Positions 1 to 41,161 of a DNA stretch of 41,161 nt are shown piece by piece; the stretch's first letter is position 1, and every line of letters starts with the position of its first letter. A model generated the notes under the pieces. It ran no database searches, was not told the origin of the DNA, and worked only from the letters and a program-made list of their open reading frames with translations. The DNA comes from Phycisphaerae bacterium. GTDB taxonomy: Bacteria > Planctomycetota > Phycisphaerae > JAAYCJ01. The stretch is from contig JAAYCJ010000334.1 in the NCBI GenBank assembly GCA_012729815.1, positions 1 to 41,161 on the forward strand. Direction: 5' to 3'. A program made the translations under genes and the position numbers.

Positions 1-3000
1 GTTTCAATCCACGCTCCCGCGAGGGGAGCGACGAGCGTGCAGAAGTTCGTCGCGCCAACGAACTCTGGTTTCAATCCACGCTCCCGCGAGGGGAGCGACC
101 GCGTCGTCCTCGTCGCACCAAGCCGCTTCGTCGTCGTTTCAATCCACGCTCCCGCGAGGGGAGCGACCCCCGGCCCGGCCAGTCCCAGCACAGCCCCGGC
201 CAGTTTCAATCCACGCTCCCGCGAGGGGAGCGACGTCTCCGCACCCGCCGCTTCATCACCCTCACCCTCGTTTCAATCCACGCTCCCGCGAGGGGAGCGA
301 CGGGGTGGCCTCTGGTTCATTCAGGTAACGTGGTCGGTTTCAATCCACGCTCCCGCGAGGGGAGCGACTTTACGATCGACGGCGACAGTACGGGCGACGA
401 ACTGTTTCAATCCACGCTCCCGCGAGGGGAGCGACGGTGATGGTATCGCCCTGCCGCGGCTCCACCGTCGTTTCAATCCACGCTCCCGCGAGGGGAGCGA
501 CGGACCGACACCATCACTCCCGACGCGGTGCCGACTGTTTCAATCCACGCTCCCGCGAGGGGAGCGACGACGGCGAAGGTGATCGAGTCGCCGGCAACCT
601 TGTGTTTCAATCCACGCTCCCGCGAGGGGAGCGACGTAAGGTCTACCACGTTTAGGAACGTAGGCGCGAGTTTCAATCCACGCTCCCGCGAGGGGAGCGA
701 CAAAACGCGGACTTCGCCGGTGGCGTTATGCCGGAAGTTTCAATCCACGCTCCCGCGAGGGGAGCGACTCGATCACCTTCGCCGTCGGCGATCCGGTGTT
801 CTGGTTTCAATCCACGCTCCCGCGAGGGGAGCGACGTCAAGGCCAACAAAGGGTTGATCGTGGGGATCGCGTTTCAATCCACGCTCCCGCGAGGGGAGCG
901 ACGCTGGTGAACGAGAATGAGGAACGGCGCCGCCGCGTTTCAATCCACGCTCCCGCGAGGGGAGCGACCCGCAGTTCGAGGCCGCCGGGCGTCAGGATGA
1001 GGTTTCAATCCACGCTCCCGCGAGGGGAGCGACCAGGGGAGCGGACGAGTGGCGAAGGGTGAGGGTGATGTTTCAATCCACGCTCCCGCGAGGGGAGCGA
1101 CCTTCGTGCGACCGGCCCACAGATGAGGGGTTGTCAAGTTTCAATCCACGCTCCCGCGAGGGGAGCGACCGCGTCAATGATGCCGGGCCTGGGTTCGGGG
1201 TTCGCGTTTCAATCCACGCTCCCGCGAGGGGAGCGACCCTTCAAGACCGACTGCCATTGATCGCCTGCGCAGTTTCAATCCACGCTCCCGCGAGGGGAGC
1301 GACCCCTGCGTCAACCTGACGCCGCTGTCCGCCACATGGGTTTCAATCCACGCTCCCGCGAGGGGAGCGACCCGGATCAGGTGCGGGACGTAGGCAACGC
1401 CGTTGTGTTTCAATCCACGCTCCCGCGAGGGGAGCGACGTCTCAACGTCCGATAACCTGACCCGGCCCCGACGGTTTCAATCCACGCTCCCGCGAGGGGA
1501 GCGACCCCTTCCAACCGGCTACCGTGCGCTGCGCCTGCGGTTTCAATCCACGCTCCCGCGAGGGGAGCGACCCACGGAGATTCGCAACGCCGCACCCGAC
1601 GGCCACGTTTCAATCCACGCTCCCGCGAGGGGAGCGACCCCGATGGCCTGGGGCATGGACACTACGACATCTACGTTTCAATCCACGCTCCCGCGAGGGG
1701 AGCGACGAAGCAAGCCACGTTGAAATACTGGCTGAAGGTTGAGTTTCAATCCACGCTCCCGCGAGGGGAGCGACGCTGGCCCGACTATGCCCTCTCCCAG
1801 CTCTGGGCGGTTTCAATCCACGCTCCCGCGAGGGGAGCGACCGATTGTGGGACGCGGTTACTCCGCCAATCGAGCCGGTTTCAATCCACGCTCCCGCGAG
1901 GGGAGCGACCCCGCCACACGACTTCCGTGACCACATCCTCGAACGTTTCAATCCACGCTCCCGCGAGGGGAGCGACCTGCGAAGGTCGAGGTGGTCATGG
2001 TGGGATCGAGGTTTCAATCCACGCTCCCGCGAGGGGAGCGACTTTTGAGGGCTTCGAGGGCCAGCCGCGTGCCCCCACGTTTCAATCCACGCTCCCGCGA
2101 GGGGAGCGACCTTAGAGACCCCACCGCCCAACTGGAGCCTGAACTGTTTCAATCCACGCTCCCGCGAGGGGAGCGACCGCGTCGTCCTCGTCGCACCAAG
2201 CCGCGTCGTCGTCGTTTCAATCCACGCTCCCGCGAGGGGAGCGACCTGACGCCCACGTCCGCCTCGTGGTCGCCGTACAGCGTTTCAATCCACGCTCCCG
2301 CGAGGGGAGCGACACCACCCCTCCAGTACATCCGGCAACCACGAGGCGTTTCAATCCACGCTCCCGCGAGGGGAGCGACTGCCATTCGCTGCGGGCGTCC
2401 GACCAGGTGACTTGTTTCAATCCACGCTCCCGCGAGGGGAGCGACTGCCGCTTCGGTTTCTACCTCGGTAAAGCCCTGCGGGTTTCAATCCACGCTCCCG
2501 CGAGGGGAGCGACCCGCCAGCCGGCGTCAGCCCGGAACTTGACTCCCCAGTTTCAATCCACGCTCCCGCGAGGGGAGCGACTCATGCAACCGGCCCGCAG
2601 ATGAGGGGTTGTCAACGTTTCAATCCACGCTCCCGCGAGGGGAGCGACATCTGATCGGCGACCGTGTGGCTGAGACGGTGCGTTTCAATCCACGCTCCCG
2701 CGAGGGGAGCGACCTTTCGACAATGACCATTGCACTCAGCAACAACTGTTTCAATCCACGCTCCCGCGAGGGGAGCGACCGGGCCGTCGGTGATCCCCCG
2801 CCCCATCCAGTAGTCGTTTCAATCCACGCTCCCGCGAGGGGAGCGACCGCACGTGCCCAGACGAGTTGGCCGGCGGCGCACGGGTTTCAATCCACGCTCC
2901 CGCGAGGGGAGCGACGATGTGGTCACGGAAATCACGTGGCGGGCGGTCGGTTTCAATCCACGCTCCCGCGAGGGGAGCGACTCAATACGCCCACGACCGC

Positions 3001-5522
3001 CGCCAGACCGCCACGTTTCAATCCACGCTCCCGCGAGGGGAGCGACCCTCTGACCGTGACCGCTCACCTCTCTCTTTTGAGTTTCAATCCACGCTCCCGC
3101 GAGGGGAGCGACGCCTGGTGGCGGGCGTCGATGAGAAACAGCTTGAGTTTCAATCCACGCTCCCGCGAGGGGAGCGACCTCAGCCGTCCCTTGGCCGCCG
3201 ATGTCGCTGTTTTCGTTTCAATCCACGCTCCCGCGAGGGGAGCGACCTCGATGGCGGCGTTGAAATAATCGAGGTCTGAGGTTTCAATCCACGCTCCCGC
3301 GAGGGGAGCGACCCCTTCAAGACCGACTGCCATTGATCGCCTGCGCGGTTTCAATCCACGCTCCCGCGAGGGGAGCGACTACGTGCTTCGGCTGACGAAT
3401 ACCAACGCGATCCGTTTCAATCCACGCTCCCGCGAGGGGAGCGACCGCCGCGATTGTGGGACGCGGTGACGCCACCGATGGTTTCAATCCACGCTCCCGC
3501 GAGGGGAGCGACCCGCTGACCGTGACGCCCGCCTTCCGGTCTCTCGTTTCAATCCACGCTCCCGCGAGGGGAGCGACAAGGCAAAGGTACTTGGTACTTG
3601 GTACATAAGGCGTTTCAATCCACGCTCCCGCGAGGGGAGCGACTAGGCATGCTAGCATGAGGCGTAGGACATAGGCCGTTTCAATCCACGCTCCCGCGAG
3701 GGGAGCGACCTTATGCAAGCCGCCCCTGACCTGTTAGCCGCCTGCGTTTCAATCCACGCTCCCGCGAGGGGAGCGACCCGGGTCCGCCTGCGTGGCCCGC
3801 CAGACGTTGGCCAGTTTCAATCCACGCTCCCGCGAGGGGAGCGACGGCGTCGATCCGCCCGGCCATGGCGGTAAAGATCATGTTTCAATCCACGCTCCCG
3901 CGAGGGGAGCGACCCAGTAGTCGGCCTCCTTCTCAAACCGCATCGTCGGGTTTCAATCCACGCTCCCGCGAGGGGAGCGACGGCGTTTGCCACATGGCCG
4001 TCTGCTGAGTTAGGCCGTTTCAATCCACGCTCCCGCGAGGGGAGCGACATCGGGCCGGTAAACTTCAGCGGGGCGGCGGCCAGGTTTCAATCCACGCTCC
4101 CGCGAGGGGAGCGACCGACGGCAACGCGACGTTGCTGGGGACCATTGACGGTTTCAATCCACGCTCCCGCGAGGGGAGCGACAAAGGAGTTATGCGACGA
4201 TGGGAGCGACCAGGATTGTTTCAATCCACGCTCCCGCGAGGGGAGCGACGGAGATCTCGGCGGACCATGCGGGCATGCTGCGGGGTTTCAATCCACGCTC
4301 CCGCGAGGGGAGCGACGGCGTATGCGTTCATGGCTCTCTGGGCGGCTTTGAGTTTCAATCCACGCTCCCGCGAGGGGAGCGACAACAAGCGGGTCGAGAC
4401 GGTCAAGGAGTTCCGCAAGTTTCAATCCACGCTCCCGCGAGGGGAGCGACGGATGACCCCGTTATGACAGAATGCCAGATCCTCCCGTTTCAATCCACGC
4501 TCCCGCGAGGGGAGCGACAAGGATGAAACGTGGATTCTCCATGACAAACTTCAGTTTCAATCCACGCTCCCGCGAGGGGAGCGACGTTGGGTGGCGATCA
4601 CATTCTCCATCGGTCATGTGTTTCAATCCACGCTCCCGCGAGGGGAGCGACCATGCTTGGCGTACCACGCCTCTCCCAGGATAGCCGTTTCAATCCACGC
4701 TCCCGCGAGGGGAGCGACCAAACATCGCTTAGGTTTCCAATCCCATTGGATGGTTTCAATCCACGCTCCCGCGAGGGGAGCGACAATGGACCCGGCAGGA
4801 TTGTGGCTCAAGTGGATGAGTTTCAATCCACGCTCCCGCGAGGGGAGCGACATCGGAGATTTTGTGCCCGTTGACACGACGAGCCAGTTTCAATCCACGC
4901 TCCCGCGAGGGGAGCGACTCGCTCGCCGGTGCCGTGGGTGAAGGGTTCGCCACGGTTTCAATCCACGCTCCCGCGAGGGGAGCGACGTAGTTTTTGGCAA
5001 TACCGTCGATACCACACGTTGTTTCAATCCACGCTCCCGCGAGGGGAGCGACTGTTCTGGCAAGGCGCGTTTCCTGGTTTGTCGTTGGTTTCAATCCACG
5101 CTCCCGCGAGGGGAGCGACGCGCGTGGCTCAATAACGTCGGCGGCGACGAGACGTTTCAATCCACGCTCCCGCGAGGGGAGCGACTCCGGACGGACGGTC
5201 GTGTGTCCGTCCGGAACCGTCGTTTCAATCCACGCTCCCGCGAGGGGAGCGACTGGATGACCCCGTTATGACAGAATGCCAGATCATCCCGTTTCAATCC
5301 ACGCTCCCGCGAGGGGAGCGACCTGGAAGCGGACGCACGGCTTGTAGTTGTAGGCACGTTTCAATCCACGCTCCCGCGAGGGGAGCGACGGCGATGACGC
5401 TGCCTTGGAACAACGATGGGTCACGTTTCAATCCACGCTCCCGCGAGGGGAGCGACGCTGATCTGCCGACCTCTGGGATACCCGTAGAATGTTTCAATCC
5501 ACGCTCCCGCGAGGGGAGCGAC
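1..5522 (-). CRISPR. Type I-C CRISPR array, 83 repeats visible, continues past left edge
   Basis: I count 83 copies of a 32-bp repeat (plus strand begins GTTTCAATCC, ends GGGGAGCGAC) separated by 82 spacers of 33-37 bp. Every copy I read is identical, including the first (1-32) and last (5491-5522), so no degenerate trailer repeat is seen and the array probably extends left of the window. The repeat contains a 7-bp inverted repeat (CGCTCCC/GGGAGCG) for the crRNA hairpin. Read on the minus strand it ends in ATTGAAAC, the usual 3' end of I-C repeats and source of the 5' handle. Transcription is therefore leftward from the leader at 5523-5766, co-directional with cas genes. The newest spacers should be those nearest 5490. 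Several spacers are related to each other (see findings). Confidence 0.99.
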
Positions 5523-5766
5523 CCCTTCTATACATAAAGTGGCAATCCGCCAAGACTTACGGAGGTTATTCCGCGAACGTATTCGCCTTAGCCCTCCGCT
5601 TTGCGGCTATTAGTGAGGAGTATAGTCGGTAAACGTAGGGATCGCAATATGATGTGAGTATCGCGAACCCCCCTGGAATCTGGCGGGCGCTTGAGGTTCG
5701 CGGAACCCCCTGGCAAAGGGCATGCGACTTGGGTGCAATGCCTTCCGAAGGACTGAATACGGGACG
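5523..5766 (-). promoter_or_regulatory. CRISPR leader
   Basis: This 244-bp non-coding stretch separates the cas2 stop codon from the leader-proximal repeat and has no plausible ORF. It carries a good sigma-70-like promoter (5619-5647) directed into the array. It also holds two imperfect copies of a C-rich motif on the plus strand, CGCGAACCCCCCTGG (from about 5663) and CGCGGAACCCCCTGG (from about 5698), spaced about three and a half helical turns apart. Such leader motifs are candidates for IHF-independent Cas1-Cas2 or regulator docking, but that is inference. Position and direction make the leader assignment secure. Confidence 0.9.
5619..5647 (-). promoter_or_regulatory. Array promoter TTGCGA-N17-TATACT
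   Basis: On the minus strand a -35 TTGCGA (5642-5647) is followed after exactly 17 bp by -10 TATACT (5619-5624). The predicted start is near 5612, giving about 90 nt of leader RNA before the first repeat. Spacing is optimal and both hexamers are close to consensus. Confidence 0.65.
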
Positions 5767-6057
5767 TCAGACAATGAGGGGTCCCTCCGGATCATAGGCG
5801 GGCTTGGCGCCGACGTGCTCAAGGCGTTGCCGCCAGTTGGCCCCGAGGTAGTAGAATCGCAGGCTGTCCTTTCTCGGGTCGATTTCGTCGATTAGCCTCT
5901 GCTTGAGGGCCGCCCATTGCCCCGGGTCGACCAGGCACTCGAAGACAGAGTATTGAACGCGCTGGCCGTGGCTCTGGCACTCCTTAGCCACACGTCGCAG
6001 TCGACGTTGACCTTCAGGAGTCTCGGTGCTAACATCGTAGGTAACGAGAACCAGCAT
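5767..6057 (-). CDS. cas2: Cas2, CRISPR adaptation protein
   Basis: This 96-aa protein has the length and ferredoxin-like fold pattern of Cas2. It opens MLVLVTYDVST with the conserved first-strand Asp (D8). The YSVFECLVD segment follows, and a later strand reads LRFYYLG. Cas2 forms the dimeric centre of the Cas1-Cas2 integrase that inserts new spacers at the leader end. It is the last gene of the cas operon, 44 bp after cas1, with AGGAG 6 nt before its ATG. It lies directly beside the leader, the usual I-C order. No damage is visible, so adaptation genes look intact. Confidence 0.97.
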   Translation of the reverse strand: MLVLVTYDVSTETPEGQRRLRRVAKECQSHGQRVQYSVFECLVDPGQWAALKQRLIDEIDPRKDSLRFYYLGANWRQRLEHVGAKPAYDPEGPLIV

Positions 6058-6101
6058 GGCTTGCTCCTCGTGGTCGATATTGAGTTGTCAAAGAACGCAT
6101 A

Positions 6102-7133
6102 TTATTTCCAGAAGAACGGCGGGTAGCCGTCCAGGTCGCCGCGAAGATGTCTGGCCAGGAGCATGGCCTGAACGTGAGGGAGCAGGCCAACGGCCACCTT
6201 TTCGCCGATGAAAGGATGCAGGATTTCTTCCTGCTTTCGTTTCTGGTAGCTGATGAGCAGCTGCTTCCGAGTCTCGTCATCCATAACGACGGCCCCGGAT
6301 TCAGTCTTGCGAAACCCGGAGTCACGTATCTGCTGCCGGTTGATCAAAGCCAAGGCGAGCCGATCGGCGAGGAAAGGTCGAAACTCCTCCATGACATCCA
6401 GGGCCAGTCCCATGCGACCGGGCCGATCGCGATGGAAGAATCCGACGGCAGGGTCCAGGCCGACGCCTTCCAAGGCCGAGGCCACATCGTTTGTCAAAAG
6501 AGTGTAAAGGAATGAAAGGAGGGCGTTGACGTTATCGGTGGGTGGTCGGCGGGTCCGCTGGCGGAAGAAGAACGCACCTTTTTGTGCGGTGACCAGATGA
6601 TCGAACACACCGAAATAACCCTTGGCGGCCTCGCCCTCAATCCCTCTGACGATATCTGGAGGCAGAGAATTTCGTAGTTCCTCGAGCAGTCCGGCCAACC
6701 GGCGTGCGGCGTGCCCGATAGCCCCGTTGTTCGGATCGTCTGGCCTATCGCGTATGGCACGGAGCAAGACGTTACGGGCATTCGCGATCTTGGCGGAGAC
6801 GACGGCCCGGGCCATGGCCGAGGCGGACGTTTCCTTGTCGGCACAACGATATTGTTCCCGGCGAAGCAGGACGTTGCCGGAAACCGGCCCGCAGACCCGG
6901 GCGAGAAAGCGTCCGTAGGGACTGAAGAAGGACACGGCCACTTTGTGCCTACCGCAGAGCCTCATGAGGGGCGGGCTCATCCCGACCCGTCCGAAACAGG
7001 CAATCCCGCCGAGGGTGTGGAGGGGCACGCGGAGCCGCGTCTCCTTGGCTACCCGAACGATGACGGCCTGACCTTCGTGGCCGAGATAAGCCCCGTCGGT
7101 TGTGACGAACAGCGTGTTGAGCAAATGCTTCAT
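6102..7133 (-). CDS. cas1: Cas1, CRISPR integrase (type I-C)
   Basis: The 343-aa product matches Cas1 in length and layout: an N-terminal beta domain (MKHLLNTLFVTT) and a C-terminal helical catalytic domain. The metal-binding residues are visible as Glu166 in GIEGEAAKGYF, His234 in GFFHRDRPGR and the acidic DVMEEFRP stretch (D246, E249/E250). Cas1 with Cas2 cuts and joins prespacers at the first repeat. Its ATG overlaps the cas4 stop in an ATGA, implying translational coupling. The complete active site suggests that spacer acquisition is functional, consistent with the long homogeneous array. Confidence 0.98.
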   Translation of the reverse strand: MKHLLNTLFVTTDGAYLGHEGQAVIVRVAKETRLRVPLHTLGGIACFGRVGMSPPLMRLCGRHKVAVSFFSPYGRFLARVCGPVSGNVLLRREQYRCADKETSASAMARAVVSAKIANARNVLLRAIRDRPDDPNNGAIGHAARRLAGLLEELRNSLPPDIVRGIEGEAAKGYFGVFDHLVTAQKGAFFFRQRTRRPPTDNVNALLSFLYTLLTNDVASALEGVGLDPAVGFFHRDRPGRMGLALDVMEEFRPFLADRLALALINRQQIRDSGFRKTESGAVVMDDETRKQLLISYQKRKQEEILHPFIGEKVAVGLLPHVQAMLLARHLRGDLDGYPPFFWK

Positions 7134-7855
7134 GTCACGGGCCCTTTGGTGCCAGCGATGACGTCGTTGATTGAACGAAGAAGATAATCATGGACACTGC
7201 GCCCGCGTTGGATCGTCTCTGGCAGACACAGATCAACAAGGGAGCAGTTCTTGCACTTTGGACCGTACACTGGGAGGGGAGTCTTTCCCGCTCGGGTCAG
7301 TTCGTGCAGCCGATGAATGGCCGAGAGAGTCTCCCGCCGCAGGTCGGCGTCGAGATTGACGTCCGACCGTCGGCGAGGTTTCCCATAGAAGATAGCACCC
7401 CGATTGATTGTGATACTAAGCATTTCTTCGAGGCAGAGAGCTTGGGCGCAGAGCTGGACTTCGTCGCAACGGTCGATCTTAGGGCGACCGCGCTTGTACT
7501 CCACCGGCACGGGGTGCCAGAGCCCGCGGGCGCCATCGAGCATCACGCCCGCGGGCTCGTCGGCGGTGCTATCGGGGCTATCGCCCGTGGTCGAAACCCG
7601 GTGAAACTCAACCACGTCGAGCTTTCCGATCAGCCCAAGTTCCAGCGATCGGACCATCAGACCTCGAACAACCCGGGTTCCGCATCGCGATTCCGTCTCC
7701 ATTTCGTGAACCTTCTCGTGCAGTCCCTTGCCCTCGACGGTCAGCCGGTTTTCGGCCCAGAGCTGCTCGAGATGGATCAGCCCCCACTGCCGCTCGCAGA
7801 ACACCAAGTGCTGCAATGCGGAAATGGGCGATAAGTCTTCTTCGGAAAAGGTCAT
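7130..7855 (-). CDS. cas4: Cas4, Fe-S prespacer-processing nuclease
   Basis: This is a RecB-family nuclease of 241 aa from the chosen start. One Cys near the N-terminus (LVFCERQW) and the C-terminal CKNCSLVDLC are the usual four-Cys [4Fe-4S] ligands. The nuclease residues appear as GKLDVVEF, PVEYKRG and the QLCAQALCLEEM motif. Cas4 trims prespacers and enforces the PAM and orientation in I-C. A start at 7861 (MVMTF) is possible. I prefer the ATG at 7855 because it forms an ATGA overlap with the cas7 stop, like the other junctions of this operon. Confidence 0.95.
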   Translation of the reverse strand: MTFSEEDLSPISALQHLVFCERQWGLIHLEQLWAENRLTVEGKGLHEKVHEMETESRCGTRVVRGLMVRSLELGLIGKLDVVEFHRVSTTGDSPDSTADEPAGVMLDGARGLWHPVPVEYKRGRPKIDRCDEVQLCAQALCLEEMLSITINRGAIFYGKPRRRSDVNLDADLRRETLSAIHRLHELTRAGKTPLPVYGPKCKNCSLVDLCLPETIQRGRSVHDYLLRSINDVIAGTKGPVT

Positions 7856-8727
7856 GACCATAGCAATTTGTGAACAGTTACACCCTTGGGCATCTCCGAC
7901 TCATCGAGGGTCACCACATAGTCGGTGTAGGCACGGGCAGGCTTGTCCTTGGCCCCGGCCCGCTCGACTTTCAGCCGGCCCAGGAGCAGATGGGCCGGAG
8001 CATTGCCCAGGACGTTGTCGTGTTGAAATGCTACGAGTACGCGGGCGGCCATCTTGCCCCTGGCTGCGGACCGGTCGTGGTCGAACATGTTGATCAGGGC
8101 CCGCCACAATAGGCCAAGGTCATCCTCATTGAAGCCAGTCTGCCGGGCCAGATGGGCGGAGATGTACCCCTCCGCGCGGTAGAGCCCATAAGGAAGGATG
8201 TTCTTCCTGCCCATCGTTCTGTTGTCACCTTCCTGGCTCTTGGCCTCCTTCTCCGTGGCGACCGCCATGCGGGTGATCGTCACCTCCAGCGGCACGACCG
8301 GCTCGACACTGCGGGCAAAGTTCATCTGGACCGGGCCGCGCACCTGGCCGCAATTGTTCTCCTTGAGGGCCATCACCGCGCCGAACGTCCGGATGTCGAA
8401 GAAGTTTTTGCACATCCAGTCGCGGGCTTTTGCGATCTTGTCGCCGCCTTCGGCCTTCTGTACCTCTTCGGCGGCGTAGGCCTCACCCTGTTTTTCCGTG
8501 AGGATGGCCTTCTCCTGGACGTAGATGTCGTAGGGTTTCCGGCGACCGTTGACTATTTCGACAAAGTTGCGGATCTTGCGCTTCAGACACACGTCGGTGA
8601 CGATCCCGAAGTTCGTTTCCGGGTCAATCCGGGGCAGATTGCCGGCGTCCGGGTCTCCGTTGGGATTGCCGTTCTCGACGTCGAACAGGTACGCAAACTC
8701 GTAACGGTTTTCAAGCACACTAGCCAT
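7852..8727 (-). CDS. cas7: Cas7c (Csd2), Cascade backbone
   Basis: This 291-aa protein forms the helical crRNA-binding backbone of the I-C Cascade complex, several copies per complex. The N-terminal region has the family signature NGNPNGDPDAGNLPR followed by DVCLKRKIRNFV. Mid-protein it shows NNCGQVRGPVQ, and later GRKNILPYGLY, also typical of Csd2/Csh2 proteins. AAGGAG lies 9 nt upstream of the ATG. It follows cas8c after 27 bp and overlaps cas4. Length is normal and nothing looks broken. Confidence 0.97.
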   Translation of the reverse strand: MASVLENRYEFAYLFDVENGNPNGDPDAGNLPRIDPETNFGIVTDVCLKRKIRNFVEIVNGRRKPYDIYVQEKAILTEKQGEAYAAEEVQKAEGGDKIAKARDWMCKNFFDIRTFGAVMALKENNCGQVRGPVQMNFARSVEPVVPLEVTITRMAVATEKEAKSQEGDNRTMGRKNILPYGLYRAEGYISAHLARQTGFNEDDLGLLWRALINMFDHDRSAARGKMAARVLVAFQHDNVLGNAPAHLLLGRLKVERAGAKDKPARAYTDYVVTLDESEMPKGVTVHKLLWS

Positions 8728-8754
8728 GATTGATGCTCCTTATGATTACTTAGG

Positions 8755-9105
8755 TTATTGGTTGCTGCTTTTCTTGAAGAAGTCCTGCCGCTGATGGTAA
8801 TAGCCGATCGCGAACATTCCCTGCTGATCGAGCCCCAGATGTGCTGGGAACTCGCTGATCTCGCAGACGATCTCTCCGATCTGCTTGTCTCGGAACCTGC
8901 CGTAGTCGGACTTCTCGATGTGATGTTGGGCGAGTCGCAGAAGCTGGGGAAACACCACACGGGGCGTGGCCGAGGCCGAGCCATAGAACCTGTCCTTGAT
9001 GGTCGTGTTCGCCCCCGGAATCGCGTCCTGCTGAGTCCTCTCCAGCACGGCAAAGAGTCTGCCAAGTAGATAGGCGACGTTTCGGTTCTCCGTGTCAAGC
9101 GACAT
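8755..9105 (-). CDS. cas11c: Cas11c, small subunit from an internal start in cas8c
   Basis: Type I-C systems are known to make Cas11c from an internal start within cas8c. Here an in-frame ATG (codon 448, Met-Ser-Leu-Asp) is preceded by GGAGGTG 3-5 nt upstream, much stronger than chance inside a coding region. A second candidate ATG lies at 9117 (codon 444), immediately after AAGGA. The predicted 116-aa helical product matches the known Cas11c size. It would line the belly of Cascade and stabilise R-loops. The start is inferred from sequence only. Confidence 0.75.
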   Translation of the reverse strand: MSLDTENRNVAYLLGRLFAVLERTQQDAIPGANTTIKDRFYGSASATPRVVFPQLLRLAQHHIEKSDYGRFRDKQIGEIVCEISEFPAHLGLDQQGMFAIGYYHQRQDFFKKSSNQ

Positions 9106-10446
9106 AGACACCTCCATTCCTTGATTGAGTATCCTTTTCTTTCGAGTGAGGACGGCTTTGATGATGGCCGCCCGTAGATAACTTATGCTTTGTTCCGCAC
9201 GTATCCGGCCGATCACCGCCGAGAGAAGCTCCTGCGGATAAAGCGTTCCCTTGAGCACCGCCTGCATCACCGTCCCGGCCAGAAGTGGGGCTGGTCCGTC
9301 ATCCGACTTCCGGTTGCAGGTTTCCCGCAACAGATGCCACATGCCCGGATAGGCCGGATCGCTGTCAAATGACCGAACCAGGGCCAGATCGCGGAAGTGC
9401 CGGCCAAGCTGCTCGCTGATGTCCTTGACCGTGCTGACGTGCCAGAAGCGAACGCTCAGGCGCGCCGCGTTCGGCGAGAGCCCGAGAACAAAGAACCGAA
9501 CGTCCGGCTCGTACTGCGCCGGCCACTTGCCCTCCCGCACCGCCTTCAGGAAGACCGCCAGCTCCTGGTCGTCGCCCGCTGCGTCGCGCGGGTCGAGCAC
9601 TAGTCCAAAGAAGCCCTCGACCGGCGAGTCGCGTTCGGTCCAGAAGACGGTGGTGGCGTCGCCGATCTGGATGCGATTGGCCGAAGAGGCCAGCAGGTGG
9701 TTCAGTGCCTTGGTGTAGGCGGCGGCTTTGGACTCGCAGATCGGGGCGTTGAGGTTCTGTTCCTTACCGTAGGAGCAGAATGCGCGCAGGTTGGAGGACA
9801 CTAGATTAGCACCACTCGGTTGAGCATTATAGACCCCTTTAATCGCTGGATGAGTTGCGGCGATCGGGCCCTTTTCGCCGCTGATCAGGCAGATACCCTC
9901 CTGCCCCTGCTCGCCGGATGCCAGGCTCGCCAGCCACGCCTTCCGGATTTCGGGCCGCTCATGAATGAACTCGCAATCGCCGTCGAGTTGGAAGACGAGG
10001 TTGCCCGTGAGCATCTCGGACCAATCGGGCAAGGCTGCGGAATCAGCCGGGTTCCACTGGGCCAGAAACGCCAGTACCGCCTTGGCCCCAGGGTCCGCGG
10101 ATCGGCCAAGCAGCCTGCGATGCAGATCGGCGAAGGCCTCATGACAGGCGGCGGTCCGCTCGGGTTTGCCCTTCTCATCGGCTCCGAGCACGTAGTTGGT
10201 GCTACCCCACATGAAGCTGGCGGCGATATTCACGCTCTTTTTCGGCCCCTGCGGGACGATGGCGATCCGAGGCAGCTTCTTCTTTCCCTTGACCTCTCGC
10301 AGGTCCAAGACCTGAGCCAACCGGCCGTTTTCGTCGATGACTAGGGTAAAGTGGACTTTCTCGCTGCTGAAGCCTTCGCCGGCCATCGAGGAATCATCCG
10401 CCTCCGCCAGCCTGTCGTAGTACGATGCGAGCGACTGAAGTATCAT
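8755..10446 (-). CDS. cas8c: Cas8c (Csd1), large Cascade subunit
   Basis: This 563-aa protein is the large subunit of I-C Cascade, which recognises the PAM and recruits Cas3. It has the Csd1 start [16 protein letters not shown] mid segment [26 protein letters not shown] and the [21 protein letters not shown] region also match Csd1. Its ATG overlaps the cas5 stop in ATGA. The last 116 codons appear to be translated separately as Cas11c (8755-9105). Size fits the family (about 560-600 aa). Confidence 0.97.
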
Positions 10447-11096
10447 CCTTCGACCTCCTTTCCCGGAAACGGCGGGACCGCGATCACCCCGTCGACCATC
10501 TCCGCCCGGAAAAACCGGGCCTCCATGTCGTTGGCGAAGTCGATGTCGTGGAGCATCCAGCCGAGGTCCTGGCGACCCTCAAGCGGCGACGGCGGAAACT
10601 CGCCCTCGACCAACTCAAAGGCGGCCGAGAACTCCCGGCAGCCCAGATACGGCTGGGTAAAGCACTGCCCGTCCCTGGCCCGGCGACTGAACGTATCGAG
10701 ATGCTTGCCGTCGTTTAGGTCGGCGTCGCCCGTGTACTCGAAGTGGGCCTCAATGCCGTAGCAGACGTCCCGCAGGATCATCGCCGCCCGCTGCTGGCGA
10801 TCGTCCTCGATGAACTGCGCCAACGGCGAGGCAGGGTTCTTCATCGCGGCGGTGACGTTCTTGAGCGGGATCTTGCCGGCCACCTCGTTCCGCCTGATGT
10901 TCATGAAGCGGATCGGGCGGAGCACGTGGATCCGGTCGATGACCCACCGGATCGACGGTTTCCAATAGATCGCCTCCACGACGGCCCGCGCCGCCGACGG
11001 GGTCATCACGTCGTAGCTGACCCGTTCGACCTTCATCTCCGGCCGGGTAAAGCAGGCGTAATCGCCCCAGACTTTCAGCTTCACTCCGTAAGGCAT
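10443..11096 (-). CDS. cas5c: Cas5c (Cas5d), crRNA-processing endoribonuclease
   Basis: I-C systems lack Cas6 and use Cas5c to cut the repeat hairpin. No cas6 is seen here. The 217-aa product has the family block [20 protein letters not shown], then [21 protein letters not shown] and [11 protein letters not shown]. Tyr44 in AIYWKP is the probable counterpart of the reported catalytic Tyr in Bacillus halodurans Cas5d (family-based inference). I choose the ATG at 11096 over the GTG at 11111. AAGGA sits 8 nt upstream of the ATG, and homologues start at this MPYG-like position, whereas the GTG merely overlaps the cas3 stop. Confidence 0.96.
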
Positions 11097-11107
11097 AGCA
11101 ATTCCTT

Positions 11108-13312
11108 TCACACGTAGAACGTTTCGGGGTCCGCTTGGTGTAGGTCGCTGCCAAGAAGTCCCAGGTTGTCGTCGTAGTAAGGCTTCGTGCCGATCAGGAC
11201 GGGGAACATGCCGGCCCTAAGCTCGATAGCGCCCGAGGCGAGCAGTCTGTTCCACTCGTTCGGATAGACACTGACTGTATACCTTTGGAGCTTGCGGGCC
11301 AGCGAGGCCGGGTGCTTGCAGTAATCCAAGGCCCATATCTGGGAAACGGCTTCTTCGTCATAGGGGATGATGACCGGCTTGGCCTCGTTTTCGATGAAGC
11401 GGAAGGCTTCGGCCACGGTCTTGAAGGGGAAGTCGCCTTTTCCACAGCCTTCGTGGAGCATGCGAAGTATCCCCTTCTCGTCAAGGCCATCGCCCTTGAC
11501 CCAGTAGTAAAGCCGGAAGTACTTCTCGATGGCCTCCAGGGACAGCACATCATCGGGATGTCGTCCAATCACGGACTCGGCGGCCTGCGCCGTCTGACGG
11601 AAATGACCGGCTGGGATGCCGTTTTCGGGGGTGAAGACAAACACGTCTCCCTTGTTACGCCGACCTTCCCGGTTGCAGCGTCCTGCCGCCTGGGCGATCG
11701 AATCGATGCCGGTCATGGACCGGAAGACCACCGGGAAATCGATGTCCACGCCCGCCTCGATCAGTTGAGTGCTGACCACCCGGCAGGGCCGGCCTTGTTC
11801 CAGACATCGGCGAATCTCCGCCAGCCTGCGGCTGCGATGCACTGGACACATCAGGGCGCTCAGATGGTAGAGGCCCTCGACGCCCTGCATGGCTGTATAG
11901 AGGTCCCTGGCGTGCCGTCGGGTATTCACCACGCACAAAACCTGCGGATAGGCCTTGAGGCTCTCGGCGAGTTCCGCATCGGGAATCCGCGGCAGGACGG
12001 TCACCTGCGTTCGCTTCAGGACCGTCGCCAACCGCTGAGGATCGTCGACAATCTCCCGCACGCCTTCCAGGCCCCGGGCGAAGTCGTGGCGTTTCTGGAT
12101 TGCCGGCTGGGTTGCGCTGCACAGGACGATCGTCGTCTTGTAGGTGGCGGCCAATTCCTTGAGGGCCTCGATGCAAGGCAGCAGCAGCGGCGGAGGAAGG
12201 GTCTGGACCTCATCGAGGATCACCACGCTTTGAGCGATGTTGTGAAGTTTGCGGCACCGACTCGATCGGTTGGCGAAGAGGCTTTCGAAAAACTGCACGT
12301 TGGTGGTGACGATGATCGGGGCGTCCCAGTTCTCAGCGGTCAGGCGCGAGCGATGATCCTCCTCGTCCGGCTCAAAATTGCTGTGATGCTCAAGGACGGC
12401 GTCCGAACCGAGCATTTCGCGGAAGACCTTGGCGTTTTGCTCGATGATGCTGGTGAAGGGAATCACGTAGATGACCCGCCGCAGACCGTGCCGCAGGGCG
12501 TGTTTGAGAGCGAATGCCATGGATGAGAGGGTCTTGCCGCCGCCGGTCGGAACGGTCAGCGAGAATACGCCCATCGGACCGTTCGCCGCTTTGAGGCACT
12601 GAGCCAGGATTGCTTCCCGGTGGCTATCGACCGGCGAAGGGCAGACCCGTTTTTGCTCCCGCAGGCGGCTCAAGTTCGCAAAAAAGACGGGTTCCAGTTC
12701 GGCCAACTCCTTGTACCCCTGCCTGGCCTCCGACCGCTGACCATCGACGAACGTCTCGGTATCGAGAAAGTCGGCATCCACCAGCGTCGAATAGAGCATG
12801 CGAATGAACAGGCTGATCTGCACCCCGGCCCGTTTCGCGTCAGGGACAAACGGCAGTCGCAGCGGCGTTTCAGAAACGGCATTGAGAATCCCACCAGGAC
12901 AGGCGCTGTAGTCGGGAATCTGCTTTTCAAGCCGACTTCGCAAACAGGAATCGGTGGAGTTGCCGTCGGGCAGTCCTCCGTGATGGCCGGCGATCACATA
13001 GGCAAGTGCTTTGCCGAACCCCTTTTCCTGGATTCTCGATGCCGCGTGTTGGGCTCCGGCGGTGGAGTGATCCACTTTCCCAGCCGCCTCGACGTGCGCA
13101 TCCTCTCCCTGGCTCGCGTTAATCCGCTGCTGAAATTCGTATGAGTACTTACCGATGTCGTGCCACAGGCCAGCGAGCCGCCCCCATTCTCCGGAAGAGA
13201 ACGCTTCAGCAAAAGGGGCAGATCGGCTCGCCACCCCGTGCAGATGATCCTCAAGCCTCTGCCAGTGATCCAGATTTGAATCATTTTCGCGACTATGAGC
13301 GTAGAATTCCAT
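11108..13312 (-). CDS. cas3: Cas3, HD nuclease-helicase
   Basis: This 734-aa protein unwinds and degrades invader DNA after Cascade binding. The N-terminal HD domain shows His51-Asp52 (LWHDIGKYS), His82 (DHSTAGAQH) and His110-His111 (AGHHGG). The SF2 helicase core shows Walker A VPTGGGKT (about 254-261), DEVQ (367-370), the SAT motif [19 protein letters not shown] and [10 protein letters not shown]. All key residues are present, so interference should be active. It is the first gene of the operon, 3' of a TATAAT promoter at 13464-13491, with GGAGGG 10 nt upstream of the ATG. Confidence 0.98.
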
Positions 13313-13393
13313 ATTTTACGTGCCCTCCGCGGCCATGCTGATCCGAAGGCGATGTGATCTGTACGCGTGGATATGAGGACGTCTGGATCATTT

Positions 13394-13420
13394 ACCTCAG
13401 GACCCGTTAGGACCTGAGGT
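13394..13420. repeat. 27-bp palindrome in cas operon 5' leader
   Basis: Arms ACCTCAGG (13394-13401) and CCTGAGGT (13413-13420) are perfectly complementary around an 11-bp centre containing further AGGACC/GGTCCT elements. It lies about 40 bp downstream of the predicted transcription start and about 75 bp before cas3. It could be an operator or an RNA hairpin controlling cas3 translation. There is no U-run, so it is not a typical terminator. Confidence 0.5.
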
Positions 13421-13463
13421 GCGGTCCTGCTATCACCGCATACGGTTCGGACAGTATTTATTA

Positions 13464-13491
13464 ATTATAACCCTTATCTAGCCCAATGCAA
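13464..13491 (-). promoter_or_regulatory. cas operon promoter TTGCAT-N16-TATAAT
   Basis: The minus strand has -35 TTGCAT (13486-13491), a 16-bp spacer and a perfect -10 TATAAT (13464-13469) in a local AT-rich patch. The predicted start near 13457 leaves an unusually long 5' UTR of about 145 nt that includes the palindrome at 13394-13420. Confidence 0.65.
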
Positions 13492-13557
13492 AGCCTTTCG
13501 CTACGACCGATTCTGGTAGAGAGCTTCAGGTTGCTGGTGACCGAACATCATTCTCCC

Positions 13558-13998
13558 TTACCCCTCCGCCGGTACGACGGTGGCATGATCCGCAGAGGGG
13601 GCCCACTCTCCGCTGGCAAAGTCGGCCGAGCGGTAGTCCCAGCGCCCCTGCTCGACGCAAGAGACCGGAATGACCACCTTGGCCCCGGGGGGCACAAGCA
13701 CGGAGGTGTTCAGGATGCGGTTCTGCTTGGCCCCCACCAGTTCCTCCCCGTCGAGCAATAGCACCGCCTCAGTGCTGTCGTTGACCACCGCCAGTTCTGG
13801 CACATGGCCGCCTTCGCTGACCTCGCTGACCCGCAGCGTCCCGGCCGCCAGGGCTTCCCCGGCCAGCCGGCAGGGAAGCTGCCCAGCCCTGCCTCCGGCT
13901 AGCGGCACCAGCGTCAGGTGCTGATGCCCCACCGGTTCCCCGACCTCCAGATCAGCCACGAACGGTTCCAGACGATACGACTTTTCCCGGCTCGCCAT
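13558..13998 (-). CDS. Truncated ARPP-1-like domain protein
   Basis: The 146-aa product contains the family-like core LDGEELVGAKQNRILNTSVL followed by VVIPVSCVEQGRWDYRS. I associate this with ARPP-1 (ARG and rhodanese-phosphatase-superfamily-associated) proteins. Recalled family members are roughly twice this length, so the C-terminal half is missing. The reading frame ends at a TAA soon after the conserved VSCVEQGRW block and cas regulatory DNA follows. I think the gene was truncated when the cas region arrived or was rearranged, but a short natural variant is possible. Function is unknown. Confidence 0.6.
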   Translation of the reverse strand: MASREKSYRLEPFVADLEVGEPVGHQHLTLVPLAGGRAGQLPCRLAGEALAAGTLRVSEVSEGGHVPELAVVNDSTEAVLLLDGEELVGAKQNRILNTSVLVPPGAKVVIPVSCVEQGRWDYRSADFASGEWAPSADHATVVPAEG

Positions 13999-14396
13999 CG
14001 GATGCCTCCTTCTCAGAAACCCATGACCTTGCCTTGCTGAAGGTATTATGCCACAGGGGTCTGACGGGGCTGGTCATGCCGAATTTCCGTTAGCGCCGGC
14101 CAAGGGTCTGACAGGGGTGGTCAGACCCCCAAGATCTGGGGGATGTCTCTACTGAGAAAGGCAGTACTGGGGGCCTGAGCGTAGAACGTTTTTCTGATTC
14201 GTTTCAGAGATTGTTTTTGACAGGCCCCGTGGGGCAGGGATCTGGAGATTGGCGGACAGAGGCCGTCAAAGAGACGGACGGCATGTCGAGAACAGCGACA
14301 GGCATCCGTACTTGCGGTTGTTGCTGCTTTCAGGTAGTATGCACCCGGCGGCAGTCACCGGCTGCGAGCAGGTACTCCTCTTCGAGAAGGGAAGGC
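13999..14396. other. Gene-free stretch with hairpin and direct repeat
   Basis: No convincing gene is present. GGGTCTGAC (14104-14112) and GTCAGACCC (14120-14128) form a perfect 9-bp inverted repeat with a 7-nt loop. A related sequence, GGGTCTGACGGGGCTGGTCA, occurs about 48 bp earlier (14057-14076), making an imperfect direct repeat. A weak promoter for the GIY-YIG gene may lie at 14312-14340. Confidence 0.4.
14312..14340 (+). promoter_or_regulatory. Possible promoter TTGCGG-N17-TAGTAT
   Basis: A -35-like TTGCGG (14312-14317) and -10-like TAGTAT (14335-14340) have ideal 17-bp spacing about 57 bp upstream of the GIY-YIG start codon. The hexamers are imperfect, so this is only a suggestion. Confidence 0.3.
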
Positions 14397-14870
14397 ATGG
14401 CGAGAAGATTCACCGGATGGATGAACTGGACCAACCGAGGCAGCCTGCCCGGCCTGTCCTACCCGGGCGTCTACGTCCTGGCGATCAGTTCCACCGACCT
14501 TGCGGGAGCTTGCTTCTCATGGCGGCCTGAGATCGTCTACATCGGTATGACCAACGCCAAGGGAGGACTCAAGGGCCGGCTTGGCCAGTTCGACAATACG
14601 ATCAAGGGTAAAGACGGGCACGGCGGGGCCCAGCGTGTCCGCGTCAGACATCCGGACTACGCGAGACTGGTCCGGAGGCTGTACGTTGCGGTCGACGCCT
14701 TTCCGTGTGAGGTGGCCTCGGAGAACCCCGGCGACCTTCGGATCATGGGGCAGGTGGCACAGCATGAGTACGAGTGCCTGGCGATGTTTGCGGAGAGGTT
14801 CTCCGGGCTTCCGGAGTTCAACGACAAGCGGCGGTCGCCGAAAGGCAGAAGATCGGGGATAGAAACTTGA
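14397..14870 (+). CDS. GIY-YIG-like nuclease-domain protein
   Basis: From the ATG at 14397 (AAGGGAAGG just upstream) the product is 157 aa. YPGVYVLAI and EIVYIGMTNAKGGLKGRLGQF reproduce the GIY and YIG strands and following helix of the GIY-YIG endonuclease fold. The Arg after the helix (KGRLGQF) may be the catalytic Arg. The C-terminal part (QVAQHEYECLAMFAERFSGLPEFN) is a possible stand-in for the Glu-bearing helix. It is a stand-alone domain and may act in defence or repair. Being between a CRISPR locus and another nuclease-like gene suggests an accessory or defence setting. Confidence 0.65.
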   Translation: MARRFTGWMNWTNRGSLPGLSYPGVYVLAISSTDLAGACFSWRPEIVYIGMTNAKGGLKGRLGQFDNTIKGKDGHGGAQRVRVRHPDYARLVRRLYVAVDAFPCEVASENPGDLRIMGQVAQHEYECLAMFAERFSGLPEFNDKRRSPKGRRSGIET

Positions 14871-14927
14871 GCAGCTATAGCGCAGATGCTATCGGTAGCG
14901 AAGGCAAACCCCAGCTTTGGTGAGAAC

Positions 14928-15478
14928 ATGAAGATCGTAAAGAGCACAAGACATCATAAGATCATCGGCGACTTCGGGGAGGCCCTGGTGTGCAACTGGT
15001 TTTCCCGGTCCGGGTTCGAGGTCATTGCGGTGGACCATACCGGCATTGATGTGGTTGCCTTCAACCCCAGCACCAAGCAGCGCCTTGGTGTCCGGTGAAA
15101 TCAAGGACACGAGGCAAGGGAACCGAAGCCTCCTCCGTGAATATCTTCTCCTATCAGCGAGGGAAGGACGATCGCCAGAGAGTTCTTGAGGCCTGCAAGG
15201 CGTTTGCCTGCGATCCCTGGATAGCGATCTACGTCGAGTGCATCGAATGTGCGGATCTCTTTGTGCTGAGCCTGGACCACTACGACCGTGCGTACCGGCA
15301 TAACACCAACCGGGCTATCGATGACTGGAAGATGGGAGAGAAGCACAGGGCGAGATACGATGCCGACCCTGATGTGAAGCACATTCGCATCGTTTTTATG
15401 GCAAACCCCTGGAACTGGGAGCTGACCGGTTCCTCCACTCGACGTTCAACCAAGTCCAGCCGACTCATCCGATCTTAG
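14928..15478 (+). pseudogene. Frameshifted PD-(D/E)XK-like nuclease gene
   Basis: Two overlapping frames make one protein. Frame 1 from ATG 14928 gives MKIVKSTRHHKIIGDFGEAL and ends at TGA 15096-15098 after QRLGVR. Frame 2 (from about 15095) continues VKSRTRGKGTE and then PWIAIYVECIECADLFVLSL. GDFGEA, GIDVV and the VKSR strand resemble the Glu, Asp and ExK elements of Holliday-resolvase or Mrr-like nucleases, though the ExK Glu is not preserved. One missing base between GGTGTC and GTGAAA explains the break. It may be a pseudogene, an assembly error or, less likely, programmed frameshifting. The GGTGAG upstream of ATG 14928 supports the start. Confidence 0.6.
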
Positions 15479-15506
15479 GGGATTGGTATGTCCGGGCGTG
15501 GCGGTT

Positions 15507-16556
15507 TCAGGTACCGGAGGAGATCGTCACCGTCTGCGCTGGCTTTCCAGCCGCACGATGTTGGGCAGGGCTTTCGTCTCGGTAGGCTCTCGATGCGGCC
15601 GTCAGTTCCTCGGCCACCTCGCGGGCCAGGCCCGCAGGGGTCAGGACGACCGCGTGGCGGCCGAAGCCCAGGACCCAGCGTTTGAACTCGACGGTGTTGG
15701 CCAGCTCGAACTGGGCAACCAACTGGTTCCCGTCGTCCTCGACGATCCGCTGGCTGGGATGCCAGCGCAGCTCGCGGACGGTCCGGGCCGCCCAGCCGCC
15801 ACAGCGGACCCGGATCCGCCGGGACGTCCCGGAGGCAAAGATCCCGAAGCTGCCCCGCAGGTGCTCCTCCAGGGAGAAGTCCCCCGGTCGATCGAAGCTC
15901 CGACCGGTCAGCTCCAGGCCCTCCAGGCGGCTGATCTTGAGGGTCCGGATATCCCCGTCGGCCTCCAGGAACCCGATGCAGTAGAGGCTGACCCCCAGCA
16001 CGACCAAACCGTAAGGGCAAAAGTCGCCGGCGATCGGCTCGGGCCGGTCGGCCGGGCGGTAGCGGATCGAGACGATCTTGCCCTCAGCGATCGCCTGGTT
16101 GAGGATGCCGATCTGCTTGCCGCAGGCGGTGTAGTCGGGCCGGGCGATCATTTTAACGAGCAGTGTCTCCTTGAGCTCGGCAAAGTGCTCCAGGGCGTCG
16201 GCGGGCAGCAGGGCCTGGATCTTCTCCAGCGCGGTCCCCAGGCCCAGGCCAAACGGCGTGCCAGCCAGGGGCGTAAGGAACTGCTGGCCCAGGTAGAGGC
16301 TGAGCATCTCGGTGACCGAGAGGATCAGCGGCTCGCGGCCGAAGTCCGCCGGCAGCTTCCAGAACCGCTTGCCGAAGTCCCGCGTCTCGTGACTGATCGG
16401 AAACCCGGTTTCCTGCAGGACGGCCAGGTCGCGCAGGACCTGCCGCTTGCTGCAGCCGACCCGGGCCGCCAGCTGGTCGCTGGGGATCCCGAAGCGGTGA
16501 GCCTGCAGGACCTTCAGTACATTCCACTGCCGTACCAGCGACTCGCCCCGAGCCAT
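15507..16556 (-). CDS. WYL-domain transcriptional regulator
   Basis: The 349-aa product starts with an HTH_11/DeoR-like winged helix (QWNVLKVLQAHRFGIPSDQL and KRQVLRDLAVLQETGFPI, about residues 10-55). It continues with a WYL domain (about 150-230; YGLVVLGVSLYCIGFLEADGDIRTLKISRL) and ends with a WCX-type region (WVLGFGRHAVVLTP). WYL proteins sense ligands, in several cases nucleic acids, and often regulate DNA repair and defence loci including CRISPR. Its position near the cas operon and nuclease genes makes it a candidate regulator of them; this is inference. The start ATG is at 16556. Confidence 0.85.
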   Translation of the reverse strand: MARGESLVRQWNVLKVLQAHRFGIPSDQLAARVGCSKRQVLRDLAVLQETGFPISHETRDFGKRFWKLPADFGREPLILSVTEMLSLYLGQQFLTPLAGTPFGLGLGTALEKIQALLPADALEHFAELKETLLVKMIARPDYTACGKQIGILNQAIAEGKIVSIRYRPADRPEPIAGDFCPYGLVVLGVSLYCIGFLEADGDIRTLKISRLEGLELTGRSFDRPGDFSLEEHLRGSFGIFASGTSRRIRVRCGGWAARTVRELRWHPSQRIVEDDGNQLVAQFELANTVEFKRWVLGFGRHAVVLTPAGLAREVAEELTAASRAYRDESPAQHRAAGKPAQTVTISSGT

Positions 16557-16757
16557 CGGCCGCTCCCGAGAGGTTGGTGAACCCGGTTTGCCACAGGACA
16601 GAAGACCATTCTACGTCATGGGGCACCGGAGAGCAACACCTTGGCACGGAATACCACAAGTGGCTGCGGAAGCCCAGAATCTGCAAGGACAGAAACGCCA
16701 GGTGATGTTCACCTCGGGGTCGTCAGAGCCCCAATCTTCCGGCATCAGCGATCGCGG

Positions 16758-17483
16758 TCATAGGCTTGCCACGATCTTCTCCAGCCGCGGATACCGGCGG
16801 ATGATACCGTCGAACCAACGGCGCTGCCGCGCCCAGTCTAGCTTCTCAAACTGCCAGCAGATATCCCACCACTTTCTGGCCACTGACGTGCGCAGTTCCT
16901 TGCGTTGCTCCTCAGTGAAGAACCGGTCGGTCTTGGCCATGGCGTAGGCAACCGGCAGGTTGTTGTACCGCTCGACCATGGCCCGGATGACGGCCTTGAA
17001 AAGCCGGTTGAACTCCGGGGGCCGAGAGCGGGGAGGCATGGAAGGCCAGCGTTCGGCGTCCTCTGACTCCACATCGAGGTCCCAAACGCCAGCCTCGGCT
17101 TCGCTTTCGACAGCCAGCTCTGCTGCCTCCTCGACGGCCTCTTCCTCATCCCGATATGCCTCAGCACGGCTGCCCATTCGCCAGCCGCGATCCAGGTAGG
17201 AGCGAATCCACATCGGTATTTCGGCCATGGGCACCTCATTGGTGATGCACGTCTGGGCCAGGAACAGCTGGCGGTCCACGTCCCAAGTCAACTCGTCGAG
17301 CCGCAGACCCGCCGGTCCGGGCGCTTCGTCAATGGACTTGCCACAGAGGGCCACCTCCGGAACCGGCAAGAAGGGCAGATCAAGGGTGCGGGTCAGTGTG
17401 ATACCTTGCCCGTACTCTACCATTGGTGGCACAAAGTAAAGCACCAGGTCCAGTTCAAGTGTGAACGTCTGCTTCTCCATCAT
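16758..17483 (-). CDS. Unknown acidic, Trp-rich protein
   Basis: I do not recognise this 241-aa protein. The start is the ATG at 17483, with AAAGGA 6 nt upstream; a second ATG follows immediately. Upstream in-frame codons to 17621 look non-coding. An N-terminal part rich in hydrophobic strands (TFTLELDLVLYFVPP) is followed by an acidic linker around residues 115-150 (EEEAVEEAAELAVESEAE). The basic, Trp-rich C-terminal helices read KWWDICWQFEKLDWARQRRW. Such an acidic-then-basic layout may mean protein or nucleic-acid binding. No catalytic motif or signal peptide is evident. Confidence 0.55.
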   Translation of the reverse strand: MMEKQTFTLELDLVLYFVPPMVEYGQGITLTRTLDLPFLPVPEVALCGKSIDEAPGPAGLRLDELTWDVDRQLFLAQTCITNEVPMAEIPMWIRSYLDRGWRMGSRAEAYRDEEEAVEEAAELAVESEAEAGVWDLDVESEDAERWPSMPPRSRPPEFNRLFKAVIRAMVERYNNLPVAYAMAKTDRFFTEEQRKELRTSVARKWWDICWQFEKLDWARQRRWFDGIIRRYPRLEKIVASL

Positions 17484-17781
17484 TTTGGTCCTTTGCCGGG
17501 TATCCATCGTGGGGCAGAAACAAGGCTGCCATCGCTTGCATAGTAATGGTAGGCCACGCGGCAGCAAGTCCCTTCCGCCTGAGACATTCGGGGGTAGCGC
17601 AGTTTCAGGTAGATCCGGCAACGGCAGTCATTCACCTCGGCGGTCGAGACTTCTTGTCACAGAGGCGGGACGCTCGGCACAAGCGAGGGAAACACCCGCG
17701 CTCTCGTGCAACCATGGGGAGCCAGGCGCCAAGCTTGAGGGGGAACCCCGAGGCCGTTAGAATGAAACTGGAGGGCAATCC

Positions 17782-18000
17782 ATGGTGATCCGCTTGGCCT
17801 GTCCGCTGTGCGATGAGCCGATCGAGGTCGACGTGGCGGAGCTCGATGAGCCGCTGGTCTGTCCGGAGTGCGGAGAGGAGTTCGAGCTTCCCGAGGAGTA
17901 CCGGGACCGCCTGGAGCGGGAGCGGTACAACGACGATCTGGGCACGATCGACTTCCTGGCCGACGGCCAGATCGACGGGGACTTCTGGCCGTTCTTCTAG
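17782..18000 (+). CDS. Small zinc-ribbon protein
   Basis: The 72-aa product has two CxxC knuckles, CPLC (residues 7-10) and CPECG (27-31), with about 16 residues between, a typical zinc ribbon. An acidic tail rich in Asp and aromatic residues (DLGTIDFLADGQIDGDFWPFF) follows. GGAGGG precedes the ATG by 6-7 nt. It may bind zinc and a partner such as RNA polymerase or a phage/host protein. It is convergent with, and overlaps by 4 nt, the minus-strand gene ending at 17997. Confidence 0.75.
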   Translation: MVIRLACPLCDEPIEVDVAELDEPLVCPECGEEFELPEEYRDRLERERYNDDLGTIDFLADGQIDGDFWPFF

Positions 18001-18344
18001 CGAGGCCAGGGCGACTTGCAGTCTGGCCCAGTCGACCCCCAACGCCTGGGCGTCCGGGTCCGACCCAGTCCACCCCGACCGTCACCTTTCCGAACTGTTT
18101 CCTTCTGTAACCTCTGCCGCGCCTGCACCTCCTCCCAGGACTTGAGGATGACGATCCGCAGGGGCCCGCACGATGGGCCGGCCATCTGCTCCCGGTACGT
18201 CAGCCAATCCCGGGTGTCCTCGGGCAACCGGCGTTCCTCGGGCGAGGGCTCATGCGCCTGGAACACGATCACCATGATCGTCCGAGATTCATCCAGACCC
18301 AGGGCCTTCTCGGCCCTCCCGATCCGTCCGGCGATACCGTTCAT
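17997..18344 (-). CDS. Small conserved protein, paralogue of 18760-19023
   Basis: This 115-aa protein has no recognised function, but its first 75 residues align by eye with the product of 18760-19023. Both share an N-terminal IGRAEKALGL/IGAIERKLEL helix, a strand IMVIVFQAH/IKVVRVVKFD, a Pro/Glu-rich linker, WLTYREQ/WLTYRAQ, and LRIVILKSWEEVQAR/MRFIVVSASDELKAR. AAGGAGAG precedes its ATG. The basic C-terminal tail (GRGGLGRTRTPRRW) is absent from the paralogue and may be an artefact of a lost stop. It is the last gene of a three-gene minus-strand cassette. Confidence 0.65.
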   Translation of the reverse strand: MNGIAGRIGRAEKALGLDESRTIMVIVFQAHEPSPEERRLPEDTRDWLTYREQMAGPSCGPLRIVILKSWEEVQARQRLQKETVRKGDGRGGLGRTRTPRRWGSTGPDCKSPWPR

Positions 18345-18374
18345 GCCGTATCTCTCCTTGAAAAGGATCCGTTC

Positions 18375-18746
18375 TTACCCCCGGTCCCGGCGAGCCAACG
18401 CCTCCTCAATCGCCGCCAGCCGGCTCTCGAGTTCCCGGCCCCTCTGATACTCAAAGAAGTGCGCAATCAGGTCGTTGCAGACCGCCCGTTTGAGCTTCTC
18501 ATCCTCCGTCTCCAGTAACCCCGCCAGGGCCTCGACCGCTCGCGTTATGTTCTGCTCGAGAATGTCCAGGGCCGCTTCGGCGACCTGCCGCCGCTGTTCG
18601 GCCAGCGCTTGCCGGAACTCAGGGATCTTCATCCATGCGTAGAACGTCTTGCGGCTGACTCGGGCCTGCCGCAGCCCCTCGGTGTACGTCGGGGCCGCGA
18701 CGATGAAGGGGATCGCCTTGAGTTGCCGTTCGGTCAGACTCGCCAT
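18375..18746 (-). CDS. phBC6A51-type helix-turn-helix protein
   Basis: From ATG 18746 (GGAGGG upstream, 13 bp after the preceding stop) the product is 123 aa. LTERQLKAIPFIVAAPTYTE is followed by VSRKTFYAWMKIPEFRQAL, a helix-turn-helix of the kind in phBC6A51-like and small terminase-like phage proteins. A long helical region (ALDILEQNITRAVEALAGLL and later) and a coiled C-terminus (RELESRLAAIEEALARRDRG) follow. It is flanked on both sides by copies of one small-protein family, so this looks like a phage- or island-derived cassette. A terminase small-subunit role is possible but no large terminase is present. Confidence 0.65.
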   Translation of the reverse strand: MASLTERQLKAIPFIVAAPTYTEGLRQARVSRKTFYAWMKIPEFRQALAEQRRQVAEAALDILEQNITRAVEALAGLLETEDEKLKRAVCNDLIAHFFEYQRGRELESRLAAIEEALARRDRG

Positions 18747-18759
18747 GGCCGGCCCTCCA

Positions 18760-19023
18760 TCATTGTCCACCAATTTGCGCCGCCGTCGCCCGGGCCTTGA
18801 GCTCATCGCTGGCGCTGACGACGATAAACCGCATCCCGTTGATCACCGGGTTGTCCAACTGGGCCCGGTAGGTCAGCCACCGCTCGACCGGCTCGGGCGG
18901 CTCTGGCTCGGGGTGCCCAAAGTCGTGGTCGAACTTTACCACCCGGACCACCTTGATCTGGACCTTACTCAGCTCTAACTTCCGTTCGATGGCCCCGATC
19001 CGCTTGTCCAATGTGCCGCTCAT
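18760..19023 (-). CDS. Small conserved protein, paralogue of 17997-18344
   Basis: An excellent AAGGAGGG lies 9 nt before the ATG. The 87-aa product contains the shared WLTYRAQ and FIVVSASDELKAR elements of its paralogue two genes downstream, and a Pro/Glu linker (HPEPEPPEPVERW). Function unknown. It is the first gene of the cassette, next to the attachment-site-like DNA at 19.19-19.35 kb. Confidence 0.65.
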   Translation of the reverse strand: MSGTLDKRIGAIERKLELSKVQIKVVRVVKFDHDFGHPEPEPPEPVERWLTYRAQLDNPVINGMRFIVVSASDELKARATAAQIGGQ

Positions 19024-19187
19024 CGAATACCCTCCTTGATATCAAACATCAGCGTCTGTGGAAATCGGCCTCACATCCGTGTGACCTTCAGCCATGCAAC
19101 CCACCGGCTTCGTCGCGTGGGCGCGGCCGCAAATCCAGACGGCGGGCAGAAGGTGGCCAAGAGTTGTGCAACAAGTTGTGCACAGAC

Positions 19188-19242
19188 CAGTCCGAAAACA
19201 GTCTGAAAACAGTCCGGCGCCAGTTCGAACACAGTGACATAA
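19188..19242 (+). repeat. Five tandem 11-bp repeats, possible integrase arm sites
   Basis: Units begin CAGT at 19188, 19199, 19210, 19221 and 19232: CAGTCCGAAAA, CAGTCTGAAAA, CAGTCCGGCGC, CAGTTCGAACA and CAGTGACATAA. The 11-bp period places each on the same DNA face. Just before them AGTTGTGCA occurs twice at 12-bp spacing (19162, 19174). Just after them TGACATA (19235) pairs with TATGTCA (19250-19256), and CAGTGAC (19232) pairs with GTCACTG (19274). Placed 60-115 bp left of a tRNA 3' half, these resemble arm-type sites of a tyrosine-recombinase attachment site. Confidence 0.55.
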
Positions 19243-19302
19243 GTCCTTATATGTCAAAATGTAACGCATTGTCGTCACTGGGTTTACGCTCCTCTTGTTC
19301 CG

Positions 19303-19346
19303 TCTTCCCAAGCTGGACGTCGTCGGTTCGAATCCGATCGCCCGCT
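19303..19346 (+). other. 3' half of tRNA-Gly(CCC), probable att site
   Basis: CTTCCCAAGCT (anticodon loop with CCC), a variable region, GTCGG-TTCGAAT-CCGAT (complete T-arm) and CGCCCGCT (3' acceptor strand plus discriminator) match the 3' half of bacterial tRNA-Gly(CCC) such as E. coli glyU. The 5' half (GCGGGCG, D-arm) is absent upstream. Tyrosine recombinases commonly cross over in tRNA anticodon or T loops and leave exactly such a half-gene at the distal element end. On that reading the element lies to the left and original chromosome to the right. Confidence 0.7.
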
Positions 19347-19565
19347 TTTATCCTAACCCACCTTTGCGTCTGCACTTACGGAAACTCCCGCCGCCAGATC
19401 CAGTGGGTGATTTGCCCCAAAATGCCCCTCTGGCGTCATTCCGGCGTCACTTTCGAGTCGGTCGCCGGTTCGAAAGCAGCCCGAGGTGAGTAGGAATCTG
19501 GTCGGCCACACCCCTCAACAAGGAAACCTGATCGGGAACCATCATCAGCGGGAAGCGCTCAGAGC

Positions 19566-19775
19566 TTGACATATTTCGCCAGTGTTTATAGTGTACTATT
19601 GTGAACTATTATTGCCCGTATAAACTCTAAGGGTAGAGGTCTCGGGTGGCCAAGTAGATTGCTGCGGATCACGGTGGAGCATACGGCAGAAACTGCCGGT
19701 GGCAAGTCGGTAAGAAGGCCCGGAGCGGCCTTGTAACGTGTTGTTCAATCGGAGTTCTGGTAAGGGGAAACAGAG
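19566..19775 (+). promoter_or_regulatory. Promoter-like DNA and structured leader before lipoprotein gene
   Basis: TTGACA (19566-19571) and TATAGT (19587-19592) form a promoter with a short 15-bp spacer. A tandem 10-mer GTGTACTATT/GTGAACTATT (19591-19610) overlaps the start region and could be an operator. The roughly 170-nt leader contains two perfect hairpins, CGGCAG-AAA-CTGCCG (19684-19698) and AAGGCC-CGGAGC-GGCCTT (19715-19732). I do not recognise a known riboswitch. AAGGGGA precedes the start codon. Confidence 0.4.
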
Positions 19776-20492
19776 ATGAAAAGAACCATCCTCCAGATCG
19801 CAGATGCTTGTTGCCGCTCGCACGGTGTCGGCGGGCTTTCGCCTGGTCAACGCCTGACGAAGGCCCTCAGAATCCTTCCACTAACACTCTCGATGTCGCT
19901 GTTGGGCTGTTCCATGGCGAGCCAGGAGACCGGCACAACGCTGGCGAACGGCAAGGACAGCGTTGGTTTGGCAATCGTCAAGGCCCGGGGGGCGACGAAT
20001 GACTATCACATTCAGTTGGCGACCAGCGCGTTGAAAAGAGAGCTGGGCGAACGTGACGTTGGCCTTGCCAGTGACAACCCGATGGCCCTCGCTCCGTCAG
20101 AAGCGGCTGACATCGCAGCCATCGTCGCCACCACTGCCGATCAGGAACTGGCCGCTTTGATGATCGTTGATCTGGAAGTGTCCCATCAGATCAAAGCCGT
20201 CCGCAAGTCAGGCCTCGGGTTCATACCCCACGTGGGGGTGGGTGTCGGTCCTGTTGGGCTGGGCACATCGGTAGTGCTTCCGAGAGATAAGAACGAATCG
20301 AAAAAGCTCTTCTACTGCGTCAACGTCGGTGTCGATCTTTTCGACGGAGAATTGGGCAATCTACTATACTCGACACGAGCGTTTGATCAGAAGCAGACGG
20401 AGGATCCGAAAGCCCTCATCGATCATCTGATGGCAACCCTGGCCAAGCGGGTGTGCCGAACCTTGGAGGCACGTCGACTGCCGGCGGGATAG
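19776..20492 (+). CDS. Putative lipoprotein of unknown function
   Basis: The 238-aa product has an unusually long N-region (about 30 aa), then a hydrophobic stretch ILPLTLSMSLLGC with a lipobox ending at Cys45, so it is probably a membrane-anchored lipoprotein. The mature part has VSHQIKAVRKSGLGFIPHVGVGVGPVGLG, a Gly-rich, possibly membrane-touching segment. Two strand-like segments (LAALMIVDLEV, YCVNVGVDLFDGELGNLLY) recall outer-membrane stress or assembly lipoproteins, but I cannot name the family. It stands alone on the right of the att-like site. Confidence 0.65.
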   Translation: MKRTILQIADACCRSHGVGGLSPGQRLTKALRILPLTLSMSLLGCSMASQETGTTLANGKDSVGLAIVKARGATNDYHIQLATSALKRELGERDVGLASDNPMALAPSEAADIAAIVATTADQELAALMIVDLEVSHQIKAVRKSGLGFIPHVGVGVGPVGLGTSVVLPRDKNESKKLFYCVNVGVDLFDGELGNLLYSTRAFDQKQTEDPKALIDHLMATLAKRVCRTLEARRLPAG

Positions 20493-20551
20493 TGGATTGT
20501 TCGATCATCGAATCCCAACGGAAAGAGAGGCAGCCGAGGAGCAAAAGACCA

Positions 20552-20579
20552 TTGCCTTTTGGCTGCCCGGTGCTACACT
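20552..20579 (+). promoter_or_regulatory. Possible promoter TTGCCT-N16-TACACT
   Basis: TTGCCT (20552-20557) and TACACT (20574-20579) are spaced 16 bp and lie about 125 bp before the small lipoprotein gene. The match is only moderate. Part of it lies in a GGCAGCC/GGCTGCC inverted repeat that might instead end the upstream transcript. Confidence 0.3.
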
Positions 20580-20704
20580 CATGGTGGTGTGACCCCATTC
20601 ACCGTGGGTCATCTTCGGGCACATGGCGGCCTTGGCATCGCCAGTCGTCTGATGTCCGGCGTTTGCGTCTGTTCTATTTGATGTCGTTCTGAAAGGAGTT
20701 TGCG

Positions 20705-20863
20705 ATGAGGATCCTGAGAGGTCTGTTGGCGGTTGTTCTCCTGGCCGTTCTGGTCGTCGGGCTGCCCTCCTGCAAGAGCGAGGGGGAAGGGGAAAAAGCC
20801 GGCAAGGCGGTGGATAAGGCACTCAAAGACGCGGGCAAAGCCGCCGAGGACGCCACGAAGTAG
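20705..20863 (+). CDS. Small 52-aa lipoprotein, entericidin-like composition
   Basis: A short gene with AAAGGAG 6-7 nt before its ATG encodes a signal peptide (MRILRGLLAVVLLAVLVVG) and a lipobox LPSC, with Cys23 as the predicted lipidated residue. The roughly 30-residue mature part, Lys/Ala/Glu/Asp-rich (AGKAVDKALKDAGKAAEDAT), is predicted to be an amphipathic helix. Composition and size recall entericidin-type or small surface lipoproteins. A strong terminator follows at 20916, so it is a monocistronic unit. Confidence 0.75.
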   Translation: MRILRGLLAVVLLAVLVVGLPSCKSEGEGEKAGKAVDKALKDAGKAAEDATK

Positions 20864-20915
20864 TCCAGCTATAACGTGGTTTCCGTGTTCTTCTGTCAGA
20901 TTTTCTGACGAATCC

Positions 20916-20949
20916 AAGGGCTGTCGGGCATGCGTCCGACAGCCCTTTT
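20916..20949 (+). terminator. Strong rho-independent terminator
   Basis: AAGGGCTGTCGG and CCGACAGCCCTT form a perfect 12-bp stem with an 8-nt loop, followed by TTTT. It lies about 50 bp after the small lipoprotein stop and should end that transcript. On the other strand a run of A precedes the stem, so it could act bidirectionally for the convergent radical-SAM gene. Confidence 0.88.
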
Positions 20950-21049
20950 CCATTTCGGCGATGTTGCCCTCCTTCTTCGCCTGCAGGTTGTCCGTCCCGA
21001 ATGACGAATTGGCAGGGAGGTAGCTTTCCGAGCGACGCATGGCAACCGA

Positions 21050-22300
21050 TTAGTACAGGCGAATCCTCTCCGGCCACGGGGTCTCCATCGAACACCGCCA
21101 GGTCTTGTCGATGTACTGATGCGTATAAGCCTGTTCCACCAGATGGAACAGATAGCTGCCCCGCTCCGTCAGCGACCAGCCGTCGTCCGTCCTTCGGACC
21201 CAGCCCAAGGTGGTCCCCACGAACAACGCTCCGCCAAAGTCCCCGCCAAGCGACCTGCCAAACAACTCGCCGTAGACGCGCTCCGACACCGCGCCATTGT
21301 AGCAGCTCCAGAACAGCCAGTAGAGCCCGCGAGCCCTTGCCCGCATATCCATCCTCAGCGCCGTCGGCACAAACCCCTTCCGTACCGTCTCGACATAGGC
21401 GTCTACCGAGAAAACGTTGACCTTAAGAGCGTCCTTCCCCAACGAAACGGCACTCGGACCAAACCCAAGGAAGTTGTCCCTGGTGATGGACGAGTACTGC
21501 GGGCTGCCTCGCTTCCCGAACGTCCACACCGAGCTGCGCACGAATCCCGCCTCGTCCGCCGTCTTCAGGAGGCAAGCCAGAAGCCCCTTCTTCCGCCGCC
21601 AACCCAGAGGCTTGTGCCGGTTGGAGGCAAACGAAAAATCGATGAACGGATACGTCGAAATCTGGGTGGCCCCTCCTTCGGCGGCGGTCAGAAAGTCGCT
21701 GCGCAGGTCTTGTTCCCTCTGTCCCGGAATCCCGAAGATCAGGTCCACGTCCACCGCCTGGAACCGCCCGCCGGCGAAGGCGGACAAAGCGGCGGAAGGG
21801 CTCTCGTCGCTTCTTCCCAAGGCTCCGAGCAGTCGGGGCGAAAAGGACTGCACGCCGATGCTGACCATGTCGAACCCCGCATCGCTCAGCATCGTCGGCG
21901 TATCGGAGACGACGTCCCTCGGATGGAGTTCGATTCCCGCGTGACCTGCCAGCTTGAAGTGCCCGTCCATGCTCTTCCTGATCCTCGCCAGGTCGCCCGC
22001 GAGCAAAGCGGGGCTTCCACCGCCAAAGTACACGCTGGTGATGGCTCGACGTTGCGGGAAGGCTCGTTCCGCGACGATCTGCATTTCGCGCAGAAGCGCA
22101 TCACAGTACCCCGCGTGCACCGACTCATCATACTGCGTCTTGTAGTATGGACAGAAAGGACAGAGCGACTTGCAGAACGGAACGTGAACGTAGACCCCGA
22201 GCCCCGGCACGTCGAGATCGGGCAGGTAGTCGGGCGCCTTCCGCAAAACGAAAGGCTTGAACTGATGTCCAAGCACTATTCGACAGACGTGCGTGAGCAT
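21050..22300 (-). CDS. HemW/HemN-like radical SAM protein
   Basis: From ATG 22300 (AGGAG about 10 nt upstream) the product is 416 aa. GVYVHVPFCKSLCPFCPYYK carries the CX3CX2C [4Fe-4S] motif plus the extra Cys typical of HemN/HemW. YFGGGSPALL, GIELHPRDV, SIGVQSFSPRLLGALGRS and VDLIFGIPGQ are the usual SAM-binding segments of this family. HemW is a haem chaperone and HemN an oxygen-independent coproporphyrinogen oxidase. The YPFIDFSFASN segment departs from both, so I only assign the family. The longer frame to 22399 adds an Arg-rich leader unlikely to be real. Confidence 0.85.
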   Translation of the reverse strand: MLTHVCRIVLGHQFKPFVLRKAPDYLPDLDVPGLGVYVHVPFCKSLCPFCPYYKTQYDESVHAGYCDALLREMQIVAERAFPQRRAITSVYFGGGSPALLAGDLARIRKSMDGHFKLAGHAGIELHPRDVVSDTPTMLSDAGFDMVSIGVQSFSPRLLGALGRSDESPSAALSAFAGGRFQAVDVDLIFGIPGQREQDLRSDFLTAAEGGATQISTYPFIDFSFASNRHKPLGWRRKKGLLACLLKTADEAGFVRSSVWTFGKRGSPQYSSITRDNFLGFGPSAVSLGKDALKVNVFSVDAYVETVRKGFVPTALRMDMRARARGLYWLFWSCYNGAVSERVYGELFGRSLGGDFGGALFVGTTLGWVRRTDDGWSLTERGSYLFHLVEQAYTHQYIDKTWRCSMETPWPERIRLY

Positions 22301-22659
22301 CACAAAGCTTCTCCTGCTTCGCTGCCAAGCCGAGGGAGGTCGTCGCCAACCACGCCGTGCCCTGGCGCAGCGGCACTCCTCCGCCGATACAAAGCCCATT
22401 GTACCAGATTCCAGCGCACCGGGACGTGGTTTTCCTTCGAGCAGGCCGAGCCATTCACCGCGGATGATGTAAGGAACAAATCATCGCCATCACCGGAAAA
22501 ACCACCAACCGAAGAATCAGCTTGCAAAGGACGCAAACAACGGTATGTTCCGGCAACAGCGGCCGGTTTTGAAGCGCCCATGGACCGTATCGTAGGACGC
22601 AGCGGGCGAAGCCTGCGTGTCCGTGATGGCGGCGGATACAGAAACAGAGGGATTATCCC
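22301..22659. promoter_or_regulatory. Divergent intergenic region
   Basis: These 359 bp lie between two divergent genes and must hold both promoters. I see no hexamer pair good enough to name. AGAGGGAT stands about 8 nt before the rightward start. Short ORFs here have no coding features. Confidence 0.3.
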
Positions 22660-24645
22660 ATGAAAATCGCACAGCGGGTCATGAAGGAAGCCTGGCAGGA
22701 CGACGAGTGCTTTCAGGGCATCTGCGACTTTCTCGGCAAATACCGGGACACCGTCGACGAGATTACGCTAATGTCGGGCACCATCGACTACCGCAACTAC
22801 GAGTCGCTCGAGACGATACGCCACGAGTGCTCCCTTCTGAAGACTCGCATGGACCGGCTGCGCGAGGCCGGCTTTGCGAGCGTGGGGATCAACGTGCTGA
22901 TCACCCTCGGCCACATCGACGAGACCACCGCCCCTAATGTGGGCCCCTTCCACAAAATCGTCGGCTATCGGGGCGACACCTCAGCCAACTGCTCCTGCCC
23001 CACCTACGACGATTTCCTCGAGTTCACCGAAGAAAAATATCGCTGCTACGCCCGCGTGAACCCGGATTTCATCTGGGTGGATGACGATATCAAACTCTTC
23101 TGGAATGGTGTCCCGTTCGGCTGCTTCTGCCCCAACTGCCTGGCCCGCTTCAACCGCAAACACGGCTCAGCCTACACGCGGGAAACGCTGGTGGCCGCCA
23201 TGGAGACCCCGGACAACACGCTCCTTCGCTCCCGATGGGTACAGGACGTCTCCGACCGAATCACCGAACTTCTTGGCCGGATCGGCCGCGCCGTGCGACA
23301 GGTAAACCCCGCCCTCCGGCTGGGCTTCATGACCCAGCACCAGGGCTGGAGCACCTACAACGGCATGGACTACGACGCCTGGTTCCGCGCCCTGGGGGCC
23401 ACCATGGGCCGACCGGGTGAGGGCTACTATTTCGACACGATCCCCGACGATGTGCTGACCAAAGCCCTCTCCACCGCGCGTCAAGCCGGCGAATACCCGA
23501 ACATGGTCGATGACGCTCAATACGAGCTGGAAAACTTCCCCTACCACACCTGGCAGAAATCAGACCGCATCGTCCTGGCCGAACTGGGGATGGCCTTTGC
23601 CCAGGGAATCAACGGCGTGCTGCTCAACAACTGTCACATGCAGCTGGGCCTCGAGGGCCAGGGGCCTCTCTACGACGCCATGCGCGCGGCAAAGCCCAAC
23701 TGGCAAACGCTCATGGACTATACCGAAGGCTTCGGCGCCGCCGGCTTCTATCCCGCCGTGTCCAGCCGATACGACCAGCGCCGTACGCTGCACGGCGGCG
23801 AGAGTTTCTTCCAACACCACACCTGCGGCGCGGAACACAACGTCACGCGATCCTACGCCCTGGCCAAAATGGGCATACCCTTCACCATGGACCGGGCAAA
23901 CCGCACCGGCGTCATCCTCTCCGGCAACCTGTCCGAGGGGTTTACGGACGCCGAGCTCCTGGAGTTCCTCAAGGGCCCCGTCATCGTGGACGGCGAAGGC
24001 GTCGCCGCGCTCGAACGCCGCGGTTTCGACAAGTACATCGGCGTCCGCTGTATCGGCGCCGGCGACCTGGGACTTCTCGAACGGCACAACCTGGACGACC
24101 CCGTGAACCGGACCCTCCGCCGGGTGCAGTATCGCGACGCAAAGCCCGCCTGGTTCGGCGGCAAAGCCTGCATCCTGGAGGCCATCAGCGAGCACACCCG
24201 CACCGTCAGCGTCATTGAGGATTGCGAGGGACGTCGGCATGGCATAGGCACTTCCTTGGTTGAAAACGAACTGGGCGGCCGCGTCTGCGTCCTGGGCTAC
24301 TGCGCCTATCTGATGCCCAACGACGTGAACCGTTTCCACCAGCTCTCAGCCATCTGCGACTACCTGACGCAGGGCCGCCAGCCCGCCAAACTCCTGACTC
24401 CCGCCAAGGCCGCCCTCTTCGTCCGCGTGAGTCCCGACCGAACAAAGGCCGCCGTCTCCTTCCTCAACATGACGCTCGACGACGTGCACGATATCCGCAT
24501 CGCCGTGCGGGGTGCCTCCAAAGGCCGCCTCCTGGACAGTCGCGGCGGCGAGGTCGCGCTCGCCGCGGAGAAAAACGCGGACTACGGCATCTTCACCCTG
24601 GAAAAGGCCGAACCCTACACCCTCCTGTACCTCCTGACGGAGTAG
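22660..24645 (+). CDS. Putative glycoside hydrolase (GH42/beta-galactosidase-like architecture)
   Basis: This 661-aa cytoplasmic protein (no signal peptide) has a TIM-barrel-like N-terminal half. It contains NPDFIWVDDDIKLFWNGVPF and FCPNCLARFNRKHG; similar acidic segments and the CFCPNC pattern occur in GH42-like enzymes reading barrel strands. A GATase-like middle (ALAKMGIPFTMDRANRTGVI and LEFLKGPVIVDGEGVAAL, about 405-455) resembles the trimerisation domain B of GH42. A C-terminal beta domain ends PYTLLYLLTE. The acid/base residue cannot be named safely. A damaged second copy of its tail lies at 25384-25538. Confidence 0.6.
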   Translation: MKIAQRVMKEAWQDDECFQGICDFLGKYRDTVDEITLMSGTIDYRNYESLETIRHECSLLKTRMDRLREAGFASVGINVLITLGHIDETTAPNVGPFHKIVGYRGDTSANCSCPTYDDFLEFTEEKYRCYARVNPDFIWVDDDIKLFWNGVPFGCFCPNCLARFNRKHGSAYTRETLVAAMETPDNTLLRSRWVQDVSDRITELLGRIGRAVRQVNPALRLGFMTQHQGWSTYNGMDYDAWFRALGATMGRPGEGYYFDTIPDDVLTKALSTARQAGEYPNMVDDAQYELENFPYHTWQKSDRIVLAELGMAFAQGINGVLLNNCHMQLGLEGQGPLYDAMRAAKPNWQTLMDYTEGFGAAGFYPAVSSRYDQRRTLHGGESFFQHHTCGAEHNVTRSYALAKMGIPFTMDRANRTGVILSGNLSEGFTDAELLEFLKGPVIVDGEGVAALERRGFDKYIGVRCIGAGDLGLLERHNLDDPVNRTLRRVQYRDAKPAWFGGKACILEAISEHTRTVSVIEDCEGRRHGIGTSLVENELGGRVCVLGYCAYLMPNDVNRFHQLSAICDYLTQGRQPAKLLTPAKAALFVRVSPDRTKAAVSFLNMTLDDVHDIRIAVRGASKGRLLDSRGGEVALAAEKNADYGIFTLEKAEPYTLLYLLTE

Positions 24646-24782
24646 AAGCCGGCTGAATTTCCCAGACACGACCGACAGCGAAGGGGGGCTGATTATGGTG
24701 TCCCGGAATTTCTCATACTATTAATAGTCCTACATACCCCTGTGATCTTGAATAGATACTGAAAAGCAAGACTGTTTTATGT

Positions 24783-24788
24783 TATAAT
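24783..24788 (+). promoter_or_regulatory. Extended -10 promoter of acetyltransferase
   Basis: TATAAT is preceded by TGT, giving the extended -10 TGnTATAAT that does not need a good -35. The surrounding DNA is strikingly AT-rich compared with its neighbours. Predicted transcription starts about 35 nt before the start codon, which has AGGAGA 8 nt upstream. Confidence 0.6.
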
Positions 24789-24829
24789 GTCGATGCGGAT
24801 TAGTCTGAATTGTATGAGGAGAGATAACT

Positions 24830-25384
24830 GTGACGGAAAAAGAAAAATCACATGCAGGGATGTTGTATCAGCCTGGTGACCCTGAACTTGTATCAGACCG
24901 TGATATTACCATTAAAAAGTTATATGATTACAACAGATTACACCCACTAGACCGTGGTGCACGGCAAATTGCTATACGCGAGTTGTTAGGCAAGACTGGA
25001 GATAACTGCGTTGTGGAGCAACCGCTTTTTTGCACGTATGGGTATAATACGACGGTGGGCAATAACTTCTTTCTTAATGTCAACTGTAAGCTCATGGACA
25101 GTGGGAAAATCACAATTGGAGACAATGTGTTCATTGCTCCGAATGTCTGCATTATAACGGAAGAACATGCAATGGACGTAGAACAACGGTTGGCAGGACT
25201 GGAGTATGCTCACCCAGTAAATATCGGTGACAACGTCTGGATTTGCGCTGGAGCGATTATATTACCGGGCGTAACTATCGGCGCAAATAGTGTCATCGGT
25301 GCAGGCAGTGTCGTTACGAAAGACATTTCTCCCAATAGTCTAGCTGTCGGTAATCCCTGCAAGGTAATCCGTACTCTGGTGTAA
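24830..25384 (+). CDS. Maltose/galactoside-type sugar O-acetyltransferase
   Basis: The 184-aa protein is a complete left-handed beta-helix acetyltransferase of the maa/lacA/nodL type. The N-terminal helical cap is followed by hexapeptide repeats, the catalytic His motif in CIITEEHAMD and the closing IGAGSVVTKDISPNSLAVGNPCKVI. It transfers acetyl from acetyl-CoA to sugars. Base composition and codon use (many AAA, ATT, TTA) differ sharply from flanking genes. The coding region ends exactly where a copy of the upstream hydrolase tail begins, so it is a recent foreign insertion. The start is GTG. Confidence 0.93.
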   Translation: MTEKEKSHAGMLYQPGDPELVSDRDITIKKLYDYNRLHPLDRGARQIAIRELLGKTGDNCVVEQPLFCTYGYNTTVGNNFFLNVNCKLMDSGKITIGDNVFIAPNVCIITEEHAMDVEQRLAGLEYAHPVNIGDNVWICAGAIILPGVTIGANSVIGAGSVVTKDISPNSLAVGNPCKVIRTLV

Positions 25385-25538
25385 TATCCGCATCGCCGTG
25401 CGCGGCGTCTCCAAAGGCCGTCTCCTGGAAAGCCGCGGCCGCCAGGTCGCGCTCGTCGCGAAGAAAGACGGCGACTACGGCATCTTCACCCTGGAAAAGG
25501 CCAAACCCTACACCCTCCTGTACCTCCTGACGGAATAG
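25384..25538 (+). pseudogene. Tail remnant of a second hydrolase-like gene
   Basis: This 155-bp segment aligns without gaps to 24491-24645, the end of the hydrolase-like gene, at about 140 of 155 positions (hand alignment). The reading frame remains open to the same stop and encodes DIRIAVRGVSKGRLLESRG and later YGIFTLEKAKPYTLLYLL. The 5' 90% of this paralogue is missing and replaced by the AT-rich acetyltransferase. The 10% divergence says the copies were old paralogues, not a fresh target-site duplication. Confidence 0.85.
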
Positions 25539-25841
25539 AAGCCGGCGATAAACAGCTCTACCGTCGATCTCACCCAGGCCCGTTCACGACGTTGTGAACG
25601 GGGCTACGAACCGCGTCTTCTTTGCCTCCCGCCTGGTGGAACATCCCAGCCCATCGCGGCGTGGGTGTACCTGCGGTACTGCTGAGGGGGATGATCCCAT
25701 CACCGTCTTGAACGCCCGTAACAAACCTACGAGTCTCTGACCGACATGAATTTCAAGATTGCCCCGTTCGTCGAAGGCGTTAAACTGGTGCCGGCAAAAC
25801 GGTGATGGATAGATCAAGCTGTTAGTTAAAGGGTATCGTCC
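25539..25841. other. Intergenic region with palindrome
   Basis: No gene is supported. CCCGTTCAC (25579-25587) and GTGAACGGG (25594-25602) form a perfect 9-bp stem with 6-nt loop, extended by flanking AGG/GCT to about 12 bp with one mismatch. There is no T-run. It could be a dispersed REP-like element or a weak terminator. TTAAAGGG lies about 8 nt before the next start. Confidence 0.45.
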
Positions 25842-26438
25842 ATGATCCAATACAGTAATGTCTTGTTCTTCGGCAACAGCATCACCAGGCACGCACCGGC
25901 CCCGGAGCTCGGCTGGCACGGCGATTGGGGAATGGCGGCCAGCGCCGAGGAAAACGACTACGTGCACGTGCTGATGCGAAAACTCCGGGAGGCAAAGCCT
26001 GATCTCTCGTTTGCGGCGCGAACCATCGCCGACTTTGAACGCAAATTCTGGGAGTACGACCTGGAGCGGCTCGCGGACGCCCGCGCGTGTCCCGCCGATC
26101 TGACGATCTTCCGGATCGGCGAAAACGTGGACGCGAAAGAAGCGGACACCCGCGGCTTCGGCCGACACTTCCTGCGGCTGATGGAATACATAGGCCCAAA
26201 CCCGGAGGCGGCGCTCTGTGTCGGCAGCTTCTTCAACCATCCCAGCGCAAATCGCCAGATGAAGGAGGCCGCCGCCGAGTTCGGCTGCGAGTATCTGGAC
26301 ATCAGCCATCTCGACGCTGACGAGTACAAGGCAATCGGTCTGTTCGAGCACGAAGGTGTGGCGGCGCATCCCTGCGACCGCGGGATGAAGGCCATCGCCG
26401 AGGCGATCTGGGATGCCCTCAAAAAGAACCGAGCTTAA
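25842..26438 (+). CDS. SGNH/GDSL-family hydrolase
   Basis: The 198-aa product has LFFGNSIT, the block I region with the nucleophile Ser of SGNH hydrolases; Asn replaces the more usual Asp just before it. RIGENVD is a plausible block III (GxxN-like). VAAHPCDRGMKAIAEAIWDAL is block V with the catalytic His (usual HPND/HPxxxG). No signal peptide is present. Such enzymes deacetylate or de-esterify sugars and lipids. The neighbouring acetyltransferase and hydrolase-like genes suggest a carbohydrate context, but that is inference. Confidence 0.8.
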   Translation: MIQYSNVLFFGNSITRHAPAPELGWHGDWGMAASAEENDYVHVLMRKLREAKPDLSFAARTIADFERKFWEYDLERLADARACPADLTIFRIGENVDAKEADTRGFGRHFLRLMEYIGPNPEAALCVGSFFNHPSANRQMKEAAAEFGCEYLDISHLDADEYKAIGLFEHEGVAAHPCDRGMKAIAEAIWDALKKNRA

Positions 26439-26481
26439 CGGTGATGCACGCCGCTTCGGGCGGGCGGACCCGCAACAACGG

Positions 26482-27726
26482 TCATGATCTGCAATAGGAC
26501 GCGATTTCCTGGCGAACGATGTCAGACCATCGTTTGAACCGTTGCGGCTGATTATTGACCGTGTGGGTGTCCTTCAGAACAAACGCGAGGTTCAGGTCGC
26601 CGGCGATTTCGAGCGTACGGCGGATGTCCTGCCGGATCGCGTCCTCCTCGAACTGGGAGGCGACGTAGCTGGGGTTTGGCTTTCGGCACAGGACGTAATT
26701 TCGGCCGTAGAGCTCGGCGCAGGTCTCCAGATCGGACCACGGCGAGACGGAGATGCAGCGGAGATTTCCGACCTGGCGTATCCACTCAAAGCGTCGTTCG
26801 ACCGGCTCGCAGCAGCCGTAGTAGGTCAGGCCGAAGAGCTCCATCAGAGGTTTCTGGTACGGCCAGATGAATTCGGCGAACATCTCCGGCGAGACCCCGA
26901 CCGTCTCCTGCGATTCGCTCAACCCCCAGAGATGCTTCAGCAGTACGGGAGAATCGGACGGCTCATCGGGTGAGGGTAACTCGCTGACGAACCCCAGATT
27001 GCCGGAACCGATCCCGTTGGCACCGGCGTTTCGACCGAGCAGTCCCTCGGATTGAAACTGAAGCAGAAGACTTTTCGTGTTGTCGGAGAGGAACTGCATC
27101 AGGGCCTTTAAATGATCCGGCTCGTCCACCATCGCCAGCATCAATTCCTCCAGGCCGATCAGGGCAATCGCGGTCATGGTCAGCCCGGTGGTCCAGAGCC
27201 CGTATCCCGGCGCCGGGCGAAGCGGGAGGATATCCCCGAAAAGATCGTTCAAATGGTCGATTTCTCGGGCGAGAGCGGCACGGTCGGCGGTAATCGTCTG
27301 ATGACGGAGGCGTTTAAGGCCTTCGGCGAGATTGGTGATCGGCGGAATGTGCTTAAAGGCCCCGCCCTCAACCCCGGTCGACGCATTCTTAAATTCCACC
27401 CCGACGCCCGATGCGCTGTAATACCTGCCGCAGGTATAATAGGGCGAAATCACGCTATCATCGCCGAGACACTCGTACCGATAGATCGTCTGGCGCATCT
27501 CGAGTTCCTGCATCCGCGCGTCGGGATCGTCACAGGCCAGTTCGATGGTCCGGTCGATTTCCTTCCAAGATCCTTCGGGACCGACGAAAATCAACGGCCG
27601 GTCGCTGCGAAGGTCGTTCAAATCCTTCCATCGCCGGCGGCGCTCCTGCATGATCGGCAACTCGGAAATTTCGCGAATACGGCCCGCCAGGCCCCGTACT
27701 ATGTCTCGGTCGTGTGATGAAAACAT
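26482..27726 (-). CDS. Uroporphyrinogen-decarboxylase-like (UROD-family) protein
   Basis: From ATG 27726 (GGAGA 5-6 nt upstream) the protein is 414 aa. Upstream in-frame codons to 27966 read into the divergent gene and are not used. The C-terminal half shows VGVSPEMFAEFIWPYQKPLM, LTYYGCCEPVERRFEWI and SVSPWSDLETCAELYG, the layout of UROD/MtaA-type barrels. The GCCEP segment occupies the place of the zinc-ligand loop of corrinoid methyltransferases. These proteins are widespread, usually uncharacterised, next to AraC regulators. True uroporphyrinogen decarboxylation is unlikely. Confidence 0.7.
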   Translation of the reverse strand: MFSSHDRDIVRGLAGRIREISELPIMQERRRRWKDLNDLRSDRPLIFVGPEGSWKEIDRTIELACDDPDARMQELEMRQTIYRYECLGDDSVISPYYTCGRYYSASGVGVEFKNASTGVEGGAFKHIPPITNLAEGLKRLRHQTITADRAALAREIDHLNDLFGDILPLRPAPGYGLWTTGLTMTAIALIGLEELMLAMVDEPDHLKALMQFLSDNTKSLLLQFQSEGLLGRNAGANGIGSGNLGFVSELPSPDEPSDSPVLLKHLWGLSESQETVGVSPEMFAEFIWPYQKPLMELFGLTYYGCCEPVERRFEWIRQVGNLRCISVSPWSDLETCAELYGRNYVLCRKPNPSYVASQFEEDAIRQDIRRTLEIAGDLNLAFVLKDTHTVNNQPQRFKRWSDIVRQEIASYCRS

Positions 27727-27814
27727 CGGTATCTCCATAAATAAACCATGGTAACCAGTGTATCCGCACAAAATGATTCTTGCGTTCCAAAATGTTCGGT
27801 GAAATAATTGAAAC

Positions 27815-28693
27815 ATGGCCCGTGACGAAAATTTATATTTCGCATTGAATGAACCGAAGCTTCGGCACTGCCCGCACGTGAAAATGTTCGGATACTGCCG
27901 GCTGCGGGGGGCTATGTGGCTCAGGCAGCACCTGGATGCCGGGATCGAGATTTGCCTGTTAGCCAAAGGACGGTTCGATTGGACGATCGAAGGCCGGTCG
28001 TATCAGATGCGGTCGAACGACTGCACGTTTACGCTTCCGTGGCAAAAGCATGGCGGAACGCACGGCCTGCTGGACGCGGGGGAATTATACTGGCTCATCA
28101 TCGGGCCCCGGCGCTTCCGGCGCGACGGAGAACTGAAACTCGGGACCTGGTCACATCTGCCGGGCGAGGTCCAGAAGGACATCGGGCGAACGCTGTGCAA
28201 CGCAGCCAATCCGTACATCGCCGCGGATGGATGGATTCGCCAGATCTTTCACGAGCTGAACGCGGCCTTCCGGTCGGGCGACACCTCGACGGCCTGGCGG
28301 ATCAATCGCCTGGTCGACGAATTGCTGTACGCGGTGGCCAGAGGCGCAGCCGCCTCGCAGGTCGTCAGGCGGGACGTCTTGAATCTCGAGCAGGTGCGCC
28401 GGCGCGTGATGGAACAGATCGACCGGCGGTGGACCTTGGACGACCTGGTGGCGGTCACGGGATACGGTAAGACGCAGTTGACGTATCTGGTGCGCACGGC
28501 GACCGGACTGTCGCCGATGGCCATGGTCCGACGGCTGCGCGTGGATGCGGCCCAGCATTGGCTCAAGACGCCGACCCTGGAGATCACGGAGATCGCCTTA
28601 CGGTGCGGCTTCCAGTCGAGCCAGCAGTTTGCCACGGTCTTCCGAAAACTCACCGGCCTGAGCCCGTCCGCGTGGCGGCAACAGAGAGAATAA
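27815..28693 (+). CDS. AraC-family transcriptional regulator
   Basis: The 292-aa product has an N-terminal cupin-like sensing domain (LRQHLDAGIEICLLAKGRFDWTIEGRSYQM). Its C-terminal double HTH reads RWTLDDLVAVTGYGKTQLTYLVRTATGLSPM, then LEITEIALRCGFQSSQQFATVFRKLTGLSPSAWR, a clear AraC/XylS pattern. It diverges from the UROD-like gene with 88 bp between start codons, so it probably controls that gene, responding to a small molecule, perhaps a sugar. No Shine-Dalgarno is obvious. Confidence 0.93.
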   Translation: MARDENLYFALNEPKLRHCPHVKMFGYCRLRGAMWLRQHLDAGIEICLLAKGRFDWTIEGRSYQMRSNDCTFTLPWQKHGGTHGLLDAGELYWLIIGPRRFRRDGELKLGTWSHLPGEVQKDIGRTLCNAANPYIAADGWIRQIFHELNAAFRSGDTSTAWRINRLVDELLYAVARGAAASQVVRRDVLNLEQVRRRVMEQIDRRWTLDDLVAVTGYGKTQLTYLVRTATGLSPMAMVRRLRVDAAQHWLKTPTLEITEIALRCGFQSSQQFATVFRKLTGLSPSAWRQQRE

Positions 28694-28948
28694 CACCCGA
28701 TGCCGGGAACGCCATAGGATGGCACTGGCCTGAACTCCCGCCACCATCCACATCCATCCCGCCCAGCCGCCAGCCGCGCGTCCGATAAAACCGCCGATCC
28801 TGTGCCGCCAAGTCGCAGCCTACCGCACAATCGTTAGGTCTTGATTAAAACGAGTGCTTTTTGTACACTAACAACGGTGGCCGACGATGCCGCAAGGGCT
28901 CGAAGACCATCTAAGGGAGACACGAGGAAGGAGAGCGAGGAGAGAGAG

Positions 28949-29773
28949 ATGAGAAATGTCTTGGTTCGGTTTTTGCCCGCCCTTTTCCTGCTTACCCTCT
29001 GCGCCCACGCCGCGGTGATCGAACTGCCGGAGGTGATCGAACTGGCGGACTTGAACTCCACAGCGTCCATCGACACAACCGGCGGCCGGGGCATGTTCAA
29101 CTGGACCGTCAACGGCGTCGACCATCTGCAACAGCAGTGGTTCTGGATGCGGACGGGCCAGCAGCGAGAGTACGCCCTCGATGCCTTTGGCGGACCCGTC
29201 GCCGCGGTCGTCTCCGACCGCGATCTCAACGGCCACAACGACATGCTGTTCCTCAGGTACGACCACGGCCTCTACACGGTCGAGGTCTCCTACCTGCTGA
29301 CCGGCGGCGAGGTCGGCAGCCGCGTCTCGGATATGGCTGAGACGATCAAGATCACAAGCCGGTCCCAGCAGCCCCTGGATCTGCGCTTCTTCCAGTACAC
29401 CAACCTCAACCTCAGCGGCGCCGCCGGCGACGACACCGTCGAAGTGATCAACGCCAGCGCGGTCCAGCAACAGGATCCCTTCGCCGTCTTCACCGAAACC
29501 GTCGTCGCCCCGGATCCGAGCCGCCATGAAGTCAACGCCTGGCCCGCCACCCTCGACAAGCTCGAAGACGACCTCCCCTCAATCCTGGATAACGGCGGCG
29601 GACCGCTCACCGGCGACGCCACTTGGGCCTTCCAGTGGGACTTCGTCCTCGGACACTATGGCGATACCTTCCTCATCAGCAAGGACAAGCTTGTCACCAC
29701 TCCCGAACCCGCCACTCTCGCCGTCCTCGCCTGCGGCGTCCTCCCGCTCATGCGCCGCCGGCGAAGATCCTAA
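28949..29773 (+). CDS. PEP-CTERM sorting-domain protein
   Basis: From ATG 28949 (GAGGAG just upstream) the 274-aa product starts with a signal peptide (MRNVLVRFLPALFLLTLCAHA) and ends with TTPEPATLAVLACGVLPLM plus an Arg cluster. This is a PEP-CTERM signal: Pro-Glu-Pro, transmembrane helix, basic tail. Such proteins are processed by an exosortase in Gram-negative bacteria, so the organism should encode one elsewhere. The body is Asp/Asn-rich and beta-like (VNGVDHLQQQWFWM, ITSRSQQPLDLRFFQYTNLN), with no enzyme motif. It is probably secreted or surface material. Confidence 0.9.
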   Translation: MRNVLVRFLPALFLLTLCAHAAVIELPEVIELADLNSTASIDTTGGRGMFNWTVNGVDHLQQQWFWMRTGQQREYALDAFGGPVAAVVSDRDLNGHNDMLFLRYDHGLYTVEVSYLLTGGEVGSRVSDMAETIKITSRSQQPLDLRFFQYTNLNLSGAAGDDTVEVINASAVQQQDPFAVFTETVVAPDPSRHEVNAWPATLDKLEDDLPSILDNGGGPLTGDATWAFQWDFVLGHYGDTFLISKDKLVTTPEPATLAVLACGVLPLMRRRRRS

Positions 29774-29869
29774 GCGGGTAAGCGGAAAAGCCTTCGGCTT
29801 CGCGACTACAGGAAATCCACGCCGCGAGCAGGCCTCGCCGCCTGCCCATGGCGCTCGTTCACCCATCGC

Positions 29870-30247
29870 TCAGACGATCTTCCGCGCGCCGGAGTACGCC
29901 TCTTCCACCTTGAGCGCCGCCGCTGCGTGACCGGGATGCTTCGCCGGATTCCACTGCTTCATCGCGTCGAACACCTCGCCGCGGCGATGATATTCCAGCG
30001 TCCCTTTCACCTGATACGCCTTGCCGTCCTTCGTGATGAACAGCAATGACCCCTTGCCGCCGCGAAGGATGTTCCTCCGGGTCTTGTCGAAATAGTTGTC
30101 CGCCACCACCAACCGGTCCTCCCCGAACACGCCGACGCACGTGGCGTAAATAGCGTTGGGCACGCCGCCTTCATCCACCGTGGCCAACACCACCGGACCC
30201 TCGCGATCCTCCCACGCCTCACGCACCTCGCTTGGCAATGACGCCAT
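29870..30247 (-). CDS. PNPOx-like split-barrel flavin-binding protein
   Basis: The 125-aa product resembles the pyridoxamine-phosphate-oxidase-like fold. EDREGPVVLATVDEGGVPN is followed by ATCVGVFGEDRLVVADN, FDKTRRNILRGGKGSLLFIT and YQVKGTLEYHRRGEVFDAM. The basic ARKIV end is common in this family. The ATG at 30247 has AAAGGAG 6-7 nt upstream and is preferred over the TTG at 30253. It may bind FMN or F420-like cofactor. It is the last gene of the long minus-strand run, 12 bp after the Nudix gene. Confidence 0.82.
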   Translation of the reverse strand: MASLPSEVREAWEDREGPVVLATVDEGGVPNAIYATCVGVFGEDRLVVADNYFDKTRRNILRGGKGSLLFITKDGKAYQVKGTLEYHRRGEVFDAMKQWNPAKHPGHAAAALKVEEAYSGARKIV

Positions 30248-30259
30248 CGGCAACTCCTT

Positions 30260-30748
30260 TCATTCCGTATCGCTTCCATCCGAAAGCAAAAACTGTCCTC
30301 GATATCGCCGAAAATCGGCCAGGGTCCCAACGTGGATTGCCGCCAGATTCTCCGGTAAGCCGTCCACCGGCCAGAACCGCACCTGCGACCCTTCAATCCC
30401 GTCCGCGACCGGCCGCCCCGTCCACTCGCGAACGACAAAGGCCACCGCAAACGCCTGCACCTGATCGCCGTTGGGATATGAAAACCGCTGCCTTCGGCCC
30501 GAGTACAAAGCCATCGGCTCCGCCCGCCGAACCCTCAGGCCCGTCTCCTCCAGCACCTCGCGATCAAGGGCCTCCAACGCGGTCTCATCCAACTCAACGC
30601 AGCCGCCCGGCAACCCCCAGCAATCCCCGTCCGTCCGCCTCTGCAAAAGCACCTCGTTCCGATCGTTGACGATGACCGCGCGAACCCCCGGCAGCAGCAG
30701 CCGCCGCACGCCCACCAACGCCCGAAGCTCCTGCGCGTACGTCGCCAA
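30260..30748 (-). CDS. Nudix hydrolase
   Basis: The Nudix box GGCVELDETALEALDREVLEETGL is complete apart from natural variants of GX5EX7REUXEEXGU, so it should hydrolyse a nucleoside diphosphate-linked compound. FSYPNGDQVQAFAVAFVVREW and QVRFWPVDGLPENL follow. I choose TTG 30748 (GGAGG 9 nt upstream, product 162 aa), giving ATYAQELRALVG, a common N-terminus for this subgroup. An alternative start a few codons earlier is possible. It overlaps or abuts the MBL gene stop at 30753. Confidence 0.85.
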   Translation of the reverse strand: MATYAQELRALVGVRRLLLPGVRAVIVNDRNEVLLQRRTDGDCWGLPGGCVELDETALEALDREVLEETGLRVRRAEPMALYSGRRQRFSYPNGDQVQAFAVAFVVREWTGRPVADGIEGSQVRFWPVDGLPENLAAIHVGTLADFRRYRGQFLLSDGSDTE

Positions 30749-30752
30749 CGCG

Positions 30753-31589
30753 TCAATCCTCCAACGCCAACACCGTGCCCACCGGACACGCCGAGCACCC
30801 GCCCGGAAACTCCCGCCACAACCACGCCGCCGCCTCAAAACCCGTGCAGTGACACGGCATCAACCGCCGAACGCCAAGCCGCCCAAGCTCCTCAACCGTC
30901 CGGGCCATCCGCCTCGCGCCCGCCGACAGCAGGTGCATCCCGCCCATCACCGTGTCGATCGGCCGATCGCCCGTCAACTCCCGGATATAGCGCAGCGTGT
31001 TGATCACCCCGGCATGTGCGCAGCCGAGAACCACCACCGTGCCCGACGCCGTCTCAATAAACGCCGACTGATCGTCCACCAGCAAATCGGGATCCGTACA
31101 CGCCGAATCAGTGAAAAACGCCCCGCCGGTATCCTCGAAATCCGTCACTCTCGGCACCGGTCCGGTCAGACGAAGACCCTCCAACACTTCCGTCGGTCCT
31201 TCCGTCCAAACCAGTTCCGCACGTTCACGCAGGTCCGGATCCTCCCGCGACGGCATGCCGATGTCGCGGCCGCTGCCGTCCGGATTCCGCCCGTACTTGC
31301 CCGCGAACGCCACCGGATGGGCAAACACCCGCACGCGACCCGCCGCCTTCAGCACGCCAACCAAACCGCCCGTATGGTCGTAATGCCCATGACTCAGAAC
31401 GATCGCATCGGCCGTCTTCAGCCGAACGCCCAGCTTTCGCGCATTGCCCTCCAGAACATGCCCCTGACCCGTGTCGAACAAAACCCGCTTCGACCCCAAC
31501 TCGATCCAGAACGACAGACCATGCTCACCCAGCAGGCCGCGGCCGCCCGCCGTGTTCTCCACCAGAACCGTAACGCGACGCTCAGCCAC
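30753..31589 (-). CDS. MBL-fold metallohydrolase
   Basis: The 278-aa protein carries the SHGHYDHTGG metal motif (HxHxDH), VVVLGCAHAGVINTLRYI and PCHCTGFEA, which mark the MBL subgroup often annotated as RFA-P synthase-like (7,8-dihydropterin-linked). No signal peptide is present. It overlaps the preceding PLP-enzyme gene by 8 nt and feeds into the Nudix gene, so translation is coupled. The substrate cannot be told from sequence. Confidence 0.88.
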   Translation of the reverse strand: MAERRVTVLVENTAGGRGLLGEHGLSFWIELGSKRVLFDTGQGHVLEGNARKLGVRLKTADAIVLSHGHYDHTGGLVGVLKAAGRVRVFAHPVAFAGKYGRNPDGSGRDIGMPSREDPDLRERAELVWTEGPTEVLEGLRLTGPVPRVTDFEDTGGAFFTDSACTDPDLLVDDQSAFIETASGTVVVLGCAHAGVINTLRYIRELTGDRPIDTVMGGMHLLSAGARRMARTVEELGRLGVRRLMPCHCTGFEAAAWLWREFPGGCSACPVGTVLALED

Positions 31590-32712
31590 CCGCCTTCACT
31601 CCCTGCGCCACACACGCCAATGCCTGACGAATGTCCTTGACCAGCCGTTCCGGCGGATCGATCCCGATCGACAGCCGAACCGTGTTCTTCCGAACCCCGA
31701 ACGTCGTCCGCCGCTCCGGCGGCAGATACAGCATCGTCGTCAGATACGGAATGCAGATCAGCGACTCCGTCGCCCCCAGACTCACCGCGTGATAAATGTT
31801 CTGCAACGCCGCCACGAACCGCTTGGCGTCCTCCTCGTCCTCGCCCACGTCGAACGCCAGCATCCCGCCGAACCCCCGACGCATCTGGCGCGCCGCCACC
31901 GCGTGGTTCGCGTGACCCTCCAGCCCGGGATACGACAGCCCCGAAATCTTCGGCTGACCCGCCAGAAACTCCGCCACCGCCTGCGCCGCCCGCGCCATCG
32001 CCTCCGCCCGCAGCTCGAACGTCTTGAGCCCGCGATCCAGCAGAAACGCCGAGTACGCGTCCAGCGTCGTCCCGATCGCCTGCCGCGTAAACCACAGCCG
32101 GTTGTAGTCCTCCTTCGACCCCGCGATCGCACCCGCCATCAGATCGTTGTGGCCGCCCAGCGCCTTCGTCGCGCTGTGCACCACCAGATCCGCCCCCAAC
32201 GCCAGCGGATTCTGATGGTACGGCGTCGCGAACGTGTTGTCCACCACCACCATCGCGCCCACCGCCGACGCCGCCTTCCGAACCGCCGCCACGTCGATCA
32301 CCTTGCACAGCGGATTCGTCGGCGTCTCCAGAAAAATCATCCGCGTGTTCGACCGAAGATGCTCGCCGATCCGCACCGCGTCATCGGCGTCCACCCACGT
32401 GATCTCCACCCCCATCCGCTCCAAAATCAGCGACACCTTGTAGTTCGCCCCGTACGTGTCGTGAAAAATCAACAGATGGTCGCCCGCCTTCAGGTACGTC
32501 AAATACACCATCGTGCACGCCGCCATCCCGCTCGTGCACACCACGCAGTCCTCCGCCCCCTCCAGCGCGGCGATCTTCCGCTCCACCTCGCGAACCGTCG
32601 GATTGTCGTCCCGATGATACGTATACCCGTCGATCTCCCCGTCGGTGATCTGCCGAAGCACCTCGAACGAAAGGTACTCGTAGTTCACCGCGTTCACGAT
32701 CGGCGTCACCAT
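31582..32712 (-). CDS. Cys/Met-metabolism PLP enzyme (cystathionine gamma-synthase-like)
   Basis: The 376-aa product belongs to the trans-sulfuration PLP family. YTYHRDDNPTVREVERKIAALEG, VCTSGMAACT, and the Lys of VHSATKALGGHNDLMAG (Schiff base) are diagnostic. It could be a gamma-synthase, O-acetylhomoserine sulfhydrylase or gamma-lyase. The N-terminus is short: in-frame codons upstream of ATG 32712 remain family-like (SIDSVRNRP) for nine codons until a stop but contain no start. It lies in the operon of the HydG-like gene and could supply or remove a sulfur amino acid, an inference. Confidence 0.88.
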   Translation of the reverse strand: MVTPIVNAVNYEYLSFEVLRQITDGEIDGYTYHRDDNPTVREVERKIAALEGAEDCVVCTSGMAACTMVYLTYLKAGDHLLIFHDTYGANYKVSLILERMGVEITWVDADDAVRIGEHLRSNTRMIFLETPTNPLCKVIDVAAVRKAASAVGAMVVVDNTFATPYHQNPLALGADLVVHSATKALGGHNDLMAGAIAGSKEDYNRLWFTRQAIGTTLDAYSAFLLDRGLKTFELRAEAMARAAQAVAEFLAGQPKISGLSYPGLEGHANHAVAARQMRRGFGGMLAFDVGEDEEDAKRFVAALQNIYHAVSLGATESLICIPYLTTMLYLPPERRTTFGVRKNTVRLSIGIDPPERLVKDIRQALACVAQGVKAGG

Positions 32713-32751
32713 CGGCCGGTTGCGTACGGAGTCAATGGATCAGGAGCCATA

Positions 32752-33084
32752 TCACGTGTTTCCTTTTTCATCAATACACCCGTCGCCCGCGGGCCCGGCG
32801 GCTTCCCTGTCCGCCAACTCCCGCTCCACGCGACGCACCGTCGCCTCCAGATCGTACCGCAACGCCTCACGCGCTTCCACCGTCAACTCGCCGTGCCACA
32901 GCAGAACCAGACTCTCCGAGAGTCGCAACGGCTCGGGCCGGTCGGCCTCCATCGGACCATAGCCCGCCAGAAAGTGGCGGCGAGGCCCCAGAACCTGCGC
33001 AAAATACGCCCGACGAAGACCCCACGCCTCGCACAGCCTCCGGCATTCAACCTCCAACGCCCGTTTCGTCGTCTCCGAAATCAT
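32752..33084 (-). CDS. Unknown 110-aa protein downstream of hydG-like gene
   Basis: I do not recognise this protein. The start is ATG 33084, whose frame begins right after the stop of the HydG-like gene (33086). The longer open frame upstream is its shadow. It is mostly helical: MISETTKRALEVECRRLCEA, FAQVLGPRRHFLAGYGPM, LRLSESLVLLWHG and a coiled LRYDLEATVRRVERELADRE. Two Cys lie in the first 20-residue helix region and one near the C-terminus. Tight coupling suggests a partner or substrate carrier of the HydG-like enzyme. Confidence 0.6.
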   Translation of the reverse strand: MISETTKRALEVECRRLCEAWGLRRAYFAQVLGPRRHFLAGYGPMEADRPEPLRLSESLVLLWHGELTVEAREALRYDLEATVRRVERELADREAAGPAGDGCIDEKGNT

Positions 33085-33085
33085 T

Positions 33086-34588
33086 TCAAAAATGCAGATC
33101 CCTCCGCGATTCACGCTCCATCCGCTCCAGATGCGCCCGAACCTTCGGAGCCAGCGCGGACGCGTTCGCCTCCAGCCATTCCAGGTACCGCGGAATGATC
33201 GTCTCCCGCCCGATCCGCCGAACCGGCTCCGTGGCGTAGTCCGCCAGATACTCCTCAAACGTCAGAATCCCGTTGGCGACGCAGAAATTCTTCACCGTCG
33301 CGTGCTTCGCCAACGGCATGAAGTTCGCCCCCGTCCGGCCCTCGCGATACCCAGCCGTGCAGAACGACGGCAGATACCCTTCCCGGCACAAATCAAGAAT
33401 GAAATCGTCCAGGCTGCGGGTGTCCGCCAGCATGAACTGCTGCCGGTCCGGAACGTGCTCGCGATCCATCTCCGCGTAGCCGCCCACCGCGATCCGCGAA
33501 CCGGCGTCCATCTGCGAAACCCCGCCCTGGCGAATCACCTCCCGCCGCAGCTCCGGCCGCTCCTGCGCCGTCAGAATCGATCCCGTGTACGGGCACATCA
33601 GCCGGATGACCGCCACGATCTTGCGAAAATCATCGTCGCTGACCCGGTGGGGCGACCCGGTGGCGATCGGCGTGTTGAGCGCCGGCTCCAGCCGAGGATA
33701 CGAAATGGTGTGCGGGCCCACCCCGAACGCCTGCTCCAACGCCATCGCGTGATACAACAATCCCAGCAGCTCGAACCGCCAGTCGTACAAACCGAACAAA
33801 ACCCCCAACGCCACGTCGTCGATGCCCGCCTCCTGCGCGCGGTGCAGCGAGAAAACACGCCAGTCAAACTCCCCCTTCAGCGTCCCGGCCGGATGCAGCT
33901 TCCGGTACGTCGGGCGATGGTACGTCTCCTGGAACACCTGGTACGTCCCGATCCCCACCGAACGAACCGCCTTGTACTCCTCCACGAACAACGGCGCCGC
34001 GTTCACGTTCGCCCGGCGAATCTCTCCCGGTCCGCTCTTGACCTGATACGCCGCCTCCACCGTGCGGCACATGTACTCGCAGTCGCTCGCCGGATGCTCG
34101 CCGTAGACCATGATCAGCCGCTTGTGACCCGCCCGCACCAGCGCCGTCAACTCCGCCCGCAGCTCCGCCATGTCCAGCGTGCGCCTCTGAACGTCCCTGT
34201 TGCCGCTGCGGAACCCGCAATACGCGCAGTTGTTGACGCACGGGCTCGATACGTACAACGGGGCAAACAGAACGATACGATTGCCGTACACCGTCCGCTT
34301 GATCCAGTCCGCCGTCTCGAAAACCGCCTGCCAGAGCTGCGGATCCTGCACGTTCGCCAGCACGGCCACGTCCTCGGGGCTCAGCAAGGCCCCGCTCGTC
34401 GCGTTCTGCCGGGCCTTCGCCAGAATGTCCTCCACCGTCTTCGGCTCGCTTGACCGATGACGAACCAGCAACTCCTCAATCGCGGCCTCGTCGATGAAGT
34501 CCTCGTACGACCGCCGATCCTCCCATCGCCGGACCCGCTCAAGCCGCTCTTCCTGCCACGTCCTCTCGCCGGCTTCCAACGTGCTCAT
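33086..34588 (-). CDS. HydG-like radical SAM protein with altered C-terminal cluster motif
   Basis: The 500-aa protein aligns by eye over its length with HydG, the tyrosine lyase that builds Fe(CO)2CN for [FeFe]-hydrogenase. It has SPCVNNCAYCGF (C117, C121, C124), ETYHRPTYRKLHPAGTLKG, GVLFGLYDWRFELLGLLYHA and SQMDAGSRIAVGGY. At the auxiliary-cluster site, canonical CTAC is CTAG here: C410, Gly413, C436 with exact C-x2-?-x22-C spacing. The codon is GGG, two changes from a Cys codon. ATG 34588 overlaps the ASKHA stop as TGATG. No hydrogenase, hydE or hydF is in the window, so a different product is likely. Confidence 0.85.
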   Translation of the reverse strand: MSTLEAGERTWQEERLERVRRWEDRRSYEDFIDEAAIEELLVRHRSSEPKTVEDILAKARQNATSGALLSPEDVAVLANVQDPQLWQAVFETADWIKRTVYGNRIVLFAPLYVSSPCVNNCAYCGFRSGNRDVQRRTLDMAELRAELTALVRAGHKRLIMVYGEHPASDCEYMCRTVEAAYQVKSGPGEIRRANVNAAPLFVEEYKAVRSVGIGTYQVFQETYHRPTYRKLHPAGTLKGEFDWRVFSLHRAQEAGIDDVALGVLFGLYDWRFELLGLLYHAMALEQAFGVGPHTISYPRLEPALNTPIATGSPHRVSDDDFRKIVAVIRLMCPYTGSILTAQERPELRREVIRQGGVSQMDAGSRIAVGGYAEMDREHVPDRQQFMLADTRSLDDFILDLCREGYLPSFCTAGYREGRTGANFMPLAKHATVKNFCVANGILTFEEYLADYATEPVRRIGRETIIPRYLEWLEANASALAPKVRAHLERMERESRRDLHF

Positions 34589-36462
34589 CACTGCTCCGTC
34601 TCTCCCGCATGCTCCCCTTCCGGAAAAACCATCGCTTCCGCGAATTCCATCTGAAAGTCCATGTCCACCGACAACTCCACGTGACGCGTCCGCCGCGCCA
34701 GCTCCTCCGCGTGACGCCGGGCGCTCACCGACAGCAGCACCCAACGCGCTCCCGCCAGCGAAACGTTCCCCACGTAGTGAATCCGCCGATGGTCGATCTC
34801 CTGCGGAATCAGCCCGATCCGCTGCGCCTGGTTTCGCCGGATGAAACTCCCGAACCCGCCCGCGATCAGCACCGATTTAAGGTCCGACGCCTTTAATCCC
34901 GCCTGACGCAACAAAATCGAAATCCCCGCCCGAATCGCCCCGCAGCCCAACTGCAGCTCGCGAACGTCCCGCTGCGTCAACGTGATCGCCCGGTGGCTCG
35001 TCCCGATCTCCGGTTCGGCCAGCACAAACTCCGTCCGCCCGTCACCGTCCTGCTGCACCCGACCGGCCAGCGAGGCCGACAGACCCGCCGGCAGCTCATC
35101 CGCCGGCCGCAGACGCCCCTCCGGCGAGACGATCCCCTGACGCAGCAACTCCGCCGCCAGATCGATCAGCCCGCTTCCGCAGACGCCCGTCGGCGCCGCG
35201 TTCCCGATCACGCCCAACTGAACGTCGCCGTCCAGCACCACCTTCTCGATCGCACCGCGAGTCCCGCGCATCCCGCAACTGATCCGCGCCCCCTCAAACG
35301 CCGGACCCGCCGCCGTCGATGCCGCCAGCAACTGCCCGTCGTGCATCAATACGATCTCGCCGTTCGTGCCGATGTCCACCATCAGCACCGGCCCTTCCTG
35401 CGCGTCGATCTGAGTCGCCAGCATGCCCGCCACCGTATCGCCGCCCACGAACCCCCCGATCACCGGAAACACGTACACCGAACCGTGCGGATTGATCGGC
35501 ACCTCCAGATCGCGCGCCGATAGCAGCAGACCGCGGGCGTACGCCGGTGCGAACGGCACCTCGCCCAACTGCGACGGGTCCACCCCGCACAGCAGGTGCT
35601 GCATCGTCGTGTTGCCGGCAAACGCCGCCTCGTAAATGTGCTGCGGATCCACCCCCGACTCCTGGCTCAACGCCTCGATCATCCGGCCCGCCTCCTCGAT
35701 CACCGCCCGCCGCAACTCGTCCAGGCAGTGATGGCACGAAGCCGAATGCTTGATCCGCGACAGCACGTCATCCCCGAAACTCACCTGCGGATTCATCCGC
35801 GACACCGTCGCCACCTCCGCGCCCGATCCCAGATCCAGCAGCGACGCCACCATCGTCGTCGTCCCGATGTCGAACGCGACGCCGAAACACTGCCCCGTCG
35901 TATCGCCCGCCTCGAAATCGACCAACTGACCGTCCGAGAGCACCGCCGTACCCTTGAAACCCTGATCGCGAAGCCGCCGCGGCGCCAACCGCAGCATCGC
36001 CAGCCCAACCTTGAACGGACCCGTCGCACCCTCGAGCCGAAGCAGGTCCGGCACGTCGTCCTCCAACGTCGGCGGCGTCAGCTCCACGTACACCTTGCGA
36101 ATCGGAGGAAGAAGCTCCCGCGGCCCGCCCACCGTCGAACTCCCCAGAATCTGATGGTCGCCGCCGAACAGCGACGCCGACGGAACCTCGATCACCATGT
36201 CCCCTCGCACCCGATTCTGACACGCCAGCCGCCAACCGCCGTCCAGCTCCTTGGCGGAAAAAACCCGCCGATCCGCCTGCGTCGGCGCCTCCGCCCCGCG
36301 TACCACCTGCACGCGGCACTTCCCGCACGTCCCAACCCCGCCGCACGGCGTGTCAACGATCAATCCCGCCCCGGCCGCCGCCTCCAACAAAGTCGTCTCC
36401 GGCAAAACCGACACGCTCCGACCCTGCGGCTGAAATGTCACTCTATGCTGACTGCTCGACAT
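34588..36462 (-). CDS. Ferredoxin-ASKHA (RACo/DUF4445-like) activator
   Basis: This 624-aa protein has an N-terminal [2Fe-2S] ferredoxin domain (C40, C46, C49, C81; DTPCGGVGTCGKC and LACQ), a linker, and an ASKHA ATPase-fold domain (FDIGTTTMVASL, DIGTNGEIVLMHDGQ, GVCGSGLIDLAAELL, LIAGGFGSFI). RACo/RamA-type proteins use ATP to drive electrons onto corrinoid or other low-potential cofactors. The corrinoid partner is not in view. It overlaps ykoF-like by 20 nt and the HydG-like gene by 1 nt, so it is probably an electron-delivery activator for this operon's target. Confidence 0.92.
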   Translation of the reverse strand: MSSSQHRVTFQPQGRSVSVLPETTLLEAAAGAGLIVDTPCGGVGTCGKCRVQVVRGAEAPTQADRRVFSAKELDGGWRLACQNRVRGDMVIEVPSASLFGGDHQILGSSTVGGPRELLPPIRKVYVELTPPTLEDDVPDLLRLEGATGPFKVGLAMLRLAPRRLRDQGFKGTAVLSDGQLVDFEAGDTTGQCFGVAFDIGTTTMVASLLDLGSGAEVATVSRMNPQVSFGDDVLSRIKHSASCHHCLDELRRAVIEEAGRMIEALSQESGVDPQHIYEAAFAGNTTMQHLLCGVDPSQLGEVPFAPAYARGLLLSARDLEVPINPHGSVYVFPVIGGFVGGDTVAGMLATQIDAQEGPVLMVDIGTNGEIVLMHDGQLLAASTAAGPAFEGARISCGMRGTRGAIEKVVLDGDVQLGVIGNAAPTGVCGSGLIDLAAELLRQGIVSPEGRLRPADELPAGLSASLAGRVQQDGDGRTEFVLAEPEIGTSHRAITLTQRDVRELQLGCGAIRAGISILLRQAGLKASDLKSVLIAGGFGSFIRRNQAQRIGLIPQEIDHRRIHYVGNVSLAGARWVLLSVSARRHAEELARRTRHVELSVDMDFQMEFAEAMVFPEGEHAGETEQ

Positions 36463-36727
36463 CGCTGTTTCCTTCCGACGGCCCGATCGACGGGCACGCG
36501 TTTGAAGCCTTCAAAACCAGAACAACCTCGTGGTCATGGGCAACGCCCTTGAACGCGTTGCCGACCGCCGCCAGTACCTCATCCACCCCACCCGCCAGCG
36601 TCGTGCTCATCGCGCCCTCACGCACCGTCAAATCGTCCCCCTTCAGCTCGTCCACGAAACGGCGAATCACCCCGCCCACCGCATCGGTGCGAAGGGGATA
36701 CAGACTCATCTCAGCCTGCACCTTCAT
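36443..36727 (-). CDS. YkoF/MTH1187-like small binding protein
   Basis: The 94-aa product contains VQAEMSLYPLRTDAVGGVIRRF, VREGAMSTTLAGGVDEV and a VVLVLKASNACP strand. These match the ferredoxin-like fold of YkoF and MTH1187-type thiamine/hydroxymethylpyrimidine-binding proteins. ATGA overlap with the methyltransferase gene gives coupled translation. In this operon it could bind a pyrimidine, a thiamine-like or another small intermediate. Beyond the fold I cannot assign a ligand. Confidence 0.7.
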   Translation of the reverse strand: MKVQAEMSLYPLRTDAVGGVIRRFVDELKGDDLTVREGAMSTTLAGGVDEVLAAVGNAFKGVAHDHEVVLVLKASNACPSIGPSEGNSDVEQSA

Positions 36728-37380
36728 CGTCGGACCTCCGCGACAATTAGTGGCCCTTCAAGCCCGTTCCGCGACCGCCGGTCCCGCCCGCAACTGGCCG
36801 ACGCAACCATCCGAACCCCTCCATACGGCGACAACAGCCGTCGCAACTCCGCCGGAGCAAACAGACGACCGAAAACGTACGGCGACTTCCCCTTCGCCAG
36901 CCGACGCCGATTCAACGGCGATAGCCGATTCAATACCCCAACCACCAAACTCCCGCCCGGTCGCACGCATCGGGCCATCTCCCGCACCGCCAACGCCGGA
37001 TCGCCCACGAACTCCAGTGTGGCCATCGCCGCCGACACGTCGAACGCCCCGTCCTCAAACGGCAGCGCGCACGCGTCACCAACCTCAAACCGACACCCGC
37101 CAGCCGATCCTCGCGCCACCGCGATCATCTCCGCCGACACGTCCACGCCAACCACCTCGTAACCCATCGACGCAAAAAACGAACACCAATGCCCGGTTCC
37201 GCAGCCGACCTCCAACAGCCGCTGACCGGGCCGCGCCCGCTGCAGCAGATGCCGCACATCCCACTTCTGCACCCGGTCGTACGCTCGACCAGCCGGCGTA
37301 TCGTACCACCGATCGTATTCGCGCGCCAACACGCCAAAATCGAACAACGTTGAGCAAGACCGAGCCTTCATCTCTGGCAT
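36724..37380 (-). CDS. Class I SAM-dependent methyltransferase
   Basis: The 218-aa product has LLEVGCGTGHWCSFFASMGY (SAM-binding motif I), VVGVDVSAEMIAVARG and EFVGDPALAVREMARCVRPGGSLVVGVLN, a UbiE/methyltransferase-11 type. The ATG at 37380 shares its A with the stop of the upstream ATPase (TGATG), so I use that rather than the longer frame to 37422. The target could be a thiol, cofactor or protein; nothing in the sequence tells which. Confidence 0.92.
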   Translation of the reverse strand: MPEMKARSCSTLFDFGVLAREYDRWYDTPAGRAYDRVQKWDVRHLLQRARPGQRLLEVGCGTGHWCSFFASMGYEVVGVDVSAEMIAVARGSAGGCRFEVGDACALPFEDGAFDVSAAMATLEFVGDPALAVREMARCVRPGGSLVVGVLNRLSPLNRRRLAKGKSPYVFGRLFAPAELRRLLSPYGGVRMVASASCGRDRRSRNGLEGPLIVAEVRR

Positions 37381-38294
37381 CACGCCTTCTCGCCGACCAG
37401 CGCATCCTTCACCGCACTCCACACCGCCCGGATATCGGCGGCGCAGCCGTCCTCCTGGTACTCCACCACCGCCTGCCCGGCGATCTGGGCCTGCGTGACC
37501 GCCCGATCGTACCGAACCCAGCCCGCTGACTCAATCCCCCGCTCCCGCGCCGCCCGCTCAATCTCCTCGGCCACCTCCGGGTTCAAATCCCACTTGTTCA
37601 CGCACACCAACGCCGCAACGCCGAAGTGCCGCGTCAAATCCGCCACCCGATTCATGTCGTGCAAACCGCTCAGCGTCGGCTCCGTCACCACCAGCACCAT
37701 ATCCACCCCGCCGATCGACGCGATCACCGGACATCCGATCCCCGGCGACCCGTCGATGATGATCAAATCCCGCTTCCGCTCCTCCGCCACCTCCCGAGCC
37801 TGCTTGCGAACCGTGCTCACCAGCTTGCCCGAATTCTCCTCCGCCACCCCCAGCTTCGCGTGGACCATCGGCCCGAAACGCGTCTCCGATACGTACCACT
37901 CGCCGTTGACCGCCGGACCGAAATCGATCGCCTTCGTCGGACAAAACCACGCACAGACCCCGCAGCCCTCGCACGCCACCGGGTCGATCCGATACGTCCG
38001 ACCGATCACGTCGTTGGCCGGACCGTCAAACTCCACCGCTCCAAACCGGCACAGATCCAGACACTTTCCGCACCCGGCGCACTCCTCCGCGATCACCCGC
38101 GCACGCTTCCCGCCCGAAAACGGCTCGCAACGCCGGACCGTCGGCGACAGCACCAAGTGCAGGTCCGCTGCGTCCACGTCGCAGTCCGCCAGAACCGCTC
38201 CCTCAGCCAACGCCGCGAACGACGCCACCACCGACGTCTTACCCGTCCCGCCCTTGCCGCTGATCACCACCAGTTCCTTCACCTTCGATTCCAT
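37380..38294 (-). CDS. MinD/Mrp-type ATPase with inserted 2[4Fe-4S] ferredoxin
   Basis: The 304-aa protein has the deviant Walker A SGKGGTGKTSV (about 12-21). Two complete 4-Cys clusters follow (C72, C75, C78, C82 and C108, C111, C114, C118). A MinD-like IIIDGSPGIGCPVIASI then VLVVTEPTLSGLHDM follows. Fe-S-containing paralogous ATPase pairs of this kind occur in Desulfovibrio Orp complexes and cofactor-maturation loci. Longer in-frame upstream codons are non-coding, so the start is ATG 38294. Its sister is at 38706-39560. Confidence 0.95.
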   Translation of the reverse strand: MESKVKELVVISGKGGTGKTSVVASFAALAEGAVLADCDVDAADLHLVLSPTVRRCEPFSGGKRARVIAEECAGCGKCLDLCRFGAVEFDGPANDVIGRTYRIDPVACEGCGVCAWFCPTKAIDFGPAVNGEWYVSETRFGPMVHAKLGVAEENSGKLVSTVRKQAREVAEERKRDLIIIDGSPGIGCPVIASIGGVDMVLVVTEPTLSGLHDMNRVADLTRHFGVAALVCVNKWDLNPEVAEEIERAARERGIESAGWVRYDRAVTQAQIAGQAVVEYQEDGCAADIRAVWSAVKDALVGEKA

Positions 38295-38362
38295 CGGCTC
38301 GCTATCCTTCGCACAATGCGTTGTCAAACATCCTGCGCCCGCCTGGACCAACACCTCAGCGG

Positions 38363-38713
38363 CTACAGAAAACCATCGAAAAACTCCTCGCGACACCAGC
38401 ACCAGTAACCCCACGCGCTGTCCCGCTGATGCTTCTCGTCCGTCGTGCCCTCCGACGAAACGCCCACGCGACCCAACTCGTCGCACGCCTCGCCGCGACT
38501 CAAAAAACGATACGCGCAATGAATCAGCCGAAACCGCTCCGCCGCCCCCTTATCCTGAGGATTCGCGTCCGGATGGTGCGCCAGACTCGCCCGCCGATAC
38601 GCCTGACGGATCGCCGCCGCGTCGGCCTCCTCCGAAACACCCAGAACGGCACGCGCCTTCCGCTCACGCTCACGCAACCGCTCGATGTCCGCCTGCCAGT
38701 CCTTCTCAGCCAC
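38363..38713 (-). CDS. Small J-domain (DnaJ-like) protein
   Basis: From GTG 38713, overlapping the ATPase stop by a few bases, the product is 116 aa. KARAVLGVSEEADAAAIRQAYR, then HHPDANPQDKGAAERFRLIHCAYRFL form a J-domain with its HPD motif. A Cys-bearing tail reads WGYWCWCREEF. HscB-type J proteins stimulate Hsp70 in Fe-S cluster assembly. Between two Fe-S ATPases this is probably a dedicated co-chaperone, which is inference. The other frame in track coordinates to 38869 is not used. Confidence 0.85.
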   Translation of the reverse strand: MAEKDWQADIERLRERERKARAVLGVSEEADAAAIRQAYRRASLAHHPDANPQDKGAAERFRLIHCAYRFLSRGEACDELGRVGVSSEGTTDEKHQRDSAWGYWCWCREEFFDGFL

Positions 38714-39560
38714 GACCGACCGTCCTTTCCTCCAGCCGATCCAGCAAGCCCTCGTACAGCCGCCGGTACTCCGGCAACGCGTCGCACACCATCTCCCCGC
38801 GCGAATACGCCTCCGCGATCCGCCGGTCGTCCGGAATCTCAGCCAGGACCTCAATCCCCTCCGCCGCACAGTACACGCTCGTCTGCGCGTCCCCGCTGTC
38901 CGACCGGTTGATCACCACCCCGAACGGCCGCTCCAACGCCCGAACCATCTCCACCGCCAGCTTCAAATCCCACAGACCGAACGGCGTCGGCTCCGTCACC
39001 AGCACCGCGAAATCCGCGTCCCGAATCGTCTCGATCACCGGACACGACGTCCCCGGCGGCGCGTCGAAAATCACCACCTCCGCCGACGGACCCGCCTGCT
39101 TCACCTGCCGAATCAACGGCGGACTCATCGCCTCCCCCACGTTCAGTACGCCGTGCACGAACGCCACCCCGTCCGATCTCCCGATCGCCAACTGACCGAT
39201 CTCCCGATTCCCCGGACTGATCGCGCCCGCCTTGCACACCAGCCAGCATCCGGCGCAGCCGTGGCACAGCTCCGGAAACACCAGCGGCTTGCCGCCCAAA
39301 CACACAATCGCGCTGTACTGGCAGATCTTCGCGCACTGCCCGCACGAAGTGCACCGATCCGCCTCCACCTCGGGAATCTGCCGATGCACCAACCGCGTCT
39401 CCTCGATCGACGGCTTCAAAAAAACGTGCCCGTTCGGCTCCTCCACATCGCAGTCGATATACGCCGCCGATCGGCCGCGAGACGACACCGTCTTCGCCAG
39501 GTTCGTCGCCACCGTCGTCTTGCCCGTCCCGCCTTTTCCGCTCGCAATCGCTATCTTCAT
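38706..39560 (-). CDS. MinD/Mrp-type ATPase with inserted 2[4Fe-4S] ferredoxin (sister)
   Basis: The 284-aa protein starts MKIAIASGKGGTGKTTVATN (deviant Walker A). Two 4-Cys clusters follow: C70, C73, C76, C80 and C99, C102, C105, C109. FDAPPGTSCPVIETI is the Walker B/switch region. It pairs with the paralogue at 37380-38294. The two probably form a heterodimer that loads or reduces a metallocluster. The ferredoxin gene lies 21 bp upstream. Start ATG 39560. Confidence 0.95.
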   Translation of the reverse strand: MKIAIASGKGGTGKTTVATNLAKTVSSRGRSAAYIDCDVEEPNGHVFLKPSIEETRLVHRQIPEVEADRCTSCGQCAKICQYSAIVCLGGKPLVFPELCHGCAGCWLVCKAGAISPGNREIGQLAIGRSDGVAFVHGVLNVGEAMSPPLIRQVKQAGPSAEVVIFDAPPGTSCPVIETIRDADFAVLVTEPTPFGLWDLKLAVEMVRALERPFGVVINRSDSGDAQTSVYCAAEGIEVLAEIPDDRRIAEAYSRGEMVCDALPEYRRLYEGLLDRLEERTVGRG

Positions 39561-39581
39561 CCCTGCCTTCCATTCAACGCG

Positions 39582-39755
39582 CTACGGCACGCAAATCGCC
39601 TCGTTCGGACACTCATCCACGCACACCGCGCAGCCGGTGCACCGCTCGGCGTCCACCGTCGCCAAACCACCCTCGATGCGGATCGCCTCACGCGGGCATG
39701 CCTCCACGCAAATGCCGCATCCGCTGCATCGCTCGCCGTCAACCTGAACCGCCAT
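39582..39755 (-). CDS. 2[4Fe-4S] ferredoxin
   Basis: The 57-aa product has two CxxCxxCxxxC motifs, CSGCGICVEACP (Cys10, 13, 16, 20) and CTGCAVCVDECP (Cys39, 42, 45, 49), a clostridial-type electron carrier. AAGGAGAG precedes the ATG by 9 nt. It precedes the Fe-S ATPases and presumably donates low-potential electrons to this system. Confidence 0.96.
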   Translation of the reverse strand: MAVQVDGERCSGCGICVEACPREAIRIEGGLATVDAERCTGCAVCVDECPNEAICVP

Positions 39756-39835
39756 CTGGCGTTCTCTCCTTATAGTATTCTATCCAATCGCCGCTGCGAC
39801 TTCCCCCGCTCCGTCAAACGCGGGCGGTGACGCGG

Positions 39836-40246
39836 TCATAGCGGCGAATCCGGCGTCTCCCGACGCAATCCCAGCATGTCCCGGACCTTCTCCACCAGCA
39901 CCTCGCACGAAACCGGCTTGTCCAGAAACGCATCCACCGGCAGATGCTGCTGGTCGGGAACGAAACGATACGGCGGCTGCTTGACGTCGTGCACCGCACT
40001 GAGCATCAGGATCGGCAGGTCGCGCATCTCGAGCTCCTCCCGAATCCGCCGCGCCGCCTCGAAACCCTCGTACTCGCTGGGCATCAAAACGTCCAGAATC
40101 ACCAGGTCCGCCCCCTCCGACCGAAGCCGCTCCACCCCCTCGTCGGCGTCCGCCGCCTCGCCCACCTCAAATCCCGCCTGCTCCAGCGGAGCCCGGCAGA
40201 TCGTCCGGCAATCCGAATCGTCGTCGATAATCAGTATTCTCGGCAT
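39836..40246 (-). CDS. Stand-alone response-regulator receiver protein
   Basis: The 136-aa protein is a CheY-like receiver with acidic D8-D9, phosphoacceptor D52 (LVILDVLMPS), a switch Ser83, and K110 in FLDKPVS. No output domain follows, so it acts through protein contacts or an orphan kinase elsewhere. It lies between the oxidoreductase and ferredoxin genes, with 80 bp before the latter. A regulatory link to the Fe-S operon is inference. Confidence 0.93.
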   Translation of the reverse strand: MPRILIIDDDSDCRTICRAPLEQAGFEVGEAADADEGVERLRSEGADLVILDVLMPSEYEGFEAARRIREELEMRDLPILMLSAVHDVKQPPYRFVPDQQHLPVDAFLDKPVSCEVLVEKVRDMLGLRRETPDSPL

Positions 40247-40273
40247 GGAATCTCCTCTCCGGGACCAAGCCCG

Positions 40274-41161
40274 TCACGCCATGGCGGCGATCGCCGCCTC
40301 CGCTGCGTTCACAAACTGGTACGCGATCGGCGACGCCGTCAACGCCGGGTGCGTCCCCGTCTGGAACATGGCGATGTCCTCAGCCGTCATCCGACGCTGA
40401 ACGCACGCGCTGATCGTATTGATCACCTCGCCCGCCGCCTTGTCCCCCATCACCTGGCCGCCCAGAATAACCCCCGTCCGCTTCTCGAACACCAGTTTCA
40501 CCTTCATCGCCTGCATGCCCGGCATCCCGCCGGGATGGCGGTTCGGCGCCTCCGCCGTCCCCACCACGTACCGGTACCCGTGCCGCGCCGCCAGGGCCTC
40601 CGTCAACCCCGCCGTCGCGAATGCCGTCTCTCCGATCGCCGTCGACCAGACGCCCACCGTCCCGATATTCTCCCGCCGCGTGCCAAACAGATTCGCCCCC
40701 GCGATCCGCGCCTCCGCCGTCGCGATCGACGCCAGCTTCAGCGGCGACGGGCCGCCGCCGAAAAACGAACTCTTCTCCGCGCAATCGCCGCACGCGTAAA
40801 TCCGCGGGTCGGTCGTCCGCATCGTCCGGTCCACCGCGACCCCGCCCGTCGCGCCCAGCCGAAGCCCAGCGTCCCTCGCCAACCGCACGTCCGCCGTCGC
40901 CCCCGCCCCCACGATCACCGCCTGAGCCGGCAGCACCCGCCCGTCCACCAGCTCAACCCCCTCAACCCGATCCTTGCCCACCACCCGCTTGACCTTCACG
41001 CTCGTCACCGTCGCGATCCCGCGCTCGTGCAGCAACGCCTCCGCCCGGGTGCAGAACTCCTCGTCGTACGCCAGCATCAGACAGTGCGGCAGCATCTCCA
41101 CCACCGTCACTTTCGCCTTCAGACTCTTGCGGCACTCATCGGCGAACTCCACCCCGATAAA
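40274..41161 (-). CDS. FAD/NAD(P)-dependent disulfide-type oxidoreductase (5' end cut)
   Basis: The last 296 codons are seen; the window edge lies within the second dinucleotide-binding strand (FIGVEFADE). KVTVVEMLPHCLMLAYDEEF continues that NAD-binding domain. VDRTMRTTDPRIYACGDCAE is the typical FAD-binding C-terminal motif. The C-terminal domain (LVFEKRTGVILGGQVMGD) is the dimerisation domain of class-I/CoA-disulfide or NADH-oxidase-like enzymes. It starts outside the window, so the active-site Cys is unseen. It could feed electrons to the ferredoxin. Confidence 0.9.
   Translation of the reverse strand, partial: FIGVEFADECRKSLKAKVTVVEMLPHCLMLAYDEEFCTRAEALLHERGIATVTSVKVKRVVGKDRVEGVELVDGRVLPAQAVIVGAGATADVRLARDAGLRLGATGGVAVDRTMRTTDPRIYACGDCAEKSSFFGGGPSPLKLASIATAEARIAGANLFGTRRENIGTVGVWSTAIGETAFATAGLTEALAARHGYRYVVGTAEAPNRHPGGMPGMQAMKVKLVFEKRTGVILGGQVMGDKAAGEVINTISACVQRRMTAEDIAMFQTGTHPALTASPIAYQFVNAAEAAIAAMA

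Follow-up and report, generated by a model that had tools for sequence, protein, structure and literature searches.

HydG is a hydrogenase maturase that makes the CO and cyanide of hydrogenase. The C-terminal cluster of HydG is required for CO (PMC3457958) and is the site of Fe(CO)2(CN) synthon formation (PMC6212873), while the tyrosine-lyase step is common to HydG and ThiH (PMC9046217). The ORP (orange protein) proteins of anaerobes bear a metal cluster and comprise an Fd-MinD pair, a NifX-type Mo-Cu protein and MrpORP, under sigma-54 control (PMC6345978; PMC3897727); their function is unsettled, and a role in cell division has been proposed (PMC6345978). In the open-access literature searched, no description of an association between HydG and ORP was found.

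The window analysed here, i.e. the whole stretch of 41,161 nucleotides, contains a run of 15 genes, all on the minus strand, extending from position 41161 to 29870:

40274..41161, minus strand: FAD/NAD(P)H oxidoreductase, CoA-disulphide-reductase-like, C-terminal part (Pyr_redox_2, Pyr_redox_dim)
39836..40246, minus strand: single-domain response-regulator receiver (PF00072, 69.1 bits)
39582..39755, minus strand: 2[4Fe-4S] ferredoxin of 57 aa (Fer4)
38706..39560, minus strand: Fd-MinD ATPase 1, Orp3/Orp4-type (CbiA 75 bits, ParA, two Fer4 stretches, KGGTGKTT)
38363..38713, minus strand: short J-domain protein with HPD motif (PF00226, 59.3 bits; relatives at L089, L090)
37380..38291, minus strand: Fd-MinD ATPase 2, Orp3/Orp4-type (CbiA and Fer4)
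36724..37380, minus strand: class I SAM methyltransferase, Methyltransf_11 (PF08241, 88.7 bits)
36443..36727, minus strand: YkoF/MTH1187-like protein, Thiamine_BP/YkoF (PF01910 and PF07615; relatives at L014, L091, L090)
34588..36462, minus strand: RACo-like ASKHA reductive activator with N-terminal 2Fe-2S domain (PF14574, PF17651, PF17650, PF00111)
33086..34588, minus strand: HydG paralog of 500 aa, with C410-T-A-G413 replacing CTAC (TIGR03955, 432.9 bits)
32752..33084, minus strand: HydG-associated 110-aa protein without family (relatives at 8 other loci)
31582..32712, minus strand: Cys/Met-type PLP enzyme, gamma-lyase-like, N-terminus frame-broken relative to its relatives (PF01053, 380.5 bits; relatives at L011, L021)
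30753..31589, minus strand: MBL-fold metallohydrolase (PF00753, 52.5 bits; relatives at L011, L012)
30260..30748, minus strand: NUDIX hydrolase (PF00293, 69.4 bits; relative at L092)
29870..30247, minus strand: PNPOx-like flavin-binding protein (PF01243, 52.5 bits)

All the genes named by the first-pass annotation for this one-strand operon were found on the minus strand and matched the expected families. Its gene list for 30260-41161 lacked the receiver gene that separates the FAD enzyme from the ferredoxin (40246-39836) and the NUDIX gene (30748-30260), and the run continues below the lower limit of 30260 that it had set, with the PNPOx-like gene (30247-29870), relatives of which adjoin the HydG-like gene in L011/L089 and L014. 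The genes had also been described as mostly overlapping: overlaps do occur, "mostly" being slightly strong, since 6 of the 14 junctions overlap and the remaining gaps measure 1-80 bp. The PLP gene start at 32712 is internal; the relatives have DPLTPYGNRP upstream, and the window has matching residues in another frame. No Rfam match was obtained in the window.

The FAD enzyme gene is interrupted by the contig end, and its N-terminus lies on a second contig of the same genome, C249, which shares an exact overlap of 127 bp with the window. For the full-length L011 relative of this enzyme the nearest NCBIfam is CoA-disulfide reductase, with a score under its cut-off. Besides the start of the FAD enzyme, C249 contributes to the operon two DUF5320 genes and a fusion of a NifX/Di-Nase domain (Orp8, 83 bits) to a ferredoxin. 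A third contig of the genome, C346, carries MrpORP (Orp9; NF041136, 539 bits against a cut-off of 450), two further NifX genes besides the domain in MrpORP itself, and a sigma-54 activator (8305-9672) divergent from a NifX gene. In the window, the P-loop ATPases at 38706-39560 and 37380-38291 each carry two [4Fe-4S] motifs, as do Orp3 and Orp4. The window operon, C249 and C346 together are an expanded ORP-type gene set. The earlier impression that this was not a complete Orp set arose from the contig break, and the ORP-type framework fits a locus which had been thought to match no described system.

The set has in common with the ORP cluster of D. vulgaris (DVU2103-2109) two P-loop ATPases, each bearing two [4Fe-4S] motifs, the NifX-type protein or proteins, MrpORP and the sigma-54 activator. 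It differs in having the HydG paralog, the 110-aa protein, the NifX-ferredoxin fusion, and J-domain, methyltransferase, YkoF-like, RACo-like, PLP and MBL genes, and in that its genes are scattered on separate contigs. A search for a sigma-54 promoter that allowed at most 2 mismatches found no site ahead of the first C249 gene; in L016, L090 and L092, sites with one mismatch lie close to NifX or DUF5320 genes.

The HydG paralog group comprises the genome of the window and six further genomes. ORP-type genes accompany the paralog at all seven loci and hydE, hydF or hydrogenase genes at none, whereas the reverse holds at every one of 13 HydG loci used for comparison (hydE/hydF/hydrogenase context, not ORP-type); the seven loci all come from uncultured draft genomes, and these counts are not phylogenetically independent. 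The association of the HydG paralog with ORP-type genes is well supported. Orthologues of Fd-MinD ATPase 1 were found at 6/7 loci, as were those of Fd-MinD ATPase 2. The relatives include PAS/sigma-54 activators, and the window operon encodes a receiver domain.

A reading in which a core ORP-type set merely gathered hitch-hiking anaerobic genes, with HydG acquired by chance transfer, would agree with the peripheral genes, RACo, FAD, PLP, MBL, NUDIX and PNPOx, which differ between loci. RACo and the FAD enzyme are each present at 2/7 loci and the PLP enzyme at 3/7, a patchiness which implies that the proposed pathway can do without some of its parts. Against such a loose assemblage, the combination of HydG, the Fd-MinD pair, NifX and DUF5320 is found again, though not in one fixed order, in genomes of planctomycetes, Deltaproteobacteria and Hydrogenedentota; where contigs allow, a second radical SAM gene and MrpORP are there too. 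To account for this, the genes would need to have been selected repeatedly or transferred as a unit. The recurrence of the genes together in six other genomes did not bear out co-occurrence by chance, and makes this reading highly unlikely.

The HydG paralog matches TIGR03955 over its full length, at 432.9 bits against the curated cut-off of 312.15, and its predicted model superimposes on 4wcx with a TM score of 0.97 at 1.6 A, the HydG fold being intact in the prediction. With maturase HydG (TIGR03955; 4wcx, 4rtb) it shares, besides sequence and predicted fold, the radical-SAM CxxxCxxC motif (C117, C121 and C124, invariant across 24 sequences), and the histidine and the first and third cysteines of the auxiliary site (H280, C410 and C436, all invariant). 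It differs in having Gly in place of the second auxiliary cysteine, and in that hydE, hydF, aspA and hydrogenase genes do not adjoin it. All seven members of the group read CTAGYR where ordinary HydG reads CTACYR, and the three-cysteine CX2CX22C auxiliary motif is thus broken in 7/7 members (C410-x-x-G413 ... C436), one cysteine of the auxiliary cluster being gone. Of the fixed changes relative to the sister group, this Cys to Gly at window residue 413 alone departs from canonical HydG. The HydG of Desulfonauticus/Desulfohalobiaceae-type operons (L013, L087, L088) is 65-66% identical and is likewise adjoined by the 110-aa protein; unlike the paralog, it keeps CTAC and is found with hydrogenase and an aspA-type lyase, and with hydF in L087/L088. 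Three cysteines, C332 (LMC), C401 and C174, were considered as compensating ligands, and are not specific replacements because the CTAC sister group conserves them too. The HydG of L021 is frame-broken and did not reach the E-value used when the phylum of G399 was sampled, which makes that sampling uninformative.

Gly at this position is otherwise absent from ordinary HydG, with the exception of one separate group (L023, L034, L042, L043), which reads CTAGYRC and lies in hydrogenase operons, and it was therefore discarded as a mark unique to the paralogs. A tree joining these four with the seven was rejected (pAU 0.0002), and the seven as a single clade were not rejected (pAU 0.33), nor was such a clade demonstrated once the motif column was masked. 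The CTAGYRC group gains a new cysteine near the lost one. The occurrence of a CTAG HydG in ordinary hydrogenase operons means that the substitution alone is no proof of lost CO synthesis.

The paralog could instead be a second, redundant HydG which still matures [FeFe]-hydrogenase, the ORP-type genes serving as Fe-S supply. The score above the HydG cut-off, the HydG-like fold and the CTAG-type HydG of hydrogenase operons are consistent with this; moreover, the L011 genome, G392, has a hydrogenase-type gene and no ordinary hydG was found in it, and DVU2330, a different Mrp protein, is encoded in D. vulgaris within an operon for hydrogenase biogenesis (PMC6345978). We consider this explanation unlikely. 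As had been noted from the sequence alone, the locus is not a hydE-hydF-hydG operon, and the genome of the window has an ordinary hydG (C302) and hydE beside [FeFe]-hydrogenases elsewhere. Ordinary hydG was also found in the genomes of L012, L016, L017 and L021, most of the others thus having one, and the L014 genome has a second hydG-type gene, which is end-truncated. Two further points argue against a redundant maturase: hydE, hydF and hydrogenase are absent near all seven loci, and the group has lost one cluster ligand and gained no group-specific cysteine in exchange.

Another possibility is that the paralog halts at dehydroglycine, as ThiH (2-iminoacetate synthase) does, and feeds another biosynthesis such as that of thiazole. 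The tyrosine-lyase step common to HydG and ThiH (PMC9046217) and the YkoF/thiamine-binding-type protein of the operon would agree with it, but a pure dehydroglycine source would not need the invariant C410, C436 and H280. The paralog has the tyrosine-lyase fold of ThiH; the ThiH match to it stops before the C-terminal cluster domain. ThiG was not found in five of the seven genomes (G000, G393, G397, G398, G399), partial matches of 21-24 bits in G000 and G399 being judged unrelated proteins, and the other two have a ThiH-scoring gene beside ThiG. This negative ThiG test makes a role in thiamine-thiazole synthesis unlikely, and the dehydroglycine reading as a whole, which takes in possible uses outside thiamine synthesis, appears very improbable.

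The loss of one cluster ligand with conservation of the rest, together with the receiver and the PAS/sigma-54 activators mentioned above, might also indicate that production of diatomic ligands at the auxiliary site has ceased and that the paralog is a metal carrier or sensor in an ORP-type complex. The strong conservation of the radical-SAM motif, the HydG fold and the other auxiliary-site residues speaks against such a role, which seems quite unlikely.

The first-pass annotation had read the operon as cofactor-building, and it does look like cofactor assembly. We tentatively favour, at somewhat less than even confidence, an expanded ORP-type metal-cluster assembly system that recruited a HydG paralog. 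On the best reading of the gene set, tyrosine-derived cyanide, with or without CO, would feed a metal cluster on ORP-type carriers. Electrons from NAD(P)H, passing through ferredoxins and possibly the RACo-like protein, would reduce the radical-SAM cluster, and the HydG paralog would cleave tyrosine into p-cresol and dehydroglycine. Dehydroglycine may be converted to cyanide at the altered auxiliary site, where the conserved histidine and two cysteines are retained and the third cysteine is missing; ordinary HydG yields two CO, in place of which formate or little CO would be formed here. This cyanide, alone or as an iron-cyanide unit, could then be transferred to a metal cluster on the NifX-ferredoxin, Fd-MinD and MrpORP carriers. 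The ATPase activity of these proteins would drive the loading, as would sulphide or thiol supplied by the PLP and FAD enzymes.

The joining of a HydG copy to ORP-type genes, and the loss of an auxiliary cysteine from that copy, point to a metal-cofactor route not yet described. In its more specific form, in which ligand loss retuned HydG to provide cyanide or Fe-CN without the full CO set, building an undescribed cyanide- or CO-ligated cofactor on ORP-type carriers, the proposal is rather doubtful; if true, CN/CO ligation of metals in biology would extend beyond hydrogenases. The conserved HydG-ORP link, with the fixed change at the CO-making site, provides a testable handle for both fields: it predicts that diatomic ligands are possible on ORP-type clusters and that the HydG auxiliary site is tunable by evolution. 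It also cautions that TIGR03955 matches annotated as hydrogenase maturases are not always such.

The RACo-like protein has all four Pfam domains of the RACo/AcsV corrinoid activators and matches 3zyy with a phmmer E value of 4e-108, but it scores far under the AcsV cut-off (455.8 of 800 bits); no corrinoid partner was found among the window operon genes, and outside the window the protein is present in L089 only.

The 110-aa protein had no match in Pfam, NCBIfam or PDB profile searches, which ruled out a TM1266-type regulator or another known family. Its predicted model (pLDDT 89.8) has a weakly GAF/roadblock-like fold, with a best E value of 0.014. The protein is not specific to the ORP-linked HydG system, as in Desulfohalobiaceae-type genomes it also adjoins the ordinary HydG of hydrogenase operons.

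DNA sequence analysis showed that 15 genes form a single run on the minus strand, from the contig end: six of the 14 gene junctions overlap and the remaining gaps are of 1-80 bp. The GC skew is approximately -0.23 to -0.32 throughout the run, against -0.08 to +0.06 in the rest of the window, as expected from long one-strand coding.

41161-29870, minus strand: 15-gene run
33086-34588, minus strand: HydG paralog, 500 aa
32752-33084, minus strand: 110-aa protein
32712-32770, minus strand: N-terminus of the PLP enzyme, in another frame than in the close relatives L011 and L021 (loci of other genomes), through what looks like a single-base difference; translation from 32712 would give a shortened protein

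Family searches of the operon proteins bore out all gene assignments of the first-pass annotation, from the FAD oxidoreductase and the two ferredoxin-containing MinD ATPases (Fd-MinD) to the RACo-like activator and the HydG-like enzyme, and added receiver-domain, NUDIX and PNPOx-like proteins. Just past the operon end, a plus-strand gene (28841-29773) encodes a protein with a signal peptide and a PEP-CTERM-like C-terminal tail.

The window spans contig C334 from end to end, and the operon is cut at the contig end. The host draft genome (5.47 Mb, 97% complete) was searched with a relative's full-length FAD enzyme, and the missing N-terminus was found at the end of contig C249, which overlaps the window end by 127 bp, exactly. 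Upstream genes on C249 code for a fusion of a NifX (Nitro_FeMo-Co) domain with a 2[4Fe-4S] ferredoxin, and for two DUF5320 proteins. Contig C346 encodes MrpORP (539 bits, cut-off 450), two more NifX-type proteins, one more DUF5320-like protein, one 4HBT thioesterase-type protein and a sigma-54 activator, whose gene is transcribed divergently from a NifX gene. This gene content matches parts known from the orange protein (ORP) system of Desulfovibrio, in which Orp3 and Orp4 carry two [4Fe-4S] motifs each, Orp8 is NifX-type, Orp9 is MrpORP, and the genes lie in two divergent, sigma-54-dependent operons (PMC6345978; PMC3897727).

The paralog reached 432.9 bits with the HydG profile. The structure predicted for it by AlphaFold (pLDDT 92) matched HydG 4wcx at 1.6 A, with a TM-score of 0.97 normalized by target length. 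The genome's ordinary HydG, the [FeFe]-hydrogenase maturase, is a separate gene (492 bits) on contig C302, with hydE and [FeFe]-hydrogenases. Seven Fe_hyd_lg_C matches occur on C302, C46, C183 and C215, of which three are hydrogenase-like proteins with a much weaker match; no hydF turned up in the stretches examined. HydG-type matches were found in 69 of 392 sampled genomes of the phylum, none above about 54% identity besides the window's own, so this HydG type is rare and patchy. Short conserved peptides scanned against 84,980 genomes gave at least 11 relatives, a lower bound.

The HydG group of the window was found at seven loci.

Loci of the HydG group and their hosts
Window: Phycisphaerae bacterium
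L011/L089: PVC group
L012/L092: Planctomycetaceae
L014: Hydrogenedentota
L016: Deltaproteobacteria
L017/L091: Sedimentisphaerales
L021/L090: unplaced bacterium

ORP-type genes were present at all seven, and hydE, hydF or hydrogenase at none. The reverse held for the 13 comparison HydG loci, which were Desulfonauticus-type, Campylobacteraceae and planctomycete ones as well as the ordinary copies of the same genomes: 13/13 had hydE, hydF or hydrogenase and 0/13 had ORP-type genes (Fisher p 1.3e-5, uncorrected for kinship). This context, together with the presence of an ordinary hydG, disfavors the paralog being a second HydG that serves hydrogenase, but in the genome of L011 a hydrogenase-type gene is present and the search found no other HydG. 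A ThiH-like role in thiamine synthesis is likewise disfavored: ThiG is missing in five of the seven genomes and adjoins a ThiH-scoring gene in the other two. In the draft genome of L021 the HydG-like gene (9995-11480) is broken into two reading frames that overlap, the break being either real or an assembly error.

The partners recurring across the seven loci were the Fd-MinD pair, DUF5320 and a NifX-type gene (6/7 each), a second radical SAM protein (5/7), the sigma-54 activator, methyltransferase and YkoF-like genes (4/7 each), the J-domain gene and PLP enzyme (3/7 each), and RACo and the FAD enzyme (2/7 each); absences carry little weight, since several contigs are short. The second radical SAM protein (L011:6782-7726; relatives in L012, L016, L017 and L021) matched no specific family, and has a helix-turn-helix-like tail in L011. 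A membrane protein with HAPFT, HPLHV and PCCTSD motifs lies near three of the loci (L011:16972-17589, L012:17249-18022, L017:3759-4397); it had no Pfam match and, for two of the three, no NCBIfam match.

The auxiliary cluster of ordinary HydG is held by a CX2CX22C motif, which appears as CTAC...C in alignments. In all seven members the motif is C-T-A-G-Y-R, with glycine (window residue 413) in place of the second auxiliary cysteine, while C410, C436, the conserved H280 and the cysteines of the radical-SAM cluster do not vary. A sister group of four, with 65-66% identity to the window protein, keeps CTAC and, wherever its genomic context is known, lies in hydrogenase operons. Of about 500 alignment columns, only four show a fixed difference between the two groups, and at just one of these, residue 413, does the ORP-type group differ from ordinary HydG. 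A single clade for the seven was not rejected (pAU 0.33), but a tree with the motif column masked did not show one.

A separate HydG group (L023, L034, L042, L043; context L094-L097) also has CTAG, but with a new cysteine two positions downstream (CTAGYRCGRTG against CTACYR), in hydrogenase operons, one with hydE and hydF. Its motif suggests a possible migration of an auxiliary-cluster ligand. Joining this group with the ORP-type seven was rejected (pAU 0.0002).

The 110-aa protein is a companion of HydG and not an ORP-type part, since members of its family also adjoin ordinary HydG in hydrogenase operons of Desulfohalobiaceae type (L087:11703-11948, L088:9500-9781, L013:11618-11887). The family, a companion without earlier description, shares the motif RVYFAQVLGKRRHFLAG and an invariant Cys18.

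Pagnier et al. (2016) reportedly found that HydG variants whose second cluster is impaired still yield cyanide, together with formate, and no CO. By analogy, the paralog would cleave tyrosine to cyanide with little CO. Judging from gene order, the most likely acceptor is a metal cluster carried by the NifX-type, Fd-MinD or MrpORP proteins, the constant company of the paralog. The paralog may instead have a non-catalytic or sensor role. In ordinary HydG the C-terminal cluster is required for CO (PMC3457958), and the Fe(CO)2(CN) synthon is assembled there (PMC6212873; PMC11736057). We rate the system as ORP-type with a recruited, altered HydG; no link of HydG to ORP, NifX or MrpORP in this sense was found in the open-access literature searched.

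At the other end of the window, a large CRISPR array (1-5600, more than 30 repeats of GTTTCAATCCACGCTCCCGCGAGGGGAGCGAC) is followed by candidate type I-C cas genes, recognized by eye (6102-13312, minus strand).
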